Assembly: GCF_009664365.1 (NCBI RefSeq)
Contig: NZ_CP044310.1
Location: 3,731,001 to 3,795,000, forward strand
Direction: 5' to 3'
DNA length: 64,000 nucleotides
From: Paenibacillus xylanilyticus
Lineage (GTDB): Bacteria > Bacillota > Bacilli > Paenibacillales > Paenibacillaceae
Shown: positions 1 to 64,000 of the stretch, in pieces
Position numbering within the stretch: the first letter of the stretch is position 1
Layout of the letters: the number at the start of each line of letters is the position of its first letter
Notes under the pieces: model-generated
What the model saw: only the letters and a program-made list of their open reading frames with translations
The model's database searches: none
What the model was told of the DNA's origin: nothing
Program-made: the position numbers and the translations under genes

Positions 1-600
1 CGCTGTGCAGTGAGTTGTTTTCGAATCATAAAACCGGTTGGAATACATCATGCGTCCATCTTTTCCAGTAAGCCTCAAGTCGCGGAAAACAGCCTTCTGT
101 CCACCTGTTGTGCGAAAACCCACCGTTCCCTGATAATCCGCTGCCATGCAGCGAGACGTGTGCTGTTGATTTAGCGTGAGTTCCCACTCCCCGCCTTCCT
201 TCGTCACTTTGAGTGTGATGTGTTCAGGCTGCTTTTGGGATGCAGGAAGGGTGATTTTCTGCAAAGTGTGGCGCATACCGGATTCCATCCGAAAAATGTA
301 TGCCCGTATCTGCCGTACGGCTACTTCATTCGGATCGCCCTCACTTAGTTCAATACCGCAATGATGATCTTCGTTCTGATAACCGAAAAGAAAGGCCGCG
401 CCTCCTTCTTCCACGGTAATCACAACCTCTGCCTGATACGAAGTCCAATCTTGAGGAAGGGATGTTGACCGGGTGATCCACTTGGCAATCCATTGATCTG
501 AGGTGAAGATTCCCTTGTGTTCCCCCATCTCCTTTGAATCCTGTACTTTCTTCATTACCTTCGTTGAATTTTGTGGTTTGGCTGCCTTCGATGATGTCAT
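1..600 (-). CDS. Alpha-L-rhamnosidase-like (GH78-type) protein, C-terminus cut off by window edge
   Basis: The reading frame opens at an ATG at 598-600 and stays open to base 1, so only about the first 200 residues are visible. A strong GGAGGAG ribosome binding site lies about 7 nt before the ATG. After a Lys/Ser-rich start, a QWIAKWIT motif appears near residue 40. This W-A-x-W-I signature opens many GH78 alpha-L-rhamnosidases. It is followed by a beta-rich stretch resembling a jelly-roll/LamG-like domain (FLFGYQNEDHHCGIEL, VGFRTTGGQKAVFRDL). No signal peptide is seen, so a cytoplasmic enzyme acting on imported oligosaccharides is likely. It sits 20 nt downstream of the GH2 gene and is probably the last or near-last gene of the transporter operon. 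The catalytic domain is not visible, so the family assignment is inference. Confidence 0.7.
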   Translation of the reverse strand, partial: MTSSKAAKPQNSTKVMKKVQDSKEMGEHKGIFTSDQWIAKWITRSTSLPQDWTSYQAEVVITVEEGGAAFLFGYQNEDHHCGIELSEGDPNEVAVRQIRAYIFRMESGMRHTLQKITLPASQKQPEHITLKVTKEGGEWELTLNQQHTSRCMAADYQGTVGFRTTGGQKAVFRDLRLTGKDGRMMYSNRFYDSKTTHCTA

Positions 601-620
601 ATCGCTGCTCCTCCTGTCAT

Positions 621-3600
621 TCAATCCACATGTTTGCCATGAATAAGGCTCACTTCTGAACAACTCCCCTGCACCTCGGGAGCGTTCCAGGCGCTTACAG
701 TTATTCCGGATAGCAGAACTTCGGATCCTGCTTCAAATGGAATACATCTCTCTTCCCCTGGCTGTATTCCAAAATCGTTATCCTCCAGATAACAGCTCCA
801 ATCATCGGGAAAATGATGAATGATGACCCGAATTGCCGGCACACTCCCGATATTGCGAATGGTAATAATACCGCCCTTATCTTGCCGCCCGATAGACCAT
901 TCAAGCATGGTAGAGGGAAGCTCCCGAAGCGGTGCAGCAGGGAGATCAGCGTATAATGAAAACGCCTGCCTGGCTTGGTCCCCCGGATACTCGTTTTCTT
1001 CATGCTGATGTTCTCTCTCGAACGCCAGCAGCTCTGCTGTCTTCGGCTGGGCATTGAACCAATACCACTGATCGGAGATGAGAGCTCCGCTGCTCGCATA
1101 GAGCATGATGGCTATCAGGAACGGCTGAATCGCTTCTTTTTCTGGCAAGTTTACGCCCAGCTGATCGATACAGGCTGCCAGCCCTGGCTTCACATTCAAT
1201 ACAGGGTACTTCCAAGTCATCACCTCGGTTAATTGGCTGTTATACATCAAGACTTGAACGTACGCATTGTTAAGAGATTCACGTGAATCGTTCACCACAT
1301 GCAATTCTGCGTGGAATCGTTCACCTGGCTCCCAGGTATTCAGCTTGGGGCTGGTGATAAAGGCATTTTGCGGCCGTGAAGCTTGCTTGGCGCGATAATA
1401 AGACAACTTGGCTGTACCGTAATAATCGACCACTGCCCACGAATGTCCTGGAAAACAATCCGAGAATTTGTAATACCAGAAACCACTCTTGTCTCCCCCT
1501 GTTCCCGCTCGCTGTATATCAGCAGTCCAACGAATGGCATCACCTTGAGCTGTTTGGGAATACGTGATGTAATCCTGCCAGTTTCGGATCGGTCCATAGG
1601 CTGCGTATCGCATGACTTTAATAACATCCTTCAGGCCGAACTGGTGAAAATGAGATTTCCAGCCCCTGCTTTCTTCGGTTGGGGGAAACAACTCGAGTGC
1701 TTCCTCTGGCATATAGCGGAGACAGCTTGAAACGTTCGTCTGGCTTGGAATGCCAAATTCGCCATAGAATTTCGAAGGCATCGCCAGAATTGCCTCATCC
1801 AACGGTTCCCCGCAATGGTAGACGTTCCAGTTATGTGCGCTGCCACCCCATGGATCGGTTCGATGGAATGGACGGGATGGATCAAACTCACGACATCTTT
1901 TTCCGACCAAAAAGAGACCTTCATCTGCACCGCCATGCTTGCCATTTTCGTTACCTCCGCCCCACATGACCAAAGAAGGATGATTTCTCAGTCTTTTTAC
2001 CGAAAGTACAGTCTGACGATCAAGGACACCGAGGTCCGTCAGGGGAGAATCGGATGGACCCCAGCAGAGCGGAAATTCCTGATAGACCATAATGCCTTTT
2101 TCGTCACACAACTTGTAAAATTCATCACTTTCCACCAGTCCTCCGCCCCAAGCCCGGAGCATTTGCACATTTCCGCGGCGAGCCAGCTCCAGAAGCCGTT
2201 CATACTGTCCTTCATGCTGTGTCAGCATGACATCAGGCCAGCACCAATTGGCGCCTTTAATGAACATGGGTTCTCCATTGATAACAAATTGCCAGCGGTA
2301 TTCGGTTTCCGGCGTTGTACCCGGCATGGGACGCATCTCAACCGTTCGGACGCCAAACGACGTGCGGACTTCGCCCACCTTAATGAAATCGGGTACTGAA
2401 CTGGTCGCAGAGGCAGATTCAGTGTCAGATTCCATGTCCTGTGGAAATTCAGTTGTAGAGGTGCCTTGCAGCACGAGCTCATACAGCGGCTGTTCGCCGT
2501 AACCTGAAGGCCACCACACTTCCGGATTGGCCAGCCTAATCACGGTGCTGAATTTGCTCCGACCATACGGCACCTCAATAGAAAAGGTAAAGTGTGCATC
2601 CTTTTCCCTGTCCCCATTGGTATTTGAGTCAAAAGAGTTCATACCCCTCTCTGATTGTTTCAGCCGAATCAATCCCTCGATAGCTAATGGGGACCGATTG
2701 GTAAGATGGCTCTCTACTGTAAATTCCAATTGAAGCAGAGCTTGATCGGAGGTGTATGACTGTGTTGCTATATAAGGATCCAGCAAAGCAATATCCGGCT
2801 GAGCTACAATCCTCACATCCTTCCAGATGCCGAGTGAGATGAGGTGCCCATAATGCCAGCCGAAGCCTGGACTTGGCTTCATCAGACCATTCCAGCTTTG
2901 AGGTGCAGGATCGATTCGGACAACAAGCACATTGGATTCATTCCATTGAACCAGCTCTGTGATGTCGTGAACCGGGCCACCGAACATGCCCTGATGGTGC
3001 CCCAGTGATGAACCATTGATAAAGAGCGTGCCCGAATAGTCAATGCCATCGAACTCCAGGGAAAGCCTTCTTCCTTGCCACTCATCCGGCAGCTCGAACG
3101 TTACAGCGAACCACCATTCCTTGCATTCTACACGTGTCCTGCGGAACCAGACTGGGGTTTCTTCCGGTGTGCCATGCTGTTCCAGTTCATCGATGGTGTT
3201 GGTGTTCCAGTGGGGATCGTCCATCTGCCCCAGATCCATCAGAGCTCTCTGCACCGTTGTGGGTACGCTAACCACAAGCCAATCCTCTCGATTGTGATCG
3301 GGTTCGTACCACCGTTCCTGCATGCCTTCGCTGGCCCGGGCTTTTCGTCCAAACCAACCGGTTGCAGGCGCCGGATCTCCAGCATCGGCAGGTTCGCCTC
3401 CCTTCATTCGCCAAAGGCCGGACAACAGCAATGTATCCTTGGTCAAGGATTGGATATCTGAACCACCATGCCGAATGTCTAGTGAATTCTGCCCTTCATT
3501 CGTTATGTAATGGACAGGAATACGGCTCTCCATCTCCACCCATGCGTCTCCATGCAGCGAAGATCGGGAGTAGGCTTCGTCTTGAACTTCATCCAGATAC

Positions 3601-3641
3601 CGCTTGTCTGTATCGGAATGATAATATGAGATATGCTTCAT
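621..3641 (-). CDS. GH2-family glycoside hydrolase, beta-mannosidase-like
   Basis: 1006 residues with no signal peptide, so probably cytoplasmic. The GH2 order is complete. A sugar-binding jelly roll covers about 165-280 (LEFDGIDYSGTLFING), an immunoglobulin-like domain about 285-440, and the TIM barrel begins near 450 (FIKGANWCWPDVML, then MLRAWGGGLVESDEFY). The acid/base is expected at Glu565 in the GGGNENG motif and the nucleophile at Glu628 in KFYGEFG. Both resemble exo-beta-mannosidases and mannosylglycoprotein endo-beta-mannosidases more than beta-galactosidases. GGAGG lies 9 nt before the ATG. It starts 28 nt after the GH78 gene in the same operon. In this setting it may remove a beta-linked side-chain sugar from a pectic oligosaccharide (inference). 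GH2 also contains beta-glucuronidases and exo-glucosaminidases, so the exact substrate is open. Confidence 0.85.
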   Translation of the reverse strand: MKHISYYHSDTDKRYLDEVQDEAYSRSSLHGDAWVEMESRIPVHYITNEGQNSLDIRHGGSDIQSLTKDTLLLSGLWRMKGGEPADAGDPAPATGWFGRKARASEGMQERWYEPDHNREDWLVVSVPTTVQRALMDLGQMDDPHWNTNTIDELEQHGTPEETPVWFRRTRVECKEWWFAVTFELPDEWQGRRLSLEFDGIDYSGTLFINGSSLGHHQGMFGGPVHDITELVQWNESNVLVVRIDPAPQSWNGLMKPSPGFGWHYGHLISLGIWKDVRIVAQPDIALLDPYIATQSYTSDQALLQLEFTVESHLTNRSPLAIEGLIRLKQSERGMNSFDSNTNGDREKDAHFTFSIEVPYGRSKFSTVIRLANPEVWWPSGYGEQPLYELVLQGTSTTEFPQDMESDTESASATSSVPDFIKVGEVRTSFGVRTVEMRPMPGTTPETEYRWQFVINGEPMFIKGANWCWPDVMLTQHEGQYERLLELARRGNVQMLRAWGGGLVESDEFYKLCDEKGIMVYQEFPLCWGPSDSPLTDLGVLDRQTVLSVKRLRNHPSLVMWGGGNENGKHGGADEGLFLVGKRCREFDPSRPFHRTDPWGGSAHNWNVYHCGEPLDEAILAMPSKFYGEFGIPSQTNVSSCLRYMPEEALELFPPTEESRGWKSHFHQFGLKDVIKVMRYAAYGPIRNWQDYITYSQTAQGDAIRWTADIQRAGTGGDKSGFWYYKFSDCFPGHSWAVVDYYGTAKLSYYRAKQASRPQNAFITSPKLNTWEPGERFHAELHVVNDSRESLNNAYVQVLMYNSQLTEVMTWKYPVLNVKPGLAACIDQLGVNLPEKEAIQPFLIAIMLYASSGALISDQWYWFNAQPKTAELLAFEREHQHEENEYPGDQARQAFSLYADLPAAPLRELPSTMLEWSIGRQDKGGIITIRNIGSVPAIRVIIHHFPDDWSCYLEDNDFGIQPGEERCIPFEAGSEVLLSGITVSAWNAPEVQGSCSEVSLIHGKHVD

Positions 3642-3669
3642 GAACCTGAACCTCCGCTCTTAAACGAAT

Positions 3670-6600
3670 TCATAATGTTTGGTGTATAAGCACTGGCCGA
3701 AATCCTTCAGGAGCCTCCATCACAATCGTAATTTCCTTCGGTGCACATACCTCCAGTTGAAATACAAGCTCTCCTTCTTCTTCACGAATCTGCCAGGCTA
3801 CATCAACTCTTCCGTCACCGGGAAGCGGCACGGCCCCTTTCGCCCATTGCAAATCACCAGGCTGCGGAGCAACACGAATTCGTGTCCAACCATCTGCAAT
3901 GGGACGAACCCCGAGTACGGATGCGCCCAAAAAGTACCCCGGTGCTGCCGACCAGGCGTGACAATGACTGCGTGTCATATCTTTGGGATTCGCCCGATTC
4001 TCGGTAAATCCCGGGTACATTTCCCAGCAGGTGGTTGCTTCGTGTTTCACCATTTCGCCGAATTGCTTCCTCATGTCCTGCAGCATATAATCCGTCTCAC
4101 CGCTCATCACGAGAGCTTCATAATAGAAGAACGTCATAAACGGACTTCCGATAGCCACAAAATTCTCAGGCGGCAAGGTTAAATACGAAATAAGCTTTTC
4201 CCTGCGTTCCCCTGTTGCTATTCCGGTAACCAGTGCCATCACCTGGGTCTGCATGCTAAAGATGCTTGAACAAGCACCATTCGTATGGATGCAGTCCACA
4301 TAAGCCTGATGCTCTTCACTCCACAAATGGCTATTTATAGCACGGTTTAAACTTTCGGATGCGGAAAAATAGAATAGACTCTCTTCTGTACAGCCTGCCA
4401 TTTCGGACAATTGGGCTGCATCTGCCAGCGTGCGCGCAAATATCGTATTTTGATGCGTGACCGTCCCGTCGTTGGGCTGCTCCATTGGTGCCCAGTCCAG
4501 CAGATTCCAGGCTTTAATGGTAAAGAGTCCTTTGGCATCGATATGCTGCAAATAATGATCCAGCGTGAACTTCACTTTGGGCCAGATCGTCGCTGCAAAT
4601 TCCCTGCTCCCGGTATAGCGGGCATATTCGAGGCAAGCGGTGATCCAGAAAAAGGTCCAGTTTGGAATCACACTGCTCCAGCCGCTGGGCACCTGATTCA
4701 CATAGAGCGGCGTTTGGCGGCTTGATCCTGGAACGAGCTGCAGACAATGTCGTACGATATCGGTTGCACCGAACACATAATAGTTGACAAGCGCTTCATT
4801 GCGGCTGTCGCCAACCCAGAAAACCTGTTCATAAGTGGGGCAATCCACAAAAGTATCCTCCATGCACAGCCGGGTGGTATGCTTGCTGATCTCCCAGATG
4901 TCATTCAAAAGCGAATCGGAGCAATGGAATCGACCAATCTCGGCCACTGGATAATTGCTCTGCGCAAGGGTAACACCAAACAGCCGCACGGGTCTCGTAT
5001 TCCCGTGTATGGTAAGCATCAGATACCGCAGCCCTCTCCTTACTGGAGATTCATAGCTTTGTCTTCCGTCACGGCAAACGTAACGCAGCGTATTATCAAC
5101 GCCAAAGGTATCCTGACGCCACCTACCCTCCATATACTCAAAACCGTACGCATCAATAATGGTGCCTTCCGAAGCTTCAACTTCGAATCGAAGGTAACCG
5201 GACCATTCACGGCCAAAGTCCAGAATCAGCTCGGTGCTTCTCCCGGCAGAGCTTGTCGGCACGATGGCGGGCTGTCGATTGGCGAAGCATACTTGCTGCA
5301 AATCCGCAGGAACGGGACGTGCTTGCTCCTGACTCTTCCAGATGCTGGACGTAAAGATTGAAGCATCCGAGCTGAGTCTCTCGGGAAACGGCTTTATCCA
5401 GGCCCGGTATGGAGCAAGTTCAGAGACGGTGGCCAAATTTCGGCATCGTAGGTACACTTCTGCATCCGGAAAGGCATTTCCATCCAAAGGTTGATTACCA
5501 CCAAATCCCTGATATGCCCGGATGGGATCATGATCCGGCTGATGGTCGATATGCACGAGAGTCGCAAATGGACCTATCAAGGCAAAGGGTGTTTTGCTCG
5601 CTTGTAATTCATCAAGAGGCGGTACAACTGTAAAAGGAACGTCGCAGTCGATTCCAAGGTGCAGCCCGCCGCCATGATCCGGTCCAGCCAGCTCGACCAG
5701 CAGCAGATTGTCTCCTGGCTTCAGCGTAACACGCTGAATTCTACGTGGATGTTCCCCGCTCATCGCTGTCGCTGGATAATGTGTACCGTTGAGCGTTATG
5801 CCACGCAGCGCATGAAAAGCACTGAAAAACCCAATGACAGCTTCAGCTTCTCCACTTGCCCGAATAACTGCTGCAGCATATCCGGTAAAGGATACGGGAT
5901 TGGCATGCATCCTGCTCTCCGGGTCCATCGCTTCTCGCACATCCAGCACATGGGTCCAGGATACGAGAGACACTTCTTTTACTGATTCCACTCGAACAGG
6001 CCATACTTCTTGCTCAGTCAGTTCGGGTATGTCACTCGGAATCAAGTTCTCCCAAGGCGCAATGCCTGGTGTGCCAATGATCCGTGCAGCAGTCCAGCCT
6101 TCATCCTCAGGATAAGAGAACGCTTCTGCTCCAACCCAGCCTTCGTCCCAGCGGGATGCATCCACTTGTTCAGCAAAGCCAAGCTGACAGGACATGCGTG
6201 CTGACCGCCGTTCATAACCGGCATGAAGTGCCGTCTGCCAGGATTCATCCGAACCCAGGATAAACTCTCTTCGCGGCAGAATACCGTCCGAGGCACGGTG
6301 TACCGATTCCAGTTGAGCGAGAAGTCCTCCCCTCCCCGGCAGATATGTGAACGTAGCCACGCCATAGCTGATTACCAGAACTGCGAGAACATTACGCCCT
6401 GTCCGAAGCAGATGGCCAACTTCATGCACATGGTAGTTCAGTTCAAAAGGCCAGGAGCGATTAGGTCCTCTGCCACACAGCACACCGTTGACATATAAGA
6501 CATATCTGGCATCAGCCGTAATGGTTACCTCAGCGCTTCCATACTCCCATTCCTGCAATTCGAATTCCCGCCGAAAACAACGCCATTCGTTACGCGGCCA

Positions 6601-6711
6601 ATCCTCGCCTTCTCCCCAGATCCATGAAGCTCGCCATGTAAATGCCTCTTCAGCGGTGACTTTCCGTGCTGCTGGCATGTCACTCCCGCCAGTTGATAAA
6701 ATGTGATTCAT
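3670..6711 (-). CDS. GH78 alpha-L-rhamnosidase-like enzyme
   Basis: The frame can begin at a TTG at 6732, but the ATG at 6711 is preferred because GGAG lies 11 nt before it; the product is about 1013 residues. The N-terminal part has FTWRASWIWGEGE, the W-A-x-W-I motif of GH78 followed by a beta-sandwich. DFGREWSGYL (mid-protein) is typical of the module just before the (alpha/alpha)6 barrel. In the barrel, FVDCPTYEQVFWVGDSRNEA matches the GH78 acid-bearing loop, with Glu in place of the more common arginine/aspartate arrangement. TTCWEMYPGFTE probably carries the second catalytic glutamate. No signal peptide is present. It releases terminal rhamnose from rhamnogalacturonan-type or glycosidic substrates (family knowledge). 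It lies 105 nt after the binding-protein gene, with a weak terminator between, and 28 nt before the GH2 gene. Confidence 0.85.
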   Translation of the reverse strand: MNHILSTGGSDMPAARKVTAEEAFTWRASWIWGEGEDWPRNEWRCFRREFELQEWEYGSAEVTITADARYVLYVNGVLCGRGPNRSWPFELNYHVHEVGHLLRTGRNVLAVLVISYGVATFTYLPGRGGLLAQLESVHRASDGILPRREFILGSDESWQTALHAGYERRSARMSCQLGFAEQVDASRWDEGWVGAEAFSYPEDEGWTAARIIGTPGIAPWENLIPSDIPELTEQEVWPVRVESVKEVSLVSWTHVLDVREAMDPESRMHANPVSFTGYAAAVIRASGEAEAVIGFFSAFHALRGITLNGTHYPATAMSGEHPRRIQRVTLKPGDNLLLVELAGPDHGGGLHLGIDCDVPFTVVPPLDELQASKTPFALIGPFATLVHIDHQPDHDPIRAYQGFGGNQPLDGNAFPDAEVYLRCRNLATVSELAPYRAWIKPFPERLSSDASIFTSSIWKSQEQARPVPADLQQVCFANRQPAIVPTSSAGRSTELILDFGREWSGYLRFEVEASEGTIIDAYGFEYMEGRWRQDTFGVDNTLRYVCRDGRQSYESPVRRGLRYLMLTIHGNTRPVRLFGVTLAQSNYPVAEIGRFHCSDSLLNDIWEISKHTTRLCMEDTFVDCPTYEQVFWVGDSRNEALVNYYVFGATDIVRHCLQLVPGSSRQTPLYVNQVPSGWSSVIPNWTFFWITACLEYARYTGSREFAATIWPKVKFTLDHYLQHIDAKGLFTIKAWNLLDWAPMEQPNDGTVTHQNTIFARTLADAAQLSEMAGCTEESLFYFSASESLNRAINSHLWSEEHQAYVDCIHTNGACSSIFSMQTQVMALVTGIATGERREKLISYLTLPPENFVAIGSPFMTFFYYEALVMSGETDYMLQDMRKQFGEMVKHEATTCWEMYPGFTENRANPKDMTRSHCHAWSAAPGYFLGASVLGVRPIADGWTRIRVAPQPGDLQWAKGAVPLPGDGRVDVAWQIREEEGELVFQLEVCAPKEITIVMEAPEGFRPVLIHQTL

Positions 6712-6746
6712 ATCTGCATCAACTCCTGTCAATCCGAATGTTCAAA

Positions 6747-6781
6747 AGAAAAAGGAGCTAAAACTTCACAGCTCTAGCTCC
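6747..6781 (-). terminator. Intercistronic terminator/attenuator between binding protein and GH78 gene
   Basis: On the minus strand a 7-bp stem (GGAGCTA at 6781-6775 pairing with TAGCTCC at 6760-6754) is followed by TTTTTCTT. Lying inside an otherwise contiguous operon, it would let the abundant binding-protein mRNA end here while some transcripts read through into the enzyme genes. The loop is 14 nt and the stem is modest, so partial termination is more likely than a full stop. Confidence 0.55.
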
Positions 6782-6815
6782 CCACTCTGCCGCTTACTTT
6801 TACAGCCAAGTCTTA

Positions 6816-8564
6816 TTACAGCCCATGAGCTTGACGAAGCCGCTGAACTTCAGCGTTGTACCAGGCAGAAAACTCATCTGCGCCAGCTTTTTTGAATGCC
6901 GCAAGTGCAGCTTGTTTGTTCGCTTCGAATGCCTGATCATCCTTGGAAAGAATGATTTTGGCGGCCTCGCGTGCTGCCAACTCTTTGAGCTCTGACTCCT
7001 GTTTCTTCAGTTTGTCATCCAAGGTTACGCCTGGAACGGTATTACGCTGCACAATCTCTTCGTCCGACATGCCGTTCATCCAGGTGGTAAACGTGTTCAA
7101 TTTGCCTTCATCAATCAACTGTTTGAACACCTCTCCCGAGTAAGAAGCGCCATAGTATTCGGCAAAGTCCTTTTCAAGCGGTGTGGCCGCTTTGGATAAC
7201 GCTTCCTCTGAAGTAAAGAGGTCGACCGGCATCTTGTCATTCGGATTGATCATGTTGCCACCGAGCCCAATGATGTTGCGGTCCAGCGACAGTCCGGTGG
7301 CTTCATACGGTGCACCGCCTGCTGCTTTGAGAGAGAGCGTTTCGTCTGTAAGTGTCGGTTTGCCGTCCACGGTCTTCCAGTGCTTGCCTTCCACACCGTT
7401 ATACATGGTTCGTGCTCCCTCATAAGAGTAAATATAATTGAGGAATTCCATCGCTTTTTCAGGATTTTTGGACGTTTTCGAAATGCTGTAGGCTTTGTCC
7501 TGCCATCCAAGTGGATTGACTGCTCCCGTCCATGCAAGTTTACCGGCAGGTACAACCAGATATCCCTTGCCCTCGCTTGAATGCTGTGCATTGAAATCAC
7601 CCATTGCCCAAGTGGCTGGACCAACAACGATCTGTCCTGCAGTGGCTTTCGCCAAATAGTCATTGTTTTTCATCGTAAGGGAGTCCGGATCAAGCAAGCC
7701 TCTACGTTGAGCCTTGTTATAGAAATTCAATGCTGTCCAGAAATTGGAGGACTCGTCGGTCAAATTGCTGATGAACTCGCTGCCGCCAACCTGGGATGCT
7801 GTCAGGTCGCTTGTAGCGCTTGCACTTTCAGTGAAGATGACGGGTGGAATGGTATAAGGCCAGAGCCCCCAATCCTGCCACATGGACACGCCGTAAACTT
7901 TTTTCCCGTCTTCGGTCTGCGGGTGTTTCTCCACAATTTTTGCTACAACGTCCAGCAGGTCATCCATAGTACCAATTTCCGGTGCACCGATTTCCTTATA
8001 CCAGTCCCAACGTATCGTAGGACCAATCGTTATGGGGGCGATGGACGTACCTGGTTTGGATTGTACTTGCGGAGGCAGAAAATAAAGTTTGCCCGTACCG
8101 TTACTCCAGTTCTGTTTGCTGTATTCAACTACTGTTCCGATGTTCGCCGTAATATCTTTGCCTGATGTGGCTAGCAACTCGTCAAGCGGAACGATGAGAT
8201 CTCCCTCAATTAGCTGCTTCTGGTATTTGTTCACATCCGTACGCACCAGGTCAGGCAGATCGCCGCCAGCCAGCAATACATTGAATTTATTCTCGTCTGC
8301 TTCAACGTATTCAATCTTGACACCGATCTTCTCCGCAATAGCCTGTGCCACCTCGTTATTCTGTTGTGTATTCCATTTGGAGCCAGTTTCCATTATGAGT
8401 ACCCGAAGTGTCACGAGTCCTTTGTCCGAGCCGGTGTCTGATGAACCCGCTCCCCCCGTATCCGTCTGGCCTGTTCCCGAGCCGCCACCTGTACAGGCTG
8501 CCAGCAGCATAGACGTCATGATAAACAGTGCCATTACACGGCGAAACGATTTTTTAGTTCTCAT
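6816..8564 (-). CDS. Extracellular sugar-binding lipoprotein of an ABC importer (family 1, LipO/YtcQ-like)
   Basis: The true start is the ATG at 8564 (MRTKKSFRR), which has AGGAGGGG just upstream. The open frame runs further upstream only by chance. The 582-residue product has a basic N-terminus, a hydrophobic segment and the lipobox LLAAC with Cys24, then a Gly/Ser/Thr-rich tether. The mature part has the solute-binding protein 1 pattern, including a MEFLNYIYSYEGARTMYNGVEG stretch common in the large Paenibacillus/Bacillus oligosaccharide-binding proteins. It delivers ligand to the two permeases encoded immediately upstream (82-nt gap). The ligand is probably a rhamnose-containing oligosaccharide, judged only from the enzymes encoded next to it. 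Confidence 0.93.
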   Translation of the reverse strand: MRTKKSFRRVMALFIMTSMLLAACTGGGSGTGQTDTGGAGSSDTGSDKGLVTLRVLIMETGSKWNTQQNNEVAQAIAEKIGVKIEYVEADENKFNVLLAGGDLPDLVRTDVNKYQKQLIEGDLIVPLDELLATSGKDITANIGTVVEYSKQNWSNGTGKLYFLPPQVQSKPGTSIAPITIGPTIRWDWYKEIGAPEIGTMDDLLDVVAKIVEKHPQTEDGKKVYGVSMWQDWGLWPYTIPPVIFTESASATSDLTASQVGGSEFISNLTDESSNFWTALNFYNKAQRRGLLDPDSLTMKNNDYLAKATAGQIVVGPATWAMGDFNAQHSSEGKGYLVVPAGKLAWTGAVNPLGWQDKAYSISKTSKNPEKAMEFLNYIYSYEGARTMYNGVEGKHWKTVDGKPTLTDETLSLKAAGGAPYEATGLSLDRNIIGLGGNMINPNDKMPVDLFTSEEALSKAATPLEKDFAEYYGASYSGEVFKQLIDEGKLNTFTTWMNGMSDEEIVQRNTVPGVTLDDKLKKQESELKELAAREAAKIILSKDDQAFEANKQAALAAFKKAGADEFSAWYNAEVQRLRQAHGL

Positions 8565-8593
8565 GTCATAACCCCTCCTGTTTATTCTTCTAT

Positions 8594-8618
8594 GATTATC
8601 GGCAGATGCCGGATAATC
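8594..8618. other. Inverted repeat just upstream of the binding-protein RBS
   Basis: GATTATC at 8594-8600 pairs with GATAATC at 8612-8618, and GGCA/TGCC extends the stem inward with one bulge. In the minus-strand RNA the hairpin would lie between the permease stop and the binding-protein ribosome binding site and has no U-run. Such intercistronic stems often protect an abundant binding-protein mRNA from decay (established for other operons, inferred here). Confidence 0.45.
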
Positions 8619-8646
8619 CGGTTTTGATTGCAGATTCATTTAAACC

Positions 8647-9567
8647 TCAACCCTTCACGGCACCCATCATGATGCCTTTGACGAAGTAACGCTGCAGCAT
8701 CGGGTACACCAGGACGATGGGCAGCGTGACGAGCATCGTAATCGTCATGCGAATGGACTGTGGTGTCAGTGATCGGACAACGTCCCCACGGGTCAGTTCT
8801 TCGGTCGTCATATTGGACAGATTGCTCGACTGATTCAAGAAATTGTACAGCACGAGCTGCAGCGTTTGCAGCTTCGGATTTTCCACCAGAAAGAAGTTGT
8901 CGAACCAGGTATTCCACTGACCAACGGCTGAGAACACCGCAATGGTGGCTATGATAGGCATCGACAGCGGAAAAATAATGCTGCGATAGATTCTGAAGTA
9001 CCCTGCCCCGTCGATCTTGGCCGATTCCTCCAGTGATGCGGGCAGCTGTTCAATGAACGTTTTGATCAAAATAATATTAAATCCAGACATCGCACTTGGG
9101 ATAATGTATAACAAGAAATTGTTTTGCAAGCCGTAAGTTTTCATGGTCAGATACCACGGAATAAAGCCAGCATTGAAGTACATGGTGATCAGAACAAAAC
9201 GGTAAATGATTTTGCGGTACGGCATCTCTTCCTTGGTAATGAGGTAGGCAAAGAATGAACAGCTGAAGACCGTAATCAGTGTACCCAGCACCGTACGTGA
9301 GACACTTACAATGGCTGCGTCAAGGATGCCTGGCAGCTGAACTGTCGCTCTGTATGCTTCAAGAGAGAAGCCAGCTGGCCAGAGGTATACCCCTTTTTGA
9401 ACCTCAATGGGATCACTGATGGAATAGATGAGGATATAATAAAACGGATATATGGTGATGATGACAAGCAGTGACAGCATGATGTAATTAAACAGGGTGA
9501 ACGTCAGATCTTTCCAATCCGTGTGGCGTACCGGACGAAGCATCTGTCCTGCGGGTTGTGTACGCAT
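8647..9567 (-). CDS. Sugar ABC transporter permease, MalG/LplC type
   Basis: 306 residues with about six membrane segments; the first is near 28-50 (FTLFNYIMLSLLVIITIYPF). The cytoplasmic EAA loop is clear (EESAKIDGAGYFRIYRSIIFPL near 200), where an ATPase docks. The C-terminus QRYFVKGIMMGAVKG is characteristic of LplC/YtcP-type permeases. AGGAG lies 10 nt before the ATG. It follows its partner permease by 26 nt and precedes the binding-protein gene. No ATPase gene is present, so a shared MsmX-type ATPase encoded elsewhere is expected (family knowledge). It imports an oligosaccharide across the cytoplasmic membrane. Confidence 0.95.
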   Translation of the reverse strand: MRTQPAGQMLRPVRHTDWKDLTFTLFNYIMLSLLVIITIYPFYYILIYSISDPIEVQKGVYLWPAGFSLEAYRATVQLPGILDAAIVSVSRTVLGTLITVFSCSFFAYLITKEEMPYRKIIYRFVLITMYFNAGFIPWYLTMKTYGLQNNFLLYIIPSAMSGFNIILIKTFIEQLPASLEESAKIDGAGYFRIYRSIIFPLSMPIIATIAVFSAVGQWNTWFDNFFLVENPKLQTLQLVLYNFLNQSSNLSNMTTEELTRGDVVRSLTPQSIRMTITMLVTLPIVLVYPMLQRYFVKGIMMGAVKG

Positions 9568-9593
9568 CTCTGTATGTCTCCTTTCCCTGCGTG

Positions 9594-10535
9594 TCAGACA
9601 ATGCCTTGACCGCGAACTTTCTTGGATAGAATGTTAACACTGAAGAGCAGCAGGACACTGATGACGGTTTTGAAAATGCCCACTGCTGTGGAGTACGAGT
9701 AATCCCCGGTCACAAGGCCGAGCCGATATACATAAAGGTCAAGCACTTCAATCCGGTCTGCTATCATGACATTGCTAAATACGAGATATTGCTCGAATCC
9801 CGCAGAGAGCAGGTTACTGACCGAGAGCAGCAAGAGCACAATGAAGGTCGGCATGATGCTCGGCAGCGTAATATGCCAAATGGTGCGCATGCGTCCCGCG
9901 CCATCCACCTTCGCTGCATCATACTGCTCGCTGTCGATGCCAACGATGGCGGCCAGATAGATAATGGCGCTCCAGCCTGCAGATTTCCACAGCAGCAGCA
10001 ACGTTTGTACCGTCCAGACACGGTCATAGTTGCCCAGGATATCAACTGGGGGGCTGCCGATACCCGTTTTTAACATGATCGAATTGACGGCCCCCTCGGT
10101 GCTAAACATGCTGAATGCTAGAGAGAATACGATAATCCAGCTGATATAATTCGGAAGTGTGGACACGGTCTGCACCAGCCGTTTGAACCAGCCGGAACGA
10201 ACCTCCGAAATCAGGATGGCAAGCAGCATCGGTATGGGGGCTGTTGCAATGGACAACAGGCTCAGTGCCAGCGTATTGGCCAGTACGGGGCCCATCCGCG
10301 GATCATCAAACATGTTGCGGAAATTTTCCAGTCCCAAAAACGGGGTTTGTTGAAGCGGAATGCCTGGTTTGTAATCAAAGAATGCATAGATCCATCCGAA
10401 TAAAGGGACATAACTGAAGGCCAGCGTAAACAGGACGAACGGTGTGGCTAGTAGCAGGAGGTGTATGCCGTCCTTGCGGTTCAACTTGCCAGCTCTTTGC
10501 TTTACAGAGCTGTTCAGGGTCTCGGTACGTTGCAT
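9594..10535 (-). CDS. Sugar ABC transporter permease, MalF/LplB type
   Basis: The ATG at 10535 (MQRTETLNSS) is chosen because AAAGGAG lies 8 nt before it; upstream in-frame ATGs lack such a site. The 313-residue product has about six membrane helices, starting with LLLLATPFVLFTLAFSYVPLFGWIYAF around residue 28. The EAA loop reads EQYDAAKVDGAGRMRTIWHITLPSI. This is the LplB subgroup (short N-terminus, FLGLENFRNMF). It forms a heterodimer with the downstream LplC-type permease. It is the first gene of the second minus-strand operon, which has its own regulatory region after the kinase terminator. Confidence 0.95.
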   Translation of the reverse strand: MQRTETLNSSVKQRAGKLNRKDGIHLLLLATPFVLFTLAFSYVPLFGWIYAFFDYKPGIPLQQTPFLGLENFRNMFDDPRMGPVLANTLALSLLSIATAPIPMLLAILISEVRSGWFKRLVQTVSTLPNYISWIIVFSLAFSMFSTEGAVNSIMLKTGIGSPPVDILGNYDRVWTVQTLLLLWKSAGWSAIIYLAAIVGIDSEQYDAAKVDGAGRMRTIWHITLPSIMPTFIVLLLLSVSNLLSAGFEQYLVFSNVMIADRIEVLDLYVYRLGLVTGDYSYSTAVGIFKTVISVLLLFSVNILSKKVRGQGIV

Positions 10536-10581
10536 ATGAATTTCTCCTTTGTGCATGTGCTTTCGTTTGGGCTTATTCATA

Positions 10582-10595
10582 TGGTAACGCTTTCT
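10582..10595. promoter_or_regulatory. cre-like site in the leader of the permease operon
   Basis: TGGTAACGCTTTCT matches 12 of 14 positions of the CcpA site consensus, read as TGWNANCGNTTWCA, with the central CG intact. It lies about 47 bp upstream of the permease start, where CcpA binding could block promoter escape or elongation. Two mismatches make this a weak prediction. Confidence 0.35.
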
Positions 10596-10603
10596 TTTCT
10601 TCA

Positions 10604-10688
10604 CTTGAATGAAGAATCCCTTGATCTGCTTGAAAAAAACAATGCTGCCTCACCAGCTCACTTGAAAAATTTTAGACTTTTGCTTGAA
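10604..10688 (-). promoter_or_regulatory. Four TTCAAG repeats upstream of the permease operon
   Basis: On the minus strand TTCAAG followed by C or T occurs four times, at 10688-10683, 10666-10661, 10634-10629 and 10609-10604. The starts are 22, 32 and 25 bp apart, so two of the intervals are near whole helical turns. They lie between the kinase-operon terminator and the permease gene, which is where the neighbouring YesN-type regulator would be expected to act. No clear -35/-10 pair is visible, which fits an activator-dependent promoter. Confidence 0.35.
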
Positions 10689-10708
10689 CAAATCCACCAC
10701 CACATTAT

Positions 10709-10753
10709 AAAAAAACGCCCTCATGTGCTGCCTTCCGGCCAAGCTCACGAGAG
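10709..10753 (-). terminator. Intrinsic terminator of the GH140/regulator/kinase operon
   Basis: Minus-strand CTCTCGTGAGC (10753-10743) pairs with GCACATGAGGG (10728-10718) with one mismatch, followed two bases later by seven Ts (10715-10709). It lies about 60 bp after the kinase stop and separates that operon from the permease operon. Confidence 0.65.
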
Positions 10754-10813
10754 CATCGATCATTTTGTGTTCGAATGTTGCTGTACCATCATATCCAGAC
10801 ATAAGCTCCTGTT

Positions 10814-12637
10814 TTACAGTCGGTGAACCGGCAATGTAACGATCGCCTTAGCCCCCTGCTCAGCAGGAACGAAGTGAATGCCGAAATCCGGACCATAATA
10901 TAATCGAATCCGTTTATTGACGTTATTGAGCCCGATTCCACTTCCGCCAACGGTGGATTTGGGTGGTTCACCGCTTGCCAGCTTTTCGTTGAGTGCATTG
11001 ATGCTCTCCCTATCCATGCCAATGCCGGAATCTGTGATGCATACCATCAGACGATCATGATCGCCAGAGACACTGATCCTGATCTGGATGGCAAAGTCAT
11101 CGCTCTGTCTGCCTGATGCAATGGAATTCTCCAGCAGCGGCTGCAGAATAAAGCGCGGAACCTGACAATCCATCCACTGCTCATCGACGTCTATCGTGAA
11201 CGTAATGTTATTGTTGAATCGCATGTTGATGATTTTCAAATAGTTGTCCACATACGACAGCTCGTCACGCAGGGAACACATTGAATCTTTGCTGGAGAAA
11301 ACTGGACGCAGAATATTTCCGAGAGCCACAATCGTATTAACAATGTTGTCAGCCTTCACGATAACAGCCATCCAGCGGATCATATTCAGCGTGTTATACA
11401 AGAAATGGGGATTAATCTGATATTGCAATGCCTCCAGCTCAAGCTCCCTCTTCTTCTCTTGAATCTCATTGTTTTTATCCACCAGCTCAACCATGCTGAG
11501 CGACATCTCGTTAAAGCGGCGGATAACCGTGCCCAGCTCATTATTCGGAACATGATCCACGGTGACCCCGAGTTCACCGCGACTCATATCTTTCATTTTG
11601 CTGGACAATTGGTTCAGTGGTTTGATGATTTTGCGCAACCAGAAGTATGAGGCGATAAATATGGCGAGCACGCTAATCGAGAATACCAGTACCAGCATTC
11701 GTTGAACACCCAGGATCTGATCGGCATACTGGCTGAGCGGAATTTCCTTCAGGAGATACCAGCCGCCGTCATGGAGTTTGTAATATACAACCTGCATGCT
11801 GCGTCCACCTTTTTCGTCATCCAAACTTCCGTAAGCTCCGTCCGCCAGCTCCACACCGGGTTTCAAGTGACTCTGCGTACCTACCCGATCCGCCTCACTG
11901 GCCGATAAAACCGTTCCCTCAGCGTTCGCGATATACATGTCTCCTTCTTCGCTGTTCAGCGCTGTAGAGTAGATGGATGACAGATAGCGTTCATCAATAT
12001 TGATGATCAGTGTGGCACTTGTTGTTGGATCATAGATTGCACGAGTTCCCCGCATCAGACTGATTAGATAGCCGTCATCTTTGCCGGTGAGATAAGGGTT
12101 GTAGAATGATTTTTTGATCCCGGAATGGATAATCAGCTGAGGATACTGTTCAAGCGTCTGAAGGAAGGGTTCGGAGGTGAAGAAGCTCTTCTGCCATGCA
12201 TCCCGATCGTAAACGAGCGTCCGCTTCTGGCTTCCTCCAACCGCTCCCAGGTTGTTCGCCGTAATATAGATGGAATCGATATAATTGTAGTTGTCAATAA
12301 AATCCGCAATGACGCGCTGCACATCGTTTTTGGATTCGAGGAATTCCTCTTCCGTTTTCTCCGAAATTTTGTACAAAAACCGCTGAATGTGTTCATCTCG
12401 CAGAAAAAGCATGGATAACCGATCAATCTCCTTCACCAGTCCGCCGATATTATGGTCAAGCTGCTGAAACTGCTGGTATAGCAGGCGTTCATTTTGAATC
12501 TTGATCATGTTTTGCATAAAGGAATAAATAAAATAAGAAGCCCCAGCCAGTACGGCGAGGCTGATGACCATAATATAGAGAATTAGCTGGGTTCTCAGCT
12601 GTCTGGAATCAAAAAGCGATTGGAGGGATTTCTTCAT
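10814..12637 (-). CDS. YesM-type membrane sensor histidine kinase
   Basis: 607 residues. Membrane helices lie at about 17-38 and 311-334 and bracket a roughly 270-residue extracellular sensor. A HAMP linker covers about 335-390. The His_kinase (LytS-like) phosphoacceptor is His411 in QINPHFLYNTLNMIRW. The ATPase domain has an N-box (FILQPLLENSI) and a glycine box ending GGSGIGLNNV. The start codon overlaps the stop of the upstream regulator gene by one base (TAATG), so the two are translationally coupled. Paired YesM/YesN systems sense extracellular glycans or their binding protein and switch on neighbouring import and hydrolase genes (family knowledge). The signal here is probably a product of the pectin-type substrate. 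Confidence 0.95.
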   Translation of the reverse strand: MKKSLQSLFDSRQLRTQLILYIMVISLAVLAGASYFIYSFMQNMIKIQNERLLYQQFQQLDHNIGGLVKEIDRLSMLFLRDEHIQRFLYKISEKTEEEFLESKNDVQRVIADFIDNYNYIDSIYITANNLGAVGGSQKRTLVYDRDAWQKSFFTSEPFLQTLEQYPQLIIHSGIKKSFYNPYLTGKDDGYLISLMRGTRAIYDPTTSATLIINIDERYLSSIYSTALNSEEGDMYIANAEGTVLSASEADRVGTQSHLKPGVELADGAYGSLDDEKGGRSMQVVYYKLHDGGWYLLKEIPLSQYADQILGVQRMLVLVFSISVLAIFIASYFWLRKIIKPLNQLSSKMKDMSRGELGVTVDHVPNNELGTVIRRFNEMSLSMVELVDKNNEIQEKKRELELEALQYQINPHFLYNTLNMIRWMAVIVKADNIVNTIVALGNILRPVFSSKDSMCSLRDELSYVDNYLKIINMRFNNNITFTIDVDEQWMDCQVPRFILQPLLENSIASGRQSDDFAIQIRISVSGDHDRLMVCITDSGIGMDRESINALNEKLASGEPPKSTVGGSGIGLNNVNKRIRLYYGPDFGIHFVPAEQGAKAIVTLPVHRL

Positions 12638-14256
12638 TAGGGCACCCTCTTGTCTTTGTTCGTCGTTTGTCTGCGATATTCATTCGGATTAAGACCGGTG
12701 ATTTTTTTGAAAACCTTGCTGAAATACGTGTACTCCGGCGAAAATCCAACCAAAGCGGGCACATCGGAAGAACGCAGCTGACTTTGGGCAAGCAGCTCCT
12801 TTGCCCTTTCAATTCGGTATCGGTTTACATAATCGATATACGTAATCTGCAGCTCTCTGCGGAACAGGTTACTAAGGTATCCCGGGCTTAATCCAACATG
12901 ATCTGCAACCATTTGAAGACTAATGTTTTCCGTATAATGTCGCTTCACGTACTCAATGGCCCGGGTGATCTCATCACTCATTTGTAAGCGTTTGCTAATA
13001 AATTCAACCAACGTATCCATATATACGAGTACCTGGTCGAGCATATCCGGCATCGTGTCACAAGTTTCCAGATTCTCGGTCATGCTGAGCAGCAGCGTTT
13101 TTTCGTTGTTATGATCATATACATGCGTATTGACCCACTGCACGAACTGGTAGATGGTGATCTCCATGGATTTTCGCTCTTGGTTCATGCCACGTTCCAT
13201 CTCATCCAGCCATTCATCATATTCTTTCTCTTTGAGTTTTGGCAGCAATTCTCGAATGGATGTGTGGTTTCGAATCTGTTCAAGCCTGGCAAGCACACCA
13301 GTATAGTCAGCCCGCCCGGTTCCTTGATGCTGCTGTCCGGAGCCTGTGATGAATTTGCGCTGCAATGCCCGTTGTGCTTCGGCGTATTGTCTGGGGAGCG
13401 AATCATACCCTCCGTTGACACTGCTGATCCCAAACGAAACGGTACTGTTAAAATAATGGCGAATGGTATCCTGAATATGTTCGAGCAGTTGACGAATTTC
13501 CTGCACGATGGCTTGTTCGGACAGCAGATCAGCAAAATGCAGCACAAGTGCGTAGTGCCGGTCGTTAATCTGAACTGCTTCTCCTCGTTTATAACCGGAC
13601 ATAATCTCGCTTAATATGTTTAACAGCGACATCTTGACCAGATGACCATGCTCATCCCGGAAACGTTCCTTGAGCGAAACATACCGGTCCACTTCCATCA
13701 CGCAAACGACCAAGCGAACAGGCGAGAGGCGAAGGCCGCTGTCTGTAATGAAACTGGCAAATTCCTCCGCTGAAAAGATACGGTAGAACATAAAATCCTT
13801 AAACATCTTTTCCTTCACAAGCTCCATATCCGGGGATGCTGCAGCTGCTCTGCCCTGAACATGGGTTGAGTTATGCTGCTGATCCAGCTCTTCCCTGACC
13901 CCGGTCAACACTTGCTCAATCTCTTCTTCCGTCATCGTCAGCTTCAGAATATAACTGGATACGTCCAGTGTAAGTGCTTTGCGAGCAAGCTCGAACTCTT
14001 CCAAACAAGATAGCACAACGACACGCGTATATTTGTCCTGCTTGCGGATGTTGGAGATCAGCTCCATGCCATCCATTCTTGGCATACTGATATCGGTAAT
14101 GACCACATCGGGTTTCTCGCGCTCATAATAGTCCCATGCAGATTGGCCATCCGGAAAATCGGCGGACACCTTAAGCCCAAATTTGCTCCATTCGACGGAA
14201 TTTTTCAGTCCGATGCGAACCAGCATTTCATCCTCGACAATCATTACCTTATACAT
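12637..14256 (-). CDS. YesN-type response regulator, receiver plus AraC-type DNA-binding domain
   Basis: 539 residues. The N-terminal receiver has the acidic pair in MIVEDE, the phosphoacceptor Asp55 in VVITDISMP, and the conserved switch residues. A long middle region links to an AraC/XylS double helix-turn-helix at about 435-535 (ENISLQMVADHVGLSPGYLSNLFRREL, then DVPALVGFSPEYTYFSKVFKKITG). It is cotranscribed with the kinase downstream and with the GH140-like gene upstream (3-nt gap, AAAGGGG 8 nt before its ATG). It probably activates the permease operon and perhaps its own operon. Confidence 0.95.
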   Translation of the reverse strand: MYKVMIVEDEMLVRIGLKNSVEWSKFGLKVSADFPDGQSAWDYYEREKPDVVITDISMPRMDGMELISNIRKQDKYTRVVVLSCLEEFELARKALTLDVSSYILKLTMTEEEIEQVLTGVREELDQQHNSTHVQGRAAAASPDMELVKEKMFKDFMFYRIFSAEEFASFITDSGLRLSPVRLVVCVMEVDRYVSLKERFRDEHGHLVKMSLLNILSEIMSGYKRGEAVQINDRHYALVLHFADLLSEQAIVQEIRQLLEHIQDTIRHYFNSTVSFGISSVNGGYDSLPRQYAEAQRALQRKFITGSGQQHQGTGRADYTGVLARLEQIRNHTSIRELLPKLKEKEYDEWLDEMERGMNQERKSMEITIYQFVQWVNTHVYDHNNEKTLLLSMTENLETCDTMPDMLDQVLVYMDTLVEFISKRLQMSDEITRAIEYVKRHYTENISLQMVADHVGLSPGYLSNLFRRELQITYIDYVNRYRIERAKELLAQSQLRSSDVPALVGFSPEYTYFSKVFKKITGLNPNEYRRQTTNKDKRVP

Positions 14257-14259
14257 GCA

Positions 14260-15654
14260 TCAAACCCCTTTCAAAATCAAAATCCAGTCGTTCCCTCTTC
14301 CGCTGGTTGGGGCTGTGAAACGTTTAATGCCTTGGTTCGGTATTGTAGAATCTGTAGAAACTTCGGTCGTGCCTCCTGTTCTGGGGCAAAACCATATGGC
14401 TTTGACCTGTTTGCCCTCAATATACCCCATGACCACGTCAACATACAAGCCACTGGGCAGATATATGTAAGCGTTATATTTATTCTGTGCAGCAACAGCG
14501 TAATTGGCACCTGTACGGTTGAGGTGAATCAGTTGTGAATTGGGTCTCCAATCCGGACCGATCTCCTCTTCAAGCAGAGTACGAACATGACGCATCTGTT
14601 CCGCTCCTGGACGATGCAGTGCTTCACGCCAGGATATGATGAAATAATCGCCCATGCTGTTTGATTCAGCCAGATCATCCGTTCCCTGATACATAGACCA
14701 TATCGAATGATGACCATATGTGTGACCCAGCGCGCCTGAGAATAACGCATAATATGCAGCTCTTCTCACATCGGCTGCATCGAAATAGCCTTGTTCACCC
14801 CTGAACCCGACGGGAATATCCTCGTAGCATGGCTCCGCATCCAGCGTCGGTTTAACGGGCACACGTTCATAATCTTGTTGTACACGCCTGTTGTTGGTAA
14901 TCTCTCGCTCTCCATGTCCAGACTGAATCATATTGAAATCCAGCCAGGACTCATCATGAAGCTGGCGGGAAGATGAATCACAACCGGGCGGATGGAAGGT
15001 CATAAGTTGCCGTGCACCGCCTTGTTTGAGCCCTTGTGCCATGGACGTGACAATGTCAAAATGACGTTTCGTTTCCAGTGGACGGTCCCCTCCCAGCACC
15101 CAAACGATCTGATGGTAATCAGCATATCTCTCACCTAGCCACTTCCCGTAAATAAACGCAGTTTCTGGTGTAAATATCTCCGGCCCTTTCCCCCACTTCT
15201 TATTAAACTTGTCACCCCAAGTCGGCAGCAGTGCCACATAGAGTCCAAGGCTATCTGCAAGGTCAAGTATGTAATCCACATGATCCCAATAGGAGTAAGT
15301 TCCCTCGGTATCCGGTCGGGTTGGATCTGGTTCACCTTCTCCATTCATATACAAGGGCAGTCTGCCCTGTGCATTTTCCGTTGTGACACCACTAAACTCC
15401 GCAAGCAGCACGGTCTGAATGACGGTGAAGCCCTGTGCTGCCCTTGTACGTAAATACTGCTCGCTCTCTTCCTGTTTCAGGCGATGAAGCAGTTCCCAAG
15501 CCGTGTCTCCCAGCCAGAAAAAAGGAACACCCTGCGATGTCTCCAGATAGCGACCGTTCGCAGCAACCCGAAGGGCAGCAAGGGTACGATTGTTATTTTC
15601 AAAGTGTAATGGATTGCATCGTTCTCTGTTCGCTTCGCTGTTTGACGTATTCAT
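14260..15654 (-). CDS. DUF4038/GH140-like glycoside hydrolase (apiosidase-like)
   Basis: The ATG at 15654 (MNTSNSEAN) is preferred: GGAAGG lies 11 nt before it, and the upstream extension is not protein-like. The 465-residue product carries the DUF4038 TIM barrel: FFWLGDTAWELLHRL near residue 45, IVWVLGGDRPLE with a probable catalytic Asp, KPTLDAEPCYED with a probable catalytic Glu, and GHTYGHHSIWSMYQG. A small beta-sandwich (collagen-binding-2 type) follows from about 370. In characterised GH140 enzymes this fold removes apiose-capped chains from rhamnogalacturonan II. DUF4038 is broader than that, so the substrate is inference. No signal peptide is seen. It is the first gene of the sensor operon and sits opposite the GH39-like gene across a shared cre site. 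Confidence 0.82.
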   Translation of the reverse strand: MNTSNSEANRERCNPLHFENNNRTLAALRVAANGRYLETSQGVPFFWLGDTAWELLHRLKQEESEQYLRTRAAQGFTVIQTVLLAEFSGVTTENAQGRLPLYMNGEGEPDPTRPDTEGTYSYWDHVDYILDLADSLGLYVALLPTWGDKFNKKWGKGPEIFTPETAFIYGKWLGERYADYHQIVWVLGGDRPLETKRHFDIVTSMAQGLKQGGARQLMTFHPPGCDSSSRQLHDESWLDFNMIQSGHGEREITNNRRVQQDYERVPVKPTLDAEPCYEDIPVGFRGEQGYFDAADVRRAAYYALFSGALGHTYGHHSIWSMYQGTDDLAESNSMGDYFIISWREALHRPGAEQMRHVRTLLEEEIGPDWRPNSQLIHLNRTGANYAVAAQNKYNAYIYLPSGLYVDVVMGYIEGKQVKAIWFCPRTGGTTEVSTDSTIPNQGIKRFTAPTSGRGNDWILILKGV

Positions 15655-15822
15655 AGCATGTGTCACCTTCCTAACGTTTGTTCTCTTATCAAGAGCATAG
15701 AATGCATATTTCGTTTCGTAAAGGCCGTTTCCGAGCAAAATCGTTCAACTGCGCTTTGTTTTGTTCAACCTGAGCGACTTTTTTTCAACTGTTTCAGTGG
15801 ATAATTCAAATCCGTATTTTAA

Positions 15823-15836
15823 TGAAAACGCTATCA
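15823..15836. promoter_or_regulatory. Perfect cre (CcpA) site between divergent genes
   Basis: TGAAAACGCTATCA matches all 14 positions of TGWAANCGNTNWCA. It lies about 100 bp before the plus-strand GH39-like gene and about 170 bp before the minus-strand GH140-like gene, so CcpA could repress either or both when preferred sugars are present. The consensus is established for Bacillus; its role here is inferred from position. Confidence 0.75.
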
Positions 15837-15845
15837 TTTTAATTG

Positions 15846-15909
15846 CCGCAAGCAGATTACCGCACAGAAGGTCTACATGAGATCCTGGCTTCTGTATTCT
15901 GCCTTGCGG
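15846..15909 (+). other. Long stem-loop in the leader of the GH39-like gene
   Basis: CCGCAAGCAGA (15846-15856) pairs with TCTGCCTTGCGG (15898-15909) with one bulged base. Inside it ACAGAAG (15864-15870) pairs with CTTCTGT (15889-15895) around an 18-nt loop. The element lies between the cre/promoter area and the RBS at 15921-15927. There is no U-run, so it is not a terminator. It may be a stabilising 5' structure or a protein-binding or regulatory leader. Confidence 0.5.
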
Positions 15910-15934
15910 TATACCACAATAAAGGAGAGCTGAG

Positions 15935-18900
15935 ATGAAAAGTAAATCTGGTTATCGAACCTCAAGGTGGGGGATTTCGCTCCTCATTACCACGATGCTC
16001 ACTTCGTTAATTCCCGTTTCTCCCCAAGCATATGCAGCAGTTCAGAGCCAGAACCAGAGACAGAATGAGAACAGCACCAGTCATACCATAACGATTGATA
16101 CAAGTGATGTTATTCAGGATGATTTTCTCGGCGTTGGAGTCAATACCATTCCAACAGCACTCATGCCCGGTCAGACTCAATATGGGTATACGGAAGCCCA
16201 CTGGGAGGTGGATAAAAAGCGAATACAGACCATTGAACCCAAGGTTGCCAGAGTATGGTTCCAGATCGACTGGATGGAGCCTACGAAAGGTACGTACACA
16301 TGGGACAGTGCCAAAATGAAAGCTTTTTACAAATATCTCGACGCCTTTAAAACCGCTGGAACGGAAGTCGAATTGAACTTCGGCTGGAAAGTTGGATCGA
16401 CCGTACACGATTGGTTCCCGATACCGGGAATTGATCCGTGGACAAGTGCACCGGCTGATCTGGATGCTTATGCGGCTTCCGCATCCGCTCTGCTTGAGGA
16501 ATTGATTCATAACCGAGGATATGACAATGTGAAGTATCTGACGTTTTATAATGAGCCTAACGGAAGTTGGGACTTTGAAGCTCCCGGTGATCAGAAAGCC
16601 TATTACGCTGAGATGGTCAATAAAACAAGTGCCAGACTGACTGCGGACGGACTCCGCGATCTGATCGAAATCTGGGGGCCCGAAGAGACAGGCGCTCCTG
16701 CCTGGATTGAGTACATGAAAGAGCATGCGGATGACGCCATTGATGGATACAGCTTTCACGTTTATGGAGAATCCTACGATGGACTGGGCAGCACCTTCGC
16801 GCAGCGGAAAGAATACGTGGGGGATAAACCGCTCCATTTAACCGAATTTGGGTGGGCAGACGACAACGCCAGCAACTGGGATGCCGGATATGCAAATTCA
16901 GTGATTCAGACAGCCAATATGGGTGTGAAATCAGCTCTGATGTGGCAGTTAAATGGGGTATGGACCAATGATCCTACAGGTGGAACGAACGGTACGTATA
17001 CGATGTGGGATGCATTGCCCCTGGGGCTGAACCCTCGCAAAACATTTTACATCGCTGGCATGCTGAACCGCTATATTCCTGAGCACAGTGAGGTTTTGGC
17101 TGTAGATACGAACGGCTCAACCGACGTTCGCGCAGCAGCGTTCAGAGACAACGACGGCCATTATACCGTACTCGTCGAAGCAAAAGCAGGTACGGAAAAA
17201 GAAATTACCCTGGATTTTGGCAGTACTGCGGTAAATAATACGATCCGTAAAATGGTATACAAAAACGATATCCTTCAAGAACCAAATGCGATCCTTCCAC
17301 CTGTAACAGCAACTTTTCCAGGGGGAGCTATGTTAACCGATAGCAATGTGAGCGACGATTACAATGTTATCATATATACGACCCAGCCTGCAGAGACGCA
17401 AGTCAAGCTGGATAACGTAAATCCTACCGTCCGCTCGGGGGATTCCATTACGCTTGGAGCAGAGGTCATTGATAACATCGGAAGTGTGACTTGGAGCGTC
17501 GTTGGACAAAACAATGGCACCATTAACAGCGCTAGCGGCGTATATCAAGCACCCCAAGTGACAGACGAAACGTTAATCGCAGTTCGCGCAACGAGTACGG
17601 CCGATCCGTCGGCATATGGTGTCGTTCTGGTACGCGTCCTGCCTTCGTCACTGGCCGGCAAAGTTGAAGTTCCAACCTTTAGCCTAGACCGTCACGTGTT
17701 CCCGAGCTCCGAAGTGCTCTATCTGGAGACAGCGACGAGCGGAGCTCAAATCCGTTATACAACCGACGGAAGCGAACCTACAGCTCAGTCGTCCCTTTTC
17801 GTGAGACCTATTATTCTGAACGAAGGTTCACTCGCACTCTACAAGGCCAAAGCGTTCAAAACTGGTATGCAGCCTTCGGGCACCGTATCCTCTCTGTATC
17901 AAATCGGACAGATCAGCAGTTCACCAGACGGGTACAAACTCTGCATGGTTGAAAATGGCGGTGATTGTTATTTTCAGGGAAAAGCCGTTGTTTCCTACGG
18001 CGCAGATGGGTTATTTAATTATTCCATTCAGGAAGATGGTGTTGCCTGCACAAGCGCCATTCTGGGTGATCCCATTCCAGGTGTAAACAAACGCTGCTAT
18101 GTAAACCCTGAAATTCCGGATGAACTTCCCGTGGTTACTTTCTTCAATGCTGGCTTTGAGAAACCTGGTACCACTTCAGCCCGGCCGGGTCCCTTGACCA
18201 ACGGATGGGTGTTCGACAGCCGCTCCGGTGTGCAGCACAATAATGGTCCATTTCAGGCCCCTGCCGCGCCTCAAGGGGTACAAACAGGCTATCTGAAAAC
18301 GGATGGCGGTGTATCGGGCACGCTAAGTCAATCCATCCATTTCAAGCCAGGAACATATCAAATGTCATTTGAGGCGGCTAAACGGACCAGCTTTGGGGGG
18401 ACCCAATCCTTTGATGTTTATTTTGATGATCAGGTGATAGGTTCATATCAGCCCGAGTCCGGCAGCTTCGAAACGTTCAGAACAGATGCCTTCGAGACAA
18501 CGGGTGGAAAACATACAATCCAATTTGTGGCGACTACGACTCAAGGGGACAACACCGCCTTTATCGATGACGTTAGAATTACACTGCCACTAACCCCTGA
18601 GGACCCCTATATCAGTAATTCAAGCTTTGAGTCACCTGTGGTTACTCATCCGACAGGTGTGTTGAGCGGGATTACTGCGGATTGGAGTTTTAATGATCAG
18701 TCCGGTATCCTGCGCAATGGCAGCAGCATGACCTCCATGAATGCACCCACCGGGCTGCAGGCTGCTTTTGTTCGAAGCCAGAATGGTGTTCAAGGTTCAA
18801 TTCATCAGTCCGTAACGTTCCCGGCAGGAAGTTACGTCTTAAACCTGAAAGCAGCTGCACAGACTGCTCAGCAACCTCAGCCCGTGCAAATTCAAGTGGG

Positions 18901-19546
18901 CGGTCAGACAGTTGGTACCATTACCCCATCCAGCAGTACATACCAATCCTTCACGACGGATTGGTTTACCGTTGCCGATGGCTCGCATACGATCACCCTT
19001 ACTGCAACGGGAACAGGCACCCATGCAACCTTTATCGATCAGATCACCGTGGAGGAAGTTGATGTACCGGATCAGGCTGTTTTGCAAAATAATGGCTTCG
19101 AACATCCGGCTATCACATCTCAGAATGGTGTAGCTGTGGGCAGCGGCGAGGCCTGGAGCTTCAAGAATAACGCGGGCAGAATTCGCAATGGCAGCGTGTT
19201 TGGCGCCTCTGATGCACCCGAAGGCACGCAGGCTGCGTATTTGCAAACCCTAAATGGTAAGCAGGGTGAATTCAGCCAATCCCTGATCTTCCCTGCGGGC
19301 AGCTATGTCATTCAGTTTCAGGCAGCCAAGCGGACCAGCTTTGGTGGACAACAGTCCTTTGATGTCTATTTGGATGATCAGTCGATCGGTTCCTTTACAC
19401 CTGGAAGCGGATCTTACACTGCTTACACCAGCAATCCCTTCCAAATCACGAAGCCGGGGAAACACCAAATCCGGTTTGTGGGAACTTCAGGTACCGGCGA
19501 CAATACGGCATTTATCGATGATATCGTGATTACACCGAATCCATAA
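15935..19546 (+). CDS. Secreted clan-A glycoside hydrolase (GH39-like) with Ig, chitobiase-type and three C-terminal binding modules
   Basis: 1203 residues; AAAGGAG lies 7 nt before the ATG. A signal peptide ends near residue 34 (SPQAYA). The TIM-barrel catalytic part spans about 50-430, with the acid/base Glu207 in TFYNEPNG and the nucleophile Glu304 in HLTEFGWAD, as in GH39/GH5-type clan A. An Ig-like domain (about 485-570), a chitobiase C-terminal-type domain (about 580-650, IRYTTDGSEPTAQS) and a short Cys-containing segment follow. Three related beta-sandwich modules of about 150 residues end the protein, each opening with a N-x-G/S-F-E pattern and the first and third closing with NTAFIDD. 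It is secreted without an SLH anchor and probably attacks the polymer outside the cell. GH39 assignment is by motif only, and other clan-A families are possible. Confidence 0.82.
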   Translation: MKSKSGYRTSRWGISLLITTMLTSLIPVSPQAYAAVQSQNQRQNENSTSHTITIDTSDVIQDDFLGVGVNTIPTALMPGQTQYGYTEAHWEVDKKRIQTIEPKVARVWFQIDWMEPTKGTYTWDSAKMKAFYKYLDAFKTAGTEVELNFGWKVGSTVHDWFPIPGIDPWTSAPADLDAYAASASALLEELIHNRGYDNVKYLTFYNEPNGSWDFEAPGDQKAYYAEMVNKTSARLTADGLRDLIEIWGPEETGAPAWIEYMKEHADDAIDGYSFHVYGESYDGLGSTFAQRKEYVGDKPLHLTEFGWADDNASNWDAGYANSVIQTANMGVKSALMWQLNGVWTNDPTGGTNGTYTMWDALPLGLNPRKTFYIAGMLNRYIPEHSEVLAVDTNGSTDVRAAAFRDNDGHYTVLVEAKAGTEKEITLDFGSTAVNNTIRKMVYKNDILQEPNAILPPVTATFPGGAMLTDSNVSDDYNVIIYTTQPAETQVKLDNVNPTVRSGDSITLGAEVIDNIGSVTWSVVGQNNGTINSASGVYQAPQVTDETLIAVRATSTADPSAYGVVLVRVLPSSLAGKVEVPTFSLDRHVFPSSEVLYLETATSGAQIRYTTDGSEPTAQSSLFVRPIILNEGSLALYKAKAFKTGMQPSGTVSSLYQIGQISSSPDGYKLCMVENGGDCYFQGKAVVSYGADGLFNYSIQEDGVACTSAILGDPIPGVNKRCYVNPEIPDELPVVTFFNAGFEKPGTTSARPGPLTNGWVFDSRSGVQHNNGPFQAPAAPQGVQTGYLKTDGGVSGTLSQSIHFKPGTYQMSFEAAKRTSFGGTQSFDVYFDDQVIGSYQPESGSFETFRTDAFETTGGKHTIQFVATTTQGDNTAFIDDVRITLPLTPEDPYISNSSFESPVVTHPTGVLSGITADWSFNDQSGILRNGSSMTSMNAPTGLQAAFVRSQNGVQGSIHQSVTFPAGSYVLNLKAAAQTAQQPQPVQIQVGGQTVGTITPSSSTYQSFTTDWFTVADGSHTITLTATGTGTHATFIDQITVEEVDVPDQAVLQNNGFEHPAITSQNGVAVGSGEAWSFKNNAGRIRNGSVFGASDAPEGTQAAYLQTLNGKQGEFSQSLIFPAGSYVIQFQAAKRTSFGGQQSFDVYLDDQSIGSFTPGSGSYTAYTSNPFQITKPGKHQIRFVGTSGTGDNTAFIDDIVITPNP
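18140..19537 (+). repeat. Three tandem carbohydrate-binding-like modules encoded in the GH39-like gene
   Basis: Approximate modules lie at 18140-18590, 18613-19055 and 19087-19537. Modules 1 and 3 share AAKRTSFGG-Q-SFDVY and a GDNTAFIDD ending almost exactly, while module 2 is more divergent (LKAAAQTAQQ, HATFIDQ). The pattern suggests a recent duplication of module 1 or 3 around an older module 2. Confidence 0.75.
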
Positions 19547-19618
19547 AAGGTAAATCAAGCAGAAACGTACCTGTATGATCCTATAAAAAAGTGACTGCCC
19601 AATAATCTATAACTATAT

Positions 19619-19654
19619 GAAGAGAGGATAGGCAAAAAAGCCTGTCCTCTCTTC
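19619..19654. terminator. Strong hairpin after the GH39-like gene
   Basis: GAAGAGAGGATAGGC (19619-19633) and GCCTGTCCTCTCTTC (19640-19654) pair over 15 bp with a six-A loop and one mismatch. No strong U-run follows on the plus strand, so termination rests on the stable stem. It closes the GH39-like transcript before the oxidoreductase gene. Confidence 0.55.
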
Positions 19655-19775
19655 ATCATTTCCGATCTTATTTTCGATGAAATACAGGAATCGCTGTTTA
19701 TTGGTCTGAATCCTGCATCGAGTTCCAGTGAGTTGCCCATACTACGTACCGAATATATATAAGGGAGAGACTCGA

Positions 19776-20993
19776 ATGGATCTGCAGAGCGGTAAGTTAT
19801 ATTGGCCGACAACAATAGCTAACCCCCCCTCTTACCCTAAGTTGGAGGAGGACATATCCTGTGATGTGCTCATTATCGGCGCTGGCAGCTCCGGAGCTCA
19901 GTGTGCAAATTTCCTATGTGACCAGGGTGTATCTGTCGTTATTGTCGACAAGAGAAAAGTTGGAGAAGGCAGTACCAGCACCAACACGGCCTTGATTCAG
20001 TATGCAGGTGAGAAGAGTTTTGTATCGCTCAGCCACTCGTTTGGTGAAGAAATAGCTGCTCGTCACCTAAAGCTGTGCGAGCAATCTATTAATCATATTG
20101 AGCAAGTAAGCGGACAATTACCCATCAATCCTGATTTTATAAGACGTGATAGCCTCTATTACGCAAGCTATGAAGAGGATGTTTCCGCTTTGAATGAAGA
20201 ATATGCCCTTCTACAGAAGTACGGATTTAAGGTAGATCTGTGGAATGAAGAGCACATATCCGGCTCGTACCCATTCCGGAAAAAGGCAGCACTGTACTAT
20301 CATGACGATGCAGAAATGAACCCCTTAAAATTCGTATATGGACTTCTTGAGAAAGCAAAAGCTCAGGGAGGAAAGATCTATGAGAACACGGAGATAACAG
20401 GCAGACGATTCGAACAGGATTATGCCGTCTTCTACACCAAGGAACGTCGCGAAATCCGAGCCAAACATGTAATTATTGCAGCCGGGTATGAAGATAGTGA
20501 TTTTAAATCCGAAAAGAATGCTACGCTGGCAAGCTCCTATGCCGTCATTACGAAGCCGATTAACGACTTTTCAAGCTGGCACAAACGAACATTGATCTGG
20601 GAAACTGCACGCCCATATGTGTATATGCGTACAACCCCGGACAATCGGGTTATTATCGGCGGAATGGATAAGGATACTTCCTTCGCTTCAACCCGTGATT
20701 CCAAAATTCTGGCGAGCAAGGACAAGCTCATTCAAGAGTTTAACAAGCTATTTCCTGACATTCCGGCCGAGCCTGAATACTACCTGGGCGCCTTCTACGG
20801 AGGCACGCATGACGGATTGCCTGTCCTCGGCCAATACGAGACATATCCCCACTGTTATATTTTGATGGCATACGGAGATAACGGAACGGTGTATAACGGT
20901 GTCCTGGCCAAAATTGTTTCGGATCAGATTCTTAATGGGTCGAGTTCGGATCTCGATATCTACCTGCAAACCAGACCGCTTAACTCCAGATAA
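19776..20993 (+). CDS. FAD-dependent oxidoreductase, DAO family
   Basis: The ATG at 19776 (MDLQSGKLYW) has AAGGGAGAG about 8 nt upstream, and the longer frame has no such site. The 405-residue protein has the Rossmann FAD motif CDVLIIGAGSSGAQCANFL near residue 30, then VVIVDKRKVGEGSTSTN, and a second nucleotide-contact segment AKHVIIAAGYE. The C-terminal HDGLPVLGQYETYPHCYILMAYGDNG matches the flavin-contact end of DAO enzymes such as glycine/D-amino acid oxidases and YurR-like proteins. It is cytosolic and monocistronic. The substrate, probably an amino acid or a secondary amine, cannot be told from the sequence. Confidence 0.85.
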   Translation: MDLQSGKLYWPTTIANPPSYPKLEEDISCDVLIIGAGSSGAQCANFLCDQGVSVVIVDKRKVGEGSTSTNTALIQYAGEKSFVSLSHSFGEEIAARHLKLCEQSINHIEQVSGQLPINPDFIRRDSLYYASYEEDVSALNEEYALLQKYGFKVDLWNEEHISGSYPFRKKAALYYHDDAEMNPLKFVYGLLEKAKAQGGKIYENTEITGRRFEQDYAVFYTKERREIRAKHVIIAAGYEDSDFKSEKNATLASSYAVITKPINDFSSWHKRTLIWETARPYVYMRTTPDNRVIIGGMDKDTSFASTRDSKILASKDKLIQEFNKLFPDIPAEPEYYLGAFYGGTHDGLPVLGQYETYPHCYILMAYGDNGTVYNGVLAKIVSDQILNGSSSDLDIYLQTRPLNSR

Positions 20994-21050
20994 TCCAAGA
21001 TAAAAACGAACTTCACGGCAAATGGATGGGTATAAACCTTAAAGTACATG

Positions 21051-21085
21051 CTCAGGTTCTCGTTCGCCTGGAACAAGAACCTGAG
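21051..21085. other. Perfect 10-bp inverted repeat after the oxidoreductase gene
   Basis: CTCAGGTTCT (21051-21060) and AGAACCTGAG (21076-21085) are exact inverted copies with a 15-nt spacer. No U-run follows on the plus strand, so it is not a standard intrinsic terminator, but it may mark the 3' end of the oxidoreductase mRNA. Confidence 0.4.
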
Positions 21086-21088
21086 ACA

Positions 21089-21120
21089 CAAAAAAAGCCG
21101 ATTTCACAATGGAAATCGAC
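21089..21120 (-). terminator. Terminator of map
   Basis: On the minus strand GTCGATTTC (21120-21112) pairs with GAAATCGGC (21105-21097), followed by a run of eight Ts (21096-21089). It lies just after the aminopeptidase stop. Confidence 0.8.
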
Positions 21121-21146
21121 CTTCAATAACGCTCTTGTTTCTCTCG

Positions 21147-22217
<1,071 letters not shown>

Positions 22218-22406
22218 TTGAATGGGATCAATGAATGGCTCAAGCAGATTGCACATAATTACGTACTGATTGTTATTGCCGCAATCTTATTTTTTGCAGT
22301 TAAAGCCTTAATCGGGTTTATTACATATAAGCATTATGATAAACAATTAAAAATGGTAAACCAGAAGCTCAATACCCTTCTTGAGGATAAAAATAATAGG
22401 GATTAA
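22218..22406 (+). CDS. Small single-span membrane protein, unknown function
   Basis: The frame opens at 22122, but only the part from the TTG at 22218 looks protein-like, and GAGAAGGG lies about 9 nt before it. The predicted 62-residue peptide has a short N-terminal part (NGINEWLKQIAHNY), one membrane helix (VLIVIAAILFFAVKALIGFI) and a charged C-terminus with a heptad-like pattern (KQLKMVNQKLNTLLEDKNN) suggesting a short coiled coil. This layout resembles small holin-like or membrane-scaffold peptides, but I do not recognise the family. It is about 50 nt upstream of the next membrane protein gene and may be cotranscribed with it. Confidence 0.5.
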   Translation: MNGINEWLKQIAHNYVLIVIAAILFFAVKALIGFITYKHYDKQLKMVNQKLNTLLEDKNNRD

Positions 22407-22457
22407 CGGATAAACTGGCTTTGTGCTAATGGTCGTTGAACCTGAGGAGTGATCAAC

Positions 22458-22913
22458 ATGTTGGGGAATATTATTTTAGGTTTTATGATCCCTGTTCTAA
22501 TTGGTGGTTGGATTTTACGAAGTCAGCCCAAAATTCTTCTCGTTTTTTATCCGCTAGGAGTAGCCGCCTCTGCTTGCATTAACAGTGTAGGTTTCAACTT
22601 TTTCTGGAACATACTCCCTAACTCCAATAATCAGTCCTATACTGCTCTTCCAATGGATCTAGGCATCTACCCAATCTCAGGTTGTCTTATGATGTATGCC
22701 ATTATCAAAAAAGGCGCAAAACCTTGGCTCGCCATAGTCACTACATCCGTAGTGCTTACCCTCATTGAGTGGCTGGCCAAAGAAATGGGCAGAGTCGTGT
22801 ACTTCAATGGATGGAATATCTACTGGACCTCCCTTTCCTACCTTTTGCCTTTAGCTATAGCTTACGGTTATGGCCTTCTTTTCAGGAAGCTGTTCAAACA
22901 TTCAGAACGATAG
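22458..22913 (+). CDS. CBO0543-type integral membrane protein
   Basis: The ATG at 22458 (MLGNIILGFM) has GAGGAG 9 nt upstream. An in-frame GTG at 22449 overlaps that site and is unlikely. The 151-residue product has about four to five membrane helices with the typical features of the CBO0543 family of Firmicute proteins: a conserved NFFWNI near residue 52, MDLGIYPI and an EWLAKE helix. These proteins are about 150-180 residues and have no known biochemical role. No neighbouring gene hints at its function. Confidence 0.7.
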   Translation: MLGNIILGFMIPVLIGGWILRSQPKILLVFYPLGVAASACINSVGFNFFWNILPNSNNQSYTALPMDLGIYPISGCLMMYAIIKKGAKPWLAIVTTSVVLTLIEWLAKEMGRVVYFNGWNIYWTSLSYLLPLAIAYGYGLLFRKLFKHSER

Positions 22914-22990
22914 GAAGGGATCTACATGTCCGCCTACGCCATTTCTGATTTCTGTTCACCCGGAACACCAATCCTCTATGTCCAAAAGGA

Positions 22991-23020
22991 AAAGCCCCTT
23001 ACATCTGTCAAAGGGGCTTT
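22991..23020. terminator. Bidirectional terminator between convergent genes
   Basis: AAAGCCCCTT and AAGGGGCTTT pair over 10 bp around a 10-nt loop. On the minus strand the stem runs into TTTTCCTTTT. It lies eight bases beyond the stop of the minus-strand glycine-rich protein gene and about 80 bp after the membrane protein gene. Confidence 0.75.
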
Positions 23021-23027
23021 GAGTATA

Positions 23028-23561
23028 TTATGCTTCTTCCTGTTCAGCTTGATTAGGCCCGGCCATAAGACCCTGGACAGCGCCCATGAACGGCTTGATG
23101 GACTTAATCATACCGTAGCCCATTTTTACGACGGGCACGAATTGCTGGATCATGCCGAATAATCGCATTCCTCCGCCAAGTAGCCCTCCAGCACCACCAG
23201 CTGCAGCCCCGCCACCGAGCCCGCCAAACAAGGAACCCATCATGGGCAGAAAGGACGAAACCTGCGCTTGCGACATTTGCCGCGAACGTGTAGACGGCTT
23301 GCGTGTGCCTTTGCCCTGTTTTCTTTTGTGAGAGGAGACCACCTTACTGCCTGAAACAGCCTTTCGGTTCCGGTTGGAACGATGGGAACTGTCTCCTGAT
23401 GTCGGTGTGCTCAATGCGGTTCCTCCACCAGTTAGCACCACTCCACCGTTATTCACTTCAGCGATATAACCAATGTATGTTTCACCATTATGAAGAGTCA
23501 CGCAGACGGGTTTGGCTTTATATCGCTTTGCCTTTAGGCGTATATCGTTGATTTTAGCCAT
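23028..23561 (-). CDS. Unrecognised protein: Sm-like N-terminus, basic linker, glycine-rich hydrophobic C-terminus
   Basis: The ATG at 23561 (MAKINDIRL) has GAGGTG upstream; the longer frame adds only MNS. 177 residues in three parts. Residues about 1-48 resemble an Sm/Hfq-like or SH3-like strand set (VCVTLHNGETYIGYIAEVNNGGVVLTGG). Residues about 55-95 are a disordered, strongly basic Ser/Arg/Lys stretch. Residues about 100-170 are hydrophobic with GGLGGGAAAGGAGGLLGGG followed by amphipathic helices. It has no signal peptide. The design suggests a nucleic-acid or polyanion-binding part tethered to a membrane-active or spore-associated segment, but I know no homologue with a function. Confidence 0.75.
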   Translation of the reverse strand: MAKINDIRLKAKRYKAKPVCVTLHNGETYIGYIAEVNNGGVVLTGGGTALSTPTSGDSSHRSNRNRKAVSGSKVVSSHKRKQGKGTRKPSTRSRQMSQAQVSSFLPMMGSLFGGLGGGAAAGGAGGLLGGGMRLFGMIQQFVPVVKMGYGMIKSIKPFMGAVQGLMAGPNQAEQEEA

Positions 23562-23665
23562 AGAATTCACCTCGCTCTACTGAATCTCCTGTAGTTTACG
23601 CAATAAATGGACGGCTTGCCTGTGCGAATGGGACATATGTAAGGTATTCTCAACGCTAAGCATGA

Positions 23666-24949
23666 TCAACCTGTATATCCTTGTTCAGATTTAAGCGAGT
23701 TTGCCTCCCCTTCTAACGTATACCGTGGCTTTTGTCTCTTCTTTTTCGGTTGCCCTCTCCAGGACAGATACGTCCAGATGCGCAGAATGTATTCCAGGGG
23801 GCCACTCCGGAACTTCTTGAGATAAATTGGGCTTAACCACAACTGAATGCAATAAACAGCAACAGCGATCAGCGCCCCAACGAACACGCCAGCATGCCCA
23901 AACAGTCCAAGCCCATATCCATAGAAAATCGACGTACATATTACACTTTGCATTAGATAATTCGTGAGCGAGAGACGGCCGACCGCCTCAAACCTTGCCA
24001 TTAGAGCAGAACGTTGTTTTCCCGTATACAGGAGTGCAAAAGCGTAAATGTAGCCCAGTGCAAGCAGCATACCTCCAAGTGTTGATCCAATACCGGTACC
24101 GAGCCAGCTTTCTGCACCCAGCTGCGGGGCTAATACGCCGTATGCTTTAAGCAACAGTCCCACCGGAACGAGGACCGCTGTGCGGCGATAGTATGTACGT
24201 CTCATTGCTTGTGGGTTGTCAAATGTTCCGATTCTGGCGGAACGCATGCCGAGCAAAAACATCGGCAGCGTGATGATCGGGGCCAACACGATAACAAGCA
24301 AGATGAAATTTGATCCCATTTCCGCAAATGGATCGGCATTATTGCGAAAGTCCTTGATCTCCATATAGCTGCCGTTACCGTATATATCCTGGCTCTGCAC
24401 AATGTAGTTGATCATGCCCTGTGACGTAGCAGCCATCGGGTCTGACGAATCAGAAGACGGGAGACCAAGAAGCCCTGCAATCGTAAGTAGTATGATGGCC
24501 CATACGAATAACGTTTTTGGCTTCCGGTTCAGGAACATCAACAGTAAGAAACCAGTAACTCCGTAAAATGCCAATATGTCCCCTTCCCACAGAAATGTCG
24601 AGTGCAGCAGCCCGATAATCAATAGAAGCAGAAAACGGCGGGCTAGATGACATTTCGGCCTTAGTCCCCTTGTTTTCAAACTATCCGATAGCTTAATCAT
24701 CCCGAATCCGAACATAAACGCGAAGATTGGCATGAAGCTGCCGACCACCGTGATATTCAGGAATGAATGAAAAGCCAAGTCCGTCCCTTTAATCCCAAAC
24801 AATTGCGGTTCGCTCTCACCAAACAGACCGTATTGAAAAATCAACATATTCGCCAATACAATGCCTACCAGGCTGAATCCGCGCAGTCCATCGATTAATT
24901 GAACGCGCTTTTTATTAATAATCAATTCAATCACCTCTGTATACAGCAT
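23666..24949 (-). CDS. DUF418 (YeiB-type) multispan membrane protein
   Basis: 427 residues with about ten membrane helices. The opening motif QLIDGLRGFSLVGIVLANM near residue 17 is the hallmark of DUF418/YeiB proteins, and the C-terminal half carries LTNYLMQSVICTSIFYGYGLGLF, the conserved core of the family. These are thought to be transporters or acyltransferase-like membrane proteins, and no reaction is established. The ATG at 24949 has GGAG only 4 nt away. A TTG at 24925 with AGAGGTG 6 nt upstream is an alternative that fits the family start better. It diverges from an OmpR-type regulator/kinase pair and shares its heptamer repeats, so it is a likely target of that regulator. Confidence 0.85.
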   Translation of the reverse strand: MLYTEVIELIINKKRVQLIDGLRGFSLVGIVLANMLIFQYGLFGESEPQLFGIKGTDLAFHSFLNITVVGSFMPIFAFMFGFGMIKLSDSLKTRGLRPKCHLARRFLLLLIIGLLHSTFLWEGDILAFYGVTGFLLLMFLNRKPKTLFVWAIILLTIAGLLGLPSSDSSDPMAATSQGMINYIVQSQDIYGNGSYMEIKDFRNNADPFAEMGSNFILLVIVLAPIITLPMFLLGMRSARIGTFDNPQAMRRTYYRRTAVLVPVGLLLKAYGVLAPQLGAESWLGTGIGSTLGGMLLALGYIYAFALLYTGKQRSALMARFEAVGRLSLTNYLMQSVICTSIFYGYGLGLFGHAGVFVGALIAVAVYCIQLWLSPIYLKKFRSGPLEYILRIWTYLSWRGQPKKKRQKPRYTLEGEANSLKSEQGYTG

Positions 24950-24981
24950 AGTACTCCGCCCTAAATGAGCGCTAAAGTCTT

Positions 24982-25056
24982 CCTTAACATTTCCTTAACG
25001 CAGCCATGAAAACAACCTGCTTACTTTAAGCATCGTTAAGGTTTCTCTGGTACAAT
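24982..25056. promoter_or_regulatory. Divergent promoter region with GTTAAGG direct repeats (OmpR-type box)
   Basis: On the minus strand GTTAAGG occurs at 24999-24993 and 24988-24982, 11 bp apart. On the plus strand CTTTAAG (25024-25030) and GTTAAGG (25035-25041) form a second pair with about 10-bp phasing. A -10 box TACAAT follows at 25051-25056 with no good -35. Direct heptamers one helical turn apart just upstream of -10 are typical of OmpR/PhoB-family activators. The layout suggests autoregulation plus control of the DUF418 gene. Confidence 0.6.
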
Positions 25057-25092
25057 GACTATTGCAATATGAAGACAAGGAGGAAATTTCCA

Positions 25093-25821
25093 ATGAATTC
25101 TGCAAAAATTCTAATCGTGGACGACGAAAAAGCCATCGTGCAGATGATCGAGTTCGTACTGCGCAAGGAAGGCTTCGAGGATATCTATACAGCAGACAAT
25201 GCGGAAGAAGGAATGCGTCTTTTAGCGGAATATGGCGCTGACATTATCCTGCTCGACGTGATGCTGCCTGACCGCACTGGTTTTGAGCTTGGACCGCAGA
25301 TTCGGGCACAATCTGACGCACATCTGATCTATTTGACCGCTCGAGCAACAGATCTGGATAGACTGACGGGCTTTGCTGTAGGTGGCGACGATTATGTTAC
25401 CAAGCCGTTCAATCCCCTGGAGATAGCAGCCCGAATTAAAGCACGCTTGAGACGAGGAATTGCCGAATCAACAGTCCAATCGTTAGCAACACCTAACGCG
25501 GATCCACGTCAACGATATGATTTCGGCGGTTTTATTCTTGATGAACGCGCAGGCGAGCTGATTGTTGGCGACCAAAACATGCCGTGCCCTGCCCAAGCCT
25601 ACCAACTGCTGCTGTTCCTGTGCCGCAATCCAAACATTGTCTTCTCCAAATCCCAACTGTATGAATCAGTCTGGGGCTTCGACGGACTTGGCGACGATAA
25701 TACGGTCATGGTTCATGTCCGAAAAATACGCGAACGCATTGAGCCCGATCCGAGCTCACCACGTTATCTTTTGACTGTTCGGGGTCTCGGATATAAGCTC
25801 GTGAAGGGCGACTACGTATGA
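25093..25821 (+). CDS. OmpR/PhoB-family response regulator
   Basis: The ATG at 25093 (MNSAKILIVDD) has AAGGAGG about 9 nt upstream; the upstream frame is spurious. 242 residues: a receiver domain at 1-120 with Asp10/Asp11, phosphoacceptor Asp55 (ILLDVMLPD), Thr in LTARA and Lys in VTKPFN, then a winged-helix DNA-binding domain at about 140-240 (FSKSQLYESVWGFDGLGDDNTVMVHVRKIRERI, then YLLTVRGLGYKL). It is coupled to the downstream kinase by an ATGA overlap. It probably binds the GTTAAGG repeats next to its own promoter. The stimulus is unknown. Confidence 0.96.
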   Translation: MNSAKILIVDDEKAIVQMIEFVLRKEGFEDIYTADNAEEGMRLLAEYGADIILLDVMLPDRTGFELGPQIRAQSDAHLIYLTARATDLDRLTGFAVGGDDYVTKPFNPLEIAARIKARLRRGIAESTVQSLATPNADPRQRYDFGGFILDERAGELIVGDQNMPCPAQAYQLLLFLCRNPNIVFSKSQLYESVWGFDGLGDDNTVMVHVRKIRERIEPDPSSPRYLLTVRGLGYKLVKGDYV

Positions 25822-27617
25822 AAAAGCAAGCCAAAAAGATACATAGCCGCTTTACGAGGCGTTTGGGGTTACATTTTACCATCCAGTTCTTCACCATTTG
25901 GCTGTTGGTTCTCGCCATCGTATTAATTTCTTTATTCACCATTATGTATCACATAGGTAACGAACAGCTGAAGACCGACATTCCTTCAGATGTACTGGAT
26001 TCACTGGCGATTGAAACCACGATCGAAGGCGACAGCGTGGAACTTCCTTCTTTCTGGCCAGCCCAGCTTGAACAAAAGGGATATTGGCTCCAGATTGTCA
26101 ACGAAAGTGGTCGGGAAGTTTATAATCTAAACGTACCTGAAGACGTGCCGGAGCAGTACTCTGCTGCTGATCTACTGCGCATCAGTGACACTAGAAAGCT
26201 GAATGAATACCAAGTTACAACCTTATATGAAGAAATTCTGGGTGACCGAAATCTCTATCTGCTCGGGCGGAAAGACGTGGACGGAACGAAGCTTGAAGAG
26301 TGGTACAAACTATACTCCGAGAATGGAAAGGTTCCGGACTCCGCGGCTAGAATATTAGAAAATGAAGTGAAATCAATGGGAGTTTCACTTGTTGTTCTAA
26401 ACAAGAGCGGTCATATTGTTCAGAGCTTCGGTTTCCCTTCAGGCCATGAGGAATACGGGGCCTTCGCTCTGATTCAAATGAGCCAGCAACCAGCCAAATC
26501 CAAGATCGACGTATCCTATCATTATGACCCCGCTTCCCAATATACATGGCTGATTGAGCGACCACGAGAGGAAGCAGAATCAAGTAACCAGCCGATATTG
26601 CGTACCATGCTAATCGTGTTGGTTACCATCGGCTTAGCGATTTTATTGCTGTCCCTTGGTCTTGCTGTCTGGCACGGCTACCGGTACGGCGGTCCCCTGC
26701 TATTGTTCATGAGGGGTTTCGAGCGAATGGGCCGGGGCGAGTACGAGGAGGTTTTTACCGAGAAAGAACGCAAGAAAATTTTCAGCAGAAAAGGCCGTTT
26801 TCGTGCCCGTTATAAGCTATACCATGAGGTTATCGCAGGCTTCTCTGAAATGGCAGATAAATTAGCCTTTGCCCGTAATGAACGCCTGCGTCTCGAGCAA
26901 TCACGCGAAGAATGGATGACCGGCATTTCCCATGATCTACGTACACCACTTACAACCGTTCAGGGTTACGGGCACCTGCTAGAGAGTGGACAGTTCAGCT
27001 GGAGTGAGGATGAACTGAGAGAGGTTGGAGGCACAATCCGCGAAAAGAGTACATATATGCTGGAACTGCTGCAGGACTTCTCGCTTACATTTGAACTGAA
27101 AAATCATACGCCAGGTGAAAAGCTGGAGCCGCTTGAACTTAATGAATTCGTTCGACGTGCCGTTCTACGCTATGTTAACGATGCAACGCTGCAAAACGTG
27201 GTTTTCGATTTCGAAGAAAGCCCGGCTTCTCTTCCTATTTTAGCCAATTCAAAATGGTTCCAACGTTTGCTCGATAACTTGATCTCCAACGCTGTCAAGC
27301 ATAACCCGCCAGGAACGGAAATCACACTGAGCGTTATAAGCGAAGGCGAGCTTGCCTTCATTATCGTCCGTGACAATGGGGTAGGTATGGACGCGGAGAC
27401 GCAGTCCCGTCTCTTCGATCGTTATTACCGAGGGACCAACACCGACGAGGGAAGTGATGGCGCGGGACTTGGTATGAGCATCGCTTACGCAGTGGTGGCC
27501 GCGCACAAAGGCACGATCTTGGTAGAGTCCAGTATTGGCGAAGGTACGATGATCAAACTCACATTCCCTAGACTTGCATCTCCCGATAGCAACAGTAAAC
27601 CGGAAACTCATCTCTAA
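25818..27617 (+). CDS. Membrane sensor histidine kinase, partner of the OmpR-type regulator
   Basis: 599 residues. Membrane helices at about 20-45 and 262-286 enclose a roughly 215-residue extracellular sensor without an obvious named domain. A HAMP-like linker follows. The H-box is SHDLRTPLTTVQGYGHLL with His372. N, G1 and G2 boxes are visible (LLDNLISNAVKHN, RDNGVGMD, DGAGLGMSI). The start overlaps the regulator stop by four bases (ATGA). The extended VanS/PhoR-like architecture gives no substrate clue. The divergent DUF418 gene suggests a role in envelope or antimicrobial-peptide sensing, which is only a guess. Confidence 0.95.
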   Translation: MKKQAKKIHSRFTRRLGLHFTIQFFTIWLLVLAIVLISLFTIMYHIGNEQLKTDIPSDVLDSLAIETTIEGDSVELPSFWPAQLEQKGYWLQIVNESGREVYNLNVPEDVPEQYSAADLLRISDTRKLNEYQVTTLYEEILGDRNLYLLGRKDVDGTKLEEWYKLYSENGKVPDSAARILENEVKSMGVSLVVLNKSGHIVQSFGFPSGHEEYGAFALIQMSQQPAKSKIDVSYHYDPASQYTWLIERPREEAESSNQPILRTMLIVLVTIGLAILLLSLGLAVWHGYRYGGPLLLFMRGFERMGRGEYEEVFTEKERKKIFSRKGRFRARYKLYHEVIAGFSEMADKLAFARNERLRLEQSREEWMTGISHDLRTPLTTVQGYGHLLESGQFSWSEDELREVGGTIREKSTYMLELLQDFSLTFELKNHTPGEKLEPLELNEFVRRAVLRYVNDATLQNVVFDFEESPASLPILANSKWFQRLLDNLISNAVKHNPPGTEITLSVISEGELAFIIVRDNGVGMDAETQSRLFDRYYRGTNTDEGSDGAGLGMSIAYAVVAAHKGTILVESSIGEGTMIKLTFPRLASPDSNSKPETHL

Positions 27618-27652
27618 AATAAGTGAACTATTTTTTTACCTTGAAACGAGAT

Positions 27653-27689
27653 GTAAAAGTCCCTGCTGAGAAACGGCAGGGACTTTTAC
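27653..27689. terminator. Bidirectional terminator after the kinase gene
   Basis: GTAAAAGTCCCTGC (27653-27666) and GCAGGGACTTTTAC (27676-27689) are perfect 14-bp inverted copies around a 9-nt loop, with A/T-rich ends on both sides. It can close the kinase transcript and the aldo/keto reductase transcript coming from the other side. Confidence 0.85.
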
Positions 27690-27813
27690 ATTCTTCATTT
27701 TTCTAAATGGGTAGTATCCCGAATTCTACTAAGATACTTTCAGTCCCAATACGTTTGTTATTCAGTTCTCCATCTTCTACGTCGTCTGCCACTTATAACC
27801 GATTTCTCACTGT

Positions 27814-28785
27814 CTATCTCAACGGTGCAAAATGGCTGATTGACGATAGAATCTTCTCCGTTCGTTCGATGATCTCAGAAGGTAGTTCCAGTTCGGTTGC
27901 TTTGATGTTCTCTTCTATTTGTGTCGGTCTACTGGAGCCGATGATGGCCGAACTTACAGCAGACTGACGCAGAATCCATGCCAGAGCAAACTGGGATAAC
28001 GTTGCCCCAAGCTCATTGGCCAGTTCCGTTAGCTGTGCAGTACATTGGAGCACATCTTCACGTAAGTAACTGTTGATAACCCCATTGGTTTGATCATTGG
28101 AAGCCCTTGTTCCTACTGGAATCTGCTGTCCAGGTTTGTATTTGCCCGTCAACACACCTTGTGCTAATGGAGAAAATACGATAAGTCCCAGTCCTTCCTG
28201 CTCACATTGTTCAATAATACCTTCTCTCTCGATATAACGTTCAAACATGTTGTAAATCGGCTGATTGGATATGATTGGACGCAGATTCAGGCGTTTGCCG
28301 ATCCCGGAGGCTTCCGCAATCTGTGCTGCGGTCCATTCGCTGACACCCGCATACAATATTTTGCCCTGTGCCTGCAAGTCATCTAATGCCCTAAGCGTTT
28401 CATCAATTGGTGTTTCGGAATCAAAGCGGTGGCATTGATACAAATCAATATAATCGGTACCTAATCGCTTTAAGCTCGCTTCGCACTGCTCTATAATATG
28501 TTTGCGGGACAATCCACGATCGTTTGGACCCGGTCCTTGTGGGAAAAAGAGCTTTGTAGCCAGTACGTAACTGCTGCGTGGATACTGCTTCAATGTACTG
28601 CCCATTACCTGCTCCGCACCCGGATAGGAATTGGATGTATCGAAAAAGTTAATGCCCAGTTCATATGCCTGATGCATGCAGGCACGTGCTGCTTCCTCCG
28701 ATGTAGCCGATCCGTAGGTCAGCCAGCTCCCCAATCCGATTTCGCTCACTTTCAATCCGCTTCTGCCCAGTCTTCTGTACTTCAA
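27814..28785 (-). CDS. Aldo/keto reductase (potassium-channel beta-subunit-like, YhdN/YghZ group)
   Basis: The best start is the TTG at 28785, with AAGGAG 8 nt upstream; an in-frame GTG at 28794 overlaps that site. 323 residues in a TIM barrel. The catalytic tetrad is visible: Asp49 (NFFDTSN), Tyr54, Lys78 (LATKLFF) and His119 (DLYQCHRFD). The NADPH-binding end is IIGSSRPTQIEENIKA. It reduces aldehydes or ketones with NADPH. The promoter has a MerR-type operator and the divergent gene encodes a MerR regulator, so expression is probably induced by an aldehyde or another electrophile (inference). Confidence 0.93.
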   Translation of the reverse strand: MKYRRLGRSGLKVSEIGLGSWLTYGSATSEEAARACMHQAYELGINFFDTSNSYPGAEQVMGSTLKQYPRSSYVLATKLFFPQGPGPNDRGLSRKHIIEQCEASLKRLGTDYIDLYQCHRFDSETPIDETLRALDDLQAQGKILYAGVSEWTAAQIAEASGIGKRLNLRPIISNQPIYNMFERYIEREGIIEQCEQEGLGLIVFSPLAQGVLTGKYKPGQQIPVGTRASNDQTNGVINSYLREDVLQCTAQLTELANELGATLSQFALAWILRQSAVSSAIIGSSRPTQIEENIKATELELPSEIIERTEKILSSISHFAPLR

Positions 28786-28854
28786 CCCAATCACTCCTTC
28801 ATTGAATGTTAAAATGAGAGTTTATCTCCTGAAAACGCTCTATTGAACAATCTT

Positions 28855-28885
28855 AGGATAGTGGTTAAACTTAGGTTTAAGTCAA
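28855..28885 (-). promoter_or_regulatory. MerR-type promoter/operator of the aldo/keto reductase
   Basis: On the minus strand TTGACT (28885-28880) and TATCCT (28860-28855) are a -35/-10 pair separated by 19 bp. The spacer is nearly filled by the dyad TTAAAC-4-GTTTAA (28865-28880). An overlong 19-bp spacer with a centred palindrome is the classic target of MerR activators, which untwist the DNA. The predicted transcript starts about 60 nt upstream of the reductase start codon. Confidence 0.75.
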
Positions 28886-28920
28886 GCCATTCAATCGATT
28901 TTTTTGAAAGGAAGATTTGT

Positions 28921-29298
28921 TTGGAATTTACGATTAAACAAGTCGCGGAACGCACCCAATTACCGCCTTCCACGTTACGCTTCTATGACCGGGCAGGTTT
29001 AATGCCTTTGTTGAAAAAGACAGAATACGGCACCCGCCAATATTCCGAAATGGATATCTGCTGGCTGGAGTTAGTCCGCTGCCTGAAGGACAGCGGCATG
29101 TCCCTGGAGGATATCAAAGCATTTATGCTGTTATGCCTGGAGGGTTCTTCCACGAGTGAACAGCGAAAGGTTATGCTGGAGCAGCATCGACAAAATATAC
29201 TGAAACAACTGGATGTGCTGAACTGCAGTCTTGGTACCATTGACTATAAGCTGGAGCATTATAATGAAATTGGCATCTTTCACATCGACTCCAAATAG
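28921..29298 (+). CDS. MerR-family transcriptional regulator
   Basis: The TTG at 28921 has GAAAGGAAG about 6 nt before it. The longer frame from 28843 would place the operator inside the gene and lacks an RBS. 125 residues. An N-terminal winged helix (FTIKQVAERTQLPPSTLRFYDRAGLMP) is followed by GTRQYSEMDICWLELVRCLKDSGMSLEDI and a C-terminal coiled coil. Cys47 and Cys54 lie in the helix joining the DNA-binding and dimerisation parts; AdhR-type aldehyde sensors of this family use a cysteine in that region (family knowledge, role inferred). It is divergent from the aldo/keto reductase it probably controls. Confidence 0.9.
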   Translation: MEFTIKQVAERTQLPPSTLRFYDRAGLMPLLKKTEYGTRQYSEMDICWLELVRCLKDSGMSLEDIKAFMLLCLEGSSTSEQRKVMLEQHRQNILKQLDVLNCSLGTIDYKLEHYNEIGIFHIDSK

Positions 29299-29327
29299 CA
29301 TATCGATTGCTTCATATTTTATAAAAA

Positions 29328-29367
29328 AAGAGGCCCATCTGAATCTGCTGGTTCAGGTGGGCCTCTT
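29328..29367. terminator. Bidirectional terminator between the MerR and YkvA genes
   Basis: AAGAGGCCCATCTGAA (29328-29343) and TTCAGGTGGGCCTCTT (29352-29367) pair over 16 bp with one G-T pair and an 8-nt loop. On the minus strand a TTTTTTTAT run follows. It serves the convergent regulator and YkvA genes. Confidence 0.9.
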
Positions 29368-29370
29368 CAT

Positions 29371-29769
29371 TTAGGTGAAAAATTTATAGCAGATCGAACC
29401 AATCCAGACGGCAAAGACGATCCACACAAGGATAAACAATCCTCCTGTAATCCAATTCGTGGGTTTACCTTTCTTTCGGATCTCCTCCGCTTTGTCTCTG
29501 CAATCCCGGATGACTTCTTGAGGAATCAGCTTCAAGGCTATTGTAATGCCGAGGGGCACTATAATCAGGTCATCAAGATACCCAAGTACAGGTATAAAAT
29601 CAGGGATCAGGTCTATTGGACTGAAGGCATAAGCTACTACGCCGACCGCAAATAATTTTGCATACCAAGATACCCGAGGATCCTTGTACGCCAGGTACAA
29701 GACGAATACATTCCGTTTGATCTCTCTTGCCATGGCTTTTACTTTATCGATCCATTTTATTTGTTTCAT
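29371..29769 (-). CDS. YkvA-like DUF1232 membrane protein
   Basis: 132 residues. The DUF1232 core is clear: YAKLFAVGVVAYAFSPIDLIPDFIPVLGYLDDL near 35-70, with two close hydrophobic segments and the conserved SPIDLIPD/GYLDDL motifs. A third helix is near the C-terminus (GGLFILVWIVFAVWIGSICYKF). The family is widespread in Firmicutes. In B. subtilis YkvA is a small membrane protein of unknown function. It stands alone here. Confidence 0.85.
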   Translation of the reverse strand: MKQIKWIDKVKAMAREIKRNVFVLYLAYKDPRVSWYAKLFAVGVVAYAFSPIDLIPDFIPVLGYLDDLIIVPLGITIALKLIPQEVIRDCRDKAEEIRKKGKPTNWITGGLFILVWIVFAVWIGSICYKFFT

Positions 29770-30095
29770 CTTTTGCCCTCGCCGTTTGTCATCGTAATGA
29801 ATTGATCATAAACCATTCACCCCCGGTTTGATAGCAAATTATGAGTATACTTCACGCATGAACCTCGCAACATTTCTCCGCATCGCTTCCTTCCATCCTC
29901 GATTTTTAGAGTTACGTTTTTATACTAGGATATATTGGGGATCTGCACATGCAGGTCCTCTTTTTTGTAAATTATTTTACACAACGAATACAGAGGACTG
30001 GGACTTCTTTTACAGTCGAATGATAATCTTCATATTGAAGGACAAATGAATAAAGCTACATATGTTCATGTTTAATAATAAAAGGAGGAATTATC
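29770..30095. other. Intergenic region between divergent ykvA-like and phosphatase genes
   Basis: About 325 bp. It holds a terminator-like hairpin at 29939-29966 (listed separately) and the AAAAGGAGG ribosome binding site of the phosphatase. Two TTTACA hexamers are present but not with the regular 11-bp spacing of a Pho box. No tRNA or credible small gene was found. Confidence 0.5.
29939..29966 (+). terminator. Terminator-like hairpin upstream of the phosphatase gene
   Basis: GGATCTGC (29939-29946) and GCAGGTCC (29951-29958) pair over 8 bp with one G-T pair and an ACAT loop, followed by TCTTTTTTG. It lies 130 bp before the phosphatase start with no gene ahead of it, so it could end a short leader or small RNA, or act as an attenuator. 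Confidence 0.5.
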
Positions 30096-31454
30096 GTGAA
30101 ATTATCCAAAAAAGTACTTCCTGCAGCTGCACTCAGCCTGGTCTTTGCCGCTTCTACCGTCTTGTCTGCCGGTCAAGCTCACGCGGTACAAGCGGTTAGT
30201 GTAGAGACAAAAAAAATCAAGAATATCATCTTCCTCATCGGTGACGGCATGGGAACGGCTTATACTTCCGCTTACCGTTATATGAAGGATGACCCTTCGA
30301 CTAAGATCATGGAGAAGACGGTATTTGATCCTTATCTAGTAGGCGCTCAAATGACCTATCCGGACGACAACACACAAAACGTAACGGATTCGGCTTCCGC
30401 GGCGACCGCAATGTCTGCTGGTGTGAAAACGTATAACGCAGCTATTGCTGTCGATAATGACCATACTGAAGTGAAAACGGTATTGGAGCAAGCCAAGGAA
30501 AATGGAAAGTCCACTGGACTTGTAGCTACCTCAGAGATCACTCATGCTACACCTGCTGCCTTCGGCGCTCATGACATAAGCAGGAAGAATATGGATGCCA
30601 TCGCAGATGATTATTATGATGAATTGATTAATGGCGAGCACAAAGTTGATGTACTTTTAGGTGGAGGAAAAAGCAATTTTGTACGTGATGATCGTGACTT
30701 GACCCGTGAGTTTGAACAAGCCGGTTTTAGCTACGTGACTGATCGCAGTGCCCTTCTCAAGGATACAAATAAACAGATTCTCGGATTATTTGCTGACGGA
30801 GGAATGGACAAGTTGATTGACCGTACTAGTGAAACGCCTTCGCTGGCTGAAATGACAACTACAGCCATTGATCGCCTGAGCTCAAACGAAAATGGATTTT
30901 TCCTCATGGTTGAAGGAAGCCAGATTGACTGGGCGGGCCATGATAATGACATCGTTGGTGCTATGAGCGAAATGGAGGATTTTGCTGCAGCATTCGAGGC
31001 GGCTATTGATTTTGCCAAAGAAGATGGAGAGACACTTGTGGTAGCAACCGCTGACCATTCCACTGGTGGACTTACGCTCGGGAAAGACGGGGAATATAAC
31101 TTTTTCGTAGATCCGATCAAAGCCGCTGTACGCACTCCTGACTTCATGGCAGCTCAAATCGCTAAAGGGGCTTCTGTGGAAGAAACACTGAAGAGCTATC
31201 TCAAACTTGAGTTAACTTCCGAGGAGATTCAATCGGTTAAAAATGCAGCTAAAGACGCAGATGTCACGACGATCGACAATGCCATCGAAGCCATTATGAA
31301 TAACCGCTCGTTCACTGGCTGGACGACAGGCGGACATACGGGAGACGACGTGCCAGTCTACGCTTACGGTCCGGCAAGTCATCGATTCTCCGGCCTGATC
31401 GACAATACGAATAATGCAGAGATCATTTTTGATATCTTGAAGAAGCATAAATAA
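30096..31454 (+). CDS. Secreted alkaline phosphatase (PhoA/PhoB family)
   Basis: 452 residues from a GTG start with AAAAGGAGG about 7 nt upstream. The signal peptide is clear, with likely cleavage after AHA at residue 30. Metal and catalytic motifs are in place: Asp50 (FLIGDGMG), nucleophile Ser99 (VTDSASAATAM), EGSQIDWAGHDND, TADHSTGG and TGGHTGDDVPVYAYGP. It hydrolyses phosphomonoesters outside the membrane to release phosphate. The size matches B. subtilis PhoA/PhoB. It is monocistronic between terminators. Phosphate control would be expected from the family, but no regular Pho box is evident. Confidence 0.95.
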   Translation: MKLSKKVLPAAALSLVFAASTVLSAGQAHAVQAVSVETKKIKNIIFLIGDGMGTAYTSAYRYMKDDPSTKIMEKTVFDPYLVGAQMTYPDDNTQNVTDSASAATAMSAGVKTYNAAIAVDNDHTEVKTVLEQAKENGKSTGLVATSEITHATPAAFGAHDISRKNMDAIADDYYDELINGEHKVDVLLGGGKSNFVRDDRDLTREFEQAGFSYVTDRSALLKDTNKQILGLFADGGMDKLIDRTSETPSLAEMTTTAIDRLSSNENGFFLMVEGSQIDWAGHDNDIVGAMSEMEDFAAAFEAAIDFAKEDGETLVVATADHSTGGLTLGKDGEYNFFVDPIKAAVRTPDFMAAQIAKGASVEETLKSYLKLELTSEEIQSVKNAAKDADVTTIDNAIEAIMNNRSFTGWTTGGHTGDDVPVYAYGPASHRFSGLIDNTNNAEIIFDILKKHK

Positions 31455-31473
31455 TAATCTGCCTCTCACCAGC

Positions 31474-31511
31474 AGCCCTTCTCTTTATCCGACAGGAAAA
31501 GGAGAAGGGCT
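31474..31511. terminator. Terminator after the phosphatase gene
   Basis: AGCCCTTCTC (31474-31483) and GAGAAGGGCT (31502-31511) pair perfectly over 10 bp, followed on the plus strand by TTTCTGTTTT. It also faces the minus-strand zinc-ribbon gene. Confidence 0.85.
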
Positions 31512-31576
31512 TTTCTGTTTTAATCTAAGTTACCTTAGTGAAAGAATGGTTACTAAGAAGAAATATGCAGCTGATG

Positions 31577-31765
31577 TTATTGGTTTAACTTTTCCGGGTT
31601 CTTCACTTTGATCGACACCACTTCTCCGCAGTCCAAACAAACGGTATAAACCTTTTCAGACCCAATCGCCAGTTTCTTATCCACTGGACGGAGATTGATG
31701 AAGTCTGAAGCTTGCACAAATGAATTTCCTCCACAATCATGACATCTCTTTTCCGCTGCTTCCAT
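31577..31765 (-). CDS. Small zinc-ribbon protein
   Basis: 62 residues with two CxxC knuckles: CHDCGG near residue 8 and CLDCGEV near residue 43. The spacing is that of a zinc ribbon. AGGAGGAATC lies about 10 nt upstream of the ATG. The short strand between the knuckles (FINLRPVDKKLAIGSEKVYTV) is typical of stand-alone rubredoxin-like or transcription-factor-like ribbons in Firmicutes. No partner gene suggests its target. Confidence 0.8.
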   Translation of the reverse strand: MEAAEKRCHDCGGNSFVQASDFINLRPVDKKLAIGSEKVYTVCLDCGEVVSIKVKNPEKLNQ

Positions 31766-32182
31766 ATCGACTGATTCCTCCTAGTCATTTACTTTGCTCA
31801 CCCTTATGAATGGAACTTCCTGTATTATAGGAAATCAAGCACTTTCAATATTACCGTATTAGCCAAATAAGGACAATATTAACACATGGCATAAATGACA
31901 ATAACACTGCGTTTGTAACCTAAATCTAAATGGATTTAAAATCAAGAAGCTGCGTCTCCCGCGAGTCCTTGTCTATCTCAAGCTTCCCACGAACAAGGCC
32001 AGGTGCCTCATTGAACATTTGCAGGGAGCCGGATGGGCAATTCATTGATCTACAGCATGGATGTGTACTTCTCCATTCATGGACAGAAGATGAACTGGGT
32101 TTACCAATCGCCTCGTTTGATTTTAAAGCTCGCCGACTAGAGACCGAGTGAGGATAAATAGTTGATCCGATAAAACAAAAAA
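31766..32182. other. Intergenic region, no confident gene
   Basis: About 420 bp. A plus-strand frame at 31930-32151 encodes 73 codons whose last 40 look protein-like (for example PDGQFIDLQHGCVLLHSW) but it has no ribosome binding site and no family I recognise. It may be a gene remnant. Otherwise the stretch is AT-rich with no clear repeats. Confidence 0.4.
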
Positions 32183-32201
32183 AGCCGCCATTCAGGCGAC
32201 T
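32175..32201 (-). terminator. Terminator of the SLH/metallophosphoesterase gene
   Basis: On the minus strand AGTCGCC (32201-32195) pairs with GGCGGCT (32189-32183) around a 5-nt loop, followed by a T-run. It lies about 45 bp after the gene stop. Confidence 0.8.
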
Positions 32202-32243
32202 TCCTCTGTGTGAATTACATGTGCGAGTTGCATGGCAAGATGT

Positions 32244-35200
32244 TTATTCTTGAATCAGCATATACACTATTTTAGCCATTTCTGCCCGTGTGACTTTGCC
32301 TTTCGGATCAAAGCGAAGGTTCGCTTTGCCTGTCATCAGTCCATGAGCATTCACATGCTCTACAGCAGCTTGAGCCCAAGCAGATACCTGGCCTTGGTCA
32401 GAGAATTCTGCTCTTACCGTGGATTCCTGCTTTTCCATAAACAATACTTGCTGTGCTTTCATCAACATCATTGCTGCCTCTTCGCGGCTGATTGAATCCT
32501 TCGGCCTGAAGAGATTACCGTTTCCTTGTACAATACCTAGTTCGGTCGCCTGAGCAACGGCTGCTGCATAATATGCATTCGCTGGTACATCGGCATACAC
32601 CTCGGTTTTCCCCGAAGAATTCAGCCCTGCTGCGCGCATGATCAGGGTAATGAAGTCGCCTCGGCTTACCTGCAAGGCAGGACCGTAGTTCTCAGTGTCC
32701 ATCCCCTGAATCAGATGTTTTGCCGCCAACGAGTAGACATAACGTTCAGCCCAGGAGTCTTTCATATCCTTGAATGGTTTATGATATTCCAAGATTGCGT
32801 ACAATCCTGGCTGCTGCGCCTCAAACGTCACTGTTCCAGCTGCGAAGCGACCACCTTGATATTCCATTCCTTGCCCAAGCAGATATACGCCTGCATATTC
32901 AGATTGAATCTGTTTCTGCTGTTCAGCCGTCAAGATTCGATCCATCTCGACCGGACTGCCGAACTTCGTAATCTCCGTCTCGTTCTCTCCCTGGATGAAG
33001 AACATACGAAGCGATTGCACTAACTCCGTGCGGGAGTAATGCTGGTATCCCGATAGACTGTTATCCAATAGTTGCTTCGCACTTTCGTTATATGCAGTAC
33101 TGAAACGCAGAAGCAGCTGTTCTGTCTCTCCCCATTCTTGCGGCAGGGAACCAGCCGGGAGCGTGACTTTTAATACAGGTGATGAGATCACGATGGAGAA
33201 CCCTTCTGCATTCACCTTTTTCACGGCACTGGCAGGCAGGTATACATCAAACTCCCCGTTCTCGTTCTGCTCTTGTATGCCAGCAAGGGTAATGACTACT
33301 TTTCCTCCACTCGCTGAACTGGCGGCTTGCTCGAGCGCTTCTGCTTCAGCACGATAAGTACCGTCCGAAGATGGATTAAGCGTAATTTGACCATTGCTGA
33401 TCGGCGCTGCTGGCATCGTCACATTATTATTTTCAGCAGGAGCTGCCGGATTACTGTTACCTGAACCTCCTCCATTACCCGGAGTCTGTCCCCCTGGAGC
33501 CGAGCTCCCTGTAGAGAATCCCCAAATATCGGACAGAGCACTTCCACTATGCTCATCTTCTGCTTTGGCATACCATTGATAGTAGCTTGCATTAGAGAGT
33601 CCCTTCCATACCACAGAGGCTTCTCGTCCACTCGCTACGTTCGTTTTTGAGCCTATCTTCTCATCCGTATAAACTTTAATCCCGATGTAATCCGTGGCTA
33701 CTCGCTTGGTTGCTGGTGCCAAACCAAGATCCAGGCTAAACTCATCTTTGCCTTGTTCGGTCTCTGGATCGTAATAGTTGTAGTCATCTAGATAAGGTGA
33801 ATACGTTTTGATATGGAGCTTGTTGTTTGCCATGTCAAACTGCATAAGCCGGATATAACCAAGTCCTCCTTCAGGAGCACCTTGATAATCTGCCAGCATT
33901 TGATACACGTTGCGATCGGGAATGCCATCTCCGTTATCATCCAGCTGATCGACCTTAAGCTCGGCATCGTGATAGTGCCCGGAAAGGGCAGCAATCACGT
34001 TTTTGTTCGGTTTTACAACCTTCTCAAAAATTTGATCGGCGATCGGTGAACGGTTGTTGGATACGAGCAAATACTCATGCAGACAGAGAATGGCTTTACG
34101 TTCCGGATACTTGGAAACGATGTCGTTCATCCATTCAATCTCTTTCTCACCAAGTCCCCATCCCATATACACTATGACAAAGTCATTACCGTTCGCTGAA
34201 ACCAAATCATAGTGTCCACGGTTATTCTCATATGAACCGCTAAATACCTGATTATTGATGAACCGGTCGGCTCCAAAGTATTGCTGGAACTTCGCGTAAT
34301 CGTTATCCTGGTGTCCCACGTCGTGATTTCCTGCCAGTACTCCATAAGGTATCGAAGCATCCTCAAGTACCTTCATGTTTTTGTCTGCTTCAATCCATTG
34401 GTATTCCTGATCTGCTTTGTCGACGACATCCCCGGTATGAATAACGTATTTGATGTTCATATTTTCCTTTTGCCCGGTGATCCAGTTGACGATGTTTTGA
34501 TAAATTAGGGGATAACTTTGGGAATAGTACTGCGTATCCGACATCCAAACAAATGAAAAATCGTACGGGTCCTGTGACTCCGGTGTAGGCTTATTCCCCG
34601 AAGCAGCAGCTGTTTCCGCTATTTCATCCTGCACCATAATCTGGATGACATCTTCGTTTTCATAATCACCCGCCTGTACCACAGCCTTTAATTCAAAATC
34701 TTCTGTACCGGCAATCACCTGATCCAGTTGATTCCATTTTTGCTCGCTTATGCTCCAGGCATACAAGCTTACTTTTCTTCCTTCTAGCGACTTGCCCTGC
34801 CATTCGATTTCAACACGATCAGTACTTTTCACGGTTGGATCAAGCTTCACTTCGAAGCGTTGGTAAGGAAACTGCTCAACCGAATCATTGACCAGATATG
34901 TTCCGTCGATCGCAGCAATTTTTTGGTAATCCTCTGCATTCATGGCTTTTTCTCCGGAAGGAACCATCTCTCTAGGCGGCTCCGTAACGGAAGTATTCAG
35001 GTACCCTGCAAAACCTTTGGCTCGGGTTGCATCGTATTTATACCCTTTGTAAAAGGTCACATTCATGTTGTCTTTGCTTGGGTCCTGAACTTTAACTGTC
35101 AGATTCGCGTCTGTGCCAACATTCGTTTGATTTTGCTTAGGCGCCACCAATTCCGGTGGTAGCGGGTTCTCATCGGGCAATTCAAACTTTACCGTGCTCT

Positions 35201-38200
35201 CCGCAACGTTACCCACCTTATCCGTTGCCTGAATTTGCAGGACATGATTCCCACCCGGTATCTCTCCCGATGAGGTTTTTAATGGAAGAGTAATTACATT
35301 ACCATCCAGCTTCACATTAACCTTGTCTACGCCGGCTATCGCATCCTGGATTTCAGCATCGATGATGAATTCACCACGATAGGTTTTGCCTTCTTCCACG
35401 GTTGGCTTGATAACTGGTGGCGTATTGTCCACCATGACTTTGGCCGTTAACTGCTCTTGACCATCGGTTAAAGCGACTTGATGTGCTCCATCGCTAATAC
35501 GGGTGGTGTCCCATTCATAGGCTTTAGCCGTAAGATGTTCCGGCTTCAATTCAAAATGGAAGCCGATCGATTCGCTTTTCCCTGTAGAATCGCCCATTTT
35601 AATCTGTTTTTCTTTTTCAGCGTAGGCCGGATCCCATATTTCAGTTCCGTCAGCCAGTAGCAAGCGTACGTTTTTGACTTCAAAATCATCTTTGTTTTCC
35701 TCTGGACGCTGATCAAACGGCGAGGTTTTGGAACCCGCCCGGATGTAGATCACATTATCCCCCTGAATTAAACGTTCTGAATCAATAGGAAAGGATAATG
35801 TCGTATAGCTTGTAATTGGGTTCATGAACGTATAGAGAATCGACTTGTCCTCCAGCTCTGGTGGTCCCATGGTTACTGCATTTTTAAAATAATAATCGAC
35901 ATTAACGGCTTCAAATACGAAATATGCATCATGCTCAAGCGCAGCATACGTACTGTCATCCGGCAGAACTCCACCGTCTATACTGAGGCTGGCCTTCATG
36001 CCCACCGCTGGCGAGGTCCCTTTAATGGTATGCACACCACGAATGGTATCCAATTCCTTCACATTCAGTCGAAGCGGTTCATCGCTTACTCCTCCGGTCA
36101 CGGATATAACGGCTGGTTCGGTTCTCGTTTCGTTAATACCGTCCGAAGCAACGAAATAGTACTCGATGGTTTTGCGTCCGATGAGATCGGCCGGTGACAT
36201 GTTATAGTGGTACATCAGGTCATCATAATCTTCCGTCAAACGATGTGCCGTAAATTCAGTCTGTTTATCTGAACGAACGAATACTTCCACGGATGTTACC
36301 TCACGGTTATCTTTGGCATCGACGATCAGCTCTAATCCGTTCGCTTGATCCGCTCCGGTCACTTTCGTCATATCCTGAACCGTTGGCGGAACGGTATCCA
36401 ACTCGATATGGACGGGCACGGAAGGAACTTGTTCCGGCAAGATGCTGCCTGGCGATGGTGTTTCCATTCCGGAGCTTGACTTGATCATCATTGTGCTGCC
36501 GTTTCTCGGATAGGTGTAAGTGATCGCTTTATCTTCCTTCGTTTCATCACTTTTGGTTCCATTCTCATAAGTCTGATCAGCATCGTAATAGGCAGAGGAA
36601 ATTTCCTTGCCGGTATTCGTTTTGATCACGAGCGCTCTGCGGCCGGAATTCGCCATGCCATCACTCTGGATCGAGTGCAGCGTAACATTGGGGATGAGGT
36701 TGGTTTTATAGAATTGGTTGAAATCTTCCTCGGTATAAGCAGTGTTCGTGCTATTTTTGATCCAAAATGCAACCGATTGCTGCGCAGGAATAACAAAATC
36801 GGGATGAACTGTCCCCCATTCCACATCCGCGCTTGGTCCTTTGTCCGGATAACGATAGTACAGGCAGTAATTTTTAAAGTTAACCGGTTGGTCTGTATTG
36901 TTATAGATCTCGATATACTCATAGGCATCCGAGGACGTACCCGGTACATTCGTTGTATTCGGCACAAGCTCAGTGATAAGCAGCGTAGGTGCTTTGCTCG
37001 GATCGAATGCATCCCCTTGAACCTGTGCCAAATACGGCTTGTCCATATTGCCTGCTTGTATCCGGTATTGCAATTCAGGCTCGGTAAGTGCCGACGCCGG
37101 AATTGTTGCTGTATACTCGTTTGTTTCACCTATATTCGTCATGACTGTTACACTGTATCTGTGCTGGGCAGGCGTCTTGTACAATAGCTTAACCGCAGGC
37201 TTGCTTCCATCTGCATTTGTACCCAGATTCTTGATCTGCGCCTTGATCTCAACATCCTGAATAGCCAAGGCGTCAGTTGGAGCCGTATGCATAATTTCGA
37301 TCTGGGACCCTTCTTCCACAACTGGCGGAACAGCCTGTGCCGGATCAATGGATCCTGGTGTGGCTGAGATTTTCCCGGAATTCTCCATAACACTCATCTG
37401 CGTGCTTCCAGCTGCCGGATGTTTGAAGAAAATGCCCATATTCGCTTTAACCTGAGCCGGTTCATAAGCTGCTGAAACGATACTCTCGTTGGCTTGATTT
37501 TTGATCACAAGTGACCTGGCACTTCCATTCGCCATACCAGCTCCACCCTGTATACGGAATAAGTGCTCCCCTTCGGACAGAGATGTTCCATAATTCAGAT
37601 TAAATTGCTCAGCCGTAAGATCGTTATTGCTTCCGTTCAAAATCCAGAATACGACCGGACTGTGAGCAGGAATCCTAATGTCCATATCTTCTTCTGTCTT
37701 CCAGGTATCCTTATTATTGTAGAAGAAAGTGTAGTCTTTAAAATTAATCTCATGATCCGTGTTGTTATACACCTCAACAAACTCATACGCATCCGTACTG
37801 AGGTTGGGCAAATTGGTCGTGTCTGGTACCATCTCGGTAATCAGCAGATCAGGTCCTGTGGACTGCTGCATTAGAGACATGGATGGTCTAATGGAAGTCG
37901 AGTATCCTGTCGATTGAATGATTTTTCCTTCCTCATCCATGATGTCAATGGCATAGTTTAACTCACTGCCGATCAAATTCTCACCAGGAATGTTCCCCAC
38001 ATAGGTTTCCGGATTCTTCTCTAAGGGTACAAGCTCCACCGGAGCATACATTTGTCCGTCTACCGAATAAGAGATACGCCCGGTCCATGACTGGTCTGTG
38101 CCATATACCGTTGCAGTAACCGTGTAATCCTGCATTTCGTAAATCCAATCCGCCGGAGTGTGGTCTACCTGAACGTTTACAGCTTGAGTGACTTGTGTCT

Positions 38201-38348
38201 GTTCCTGGCTGTCTTCCTGCGGTAGGCTTTCTGCATAAACTGCGGGTAGTGATGTGAGAGGCATCCCTGTTGTCAAGATCATGCTGCTTAATAAAGCGAT
38301 TGCAATACTTCGCTTAAGAATCCTTCTTCTGTTCAATTTAACCCGCAT
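32244..38348 (-). CDS. Giant SLH-anchored surface protein with two lamin-tail domains and a metallophosphoesterase domain
   Basis: 2034 residues. A signal peptide covers about 1-39. Two lamin-tail domains begin near 166 (LLITEMVPDTTN, AYEFVEVYNNTD) and 454 (LLITELVPNTTN, AYEYIEIYNNTD). Ig/bacterial-adhesin-type regions fill about 660-1090. A calcineurin-type phosphoesterase spans about 1265-1480 with its metal motifs: SDTQYY, HTGDVVDKADQ, AGNHDVGH and SGHYHDAEL. A Gly/Pro/Asn linker follows at about 1620-1635. Three SLH domains end the protein (about 1855-2034: FKDMKDSWAERYV, YADVPANAYYAAAV, FSDQGQVSAWAQAAV), anchoring it to pyruvylated wall polymer. AAAGGAG abuts the ATG, so the TTG at codon 5 may be the true start. 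Likely role: wall-displayed phosphodiesterase or nuclease-like enzyme; the substrate is unknown. Confidence 0.9.
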   Translation of the reverse strand: MRVKLNRRRILKRSIAIALLSSMILTTGMPLTSLPAVYAESLPQEDSQEQTQVTQAVNVQVDHTPADWIYEMQDYTVTATVYGTDQSWTGRISYSVDGQMYAPVELVPLEKNPETYVGNIPGENLIGSELNYAIDIMDEEGKIIQSTGYSTSIRPSMSLMQQSTGPDLLITEMVPDTTNLPNLSTDAYEFVEVYNNTDHEINFKDYTFFYNNKDTWKTEEDMDIRIPAHSPVVFWILNGSNNDLTAEQFNLNYGTSLSEGEHLFRIQGGAGMANGSARSLVIKNQANESIVSAAYEPAQVKANMGIFFKHPAAGSTQMSVMENSGKISATPGSIDPAQAVPPVVEEGSQIEIMHTAPTDALAIQDVEIKAQIKNLGTNADGSKPAVKLLYKTPAQHRYSVTVMTNIGETNEYTATIPASALTEPELQYRIQAGNMDKPYLAQVQGDAFDPSKAPTLLITELVPNTTNVPGTSSDAYEYIEIYNNTDQPVNFKNYCLYYRYPDKGPSADVEWGTVHPDFVIPAQQSVAFWIKNSTNTAYTEEDFNQFYKTNLIPNVTLHSIQSDGMANSGRRALVIKTNTGKEISSAYYDADQTYENGTKSDETKEDKAITYTYPRNGSTMMIKSSSGMETPSPGSILPEQVPSVPVHIELDTVPPTVQDMTKVTGADQANGLELIVDAKDNREVTSVEVFVRSDKQTEFTAHRLTEDYDDLMYHYNMSPADLIGRKTIEYYFVASDGINETRTEPAVISVTGGVSDEPLRLNVKELDTIRGVHTIKGTSPAVGMKASLSIDGGVLPDDSTYAALEHDAYFVFEAVNVDYYFKNAVTMGPPELEDKSILYTFMNPITSYTTLSFPIDSERLIQGDNVIYIRAGSKTSPFDQRPEENKDDFEVKNVRLLLADGTEIWDPAYAEKEKQIKMGDSTGKSESIGFHFELKPEHLTAKAYEWDTTRISDGAHQVALTDGQEQLTAKVMVDNTPPVIKPTVEEGKTYRGEFIIDAEIQDAIAGVDKVNVKLDGNVITLPLKTSSGEIPGGNHVLQIQATDKVGNVAESTVKFELPDENPLPPELVAPKQNQTNVGTDANLTVKVQDPSKDNMNVTFYKGYKYDATRAKGFAGYLNTSVTEPPREMVPSGEKAMNAEDYQKIAAIDGTYLVNDSVEQFPYQRFEVKLDPTVKSTDRVEIEWQGKSLEGRKVSLYAWSISEQKWNQLDQVIAGTEDFELKAVVQAGDYENEDVIQIMVQDEIAETAAASGNKPTPESQDPYDFSFVWMSDTQYYSQSYPLIYQNIVNWITGQKENMNIKYVIHTGDVVDKADQEYQWIEADKNMKVLEDASIPYGVLAGNHDVGHQDNDYAKFQQYFGADRFINNQVFSGSYENNRGHYDLVSANGNDFVIVYMGWGLGEKEIEWMNDIVSKYPERKAILCLHEYLLVSNNRSPIADQIFEKVVKPNKNVIAALSGHYHDAELKVDQLDDNGDGIPDRNVYQMLADYQGAPEGGLGYIRLMQFDMANNKLHIKTYSPYLDDYNYYDPETEQGKDEFSLDLGLAPATKRVATDYIGIKVYTDEKIGSKTNVASGREASVVWKGLSNASYYQWYAKAEDEHSGSALSDIWGFSTGSSAPGGQTPGNGGGSGNSNPAAPAENNNVTMPAAPISNGQITLNPSSDGTYRAEAEALEQAASSASGGKVVITLAGIQEQNENGEFDVYLPASAVKKVNAEGFSIVISSPVLKVTLPAGSLPQEWGETEQLLLRFSTAYNESAKQLLDNSLSGYQHYSRTELVQSLRMFFIQGENETEITKFGSPVEMDRILTAEQQKQIQSEYAGVYLLGQGMEYQGGRFAAGTVTFEAQQPGLYAILEYHKPFKDMKDSWAERYVYSLAAKHLIQGMDTENYGPALQVSRGDFITLIMRAAGLNSSGKTEVYADVPANAYYAAAVAQATELGIVQGNGNLFRPKDSISREEAAMMLMKAQQVLFMEKQESTVRAEFSDQGQVSAWAQAAVEHVNAHGLMTGKANLRFDPKGKVTRAEMAKIVYMLIQE

Positions 38349-38488
38349 CTCCTTTTATTCCATTTTTGCTTGCTCCACTTTGACAAACATTGTTTTATCA
38401 TAAGTGGGATTTGTTAGGAGAGTGCGCTCCCTAAGTAAATGGAAAGTTAACGATAATACCCTTTCTCGATTAACTAGAGTTGAACAGG

Positions 38489-38520
38489 CTAAACAAAAAA
38501 AGCCGCAATTCGCGGCTTTT
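38489..38520 (-). terminator. Terminator of the adc-like/reductase operon
   Basis: On the minus strand AAAAGCCGC (38520-38512) pairs with GCGGCTTT (38506-38499) around a 5-nt loop and continues into a run of Ts. It lies about 45 bp beyond the reductase stop. Confidence 0.8.
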
Positions 38521-38564
38521 CATGGAGTTCTATTCTCTATCATGTAGGAATTTATATCAACAAA

Positions 38565-39596
38565 TTAACGTCCGTCTACCAGATGTTTAAATTCTTCAAT
38601 GTTTGTCTGAAAATCAGGAACCGTTTGTGTCTCTTCAGCAGCTTGGACCAGCTTCACAACCAAGTCATTATACGGTGTCGCAATTCCTGTACCTTCCGCT
38701 TTGCTCGAAACGACTCCATTAATGTAATCAATCTCGGTTTTGCGTTTTTTCTCCAGATCTTGAAGCATGCTTGCTTTGAGCAGCCGGGAAGGTTCCATCA
38801 CATATCGTAACGTTTTAATCCGTTCAGGAATATCTTGTTCACTTTGGAGTTCAAGGGAGGCGATATCGAATCCGTTCATTTTGACAAATTCAACCCCGTT
38901 CGCATGTCCGACCTTGATCGTTTCGTCCGCGATATGAACGGCACTTACAATACCGACTTCATCATCCAGAATATCTCCGTATTCTCCGTTCAATGCCGCA
39001 GACAGACCACTGAATGCATTATTGATCAGCAGCTTGGACCATTTAGTACCCACTAAGTTGTCGGAAATGTGTGTTCCACCTACCAGATCCAAAACCGTTT
39101 TTACACGCTGAATGCGATCGGACGTTTCTCCATTTAATTCGCCAATCTGAAAAGCATACTTCTTGAATTGTGTGTACTCCGTTGTGAGGCTTGATACACC
39201 TGGTTCCATGAACGTGGCGCCGAACTCTACGGACCCGGCAATAACACGCTCTGGGCCCACAATGGAAGCCACGTTCTCTTCAGGAATCCCGTTCTGCAAG
39301 GAACATACGATACTCTCCTCATGTAAGAACGGAAGCAACTCCAGAAGGATGGTACCGTTGGATAATTGTTTGGTCAATAGCAGCACAAGATCATATGTCC
39401 CAGATTTTTGGTCAGGAGTGATGGCTTTAACTTTTGCATGAAACTCCGTTGTACCGACCACTTTAGCTCCCGTTTGATTCAAGGCATCGACATGCTCCTG
39501 ATATGCATCAATTAACTCCACATCCATGCCGCCATCCGCCAGGTATGCTCCTACGATGGTTCCTAAAGAGCCTGCTCCTAGTATTGCAATTCTCAT
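38565..39596 (-). CDS. Ketopantoate reductase family protein (PanE/ApbA-like)
   Basis: The ATG at 39596 (MRIAILGAGSLG) has AAGGAGG 7 nt upstream. 343 residues. The N-terminal NADPH-binding Rossmann motif is GAGSLGTIVGAYLA, and a helical C-terminal domain has KWSKLLINNAFSGLSAALNG, the conserved lysine/asparagine region of PanE-type 2-ketoacid reductases. At 343 residues it is longer than true PanE (about 300). It is 13 nt after the acetoacetate-decarboxylase-like gene in one operon, so it probably reduces a keto acid related to that enzyme rather than making pantoate (inference). Confidence 0.85.
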   Translation of the reverse strand: MRIAILGAGSLGTIVGAYLADGGMDVELIDAYQEHVDALNQTGAKVVGTTEFHAKVKAITPDQKSGTYDLVLLLTKQLSNGTILLELLPFLHEESIVCSLQNGIPEENVASIVGPERVIAGSVEFGATFMEPGVSSLTTEYTQFKKYAFQIGELNGETSDRIQRVKTVLDLVGGTHISDNLVGTKWSKLLINNAFSGLSAALNGEYGDILDDEVGIVSAVHIADETIKVGHANGVEFVKMNGFDIASLELQSEQDIPERIKTLRYVMEPSRLLKASMLQDLEKKRKTEIDYINGVVSSKAEGTGIATPYNDLVVKLVQAAEETQTVPDFQTNIEEFKHLVDGR

Positions 39597-39609
39597 TGTA
39601 ATTTCCTCC

Positions 39610-40356
39610 TTATTTCTGCTCAAGATAGTTATATACAGGCTGTGCTGCGTTCAAGGTCAGGTCTGTCAGGATATGTGAAGCTGAAACAACTTCCAATACA
39701 GGCAAGTCGGCAAGGGGTGCGAGTGCATGTTCAAAAAGCTGAAGCCGTGCTGGTCCCGTCCATGCTTCCTTCACTTCGATATCCGTAATTTGGGTTCGAA
39801 TCAAATCACATATTCTTAAATTCCCACTGTAATCCGTAGCAATTTTCATCATAAAGTTAGGCCGGCAGATTTCATTTCTGGCGAGTTCCTTATCCATCGG
39901 AACATGCTTATATCCCATCGTTGCAGTTGCAACACGAAGCGATCCGTAATCAAGCGTACCCACAAGTGTATCTGAATCAATATATAGTTTGGGTGCACCT
40001 AACTTTTTGGGATACGCCGTAAGCTCTCTGCCACTTGCAATCGCAGGAAAGTTATCCACGTACATGGAATGCACATAGTCACCATCCTCACCATTGAATC
40101 GCACAGGGATAACCTGCCCAGCTTCGGTATATGCACCTAATCCGGAGACATCCGGCATCCACATCACTTCAAATTTAACCAGCGGTTCAGTAATTTCCAG
40201 TGGTTCAGGCACCGCTGCCCGCAGAGCTTTTTCATCCGTTCGATAAATAATGTTTAAGTATTCCCGATTCACAAATTTATAGGGCGGCATGGGGTAAGCC
40301 GGTGCCGTTAGGGGTGTATTCAGATTTTTGGCTATGTTATTCACATCGATTTTCAT
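39610..40356 (-). CDS. Acetoacetate decarboxylase family enzyme
   Basis: The ATG at 40356 (MKIDVNNIAKN) has AGGTAGGTG upstream; an in-frame GTG three codons earlier overlaps that site. 248 residues, full family length. The Schiff-base lysine motif is ELTAYPKKLGAPKL with Lys117, and the region around EVMWMPDVSGLGAYTEAGQVIPV matches the Adc core. True Adc converts acetoacetate to acetone and CO2. The wider family includes aldolase-dehydratases, so the reaction is not certain. It is the first gene of a two-gene operon with the PanE-like reductase and is divergent from a LysR regulator. No CoA-transferase or thiolase gene is nearby, unlike clostridial acetone operons. Confidence 0.88.
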   Translation of the reverse strand: MKIDVNNIAKNLNTPLTAPAYPMPPYKFVNREYLNIIYRTDEKALRAAVPEPLEITEPLVKFEVMWMPDVSGLGAYTEAGQVIPVRFNGEDGDYVHSMYVDNFPAIASGRELTAYPKKLGAPKLYIDSDTLVGTLDYGSLRVATATMGYKHVPMDKELARNEICRPNFMMKIATDYSGNLRICDLIRTQITDIEVKEAWTGPARLQLFEHALAPLADLPVLEVVSASHILTDLTLNAAQPVYNYLEQK

Positions 40357-40488
40357 GAAGGACACCTACCTTTTAGGTTATGTTTTTATCTCTCTCACAA
40401 ATAAAATTCTACATTAATAATTAAATTTAATATAATACATAATAAGTACTATATATATTTATTGAAATAAATAAGGAGTGCAAAACGA
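40357..40488. promoter_or_regulatory. AT-rich divergent promoter region, LysR/adc-like genes
   Basis: A 132-bp intergenic region with TTAAATTTAA-type palindromes and a TATAAT. Divergent LysR genes usually bind such a region at T-N11-A sites and control both directions. Several weak candidates are present and none is decisive. Confidence 0.45.
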
Positions 40489-41394
40489 ATGGAATTGCTT
40501 CAGCTCAAATATTTTCAAACTGTTGCCTATACCGAACATATCTCCAAAGCAGCTCAACAACTGAATATTGCTCAGCCCTCCTTAAGCCTGACGATCAAAA
40601 GACTGGAGGATGAGCTTGGTACAACCTTGTTTGATCGAAAAGGGAGAAACATTCAATTGAATTCGTCAGGGAAAATTCTGTTGAAGCATGTTAATCGAAT
40701 CTTTACCGAAATTGAAAATGCTCAACTGGAGATCCAATCGGAAGAAAAACACGTTTCTAACATCATTCGAATCTCAATCACGAATCCAAGATTCCTTACC
40801 GGGCTGATTAGCGAATATATTAATAGCAACCCGCAAACCCAGATTCATCAAGGCATTGGAACGAAAAACGAAATCATCACAAGCTTGCAAAAAGGGGACA
40901 TCGATGTAGGAATAACAGGTCATCCGATCCAGGATGAGGAGATTGAGAGTTGTGTACTGGTTAATGAGGATATTGTTCTTGTTGTACCTTCCCATCATCC
41001 ATACGCTGGAAAGACAAACATCTCGTTACATCTTGTTGCAAACGAACCCTTCATATCCCTTGCCGATAATGTGGAGTACAGCAACTTTACCACCATGCTC
41101 TGCGGGAAAGCAGGCTTCGTGCCCAATCAGGCCTTTGAAGTGGATTCACACACACTGCTTGAAATCATCAAGCTTGATCAGGGAGTTGCTTTGTTACCCG
41201 TTTCCGTATGTAGAAAACTGGGGTTACACTATATAAAAATTGCTGATGATTCAGCGATCTACCCGATTAGTTTATCGTGGACGAAACAAAAATCATTGTC
41301 TCCTTCGGTTCAACATTTTCGCGATTTTATCTCTAGGTATTATGAATTGAATGCTGACCTCTTTACGGTGGTTAAGAACAGAAAGAATTCATGA
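40489..41394 (+). CDS. LysR-family transcriptional regulator
   Basis: 301 residues. The N-terminal winged helix (LLQLKYFQTVAYTEHISKAAQQLNIAQPSLSLTIKRLEDELGTTLFDRKGR) is classic LysR. The rest is a periplasmic-binding-protein-like effector domain (about 90-290). AAGGAG is about 9 nt upstream of the ATG. It is divergent from the acetoacetate-decarboxylase-like operon, and by the usual LysR rule that operon is its main target, with a small organic acid as probable effector. Confidence 0.95.
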   Translation: MELLQLKYFQTVAYTEHISKAAQQLNIAQPSLSLTIKRLEDELGTTLFDRKGRNIQLNSSGKILLKHVNRIFTEIENAQLEIQSEEKHVSNIIRISITNPRFLTGLISEYINSNPQTQIHQGIGTKNEIITSLQKGDIDVGITGHPIQDEEIESCVLVNEDIVLVVPSHHPYAGKTNISLHLVANEPFISLADNVEYSNFTTMLCGKAGFVPNQAFEVDSHTLLEIIKLDQGVALLPVSVCRKLGLHYIKIADDSAIYPISLSWTKQKSLSPSVQHFRDFISRYYELNADLFTVVKNRKNS

Positions 41395-41398
41395 CAAA

Positions 41399-41426
41399 AA
41401 GGCAGCGGGATTCACCCGGCTGCCTT
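41399..41426. terminator. Bidirectional terminator between the LysR and SLH-GH16 genes
   Basis: AAGGCAGCGGG (41399-41409) pairs with CCCGGCTGCCTT (41415-41426) with one bulge and a 5-nt loop. T-rich tracts follow on both strands (CTTCATTTTT on plus, TTTTTG on minus). The flanking genes converge on it. Confidence 0.85.
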
Positions 41427-41459
41427 CTTCATTTTTACTCATCTTCCATTAGTGATGAT

Positions 41460-44400
41460 TTAATCAGCTACGGCTGTCTGCACCGGGCCAAGATTGGTCA
41501 GGCTGACACCAGACAACGTAATTGTGGTGTTACCATCTTCGGCACCTGTAATATTCCCCATATCAAATACGATACGGCTGTTTGCATAGCTTGGTTCGGT
41601 TGTATCGAATGTGAAGGTGTACTCTTGTTCTTCCGTGGATAAGCTCACTTGCTGCCCATAAAATCCATGCCACTCGTATCCAGCGGGAACATCCACCCAG
41701 CCGATACCAACCCCCATTTTGCGCGCTTTATCCGCTTTGGCCTTGAACGTCAGCTTATACTTGGTTCCCTGCTGCATTGCAAAACCTTCATTAATAACCT
41801 GCCGGTCCCACGGATTCGTTCCCGCCTGACCGATTACAGCTTGCAGCTGCTGATTCTCAACATGAATGGCAAGGTCAGACTCAACACCGGCTGCATATTT
41901 GAACCAGCCTTCGATTCCTTTGGCAAAGTCCCCATTCGGGATCAGATTGACGTGTACCGGCTGTCCCCCCAGATCCGCACCCGGGTTCACTTCGAACAAC
42001 ATCACATTTTGAATGGATACACTGTGCTCTTCCGCTAGCGGTCTGCCCAGACCAAAGTTCAGTAAGGCCGCCGCATCCGCTGTTTCTCCCATTGTAAATG
42101 TGAAGGTGTATGGCTGCTTAATTTCAGTCAGATCTACCTTTTCATCCATATACTTGGCTTCGCCGCCATTACCTTGCGAGACCACAGCCTGTATTGATTT
42201 AGGTGCAGAGGCTGAAGCATCAAAGCTCAGACGATAGGTCTTGTCAGCCTCAAGAGCAATCGAACCCTGCTGCAAAAACGAATCCCACTCATCGTCGGTT
42301 GCAGCCGGCAACGTAATATTAATTCCATGGTCTTTCCCATACGTAGCCGAGAGCACGTCGGGAATTAGCGCCCAATCCGTTCCATCTGCGGTCAGTTCGC
42401 CATTGCTTACTTTATTCTGTGAAACATCCAACCAACGTGTATTATATTCGTTTCCTTCAAAATTCACATAATACGATGTTCCGGCTTTCAGTGAAACTGC
42501 TGGCAGATATACCGTCTTATAGGATTGCCATCCCCCCGTATCTCCAAGCAGAAGTTCGGAGCTTGCCACGGTTGTGCCTTGTTCATCCTGCACACTGAAT
42601 CGGACTTTTGAATCAGCTTCGGCACTTGCCAACCTTGTAGAGAATGCATATACGCCATCATTTGCTGCATCGATTTTGAATTGCAGCAGATCACCTTCGT
42701 CCATGTAGCTGACATGTTTGCCGCCTTCATCGGAATTTTCGAGCTGCAGACCTTGCATCATCCATGCATCCGTAGCAGGAATATGAGTATAGCCCTGGAT
42801 CGTAACCGGCTTTCCTCGTTTGGTCAGCTTCACATTGTCAATGTAGACCTTCCCTTCGGAACTGCCGAATAAAAGCTTCAGTTCGGCTGTTACCGTTGCT
42901 GCTGACGTAGCATTCTGTCCAATCACAATTTCACCCGAATAATTCTTGAGTTCCTGCCCAAGTTGGATCTGCTGCCCTTGATTCACCTGCACATCATGCC
43001 CCTCTGCGGTTGACAAATCCAAATCCATCGTACGTGGCGTATCTGCCTTGGCATCAAAAGAGAATCCGTAGGTAGTGCCCGCTTCCAGCTTCATTCCCGG
43101 CTGTACCACAGCCACCTGATCAGGATGGCCGTTCGTTCGCAAAACGTCGACCACGAGCTGCCGTTCCATGATCGGAAACTTCAGGAAGTTGTTCACGGTA
43201 ATCTGTGCTTCAGCATCAGACTGAACCTGTTTGGACCAGAAGCCGAGGCGATCCTTCCCTTGATCAAATGTGCCATTAAAGACATAATTTCCATCCGACA
43301 GTGCGTTGCGTTCCACCGGAAGAGAGTCGGCTTCACCGATATCCGTCAACCGCACATTGGTCACCGTAACTTCCCCTTCATTCAACCCCAGATTGAATTC
43401 AAACCTTGCATTGTTGTCTGCCCCATTCCGCATGTTGAAGGTGTATTCATACGGTTGCCAATCTGTAGTTAATGAGAAGCTCTTATCGTCGGAGTAATTT
43501 GTCCAGCTTTTTTCAAACTGTGTCACTTTCGAACGAATGACACGATCAGCAGATGCCTTGGCATCGAACTGCACCTTGTATTTTCTATTTTTCTTCATAT
43601 ACATCGGCATTTGTGTCAGTTGTACGGAATAACTTTCGGTTCCGGCTTGTGAGATCGTTACTTTCGCTGCCTTGCCCTTCTGCACATCATCAATAACCTC
43701 TACCTTACCAGCCCCGCCTGCATTCGTGATGAAGTTCCATTCGTTTGGTACACCATCTACATCCACCCCTTCAGAAAAGCGTTCATTGTAGATCTGGTTT
43801 CCATCCGCTTGCGGTTCTCTCTGCCATTCAGGTTCGATCGGATTAGATGTTACGTCCGGCCATTCGCTCAATTTCTTGTACTCGTAAACCCGAACGAAAT
43901 CAACATTCATCTTCTCAGAGACAAAATCACTTTCCGGCGATCCAGGCCAGTCTCCCCCAACGGCAAGGTTGAGTATTAAATAGAACGGACGGTCAAACGG
44001 AGCAGGAAAAGTGTAACTCTCCGGCTGTCCCGCTGCAGTCGTCTCCCAGTTATTTACCTGATGATGCAGTTTGCCGTCAACATAGAAACGAATCATGCCA
44101 GGCAGCCATTCCACCTGAAAATCATGATAATCATCAGCGAACGATTCACCTTGTGGCAAGCTAAACTTGCCTTGATCATGCCCGTGTGAACCGTCTGGTT
44201 TTGGGAAATCGTAATGGATCGTGCTGTATACTTCATGATCTTTGTTTGTACCTCCAATCAACTCCATAATGTCGATTTCCCCGGAAGCAGGCCATCCTCC
44301 ATAATGAGCTTCGTTCGTAGGCATCATCCAGATTGCTGGCCACATGCCCTGTTGGATGGGAAGTTTGGCCCTCACTACCACTTTTCCATATGTCCAGTCG

Positions 44401-45950
44401 CCCTTCTCTTTCGTAATCAGTTTACCGGAAGTATAATTTTTGCTGCCCTTCTGCTCCCGCTTTGCTTCAATCTGCAATACATTGTGGTTGCCATCCTTAA
44501 CTATACGTGTGTTATTCGGGCTGTAATATTGTAACTCATTGTTGTACACAAGCTCCGTATCCTGGACGGTCCATTTGGATGCATCCACGGAAGGCGCATT
44601 GAATTCATCATTCCAAACCATTTCCCAATGCTCATCCGGAATCGTCGTTGCAGGAATCGGTTTTTCACCTGAAGGATTGCCCGGTACGGATGGTGTCGTT
44701 CCGCCTGAATTGGAAGAGCCGCCCCCACCTGTACTGGAATTATTGCCACCGTTAGAAGTACCTGGTGCAGCAGGGTTTGGTTGCTCGGACTGTCCTGTCC
44801 CAGGCATAGTGCTATCCTTGTATTGTCCTAGTGCAACCGCTTTCCCATTAAGCAATACGTTGTCTGCATCTACGTCCAGCTGATTGATTTTACCTTTGCT
44901 GTCAATTATGGTATTACGGGCTTTGCTGCTTACTTTTAATGTATTAATCGTACTCTCGGCAGACAACTCAACTGTAGCCTTTTGTTCAATAAACAAGTTT
45001 TCAATTTGAGTTGTGCCTGTGATCTTCACATGTACCGGACTGGTGTTTTTGTCTACCACAACTCGATTTAGTTTGGAGTTATGAATATCGATCGAGTGGC
45101 TTCCTCCGCCTTTCACGATTACACTTCCAGTGACCGTTACTCCGTCGAGCTTCACTGTACCTTCTCCAATGGCTTCTGTAAGGAGCAAGTTGCCGTTAAC
45201 TGTTGTATTTTTCAGTGTCACATCTGTTGAGCGAACAATCAGATTTCCATCTACGTTGGATTCATAGGTGCCGGGTTTGCTTTGAATATCTGCTATCAAC
45301 GTAGACATGATCGTAGCAGCTTCTGCTCTCGTAATGTTGGATGCAGGTGCAAGATTACCGTTGTATCCGTTTACAATTTTATTGTTGATAAAGTAATTCA
45401 TCGCATTCCTAGCATAATCAGCTACATCTTTGTCGTCTTTAAACGCAGAACCGAGCGATTTATTCTCACTGCCTGTCGATAACTGAAACGCACGATCTGC
45501 CATCACGACAGCATCCTGCCGGGTAATCGGAAGCTGGGGGGACAGATGTGTTGCATCAGTTCCCTGAATAATGCCAGATCCACTTGCTCGTGTGATCGCA
45601 TCATAGTACCAGTCTTTTTCACTAATGTCTGTGTATGACGCCGCGCCGGGGCCTCCAGCGAATCCGAACACCCGATCGAGCATTACAACAAATTCGGCAC
45701 GGCTGATACGTTCACTCGGTCTGAATGTGCCGTCCGTATAACCTTTAGTGAGCGCCATATCCTGCATACGCATCACTGCATTTTCAGCCCAATGTCCCTG
45801 TAAATCTTTGTACGGTGACCGAAGCAGGCTTGACGCCTGCTCCTGCTCCGTTACCATTTGCTGCTTCATCTGTTCTGCCCCGACTACGGCCGGAGCTGCC
45901 AGTGAAACGATCATGCTTCCTGCTACGAGACAAGCCAACCCTTTTTTCAC
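41460..45950 (-). CDS. SLH-anchored multimodular GH16 beta-glucanase (laminarinase-like)
   Basis: 1496 residues from a GTG with GGGAGG 7 nt upstream; an ATG seen in between is in another frame. Order: signal peptide 1-25; three SLH domains about 45-220; a beta-solenoid of short repeats about 230-370 (VDGNLIVRS, VNGNLLLTE, GSVIVKGGG); Gly/Ser/Pro linker; GH16 at about 438-695 with the catalytic motif GEIDIMELIG (Glu558 nucleophile, Glu563 acid/base); two CBM4/9-like modules; a CBM6-like module (about 1060-1190, WMMQGLQLEN); two more CBM4/9-like modules. It hydrolyses beta-1,3-glucan while held on the cell wall (family knowledge). It is 42 nt downstream of the permease pair and so is cotranscribed with the matching importer. 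Confidence 0.93.
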   Translation of the reverse strand: MKKGLACLVAGSMIVSLAAPAVVGAEQMKQQMVTEQEQASSLLRSPYKDLQGHWAENAVMRMQDMALTKGYTDGTFRPSERISRAEFVVMLDRVFGFAGGPGAASYTDISEKDWYYDAITRASGSGIIQGTDATHLSPQLPITRQDAVVMADRAFQLSTGSENKSLGSAFKDDKDVADYARNAMNYFINNKIVNGYNGNLAPASNITRAEAATIMSTLIADIQSKPGTYESNVDGNLIVRSTDVTLKNTTVNGNLLLTEAIGEGTVKLDGVTVTGSVIVKGGGSHSIDIHNSKLNRVVVDKNTSPVHVKITGTTQIENLFIEQKATVELSAESTINTLKVSSKARNTIIDSKGKINQLDVDADNVLLNGKAVALGQYKDSTMPGTGQSEQPNPAAPGTSNGGNNSSTGGGGSSNSGGTTPSVPGNPSGEKPIPATTIPDEHWEMVWNDEFNAPSVDASKWTVQDTELVYNNELQYYSPNNTRIVKDGNHNVLQIEAKREQKGSKNYTSGKLITKEKGDWTYGKVVVRAKLPIQQGMWPAIWMMPTNEAHYGGWPASGEIDIMELIGGTNKDHEVYSTIHYDFPKPDGSHGHDQGKFSLPQGESFADDYHDFQVEWLPGMIRFYVDGKLHHQVNNWETTAAGQPESYTFPAPFDRPFYLILNLAVGGDWPGSPESDFVSEKMNVDFVRVYEYKKLSEWPDVTSNPIEPEWQREPQADGNQIYNERFSEGVDVDGVPNEWNFITNAGGAGKVEVIDDVQKGKAAKVTISQAGTESYSVQLTQMPMYMKKNRKYKVQFDAKASADRVIRSKVTQFEKSWTNYSDDKSFSLTTDWQPYEYTFNMRNGADNNARFEFNLGLNEGEVTVTNVRLTDIGEADSLPVERNALSDGNYVFNGTFDQGKDRLGFWSKQVQSDAEAQITVNNFLKFPIMERQLVVDVLRTNGHPDQVAVVQPGMKLEAGTTYGFSFDAKADTPRTMDLDLSTAEGHDVQVNQGQQIQLGQELKNYSGEIVIGQNATSAATVTAELKLLFGSSEGKVYIDNVKLTKRGKPVTIQGYTHIPATDAWMMQGLQLENSDEGGKHVSYMDEGDLLQFKIDAANDGVYAFSTRLASAEADSKVRFSVQDEQGTTVASSELLLGDTGGWQSYKTVYLPAVSLKAGTSYYVNFEGNEYNTRWLDVSQNKVSNGELTADGTDWALIPDVLSATYGKDHGINITLPAATDDEWDSFLQQGSIALEADKTYRLSFDASASAPKSIQAVVSQGNGGEAKYMDEKVDLTEIKQPYTFTFTMGETADAAALLNFGLGRPLAEEHSVSIQNVMLFEVNPGADLGGQPVHVNLIPNGDFAKGIEGWFKYAAGVESDLAIHVENQQLQAVIGQAGTNPWDRQVINEGFAMQQGTKYKLTFKAKADKARKMGVGIGWVDVPAGYEWHGFYGQQVSLSTEEQEYTFTFDTTEPSYANSRIVFDMGNITGAEDGNTTITLSGVSLTNLGPVQTAVAD

Positions 45951-45992
45951 TCATATTCCTCCCTAGAATGTGTGGTCACTTGCAGGGCAGTA

Positions 45993-46871
45993 CTACTCTT
46001 TTACTGCCCCAATGACGATACCTTTAACGAAAAAGCGTTGTAAGAATGGATATATGACCAAAATCGGCAATGCCCCGATGAAAATCTGTGCAGCGCGAAC
46101 CGTACGCTGGGAAACATTCTCCAGCATGGATGGGTCCACGTTGATTTTACTGAGGTCTTGCTGCACGATAATGGTTTGTAGCAAGGAAGCCAGTGGGTAA
46201 TTTTTGACATCGGACATATAAATCATGCCGTCGAACCAAGAGTTCCACTGACCTACCATGGTAAACAATGACAAGGTTGCAATCGCAGGCATGGATAGCG
46301 GTACATATACCAGTGCCAGCGTTTTAATGTGACCTGCTCCATCCAGATAAGCTGCTTCCTCCAGCTCTTTAGGCAGACCACGGAAGAAGTTCATCATCAG
46401 GATAACATTCCACACGGACAATGCACCTGGCAGCACCAGTGCCCAGATCGTATCCATCAGTCCTAGTTTCTGGACCAAGATATAACTTGGAATTAGACCT
46501 CCGCTGAACAAAATCGTAAATACAAAGAACCAGGTGTAGATCGAACGGCCTTTGAAATTAATATCTTCCTTCGACAGAGGAAATGCTGTCAGAAGCATAA
46601 TCACCATACCGATCACCGTAGCAATGACGGTTCGTTTAACCGAAACCAGCAAGGAATTAATGAAATTCGAATTGCCGAACGTTTTGACATATGCGTCTGT
46701 CGTAAAGCCAATCGGCCAGAAGCCGACAAGATTGGCTGAGGCCGGTGCCATGCTGCTGAACGAAACGGCCAAAATATGAATAATAGGCAGAATGCAAAGC
46801 AGTGATAATACGCCCAGAAAAATATAGTTCGCAACGCTGAATATTCGATAGCCTTTTGTTTTGTAATACAA
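45993..46871 (-). CDS. Sugar ABC transporter permease, MalG/LplC type (glucan locus)
   Basis: 292 residues with about six membrane helices, first at about 13-35 (VANYIFLGVLSLLCILPII). The EAA loop is LEEAAYLDGAGHIKTLALVYVPLSMP. The C-terminus QRFFVKGIVIGAVKE marks it as LplC/YtcP type. It begins 18 nt after its partner permease and ends 42 nt before the SLH-GH16 gene. It probably imports beta-1,3-gluco-oligosaccharides made by that enzyme (context inference). No ATPase gene is nearby. Confidence 0.95.
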   Translation of the reverse strand: MYYKTKGYRIFSVANYIFLGVLSLLCILPIIHILAVSFSSMAPASANLVGFWPIGFTTDAYVKTFGNSNFINSLLVSVKRTVIATVIGMVIMLLTAFPLSKEDINFKGRSIYTWFFVFTILFSGGLIPSYILVQKLGLMDTIWALVLPGALSVWNVILMMNFFRGLPKELEEAAYLDGAGHIKTLALVYVPLSMPAIATLSLFTMVGQWNSWFDGMIYMSDVKNYPLASLLQTIIVQQDLSKINVDPSMLENVSQRTVRAAQIFIGALPILVIYPFLQRFFVKGIVIGAVKE

Positions 46872-46889
46872 GCCCTTTTCTCCTCTCTA

Positions 46890-47855
46890 CTAGAACACGC
46901 GGTAATTCGCCAATTTGTAAGCCATGCGATATGAGATCACGATCAGAATGGTTGCCACGACCGATTTGAACAATCCTACTGCCGTTGCGAAGCTCATTTT
47001 GCCGTTCAAGATACCAAGACGGTATACGAAGGTATCGATGATATCACCTTTGTCATAAACGAGCGGATTGTACAGATTGAACACCTGATCGAACCCTGCA
47101 TTCAAAATGTTTCCGATGGAGAGTGTCATGAGTACAATCGTGATCGGCATCAGGGCTGGAATCGTAATGTGCAGTGTTTGTTTGAACCGGTTTGCACCGT
47201 CCACTTCCGCAGCTTCGTACAGTGCCGGGTTAATACCGGACAGAGAAGCCAGAAATACAATCGTACCAAAGCCAAATTCTTTCCACACATCACTAACAAT
47301 CAGTGTTATCCGAAACCAAGTTCCATCCCCCAGGAAAAAGATCGGATCTCCGCCTAGTGCAACGACCAGTTTGTTCACCATGCCGCCCTGCGGCGAAAGA
47401 ATATCAAGCAATATTCCGCCCAGGATAACCCATGACAGAAAGTGCGGCAGATACACCAGTGTTTGACTGACCCTTTTAAAAGCAGATAAACGAACTTCGT
47501 TCAACAAAATCGCAAACAGGAATGGAGCAATTAAACCTGCGACTATTTTGAAAAATGCAATCACCAGTGTATTCCAGATGACCTGGCCTACGTCCGGGTA
47601 TAAGAATAAATACTTGAAATTATCCCAACCTACCCATTTGGATTCGGTAAATCCGAGGTATGGTTTAAAATCCTGGAAAGCAATCACAATCCCGCCCATT
47701 GGTATGTACTGAAAAACAATTGCCAGCAAAACAGCTGGTACGAGCATCAAATGCAAGGACCAATTCCGTTGCATGTTCCAGCGCTGTCTCGCCTTGATGG
47801 CACGCCCCTTGCGAGGCGTTTCTAACGTATGTTCCTTCACCCCTACATCCCCCAT
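46890..47855 (-). CDS. Sugar ABC transporter permease, MalF/LplB type (glucan locus)
   Basis: 321 residues from the ATG at 47855. A GTG at 47840, preceded by GGGGGATGTA, is an equally plausible start and would remove five residues. About six membrane helices, first at about 33-55 (LMLVPAVLLAIVFQYIPMGGIVIAF), and an EAA loop ALYEAAEVDGANRFKQTLHITIPALMP. It is the first gene of the permease-GH16 operon and is divergent from the YesM-type kinase. The promoter region has a -10 box TATAAT and the 14-bp motif shared with the binding-protein promoter. Confidence 0.95.
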   Translation of the reverse strand: MGDVGVKEHTLETPRKGRAIKARQRWNMQRNWSLHLMLVPAVLLAIVFQYIPMGGIVIAFQDFKPYLGFTESKWVGWDNFKYLFLYPDVGQVIWNTLVIAFFKIVAGLIAPFLFAILLNEVRLSAFKRVSQTLVYLPHFLSWVILGGILLDILSPQGGMVNKLVVALGGDPIFFLGDGTWFRITLIVSDVWKEFGFGTIVFLASLSGINPALYEAAEVDGANRFKQTLHITIPALMPITIVLMTLSIGNILNAGFDQVFNLYNPLVYDKGDIIDTFVYRLGILNGKMSFATAVGLFKSVVATILIVISYRMAYKLANYRVF

Positions 47856-47903
47856 GTTCTGAAAATTTGTATTTTACAAGTGCATATGAACTTGTATATT
47901 AAA

Positions 47904-47948
47904 ATTATAGCAACGGTTATTAGCAATCTATATCCTAATATTGCAACA
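47904..47948 (-). promoter_or_regulatory. Permease-operon promoter with shared TGTTGCAATATTAG motif
   Basis: On the minus strand TGTTGCAATATTAG (47948-47935) is followed after 25 bp by the -10 box TATAAT (47909-47904). No -35 consensus is seen, which suits activation by the adjacent YesN-type regulator bound near -45. The same 14 bases occur before the distant binding-protein gene at nearly the same spacing. Confidence 0.65.
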
Positions 47949-47987
47949 ACGATAACAATATTTTAATGAGTTGAGGGAGGCCCAGCA

Positions 47988-49697
47988 TTGTTCGCACGCC
48001 TGAACGTCTTCACCAAAATTACACTGTTGTTTGTAGCACTGCTTGTCCTAGTTTTGTTCCTGTACACCTATTCAAACCGGGAAAGTGTACGTGTAATCGA
48101 ACACGAAATTCAGAATAATACCATGAATCATTTGTCCACTTTTGCCGACTCTGTAGAATCCAATATTTACCAATTATCTCTCTATGGGATGTCCATTGGG
48201 CAAGATTCGAGCATACAGGAATATCAGCGCCCGGATTACAAAGATGTGCCATATGAACGGGTCAAAGTTGGAAGTGCTATTCTTGAAAAAATGAATCTGT
48301 ATAATGCAGCCAGCAAATGGCATTCGACCATCACACTCTATTTTCCTAGGTTGCAAAAAGTCATTTCCACGGATTATTATGCTTATATCCCGTATGCGGA
48401 GGATGAATTTTCCAAGCCACTTTCGAAATCATGGGCATATAAGCAGAATCAATTTGTGTGGTACACGACCGATCCAACGACAGCGATCGACACCCCTGGG
48501 AAGTCGAGACTCATTACCAAGATCAGCTTTCCAGTGCATCATTTGATCAGTATGCTGGACCAGAACAAATTGAATAACAAAGGTGACCCTTTTATGTTCC
48601 ACCCCGAGTTTGGCTTAATTAGCAACACCAGTGGAAATGGCACATTAACTGCGATTCAGTCCAAGCTGAAAGAGATGCCTTTGCAGGAAAAAGGCGGATT
48701 CACCACGACGCTTGACCGCACAGAATACTATGTTTCGTACATACAGTCAGGCAGTCTGGGATGGTACTATGTAGACTACGTGCCTATGCAGCAAATTCTA
48801 GGGCCGATCACAAATAGTCGTAATCTCTTCTACGCTTCCATAGCCGTTCTAATTGCCATGAGTGTTGTGGTTTTGTATGTGCTGTATCGTAGCGTACAGC
48901 TCCCATTGCTTCAACTGGTGAAGGGAACGAACCGTTTGTCGACTGGAGATTTCTCTGTTCGATTACATCATTCTTCACGTAATGAATTCAGTTTATTGTT
49001 TGCACGATTTAACATCATGGCACAGCGAATTCAGGAGTTGATTGAGAACGTGTACGAAGAACAACTCCGAAGACGTGAGGCCACATTGAAGCAGTTGCAA
49101 TCACAGATTAATCCGCATTTCCTATACAACTGCCTCTTCTACATCAAAAATATGGCGAGGATGAAAAATGAGAAAGCCGTTGTGGCGATGGCGCTTAATT
49201 TAGGTGAGTATTATCGGTACATCACCAGATCCGAGAATGATCAGGCCACCGTCAAAGAAGAATTGAACATGGTGAAAAATTACCTGGAAATCCAGGCACT
49301 CCGGCTGGAACGCATGCATTTTACCATCGATGTACCGGATGATATGCTTCATAAAACGTTACCGCGTTTAAGCTTACAACCTATCGTTGAGAACGCTATC
49401 ATTCATGGCATTGAACCCCGTACTGAAGACGGTCATATCAACATAACAGGTTATCATACGGATGAATGGTGTACGATAACCGTCGAGGACAGCGGGCTGG
49501 GTATGACGGAGAATCAGATGCAAGAATTGGTTGATAATCTTAACAAACCGCTCGATGGCAACATGGGATGTGGAACTTGGAATGTTCATCAGCGTTTGTC
49601 TTTTTTGTATGGTGAAGACGCGGGTCTAAGCTATGAACATACGCCTGGCGGAGGCGTTAAGGTAAGCATTACATGGTACAACAATATCAATGAGTAG
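47988..49697 (+). CDS. YesM-type membrane sensor histidine kinase (glucan locus)
   Basis: 569 residues from a TTG with GGGAGG 7 nt upstream. Membrane helices at about 10-28 and 280-300 flank an extracellular sensor of about 250 residues. A HAMP linker follows. The phosphoacceptor is His377 in QINPHFLYNCLFYIKN. The ATPase end has LSLQPIVENAIIHG and VEDSGLGM. It immediately precedes its regulator gene, which begins 9 nt after its stop. It is divergent from the permease-GH16 operon and probably senses extracellular glucan fragments, directly or through the binding protein. Confidence 0.95.
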   Translation: MFARLNVFTKITLLFVALLVLVLFLYTYSNRESVRVIEHEIQNNTMNHLSTFADSVESNIYQLSLYGMSIGQDSSIQEYQRPDYKDVPYERVKVGSAILEKMNLYNAASKWHSTITLYFPRLQKVISTDYYAYIPYAEDEFSKPLSKSWAYKQNQFVWYTTDPTTAIDTPGKSRLITKISFPVHHLISMLDQNKLNNKGDPFMFHPEFGLISNTSGNGTLTAIQSKLKEMPLQEKGGFTTTLDRTEYYVSYIQSGSLGWYYVDYVPMQQILGPITNSRNLFYASIAVLIAMSVVVLYVLYRSVQLPLLQLVKGTNRLSTGDFSVRLHHSSRNEFSLLFARFNIMAQRIQELIENVYEEQLRRREATLKQLQSQINPHFLYNCLFYIKNMARMKNEKAVVAMALNLGEYYRYITRSENDQATVKEELNMVKNYLEIQALRLERMHFTIDVPDDMLHKTLPRLSLQPIVENAIIHGIEPRTEDGHINITGYHTDEWCTITVEDSGLGMTENQMQELVDNLNKPLDGNMGCGTWNVHQRLSFLYGEDAGLSYEHTPGGGVKVSITWYNNINE

Positions 49698-49706
49698 GTG
49701 AAGTAC

Positions 49707-51347
49707 ATGTTACAGTTGTTGTTAGTTGATGATGAACGTTCCGTTGTAGAAACGCTGGCGGAAACCATTCCGTGGGAAAGCTGCGGAATCGGCACTGTAC
49801 ACGAAGCTTTGTCAGGTGCCGTAGCACTGGAAATTATGGAGAATCATGATATTGATATTGTAATCACGGATATTCGCATGCCGGAGATGTCCGGTATTGA
49901 GTTAATCACGACAATTCACGAGAAATGGTCGCATGTGCAGACTATTTTACTCTCGGGCTATGCTGACTTCGAATACGCCAAACAAGCGATGGCTCAGGAA
50001 AGCTTTGATTATTTGCTGAAACCTGTAAGTGATGAGGATCTAATCGAAACCGTACAGCGGCTTGTTGACCGGATCAAACAAAAATGGGAAGCGGCTGCCT
50101 CCTATCAACGTGCCTTGCATGCATTCCAGGATAACTTGCCTTTATTGCAATCTACGATGCTCCATGAATTGCTGACAGGCAAAACCTATTCTCCCTCAAC
50201 GCTCGCAGACAAGCTCGAATTACTACATCTGCCCTATTCGGTTGGTGAGGAGCTGGGCATGCTTGTTATTCGAATGGAAGAGCATCTATCCGAAATGGCT
50301 GACCATGATCTTTCGCTGATGCAGTATGCCATTAGCAACATTATCAGCGAGGTGACGCAGCAGCATTTTCATATGTGGCATACGCGGGATGTCCATGATT
50401 ATCTGGTTGTGCTGGTTAGTGTCAAAAAAGGCGGCACACAAAGTGTGAGCAAAGAGGAAAAACCTCAAGTGCTGCTGGAACATTACGCTGCCCAAATTCA
50501 GACAAACGTTCAGTTATATTTAAAAGGGGCTATTTCAATCGCTGTGTCTCACTGGGGTAAGTTTCCTAATGAGATTGGAGAGATTTATGAGAGTGCCGTC
50601 CGATCCATGCGGAAGCGTATGGGACATGCTCAAGGCTTGTTCATTACGGCATCAGATGATAAGGATGTACATCCCCTTCCTGCCATCCGCTCTCTGTACA
50701 AGCCCCCAACCCTCATCAGTCTTCTGGAAGCTGGCCGCTTTGAGGATGTGGAACAAAAGATTAATGTCATTTTCGAGGAATTGCTCGAATCGGCGCAGCA
50801 TCATGATATCGCAGAAACGACAATTGAGGTTTATCATGCTTTGGCAGGGGCTTTTGCTTATATCATCCACAAAAACGGAAAACAGATCTCTTCTGTCCTG
50901 CCTGCCGAAATGTATAAATACTTTCAAGCTCCAAGCTATGCTACTGCCCAGCAGTTGAAAGACTGGTCGATCCGCACACTGCATTCCATCAGTGATGACG
51001 CAGAACAGGAGCTGAAGGACAATCACAGTACCATCGTTCGCAGTGTCAAAAGCTTTGTGGATCTGCATCTGGCTTCCGATGTTTCCTTACCGGCTATTGC
51101 CGAGCATGTCCACCTGCACCCAGTGTATCTATCCAAGGTATACAAGGCGGAGACAGGAGAAGCGCTGACGGCCTATGTCTATCGGTTACGGATGGAGAAA
51201 GCAGCGTATTATTTGCGTTCGTCCAGCGCCAAAGTATTCGAAATTGCGGAGCTTGTCGGTTACAACAACACGGCGTATTTTATTCGGGTATTTAAAAAGT
51301 TTTACGATCTGACACCGCAGGAATATAGAGAGAATCTGCCGGTTTGA
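49707..51347 (+). CDS. YesN-type response regulator with AraC-type DNA-binding domain (glucan locus)
   Basis: The ATG at 49707 (MLQLLLVDDE) has AGGTG 6 nt upstream; a GTG at 49698, right after the kinase stop, has no RBS. 546 residues. The receiver has phosphoacceptor Asp55 (IVITDIRMPE). The C-terminal AraC domain spans about 445-545 (DVSLPAIAEHVHLHPVYLSKVYKAET, then KVFEIAELVGYNNTAYFIRVFKKFYDLTPQEYRE). It is cotranscribed with the kinase and is the likely protein that binds the shared 14-bp motif before the permease and binding-protein genes (inference). Confidence 0.95.
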   Translation: MLQLLLVDDERSVVETLAETIPWESCGIGTVHEALSGAVALEIMENHDIDIVITDIRMPEMSGIELITTIHEKWSHVQTILLSGYADFEYAKQAMAQESFDYLLKPVSDEDLIETVQRLVDRIKQKWEAAASYQRALHAFQDNLPLLQSTMLHELLTGKTYSPSTLADKLELLHLPYSVGEELGMLVIRMEEHLSEMADHDLSLMQYAISNIISEVTQQHFHMWHTRDVHDYLVVLVSVKKGGTQSVSKEEKPQVLLEHYAAQIQTNVQLYLKGAISIAVSHWGKFPNEIGEIYESAVRSMRKRMGHAQGLFITASDDKDVHPLPAIRSLYKPPTLISLLEAGRFEDVEQKINVIFEELLESAQHHDIAETTIEVYHALAGAFAYIIHKNGKQISSVLPAEMYKYFQAPSYATAQQLKDWSIRTLHSISDDAEQELKDNHSTIVRSVKSFVDLHLASDVSLPAIAEHVHLHPVYLSKVYKAETGEALTAYVYRLRMEKAAYYLRSSSAKVFEIAELVGYNNTAYFIRVFKKFYDLTPQEYRENLPV

Positions 51348-51351
51348 AGCA

Positions 51352-51389
51352 AAAAGGCCTCGCTGGAATGATTTCCAGCAAGGCCTTTT
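51352..51389. terminator. Bidirectional terminator between regulator and binding-protein genes
   Basis: AAAAGGCCTCGCTGGAA (51352-51368) pairs with TCCAGC-AAGGCCTTTT (ending 51389) with one bulge. The tail is TTTTCTTTG on the plus strand and TTTTTGC on the minus strand. The genes on both sides converge on it. Confidence 0.9.
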
Positions 51390-51465
51390 CTTTGTACTTT
51401 CCCACCTGCTTTAGCAGCTTGGTTAGAACGAAATAACGGATAAGATTTAATTACTTGGCTCGTAC

Positions 51466-53151
51466 TTACTTTCCGCTCGTAACGGATTGGTACCACTCAT
51501 TAACTTCCATCGTATTTTGATCTCCACCGGAAGACTTCCACTTCTCTACAAACGTATCAAAAGCATCGATCGGAGCTTTACCATAGATGATTTGCGAGAA
51601 CAGGTCCTTCTCCATTTTGGTTAAGATGTCGTTGTTCATTTGCATTGACATCGTTGGTGCACCTGTGAACATCTGTTTTAAAGCAATATCTTTTTGATCC
51701 TGAACAATCTTGGCCGCTTCCACCATGGGTACCGGTACACCAGACTTAAGTTTTTTCTCGAAAGGTGTTGTGGCTTCTTCACCGTTAGCAAACTTCGCAA
51801 GCGTAGCCATGTTCAGACTTGGGATACGTGCACCATCAAATGTTAATGTGTATTTCTCAGGTGCATAACCGCCGGTCACACTAGCATCCGTTGTTACTTT
51901 GCCGTCTTTCATTGCCCAGTCATATCCTTCAGCGAAGCCATTTTCGAATTCATCGCCTGCTTTTGGATTAGCATAGTGATCAAATAGATAGTTTTGATAT
52001 GTGAAAAAGACTTCAGGGTTCTTCATATCTTTGTTAATCAGAATTACACCGTTGTCGTTCGCGGTACCTCGTCTGCCTGCCTTTCCATCAGGTCCAGATG
52101 GAATCGGGTAAGCTTTGTACTCCGCTTCCGGATGGTTTTTCTTCACATCTTCGAGCGGCCATGACGGCATCCAGTGAGGCCCCACAACAATCCCTGCTTT
52201 ACCTGCTGTAAACTCTTCCGCTGCTTTGGTTTCATCATATACCCCAGCTTCTTCTGGAATATATCCTTTTTTCATCCAGTCAGCCAGTGTTGCCAAAGCT
52301 TGTTTTGCTCCTGGATTTACTGAACCGTACTCCAGTTTGCCTTCTGCATTCAGATTCCACTGGTTTGGCATCGTGCCGTAGGCTCCGAAGACCCAACCAG
52401 CATCAGACATCCATGTGCTGAGCCAGTTTTTGAATCCGATGGTCAGGCCGTAAGTGTCTTTTTTACCATTGCCATCCGGGTCTTTATTCGTAAACGTTTC
52501 CATAATCACTTCAAGATCAGCTAGCGTTTCAGGTGCCTTCAAATTAAACTTCTTCATCCAATCCTCGCGAATCCACATCACTGGATCACTATTGTAGGAG
52601 TAATCCAGAATCGGAATACCAATCCGTTTACCATCCTGCATGTACGGATACCATACGGAAGGATCTTCATTCACGGCAGCTTTCCAGGTATCACTTGCAT
52701 ATTGATCAAACAATTCACCAGCATCAACGAACTTGCCCGTTTCAATCAGCTCACGTGCCAGATTGAAATCGCCGCGATACGAAATGATGTCCGGCATTTC
52801 TGCATTGGAAGCCAGCGACAGGCGCAGCTTCGTTTCAAACGCATTGTTGGTGGACGGTGATACCCACTGATTTTTTAATTCAATGCCGAGCTTGTCTTTT
52901 GCCCATTTGGTGTGCACGTTATTGTCCTGATCTTCACCAGATTTGAATTTGATTTCGGGTCCCCAGGGACGTAAATAAGTAAGTGTTACGGGTGGATCAT
53001 ACTTCCCGTCCTTCAATTCCAGTGCAGTACTCGGTGTGCTCGGTGCAGCCTCTTTGCTTGCTCCACTGTTACATCCGCTAAGAACTGCTGTAAGCGCCAA
53101 CATTCCTGCCAAAGCCAAACCGCCAATCTTTCTTTTCTTGATTGTTTTCAA
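51466..53151 (-). CDS. Extracellular sugar-binding lipoprotein (family 1, glucan locus)
   Basis: The TTG at 53151 is the likely start: GGGGG lies 9 nt upstream and it opens a proper signal (KTIKKRKIGGLALAGMLALTAVLSGC). 561 residues; lipobox LSGC gives a lipid-anchored Cys at about residue 27, then an Asn/Ser/Gly tether. The mature domain is the long solute-binding protein 1 type, with TFTNKDPDGNGKKDTYGLTIGFK and WMKKGYIPEEAGVYDETKAAEEFTAGKAGIVVGPHW. It serves the permeases encoded 4-6 kb away. It forms its own unit convergent with the kinase/regulator genes, unusual because binding-protein genes are normally next to the permeases. Confidence 0.93.
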   Translation of the reverse strand: MKTIKKRKIGGLALAGMLALTAVLSGCNSGASKEAAPSTPSTALELKDGKYDPPVTLTYLRPWGPEIKFKSGEDQDNNVHTKWAKDKLGIELKNQWVSPSTNNAFETKLRLSLASNAEMPDIISYRGDFNLARELIETGKFVDAGELFDQYASDTWKAAVNEDPSVWYPYMQDGKRIGIPILDYSYNSDPVMWIREDWMKKFNLKAPETLADLEVIMETFTNKDPDGNGKKDTYGLTIGFKNWLSTWMSDAGWVFGAYGTMPNQWNLNAEGKLEYGSVNPGAKQALATLADWMKKGYIPEEAGVYDETKAAEEFTAGKAGIVVGPHWMPSWPLEDVKKNHPEAEYKAYPIPSGPDGKAGRRGTANDNGVILINKDMKNPEVFFTYQNYLFDHYANPKAGDEFENGFAEGYDWAMKDGKVTTDASVTGGYAPEKYTLTFDGARIPSLNMATLAKFANGEEATTPFEKKLKSGVPVPMVEAAKIVQDQKDIALKQMFTGAPTMSMQMNNDILTKMEKDLFSQIIYGKAPIDAFDTFVEKWKSSGGDQNTMEVNEWYQSVTSGK

Positions 53152-53194
53152 CTTGTGAGTCCCCCTGTATGTAGTGATGTTGTCTACAGAGTCC

Positions 53195-53240
53195 ATCATA
53201 ATGAATGAACCATATGAATGCCCATACTAATATTGCAACA
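53195..53240 (-). promoter_or_regulatory. Binding-protein promoter with the shared TGTTGCAATATTAG motif
   Basis: On the minus strand TGTTGCAATATTAG (53240-53227) is followed after 26 bp by TATGAT (53200-53195), a plausible -10 box about 45 bp upstream of the start codon. No good -35 is present. Motif and spacing match the permease-operon promoter at 47904-47948. Confidence 0.6.
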
Positions 53241-53281
53241 TTTATTGTATTAATTTAGGATATTAAAAAGTGAATATGGAT

Positions 53282-53297
53282 GTTGTATTAGTACAAC
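53282..53297. promoter_or_regulatory. Perfect palindrome GTTGTA-4-TACAAC, possible operator
   Basis: GTTGTATTAGTACAAC is a perfect 6-4-6 dyad about 130 bp upstream of the binding-protein start, in DNA with no gene. It looks like a repressor or regulator site, and the regulator is not identifiable. Confidence 0.4.
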
Positions 53298-53413
53298 GTC
53301 TTACTCTTGTCTCTCTTGTTTATCAGGGTGACCGAAAGGTTCCAGCGAGTTCATTCCCACCCTTTTCCCTCATCATCTTACGTTACGATTGTTCTGTAAA
53401 GGTTGAAAATGAT

Positions 53414-53457
53414 CATAAAAAAACAGAGGATTGCGGAAGTAATCCGCTCCTCTGTTT
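53414..53457 (-). terminator. Terminator of the lichenase gene
   Basis: On the minus strand AAACAGAGGA (53457-53448) pairs with TCCTCTGTTT (53430-53421), with an inner CGGA/TCCG stem, followed by a T-run. It lies about 45 bp after the stop. Confidence 0.85.
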
Positions 53458-53500
53458 CTTTCAGTTTATTGCACTAGTTGGACCTGATCGTGAGTTTCTG

Positions 53501-54214
53501 TTAATTACTCGTATATTTCACCCAATCATATTCGGCATGCAATGGATTAGCACCATTATAAGGCCCGAGCCAGCTGTCCACACCCGTTCCATTCCAGATA
53601 TTCATCATAATTTTACCTGGTGTTTTCGGAATATTGGTTGTGGCTGTATGTTTCAGCACGCCATCGACGTACCACTTAATGTGACCTGGCTGCCAATCAA
53701 ACGCATACGTGTGGAATCCCTGGGACGCATCGAAGCCCAGATTTACGATCTTCTCATGATTTCCAACGCCGCTTGTATAATAATTGAATTGTACTTTTGT
53801 TGTGTCTTTGCCAAGGAACTCGATATCAATCTCATCCCATTGTGTGCCATCAGAAGGACCGGTATAGGTGAAAAAAGAGGATACAATTCCTGTATTTTTA
53901 GCAGGCTTCATACTTACTTCATAGAGACCATAGCCGTAAGTATTCGTTGACCGATATTCTCCACAATCAAACTTGTTGTATGAAGGACTTGTCAGACTCA
54001 AGCGCAGCTTGCCATCATTCGTAAAATTAGCATTATTCGCCCGCCACGTGCAGTTGAACATGGAACCGTTGGAATACCCATCTGCCTTCTGCCAGGTACT
54101 TGCATTGTGATACGTCAGCGGTTCCCAAAACACCCACCCAGCAAAAGCGCTTACCGAAATAAATAATGAAACCACTCCAGATACCATCAATGTGAACCAA
54201 GTCTTCCTCTTCAT
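53501..54214 (-). CDS. bglS: Secreted licheninase, GH16 endo-beta-1,3-1,4-glucanase
   Basis: The ATG at 54214 has GGAGG 7 nt upstream; a TTG directly before it is ignored. 237 residues. Signal peptide 1-25 (ends SAFA). The mature enzyme is a single GH16 jelly roll with the lichenase catalytic motif DEIDIEF (Glu128 nucleophile, Glu132 acid/base) and the conserved [20 protein letters not shown] and [13 protein letters not shown]. Size and sequence are those of Bacillus/Paenibacillus lichenases, which cut beta-1,4 bonds next to beta-1,3 bonds in mixed-linkage glucan outside the cell. It is monocistronic between terminators, with a 13/14 cre match about 100 bp upstream. Confidence 0.96.
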
Positions 54215-54311
54215 CAATACACCTCCATTTCGTATTCCAACCGTGTAAACAATTTTCTGAAACTCCCTTCGCTCCTAGATTCAACAGCCAGTGCTTGAAG
54301 TAATCATTTCA

Positions 54312-54325
54312 TAAAAGCGCTTACA
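54312..54325. promoter_or_regulatory. cre-like site upstream of the lichenase gene
   Basis: TAAAAGCGCTTACA on the plus strand (TGTAAGCGCTTTTA on the minus) matches 13 of 14 consensus positions, with a strong GCGC core. It is about 100 bp before the lichenase start, consistent with glucose repression through CcpA. Confidence 0.65.
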
Positions 54326-54434
54326 TTGGTTGGTATTTCCATTTTATATGGTCCATAATGGGTGAACTATAGCAAAGTTTAAAGAATACATATTCATTTT
54401 TTAAGATCGTTCTTCCTTGTTCAGTTGTCATGTA

Positions 54435-54460
54435 TAAAAGCCCATTTTAAAAGAATGGGC
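54435..54460 (-). terminator. Terminator of the SUMF1-like lipoprotein gene
   Basis: On the minus strand GCCCATT (54459-54453) pairs with AATGGGC (54445-54439), followed by TTTTA. It lies directly after the stop of the gene. Confidence 0.75.
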
Positions 54461-54464
54461 CTCG

Positions 54465-55307
54465 TTATTTACTACGTACGACTCGTAATCCCTGATCGGG
54501 ACCAATGCCATTCGCATCGAATTTTCCTGGATAGGAAATCTCTGCTGTATTTACACTACTGACCCAGCCCCCACCCTTGCTGACTCTCCAGGTGTTGTCC
54601 GGGGTCTCCGGATGGCTGTGCCATTCCCAGCACCATTCTCTAACATTACCAGACATATCATAGATACCAAGTTCATTGGCCTTCTGCTGACCTACTTGCT
54701 TGGTTTGATTCCGATTGTTTTCAATGGCTGGCCAGTTCCAGTCTCCTGTTAACGGCTTTTCACCGGCATTCATCCAGTACCACGCCACTTCGTCTGGATT
54801 GTTGCCTCCGCTATAAGTAAAATTCTCACTCTTTTGTCCGCCACTTGCGGCATATTCCCATTCTTCTGCCGTTGGCAGACGATATCCATTCGCATCTTCA
54901 TTGATGGTTACAGTCCATTTAACATTATCATTTTCATTCTTATTATTCGGATCCAGCGTTTCTTTATCAATGATGTAATACGGTTTAAGGTTTTCCTTCA
55001 TGCTGCGTGCATTACAGTATTCGATTGCATCATACCAGCTCACCCTTTCAACGGGCCGTTCTTCCCCTTTAAAACCAGAGGGATTGTCTCCCATAACGTC
55101 AGCCCATTGTTTCTGGGTCACTTCATATTTGCCGATATAAAAATCAGACAGTATGATGTCTTTGCCACTATAATTGCTTTTACTGCTCTTGAATGCCCCA
55201 CCCTCAACCAATACAAGATCATCACTCACGGTAGTACTGCTGCCTGTCGAACAAGCACTTAATCCAACAAAAGCTGCGATGAGCAGAAATATCATCCACT
55301 TTCTCAT
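54465..55307 (-). CDS. Formylglycine-generating-enzyme-like (SUMF1/FGE-sulfatase domain) lipoprotein
   Basis: 280 residues. The signal ends in the lipobox LSAC with Cys19. The rest is one FGE-sulfatase domain: IGKYEVTQKQWADVMGDNPS near 58, VERVSWYDAIEYCNARS, NGYRLPTAEEWEYAASGG and the C-terminal NVREWCWEWH...GLRVVRSK. The paired Cys of true copper-dependent formylglycine-generating enzymes is not evident, and no sulfatase gene is in view. It is therefore probably a surface protein that uses this C-type-lectin-like fold for binding (inference). It is 94 nt downstream of the xylanase gene and followed by a terminator, so it may be the last gene of the xylan operon. Confidence 0.85.
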   Translation of the reverse strand: MRKWMIFLLIAAFVGLSACSTGSSTTVSDDLVLVEGGAFKSSKSNYSGKDIILSDFYIGKYEVTQKQWADVMGDNPSGFKGEERPVERVSWYDAIEYCNARSMKENLKPYYIIDKETLDPNNKNENDNVKWTVTINEDANGYRLPTAEEWEYAASGGQKSENFTYSGGNNPDEVAWYWMNAGEKPLTGDWNWPAIENNRNQTKQVGQQKANELGIYDMSGNVREWCWEWHSHPETPDNTWRVSKGGGWVSSVNTAEISYPGKFDANGIGPDQGLRVVRSK

Positions 55308-55401
55308 CTGTAGGTCTCCTTTAAAACGGGAATGAAGAGCAAGACAGATCCATAGACCTGCCTTGCCTAAGGTTTAGACTAGCCGATTGAAAAGAGAGCG
55401 C

Positions 55402-56034
55402 TTACCAAACAGTCACATTCGAACTACCGCTACTTTGATATCCTTCGGTGGCCATCACTTGATAGGACCAGCTGTTACCCAAGTACATTCCCTTGCTCGC
55501 CCACGCATTTACGTGATTCTGGAACGTAATTTGGGAATTTACACCGATTGAACGTTTGGATTGTCTAACACTCCAGTATTGCGGGAATGTTGAATACCCG
55601 TCAATGGATGGCTGATTGTATCTCATCGTAGTATAGATGTCATATGTGCCACCATCACTGGTTACTGTGCCTTTGTATGTTCCGGTTGGCCGGTATGTTC
55701 CCCAGTTATCCACCACGTAGTATTCAATAAGTGCATTCCGTGTCCACCCGTAAAACGTCAAATATCCGTTGCCGGATGGAGAGAATACACCCGCATTGTA
55801 ATTCACTACACGATTAGGTGTACCGTAAGTCCACCCTTTACCGACAACAAAGTTCCCCGTGTTCTGCCAGTTTACACTGTAGTTTCCTCCCGAACCGTTC
55901 ACGGCATTAACAGTACCCCCGCCATCTGTCCAGTTCTGCCAGTAATCTGTAGCACCTGTCGTAGCGGCGAATACACCAAAACTCATGGAAGCGGCAAGGA
56001 CAACAGTTAACAATTTTTTTCCGAATTTAAACAT
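55402..56034 (-). CDS. xynA: Secreted GH11 endo-1,4-beta-xylanase
   Basis: 210 residues with a signal peptide of about 28. The beta-jelly-roll GH11 fold is complete: nucleophile Glu104 ([18 protein letters not shown]), the thumb region around [20 protein letters not shown], and acid/base Glu197 ([17 protein letters not shown]). Size and sequence match the small Bacillus-type XynA. It cuts xylan main chain outside the cell. AGGAGG is upstream of the ATG. It starts 85 nt after the CE1-type esterase gene, with a probable SGNH esterase gene further upstream in the same direction. Confidence 0.97.
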
Positions 56035-56119
56035 GGTAAAAACCTCCTGATATTTGGATTAGGTTTTGAATAATTCGGTACTTTTTGGGTAGGCACTGGA
56101 GTCGGAGTTGAATTGGTAT

Positions 56120-56917
<798 letters not shown>

Positions 56918-56946
56918 CTATTGGATTAATCTCCGGCCTTTTTTTG

Positions 56947-58239
56947 TTAGCTGACATAGCCAAAACCAAGAATCGTGAAACGTTTATCCTCGTGCCCGTC
57001 TGCCATTTCGATCTCGATCGTATGCTCGCTGACGTGCTTCTCTTGAATCAGGAGCATGGCATGACAGCGTGTCCAATTTACTTCATGCGGATCGGCAGTT
57101 TTGGTGAGAACACCATCCACTTTGATCCGGGCTGTTCCGAACTCGTCGCTTCCGGAGTCTTTGAAGATTAAAAGAAGACTTCTGCAACGCATTTGCAGCT
57201 TGAACTTTTGTGCTTCGGCCCTCTCACCGCGGGTATACATCCAATTGTGCGGAAAGAGCGGCGTAGCATAATCGTGATCATCCATCTCAGCCATCTGCAG
57301 GTCAATATCCGTCTGCGCGAAGCACCCAGGGTCGATTTTGGCAAGCTGATTGCCATTTTTCCGATCCAGAAGTTTCACGTAGACGAAATCGTCCCCAATC
57401 AGAGGCGGCCTTCTCAGATCATGATCGTCCTGGTCCAGTTCGGCATGATTCACTGCATCAAACAGGTGACCCAGGGCATCGGCCATGATCTGATGTCCCA
57501 GGTTGGTCGGATGATATATATCATGAAAATATTGCTCTTTGGTTACGACGTTACCTTCTTGCTTGGTCTTGTGGAATTGCTCGACAAGAGCATCCTTCAT
57601 GCTCACCATGGGCAGATTGTAATGCCAGCCCACCGGAGCTAGGCGATCCTGTAGATTCCAGTCATTCTCAAAGACACTGAACAAAAGGATGACTGCAGGC
57701 TTGTTATCTGCAGCAAGCGCTTTCAATATTAAACTTTCGTAACAGTTCCCCCGGGTTTCATCATCCGCATCATTAACTGCAAACTCAATAACGACGATAT
57801 CCGGTTGAATTTGACCATCTCCAAGCACATCACGATCATAGCGTATCATTCCAAGTTCGGAAGGCGTTCCGCCTACTCCGGCTTTAACCAACTGAATGGA
57901 ACGACTGTCTGATGGAGCAAACATCGCCTTGAACCGCTCATACGATCGATAGGCGTAACTACGGAGATGAATAGGGATTGCGCCAGCGCCGTGTGTGATA
58001 GATCCACCGATATAAGCCATAACAACAGGTTCACCCTGCCCAGCCTTTTGAATCGCCCGTTTTAATCTGGCATTGTGACCTTTGTTCAAAAGAGATTGGC
58101 TAATCATGTTGTGATATTCAGGGGAGCAGTAATCGAACGTTACCTCGTTATTCGTCTCCTTCACTCCAACGGGATCGCGCGGTGCAGTTACCCCTTGGTG
58201 TATATCTGCTCCTGGTGTATCTCCTGCATCGCGAACCAT
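56947..58239 (-). CDS. SGNH/GDSL-type esterase, probably deacetylating xylo-oligosaccharides
   Basis: The ATG at 58239 (MVRDAGDTPGAD) has AAGGATGG about 9 nt upstream; the upstream extension is poor. 430 residues, no signal peptide. Block I is AYIGGSITHGAG with Ser80, the Gly and Asn blocks appear as AGVGGTPS and FAVNDADDE, and block V DIYHPTNLGH gives Asp and His. The C-terminal third (about 290-430) looks like a beta-rich accessory domain. The two-domain build resembles CE2-like and related SGNH deacetylases, but the family is uncertain. It heads the minus-strand xylan genes, divergent from the GH8 gene. Confidence 0.82.
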   Translation of the reverse strand: MVRDAGDTPGADIHQGVTAPRDPVGVKETNNEVTFDYCSPEYHNMISQSLLNKGHNARLKRAIQKAGQGEPVVMAYIGGSITHGAGAIPIHLRSYAYRSYERFKAMFAPSDSRSIQLVKAGVGGTPSELGMIRYDRDVLGDGQIQPDIVVIEFAVNDADDETRGNCYESLILKALAADNKPAVILLFSVFENDWNLQDRLAPVGWHYNLPMVSMKDALVEQFHKTKQEGNVVTKEQYFHDIYHPTNLGHQIMADALGHLFDAVNHAELDQDDHDLRRPPLIGDDFVYVKLLDRKNGNQLAKIDPGCFAQTDIDLQMAEMDDHDYATPLFPHNWMYTRGERAEAQKFKLQMRCRSLLLIFKDSGSDEFGTARIKVDGVLTKTADPHEVNWTRCHAMLLIQEKHVSEHTIEIEMADGHEDKRFTILGFGYVS

Positions 58240-58283
58240 GTTTACCACCATCCTTTCTTCGATCAAAAGTTTCATGGTCAATT

Positions 58284-58342
58284 GAAGGACCAAACGGGTA
58301 AAACTTTATGCTTGGTGGGTCCTTCTTCACGAGTGTAACACT
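58284..58342 (-). other. Inverted repeats in the leader of the SGNH esterase gene
   Basis: GAAGGACC (58284-58291) and GGTCCTTC (58318-58325) are exact inverted copies with a 26-nt loop. Next to them AGTGT-A-ACACT (58332-58342) is a perfect palindrome. In minus-strand RNA the first pair lies about 45 nt before the start codon without a U-run. A structured leader or operator is possible. Confidence 0.35.
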
Positions 58343-58445
58343 TACATAATTTTACAGATACCCGATAAAGTATAGGACTTGCAGCAATCATATCATTTCA
58401 ATTTGGCGGTGAAAATCCAAGGAAGGAAAGAACTAAGATTTCCAA

Positions 58446-58485
58446 TGTAAACGCTTTAATTTATACACATTTACCGTGATATAAT
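58446..58485 (+). promoter_or_regulatory. GH8 promoter with overlapping cre-like site
   Basis: TGTAAACGCTTTAA (58446-58459) matches 13 of 14 cre positions. A perfect TATAAT -10 box is at 58480-58485, 35 nt before the start codon, so the cre site covers the -35 region. CcpA binding there would block transcription when glucose is present. Confidence 0.7.
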
Positions 58486-58519
58486 GGGTTTAACGTTTGC
58501 ATTAAAAGGAGGAAAACCC

Positions 58520-59662
58520 ATGAATATCACCCGTCAAGGATCCTATGATACAAATACATATAACAATCTCTTTCACAAGTTTGGTTATGAGGAACAGGAA
58601 ATAAATACACGGCTGGAGACGTCATGGAACGAGCTGTTTTATGGAGAAGAGAATACGCGAATCTATTACCCGATGGGTGAGGACAAAGGCTATTTACTCG
58701 ATACCGGTAATAACGATGTTCGCTCCGAAGGCATGTCTTATGGCATGATGATGGCTGTTCAGATGGACAAAAAAGAAGAATTCGATCGGCTCTGGAATTA
58801 TTCCCATACGTTCATGCAGCATGCTGAAGGTCGATACAAGGATTATTTTGCCTGGCACTGCAAACCCGATGGAACCCGCTTATCTCAAGGTCCTGCACCT
58901 GATGGTGAGGAGTTTTTCGCGATGGCTCTGTTCTTTGCTTCTAACCGCTGGGGTGATGGAGATGCCCCTTATAACTATAAGGAACAAGCCAGAAGAATTC
59001 TCCGAGCATGCATTCATCAAGGGGAAAATGGCGAGGGAGATCCCATGTGGGACCCGGAAACCAAGCTGATCAAATTTGTACCGGAATCACCATTCAGTGA
59101 TCCATCCTACCATCTCCCCCATTTCTATGAGTTGTTTGCATTATATGCGGATGAAGACGATCAAACCTTCTGGAGAGATGCAGCGGCGGCAAGTCGAGCT
59201 TATCTGCATACCGCCTGTCATCCTGTAACCGGGCTTTCGCCTGAATATGCGAACTATGACGGATCACCAGCTCCTGTTCAGCCGCATGGTGATTTTAGAC
59301 ACTTTTACAGCGATGCATACCGGGTTGCCGCGAATATAGCTCTGGACTGGGAATGGTTCGGCAAGGATCCCTGGCAGGTGGAGCAGTCCAATCGAATTCA
59401 GTCCTTCTTCAGCAGCATTGATGTCGCCGAATATCGCAGATATACCATTGAAGGTGAACCGTTCGATGAACCTTCCTTGCATCCGATCGGTCTGCTCGCT
59501 ACCAACGCCATGGCCTCACTAGCTGCAGATGGTCCACATGTGGAACATTTTGTACGCCTCTTTTGGAACACCCCCCTGCGCCAGGGTGAGCGCCGCTATT
59601 ACGATAACTGTCTGTATTTCTTCAGCTTGCTGGCTTTAAGCGGCAGATATCGGATATATTAA
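58520..59662 (+). CDS. GH8 reducing-end xylose-releasing exo-oligoxylanase (Rex)
   Basis: The ATG at 58520 (MNITRQGSYD) has AAAGGAGG about 8 nt upstream. 380 residues, no signal peptide. The protein matches the family of B. halodurans Rex along its length, including YLLDTGNNDVRSEGMSYGMMMAVQ with the general acid Glu70, QGPAPDGEEFFAMALFFAS, PSYHLPHFYELFALYA and YSDAYRVAANIALDWEWF with the probable base Asp265. It removes single xylose units from the reducing end of xylo-oligosaccharides, EC 3.2.1.156 (family knowledge). As a cytoplasmic enzyme it would finish what the secreted GH11 xylanase starts. Regulated by a cre-like site at -35. Confidence 0.95.
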   Translation: MNITRQGSYDTNTYNNLFHKFGYEEQEINTRLETSWNELFYGEENTRIYYPMGEDKGYLLDTGNNDVRSEGMSYGMMMAVQMDKKEEFDRLWNYSHTFMQHAEGRYKDYFAWHCKPDGTRLSQGPAPDGEEFFAMALFFASNRWGDGDAPYNYKEQARRILRACIHQGENGEGDPMWDPETKLIKFVPESPFSDPSYHLPHFYELFALYADEDDQTFWRDAAAASRAYLHTACHPVTGLSPEYANYDGSPAPVQPHGDFRHFYSDAYRVAANIALDWEWFGKDPWQVEQSNRIQSFFSSIDVAEYRRYTIEGEPFDEPSLHPIGLLATNAMASLAADGPHVEHFVRLFWNTPLRQGERRYYDNCLYFFSLLALSGRYRIY

Positions 59663-59738
59663 TCACTCTACAATGAGTCATCGTACAGACGGAGTCCTAT
59701 GCATTACAGCGCATCTCACAGACTGAAATCTCAACGTA

Positions 59739-59779
59739 AAGAGGACCTTTCCGGCGTTAACAGCCGTGGAGGTCCTCTT
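59739..59779. terminator. Bidirectional terminator between the GH8 and GH5 genes
   Basis: AAGAGGACCT (59739-59748) pairs perfectly with AGGTCCTCTT (59770-59779), with an inner GGC/GCC stem. The two flanking genes converge on it. Confidence 0.85.
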
Positions 59780-59790
59780 GTGCAATAATG

Positions 59791-61494
59791 TTAATTGCTG
59801 ACCGCGATAAATTTCCATTGTTGATTCGTTGCACCCGTGTACGTATTCTGCTGCAACTTGGCGCCATCGGATATGGAAGCGCTTTCCACTTCAATCGCTT
59901 TGTTGCTGTTTACGTTAATGATACTCCAGTATCCATTCCCCAGATCGTTGACTTTGAAATGCTGTGCGGTCGTGTTCAGATTGCTCATGAGCTGAACCGC
60001 TTCACCGTTCGTGAGAGTACCGTTGCGAATATCAATTACTTTGTCCGGTGAGTTCACGCTGGTTAGTGTATAGCTGCCACCGCCGATGGAGGTCAGAACC
60101 CACTTCTGAGGATTGCCGCCCAGATCGCTCCATTGCTGAAGCTGAAGATTGTTTTGATTTTGCCCTCCAGGAACGTCAATGACCTTACCCGAATGTCTGG
60201 CCACAATCTTGTAGGTTGCACCTGACACAAGCCCGGTTGTGGGTCCACCACCATTTCCACCCGGGTACGATTGAGCACGTTCATGGTACCAGTTGAACAG
60301 GAATCGTCCCATGGCACTCCGTGAAGCATCACCATCCCATTTCAGTCCAGCCGTTGGATCGGCAAAAGAGCTGCGCTGCCCTGGCTCAAGAATGAAGCCG
60401 TTCATGTGAGCCGCAATACTAACGTTTCCAGCCGCGTTGAAGATGGTTTTGGTATTGGTACCAAAACCTTCGTTGCTGCCATTAAACAGGTTCCAATAGG
60501 CCGAATCACCAGGTTTGTTCTTAAACCAGGTTACTTCCGTGATATTGATCGGATACTTGTCTGCGGCTGCTTTCACATTGGTATTCCACTGATCTTGCAA
60601 AATGGAGAAGTTATCATACGCGCCGTAACCCGGATACCAGTGAACCGCATAGCCGTAGTTGTTCAGGGGATCTGTCAATGGATGGCTTGCCGTCAGACTG
60701 TAGAACTGGTTATACCCCAGACCTGCAGCCCAGATGACGTTATCGGCACCCTGGCTACGAATCGTGGAGATGATGGAGTTCTGGAAATTGCGCAGGTCAT
60801 TCCAGTGATCCACAAAATCATTTTCCCCGTTGTATCCGCCCCAATGTCCATTCGCATACGATTTCACTGGCTCGTTAATGAGCTCAAAGTGAACGTTATC
60901 GGCACTTTTAATCTCAGGACGTGATGCAAGATATCCCCAGATTTGATTGAATTTCTGCAGGTTGGAAGCGGTGGTTGCCTGGTCATCCTTCAAGGTAAAG
61001 TCGAGTCCCAGGACGACATACACACCTTTGGTTTTGGCATATTGAATGTATGGGATAATGACGTTCTGCGTAACGGTCTGCACACCGGCGAAATTGTATG
61101 TACCCGCCGCCACATCACCCATGTCCTCACGATCAATGAACAGACGTACCTGATTCATGTTCCATCCATGATTGCTGCCGTATTTCGGACTTGTGTCCGC
61201 AAATGTATCGGTAATGTCTTTCAGGTAGGCCAGTGTAGCCGCATGACGATTGTTGCCGTGCAAATTAAGATAATAATTGCTGCTCTGATACGTCCAGTAT
61301 GCACCTGAAGGTTGATGCCAACCGTTCAGAAGCACAGGCTGATTGTTGCTGTTCACCAGATTCTTGCCACTTACGTGAAGCTTGCCCATAGGCATGCCTA
61401 CCCACGCCTCTGCGCGGCTTCCTCCCCATGGAGCAATCGTAATGAGTAAAGCCAAAACGAGTAAAAGTTTACAAGACATCCACATCTTTTTCAC
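59791..61494 (-). CDS. Secreted GH5 glycoside hydrolase with C-terminal ricin-type CBM13
   Basis: The GTG at 61494 (KKMWMSCK) has ACAGGAGG 7 nt upstream; the longer frame is not needed. 567 residues. Signal peptide to about residue 30 (SRAEA). The TIM barrel covers about 35-410 with acid/base Glu208 (ELINEPVKS) and nucleophile Glu320 (INITEVTWF), so it is a GH5-type clan-A enzyme. A glycine-rich linker (about 422-428) leads to a ricin-B-like domain (about 430-567) with repeated QW motifs (LQLQQWSDLGGNPQKWVL, LQQNTYTGATNQQWKF). Substrate is undecided: xylan, arabinoxylan or mannan. It lies 200 bp downstream of the permease pair on the same strand. Confidence 0.85.
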   Translation of the reverse strand: MKKMWMSCKLLLVLALLITIAPWGGSRAEAWVGMPMGKLHVSGKNLVNSNNQPVLLNGWHQPSGAYWTYQSSNYYLNLHGNNRHAATLAYLKDITDTFADTSPKYGSNHGWNMNQVRLFIDREDMGDVAAGTYNFAGVQTVTQNVIIPYIQYAKTKGVYVVLGLDFTLKDDQATTASNLQKFNQIWGYLASRPEIKSADNVHFELINEPVKSYANGHWGGYNGENDFVDHWNDLRNFQNSIISTIRSQGADNVIWAAGLGYNQFYSLTASHPLTDPLNNYGYAVHWYPGYGAYDNFSILQDQWNTNVKAAADKYPINITEVTWFKNKPGDSAYWNLFNGSNEGFGTNTKTIFNAAGNVSIAAHMNGFILEPGQRSSFADPTAGLKWDGDASRSAMGRFLFNWYHERAQSYPGGNGGGPTTGLVSGATYKIVARHSGKVIDVPGGQNQNNLQLQQWSDLGGNPQKWVLTSIGGGSYTLTSVNSPDKVIDIRNGTLTNGEAVQLMSNLNTTAQHFKVNDLGNGYWSIINVNSNKAIEVESASISDGAKLQQNTYTGATNQQWKFIAVSN

Positions 61495-61692
61495 TTTATA
61501 TCCTCCTGTCATGATCGATTGCTATCCTCAATGCAATATCCGATGAATTACAGCAGAATCTAAAAGTAGCTAAACATCGGTTGGCGCACGCTTCCGCAAC
61601 CCGTTCCATACGTTCAGGCGCAAGACTCCTCCTCCTCTCTTCAGATCGTATCGATCTGTCTCGGATCTTCCTTCACGGTTAAGGCTAACGTT

Positions 61693-62637
61693 TTAGCCAA
61701 CGATTCCTGTACGTTCTACACTTTCCACGAAATAACGCTGCACGAAGAGATAGATAACAATCAAAGGCAGAATGGCGAGCAATATTCCCGTATCCTGAAT
61801 CATGCTCAGATAAAAAGGATCCGCCTTAGAGGCTCCATCACTTACTTGTTGGGCCAGATTATACGGAAGCGAAGACAGTTGGGTCGACATGACCTTACTT
61901 GAAGTCAGATACGTGGTCGTGTAGAAGCTATCATTCCACTGCCATACAAAGGAAAACAGCATTACGGTCACCATGGATGGAATGGCATTCGGCAGCATGA
62001 TACGGGCAAAGGTCCGCCCAATGCCTGCCCCGTCCACATATGCAGCCTCTTCCACTTCCTTCGGAATGCCGCGGAAGAACTGACGAAAGATGAAAATATA
62101 CAATCCGGCTTTAAGCGAATTGGCCGTAATGGCGGTCAGAATGAACGGCCAGTAGGTATTCAGCAGATTCACCGGTTTACCGGCAATCAGTGTCATCAAG
62201 CCCATCAGGTCGAAGCTTTTCAGATTGAGATACACCGGAATCAAAATCGTCGTGGGCGGCACGAGAATCGTGAGAATCACACCTGCGAACAGCAAATTGC
62301 TCCCCTTGAACTTCAAACGGGCAAAACCATACCCTGCAAGGGCACAAGACGCTGTCGTTAACAATGTTGTTGTAGCTGACAGCGCGAAGGTATTGAACAG
62401 AGTCGCCCAGTAATCCATAACCCGGATGGCCTGCTGAAAGTTATCGATCGAGAAATTCTGGGGGATCCATACCACTACTGCGGAATACAGGTCACCCTTA
62501 TCTTTGATGGACGTTGAGATTTTCTGAAATATCGGAAAGAGGATAACAAAGGAAAGTCCAGTAATCAGTACGAACCGAATCACAGACCAGAGCCAGCCTT
62601 TCCAGTGTTCCAGCGATAATAATCGAGAAGTCGTCAC
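61693..62637 (-). CDS. Sugar ABC transporter permease, MalG type (third importer)
   Basis: The GTG at 62637 (TTSRLLSLEHWKGW) has AAAGGAGG about 9 nt upstream; the longer frame overlaps the previous gene. 314 residues, about six membrane helices. EAA loop: VEEAAYVDGAGIGRTFARIMLPNAIP. C-terminus QRYFVESVERTGIVG, the MalG/ThuG group rather than the LplC type. Its start lies 18 bp after the end of the MalF-type gene. It is probably cotranscribed with the DUF5696-like gene, with the GH5 gene 200 bp downstream. A small inverted repeat (GGCTAA-CGTT-TTAGCC) covers the stop codon. Confidence 0.93.
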   Translation of the reverse strand: MTTSRLLSLEHWKGWLWSVIRFVLITGLSFVILFPIFQKISTSIKDKGDLYSAVVVWIPQNFSIDNFQQAIRVMDYWATLFNTFALSATTTLLTTASCALAGYGFARLKFKGSNLLFAGVILTILVPPTTILIPVYLNLKSFDLMGLMTLIAGKPVNLLNTYWPFILTAITANSLKAGLYIFIFRQFFRGIPKEVEEAAYVDGAGIGRTFARIMLPNAIPSMVTVMLFSFVWQWNDSFYTTTYLTSSKVMSTQLSSLPYNLAQQVSDGASKADPFYLSMIQDTGILLAILPLIVIYLFVQRYFVESVERTGIVG

Positions 62638-62654
62638 GCTGAACGTCCTCCTTT

Positions 62655-63557
62655 CTAATCTTGATAGAAGACTCGTTTCGAGAAAATTATGGATACAATC
62701 ACGAGAATGATGGCAATCGCCAGAAAATACACCCATGCCATCGCTGAGCTGAGGCCAAAGTCAAATTTCACGAATCCGGTATCCCGGATCAGTTCAGTCA
62801 TGGCGTTATTGGCAAACGAGTCGATAATCGTGTAGATCGCATTGACAAAGATCAGCGGACTGACCATCGGGAATGTAATCTTCCAGAATGCTTCGTACCC
62901 GGTAGCACCTTCCATTTTGGATGCCTCATAGAGCTGAGGCGAAATGGTCTGGATGCCAGCCAAAAAGATCAAAATCTGCACGCCCGACTGGCTGACAATC
63001 TGATAGATCCGATCCACTGCGCTGCTCAGATACGTCACGATCCATTCGCTCACCCCGGCATCCAGCATCAGATTTTCAAGCTCAAATGTACCTAGTGCGC
63101 TTCCTCCGGTACTGCTCTGATTAACAGCATCAATCAAGCTGGTGCTCTCCAGTGACATGATGACACCGGATGCCAGAATAACGGGCAGGAAGAATATGGA
63201 ACGTGCCACAGCCCGGCCTCTGAACTTCTGGTTCAGGATGACGGCGAGAAACAGGCTAAATATGACAATAAGAGGCACATTGACAAGCACATCGGTAATC
63301 GACTCGATCAACGCCCGGTTAAAACTGGTATTGACGGTGAGCGCCTGAATATAGTTGGCAACCCCGGTGAATTGAATGGCAATGCCTTCCGCATTGGCCT
63401 GAATCGTGCTCATGCTGTAACGCAGCGACGCGAGCAGCGGGATGAAGAAAAACAATACAAATCCGACCAGCCATGGAAGCACGTAGATGACGCCCCACAT
63501 GGCTTTCTGCTGAGCATACGTACGACTTCCCAATTTCCATTTCAGGAGTGTCTTCAG
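62655..63557 (-). CDS. Sugar ABC transporter permease, MalF type (third importer)
   Basis: About 300 residues. The N-terminus is uncertain. A TTG at 63533 has only a weak RBS. A CTG at 63557 overlaps the stop of the upstream gene by two bases (CTGA) with GGTGG about 9 nt before it, and it gives a natural leader (KTLLKWKLGSRTYAQQKAMWGVIYVLPW). About six membrane helices, beginning with GVIYVLPWLVGFVLFFFIPLLASL. EAA loop: QLYEASKMEGATGYEAFWKITFPMVSPL. It is coupled to the DUF5696-like gene and the MalG-type gene. Confidence 0.92.
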   Translation of the reverse strand: MKTLLKWKLGSRTYAQQKAMWGVIYVLPWLVGFVLFFFIPLLASLRYSMSTIQANAEGIAIQFTGVANYIQALTVNTSFNRALIESITDVLVNVPLIVIFSLFLAVILNQKFRGRAVARSIFFLPVILASGVIMSLESTSLIDAVNQSSTGGSALGTFELENLMLDAGVSEWIVTYLSSAVDRIYQIVSQSGVQILIFLAGIQTISPQLYEASKMEGATGYEAFWKITFPMVSPLIFVNAIYTIIDSFANNAMTELIRDTGFVKFDFGLSSAMAWVYFLAIAIILVIVSIIFSKRVFYQD

Positions 63558-64000
63558 AGCTGCTCACCACCCGTCGCATAACCTTGGGCTTCCACGGATT
63601 GGCCCTCAACCTCTACAGGAAAATCATTATAATTCACGATCACGAAGCCACCGCCATCATAGGTTGTTCGGTACACACCTTCCGCCAATGCTTCATGCGA
63701 TTTCATGGAACGCCCGGCGAATGGAAGATTGGTCTGATTGACCTCGTTGTACATCTCGGCAGCCAGATCTACCCACTGCTCGTAATTTGCCGCGTACAGG
63801 TCGTCATAATCGGTCTGTTTGACTACATGATTAGGCGCATTAAACCAGGCAAAGTACGGACTTGCACCATATTCAATCAGCTTCAGCACATATTGTCTCG
63901 GGTTCGTATATGTCGAGAGATTGTAGGGAGATCCCGTGTAACTAATATTTCCATGAACCACCAATTGAAAGAACGGAATCTCCTCATCCTCCAGTTTGAA
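63554..64000 (-). CDS. DUF5696-like protein, C-terminal end (continues past window)
   Basis: The frame is open from the last base of the window to a TGA at 63554-63556, about 148 residues. It contains FFQLVVHGNISYTGSPYNLST, then KLIEYGASPYFAWF and GGFVIVNYNDFPVEVEGQSVEAQGYA near the end. These resemble the C-terminus of DUF5696 proteins, which in Paenibacillus sit beside sugar ABC transporters; some look like distant TIM-barrel glycosidases (family recollection, not checked). It is translationally coupled to the permease gene downstream. The N-terminus is not visible. Confidence 0.6.
   Translation of the reverse strand, partial: FKLEDEEIPFFQLVVHGNISYTGSPYNLSTYTNPRQYVLKLIEYGASPYFAWFNAPNHVVKQTDYDDLYAANYEQWVDLAAEMYNEVNQTNLPFAGRSMKSHEALAEGVYRTTYDGGGFVIVNYNDFPVEVEGQSVEAQGYATGGEQL

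Follow-up and report, generated by a model that had tools for sequence, protein, structure and literature searches.

The DNA examined here is a 64-kb window from Paenibacillus xylanilyticus, to which all positions refer. It holds a β-glucan locus in which a sensor kinase gene and a response regulator gene lie between two promoters reading on the opposite strand. The features of the locus are as follows.

41460..45950, minus strand: S-layer-anchored GH16 laminarinase with CBM4/9 and CBM6, 42 bp downstream of permease 2
45993..46871, minus strand: ABC permease 2 (BPD_transp_1)
46890..47840, minus strand: ABC permease 1, the first gene downstream of the permease-promoter site, with a likely GTG start at 47840
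47904..47912, minus strand: extended -10 element TGCTATAAT of the permease promoter, with 25 bp from the 14-mer to TATAAT
47926..47948, minus strand: permease-promoter site TGTTGCAATATTAGGATATAGAT, with the 14-mer at 47935-47948
47988..49697, plus strand: YesM-type sensor histidine kinase (PF06580, PF00672, PF02518), divergent from the permease genes
49698..51347, plus strand: YesN-type response regulator, the proposed binder (REC and AraC HTH; PF00072, PF12833, PF00165)
51466..53154, minus strand: solute-binding protein, with a likely TTG start at 53154 and PDB relatives AlgQ1/AlgQ2
53195..53200, minus strand: -10 element TATGAT of the binding-protein promoter, 26 bp downstream of the 14-mer
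53218..53240, minus strand: binding-protein-promoter site TGTTGCAATATTAGTATGGGCAT, with the 14-mer at 53227-53240
53245..53263, plus strand: probable inverted second half-site TTGTATTAATTTAGGATAT, in the binding-protein promoter only (shuffle test, conserved block)
53414..53456 (ends approximate), minus strand: probable intrinsic terminator separating the GH16 beta-glucanase gene from the binding-protein promoter (hairpin and T-run)

The kinase combines HAMP and PF06580 His_kinase domains, as YesM/YesN-type systems require. In the regulator, Pfam places PF00072 at residues 8-119 and PF12833 at residues 467-545; the top PDB matches of its DNA-binding domain are 6swi and 3lsg, and translation may start at ATG 49707 instead of 49698. 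This YesMN system sits beside the genes of a sugar ABC importer: two BPD_transp_1 permeases and an AlgQ1/AlgQ2-like binding protein. The latter matches nothing in Pfam or NCBIfam at an E-value of 0.001. The laminarinase is probably carried on the same transcript as permease 2. At the putative terminator, a 60-base stretch folds at -26.7 kcal/mol; a simple hairpin scan of the same interval gave a plus-strand hairpin only.

A promoter element confined to the locus

The original prediction placed a 14-bp motif, TGTTGCAATATTAG, in the same orientation at 47948-47935 and 53240-53227, with a YesN-type regulator gene between the two. Exact copies are present at both positions on the minus strand, and the kinase and regulator genes occupy the interval between them (47988-51347). 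The proposed check for random copies revealed no others in the 6.45-Mb genome (6,447,596 bp), where the window's base composition predicts about 0.07 by chance. The 14-mer forms the core of a longer, 21-bp pattern, TTGCAATATTAGNATNNNNAT. When the two promoters (150 bp each) were compared without gaps, the top similarity was TGTTGCAATATTAGnAT, a score equalled by none of 200 dinucleotide shuffles; with 220-bp versions, none of 100 shuffles equalled the similarity.

Both predicted gaps to the -10 boxes, 25 bp to TATAAT (47909-47904) and 26 bp to TATGAT (53200-53195), proved correct. The accompanying claim that neither promoter has a -35 consensus holds for the permease promoter, where TATAGA with a 17-bp spacer matches 3/6 positions; it is less secure at the binding-protein promoter, where TGGGCA at 18 bp matches 4/6 and could act as a weak -35. 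With transcription starts predicted, the placement of the sites, upstream of or overlapping -35 at a fixed distance from -10, is that of AraC/XylS-type activator sites.

The inverted half-site TTGTATTAATTTAGGATAT at the binding-protein promoter was scored against the permease half-site, where 11/1000 shuffles did as well, and against a genus consensus, where 2/1000 did. An inverted second half-site at the permease promoter is not significant (196/1000 shuffles reach its score), and it is therefore not clear that one dimer architecture serves both promoters. For the binding-protein promoter, a partner site in direct repeat was also considered and dropped, as its score in direct orientation was only 5.0.

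Inexact matches lie at background level. Allowing up to three mismatches, the 14-mer has 8 matches in the window against 6.6 expected; across the genome, with up to two mismatches, it has 36 places against 73 for a reversed control, and the 21-mer has 36 against 39. A wider regulon was rejected because matches at two mismatches do not exceed these reversed controls. Individual inspection covered two one-mismatch matches and one of the 32 two-mismatch places of the 14-mer. The one-mismatch matches (L003/L124 and L004/L125) were discarded as further targets since both fall within long coding frames, presumably of transporter-like and ABC-ATPase-like proteins. The two-mismatch match (L005) falls between this transporter-like frame and a long frame resembling a sigma-54-type regulator.

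Conservation and co-inheritance with the regulator

The motif occurs in 36 of 75 congeners, in 59 copies, and a binding-protein ortholog (about 80% identity or more) is found in the same 36 genomes when the two listings are compared. Every one of the 59 copies sits in an extracted promoter, 33/36 for the permease and 26/36 for the binding protein. The exact 14-mer is not universal: 10/36 binding-protein promoters carry 1-3 changes, and 3/36 permease promoters read TCTTGC instead of TGTTGC.

Across 394 genomes of the family, with orthologs of the YesN regulator defined at 64% identity or more, the extended 21-mer is present in 48/52 genomes with an ortholog and 2/342 without one, a comparison whose Fisher p-values ignore kinship among genomes. 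About 1.9 occurrences were expected by chance in this survey, and the reversed control gave 0. The two stray copies (G220 and G372) lie in surroundings that, over 250 bp and judged by eye, do not resemble these promoters. A 19-bp core, TTGCAATATTAGGATATAG, lies 25 bp ahead of TATAAT in 51/51 permease promoters compared; it is letter-identical in all of them, down to 64% regulator identity, while the bases between site and -10 vary. Among 43 binding-protein promoters scanned with a loose -10 pattern, the spacing is 26 in 38, 25 in 3 and 28 in 1, and one has no -10-like match.

Where gene order differs, the binding-protein gene retains the site in 8/8 genomes; one of the eight has it on a separate contig. 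The sole locus lacking permease genes (G116) is also missing the binding-protein site, a parallel decay. In 10/11 measured orthologs of this regulator, the DNA-binding domain is 79-88% identical, compared with 60-70% over the remainder of the protein. One genome, G351, has a matching layout of hairpin and T-run, then site, then binding-protein gene; judged by its gene order, it is probably Paenibacillus sp. JDR-2.

Expression of the corresponding cluster in JDR-2 has been published. On barley β-glucan, RNA-seq showed genes 0949, 0950 and 0953 up 1451-, 1498- and 1221-fold, to RPKM values of 3602, 5522 and 5381 (PMC4765114). The enzyme genes between the permease and binding-protein genes, 0951 and 0952, reached RPKM 170 and 124 and were induced 25-80-fold (PMC4765114). 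Induction of 1,200-1,500-fold for the permease and binding-protein genes, against 25-80-fold for the intervening enzymes, fits two separate strong promoters. The cluster Pjdr2_0947-0953, whose gene order G351 shares, is called an apparent operon, and no operator is named in the part of the paper available (PMC4765114). It comprises the same seven gene kinds met here, namely two regulators divergent from two permeases, an SLH-anchored GH16, a single-domain GH16 and a binding protein; in P. xylanilyticus, however, the genes for the binding protein and the single-domain GH16 are found on the opposite side of the regulators. We predict that the binding-protein gene, within JDR-2's apparent operon, has a regulated promoter of its own.

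Proposed function of the element

Judged from sequence, the element is very probably the operator of the local YesN-type regulator, an activator that would overlap -35 at both promoters. The original prediction of an activator site for the intervening YesN is supported, with a site of about 21 bp, not 14. This is the best-supported reading, based on co-inheritance with YesN, strict spacing to -10, confinement to the locus and the published β-glucan induction in JDR-2. In the proposed mechanism, the YesM-type kinase would sense products of β-1,3(4)-glucan, its presumed ligand, and then phosphorylate YesN (49698-51347), a presumed requirement for its action. YesN would bind a half-site of about 17-21 bp, TTGCA-N3-TTAGnAT, at about -52 to -29 and overlapping the -35 position. 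It may then recruit RNA polymerase to two promoters with a good -10 and a poor -35. The first is predicted to drive the surface laminarinase together with both permeases; the second, which has a probable inverted half-site further upstream, would drive the binding protein.

As YesN binding is itself predicted, and as the genome holds 127 AraC-type HTH_18 matches, many in principle able to bind, a regulator encoded elsewhere might act on the same two promoters. We consider this improbable, because the motif tracks the YesN ortholog (48/52 genomes with it, 2/342 without) and the sites of a global regulator should also occur in other parts of the genome, where the mismatch search found only background. 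Less probable still is that the element belongs to the core promoter, as an unusual -35, an UP element or an alternative sigma site. Such a part would account for the strict -10 spacing and the overlap with the -35 position; however, the 14-bp core at 25-26 bp from -10 is too distant for a -35, the genome has no excess of such sites elsewhere, and the distribution of the element tracks that of YesN. In JDR-2, moreover, the counterpart genes are near-silent without β-glucan, at RPKM 2.5-4.4 on yeast extract (PMC4765114). Promoter copying can yield a shared 14-mer that relatives then inherit, but chance or a functionless duplication is scarcely credible when 0/200 shuffles match the promoter similarity and the 19-bp core stays unchanged in 51/51 permease promoters while neighbouring bases toward -10 vary.

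Related systems and the YesN family

A search of the literature, with most subscription journals outside its reach, found no published operator for this β-glucan locus, and the available parts of PMC4194401 and PMC10766802 yielded nothing on binding sites of YesN-type regulators. In Caldicellulosiruptor bescii, too, sugar ABC importers have local two-component regulators for which sites were predicted, with predicted regulons for the AraC-type systems AviRS, BxgRS, AxuRS, GxgRS and MosSQ (PMC8579813). Three of these five have sites upstream of promoter elements and were read as activators (PMC8579813). Their sites are described as tandem repeats with large spacers (PMC8579813), in contrast to the single half-site (permease) and inverted pair (binding protein) proposed here. 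XydS/XydR of Clostridium cellulolyticum similarly includes a REC and AraC-type regulator that activates plant-polysaccharide genes, and mobility shifts showed its DNA binding, which was narrowed down no further than about 250-270 bp (PMC3572039). It differs in having no matching consensus and in that no site was found at its own kinase gene (PMC3572039).

The XylS half-site TGCA-N6-GGNTA is fitted exactly by the permease site (TGCA-ATATTA-GGATA), whereas box B is unmatched at the binding-protein site, which reads GTATG and not GGNTA (PMC9722767, PMC5481539). XylS also differs in using two direct repeats, benzoate-type effectors and no phosphorylation (PMC9722767, PMC5481539); at the binding-protein promoter, the second half-site is inverted instead of directly repeated.

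The original prediction had also offered the motif as a possible binding sequence for the regulator family. It is better described as the predicted operator of one regulator only, since another YesMN locus of this genome (system B) has a different shared motif, GTGCAGAAATMTTGKTTTYGTGAC, common to its kinase and binding-protein promoters (0/100 shuffles). This locus adjoins what we take to be a GH53-like gene. A short form of GTGCAGAAATMTTGKTTTYGTGAC with at most one mismatch occurs in 63/75 congeners, with no match for the reversed control. The permease promoter of system B shares the motif at best in part: its similarity to the kinase promoter was reached by 3/100 shuffles and that to the binding-protein promoter by 31/100, the top segment in the latter comparison not being GTGCAGAAATMTTGKTTTYGTGAC. 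The candidate motif of a paralogous system A, AAATCAATAT, is weak (16/200 and 6/100 shuffles), and the generalisation therefore rests on two systems. Some promoter pairs across systems also score fairly high, up to 12.5, where the two claimed motifs reach 14.5 and 16.5. We give roughly even chances to the idea that each YesMN-importer pair has a private operator, found at no promoters but its own.

Response regulators of the YesN type abound in soil Firmicutes, and few of them, to our knowledge, have a defined binding sequence. For this YesN, there is now a compact, highly conserved candidate operator at two promoters and a candidate inducer, soluble β-glucan. The regulator, its recognition residues and the geometry of activation thus become testable with two short DNA fragments. 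Were private operators the rule, comparing the promoters of each locus with one another could be enough to read the DNA-recognition code of the YesN family, with genome sequences as the only data.

The repeated element and its locus

The glucan locus carries one element at two promoters, both on the minus strand and separated by 5.3 kb. The original prediction described a shared 14-mer, oriented alike at both, and TGTTGCAATATTAG is confirmed at 47948-47935 and 53240-53227. The genome-wide search that it proposed returned just these two exact copies in 6,447,596 bp, against about 0.07 predicted from the base composition of the window. TGTTGCAATATTAGnAT is the best segment common to the two 150-bp upstream regions, with a score reached by none of 200 dinucleotide-shuffle pairs. 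The predicted gaps of 25 and 26 bp to a -10 box are borne out by TATAAT at 47909-47904 and TATGAT at 53200-53195, and a domain search of the locus proteins places a YesN-type regulator gene between the promoters, as had been proposed. The lack of a -35 box holds for the permease promoter, where the best match is 3/6 (at 17 bp) and an extended -10, TGCTATAAT, is present, but only in part for the binding-protein promoter, where a weak candidate, TGGGCA, 18 bp 5' of the -10, matches at 4/6. The locus comprises:

minus strand: permease 1, permease 2, then a GH16 laminarinase of very large size, anchored to the S-layer and carrying CBM4/9 and CBM6 modules
47926-47948, minus strand: permease site (14-mer plus extension)
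47988-49697 and 49698-51347, plus strand, divergent from the permease genes: YesM-type kinase and YesN-type response regulator (YesN, the proposed binder)
53218-53240, minus strand: binding-protein site
minus strand: solute-binding protein related to AlgQ1/AlgQ2
minus strand: single-domain GH16, above the NCBI cut-off for beta-glucanase BglS

A hairpin with a T-run, where a simple hairpin scan listed the plus strand only, separates the single-domain GH16 gene from the binding-protein promoter, so that the binding-protein gene looks like its own transcription unit. The window motif search found no exact YesN motif upstream of the single-domain GH16 gene, and its control in this genome may therefore differ from that in Paenibacillus sp. 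JDR-2. Upstream of the same gene, AAAAGCGCTTACA (54313-54325) resembles a CcpA cre site. The longest-ORF starts of the binding protein (ATG 53199, which lies inside the -10 box) and permease 1 (ATG 47855) are probably too early; G-rich, ribosome-binding-like stretches precede the alternative starts TTG 53154 and GTG 47840. The stretch that separates the kinase gene from the permease site (47949-47987) contains a block, TTAAAATAT on the minus strand, that is kept in most genomes compared. This block may be the -10 region of a divergent kinase promoter; the site would then lie over the -35 of that promoter, which would suggest autoregulation.

Conservation of the site with the YesN regulator

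Among 75 congeners, the exact motif occurs in 36, with 59 copies in total (11 for the reversed pattern). A binding-protein ortholog at a minimum of about 80% identity is likewise present in 36, two of them holding fragments of 388 (G005) and 469 residues (G055), and comparison of the two listings shows these to be the same genomes. All 59 copies lie in the permease promoter (33/36) or the binding-protein promoter (26/36); the remaining three permease promoters carry the site with one change, and the remaining ten binding-protein promoters with one to three. In alignments of these 36 with two named loci, the top 14-column windows fall in the site for the permease promoter (median window 86% conserved) and in the site plus its upstream arm for the binding-protein promoter (median 70%). 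The extended core TTGCAATATTAGNATNNNNAT is common to the 26 of 28 distinct 42-base site variants that the gap-free alignment took in. It is absent in Cohnella silvisoli (regulator 41% identical). Of the distant relatives in the set of named loci, this is the only one in which homologs of the permease, kinase and binding protein are likewise present.

The extended pattern was found in 50 of 394 family genomes, against none for the reversed control. YesN orthologs form a clear upper group, 52 genomes with identities of at least 64%, the next value being 47%; the search scored three first-look candidates per genome and may have missed an ortholog. The pattern is present in 48 of these 52 and in 2 of the 342 others (G220 and G372), where the surrounding 250 bp show by eye no likeness to these promoters; chance alone would give 1.9 matches. 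The p-values from Fisher tests, 2e-54 (family) and 3e-22 (genus), overstate the case because the genomes are related. Three of the four misses (G310, G313 and G298) keep the core intact and differ in the last bases, and the core of the fourth, G116, carries a single change. TTGCAATATTAGGATATAG occurs in every one of the 51 permease promoters compared, with TATAAT 25 bp after the TTAG of the site. For 43 binding-protein promoters, the gap to a loosely defined -10 is 26 bp in 38, 25 in three and 28 in one, with no match in one. The DNA-binding domain of YesN is 79-88% identical in 10 of 11 orthologs measured (rest of the protein 60-70%) and 97% in the closer eleventh (rest 87%), figures that cover the orthologs of this one YesN.

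Outside the genus, 16 orthologous loci were compared. In 8 of them the gene for the binding protein lies away from the regulator, once on another contig, and all eight such genes have (T/A)GTTGCAATCTTAGTATAG at their promoter; the binding-protein site is kept in 15 of the 16 and missing in one. The 13.6-kb locus of G116 (L241, C23:179600-193200) is apparently decaying: it retains the regulators, laminarinase and binding-protein gene, and no permease homolog was found within it. Its binding-protein promoter, the 44th in the comparison, has no recognisable site, and its permease-type site, with G for the C of TTGC, now stands in front of the laminarinase gene.

Proposed operator architecture and expression

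The original prediction took the motif for an activator site, and we likewise read it as an AraC-type activator half-site to which YesN would bind. Counted from the -10 in the conventional way, the site covers positions of about -52 to -29 and overlaps the -35. At the permease promoter, TGCA-ATATTA-GGATA fits the published XylS half-site TGCA-N6-GGNTA (PMC9722767, PMC5481539), whereas the binding-protein site matches box A only. A probable inverted second half-site lies upstream at the binding-protein promoter (11/1000 shuffles; 2/1000 for the genus consensus); the same shuffle test at the permease promoter was not significant (196/1000). In the proposed mechanism, the activator would touch one well-placed half-site at each promoter, and the position of its second subunit would differ between them; YesN would presumably activate both in a phosphorylation-dependent manner.

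Expression in JDR-2 is compatible with two such promoters. According to PMC4765114, the corresponding cluster Pjdr2_0947-0953 is induced by barley β-glucan, with increases of 1451- and 1498-fold for permease genes 0949 and 0950 (RPKM 3602 and 5522) and of 1221-fold for binding-protein gene 0953 (RPKM 5381), while the intervening enzyme genes 0951 and 0952 have RPKM 170 and 124. Strong promoters at both 0949 and 0953 would give such a profile; a single simple read-through transcript would not readily fit it. In G351, which has the JDR-2 gene order, the site precedes both the permease and binding-protein genes, and a hairpin and T-run lie 3' of the second enzyme gene.

Related regulatory systems

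Published work describes computational regulons of AraC-type two-component systems in Caldicellulosiruptor bescii (PMC8579813) and binding of promoter fragments by XydR of Clostridium cellulolyticum, with no consensus defined (PMC3572039); this kind is therefore already known. No operator of this locus was found in the open-licence literature searched.

The window holds a second YesM/YesN-like pair (10814-14256), apparently accompanied by a binding protein and two permeases of its own; the whole group (6816-14256) is on the minus strand. Elsewhere in the genome, the paralogous importer locus L123 (system B) has a motif different from the YesN site, common to its kinase and binding-protein promoters (0/100 shuffles):

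C1:2301297-2301318 and 2304983-2305004: copies of GTGCAGAAATMTTGKTTTYGTGAC in the kinase and binding-protein promoters of L123

At the L123 permease promoter this motif is at best partial (3/100 versus the kinase promoter, 31/100 versus the binding-protein promoter). With at most one mismatch, its short form occurs in 63 of 75 congeners at 78 places (reversed control 0), and some 25 of these, checked by eye against the listed orthologs, lie about 70-120 bp upstream of a binding-protein gene. The gene beside L123 looks like GH53. At a second paralogous locus, L122 (system A, C1:5613000-5625000), AAATCAATAT is common to the kinase and binding-protein promoters but statistically weak, although conservation of the block in the binding-protein promoter is good. 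Since the genome has 127 AraC-type HTH_18 matches, comparison of promoters within a locus could find wide use.
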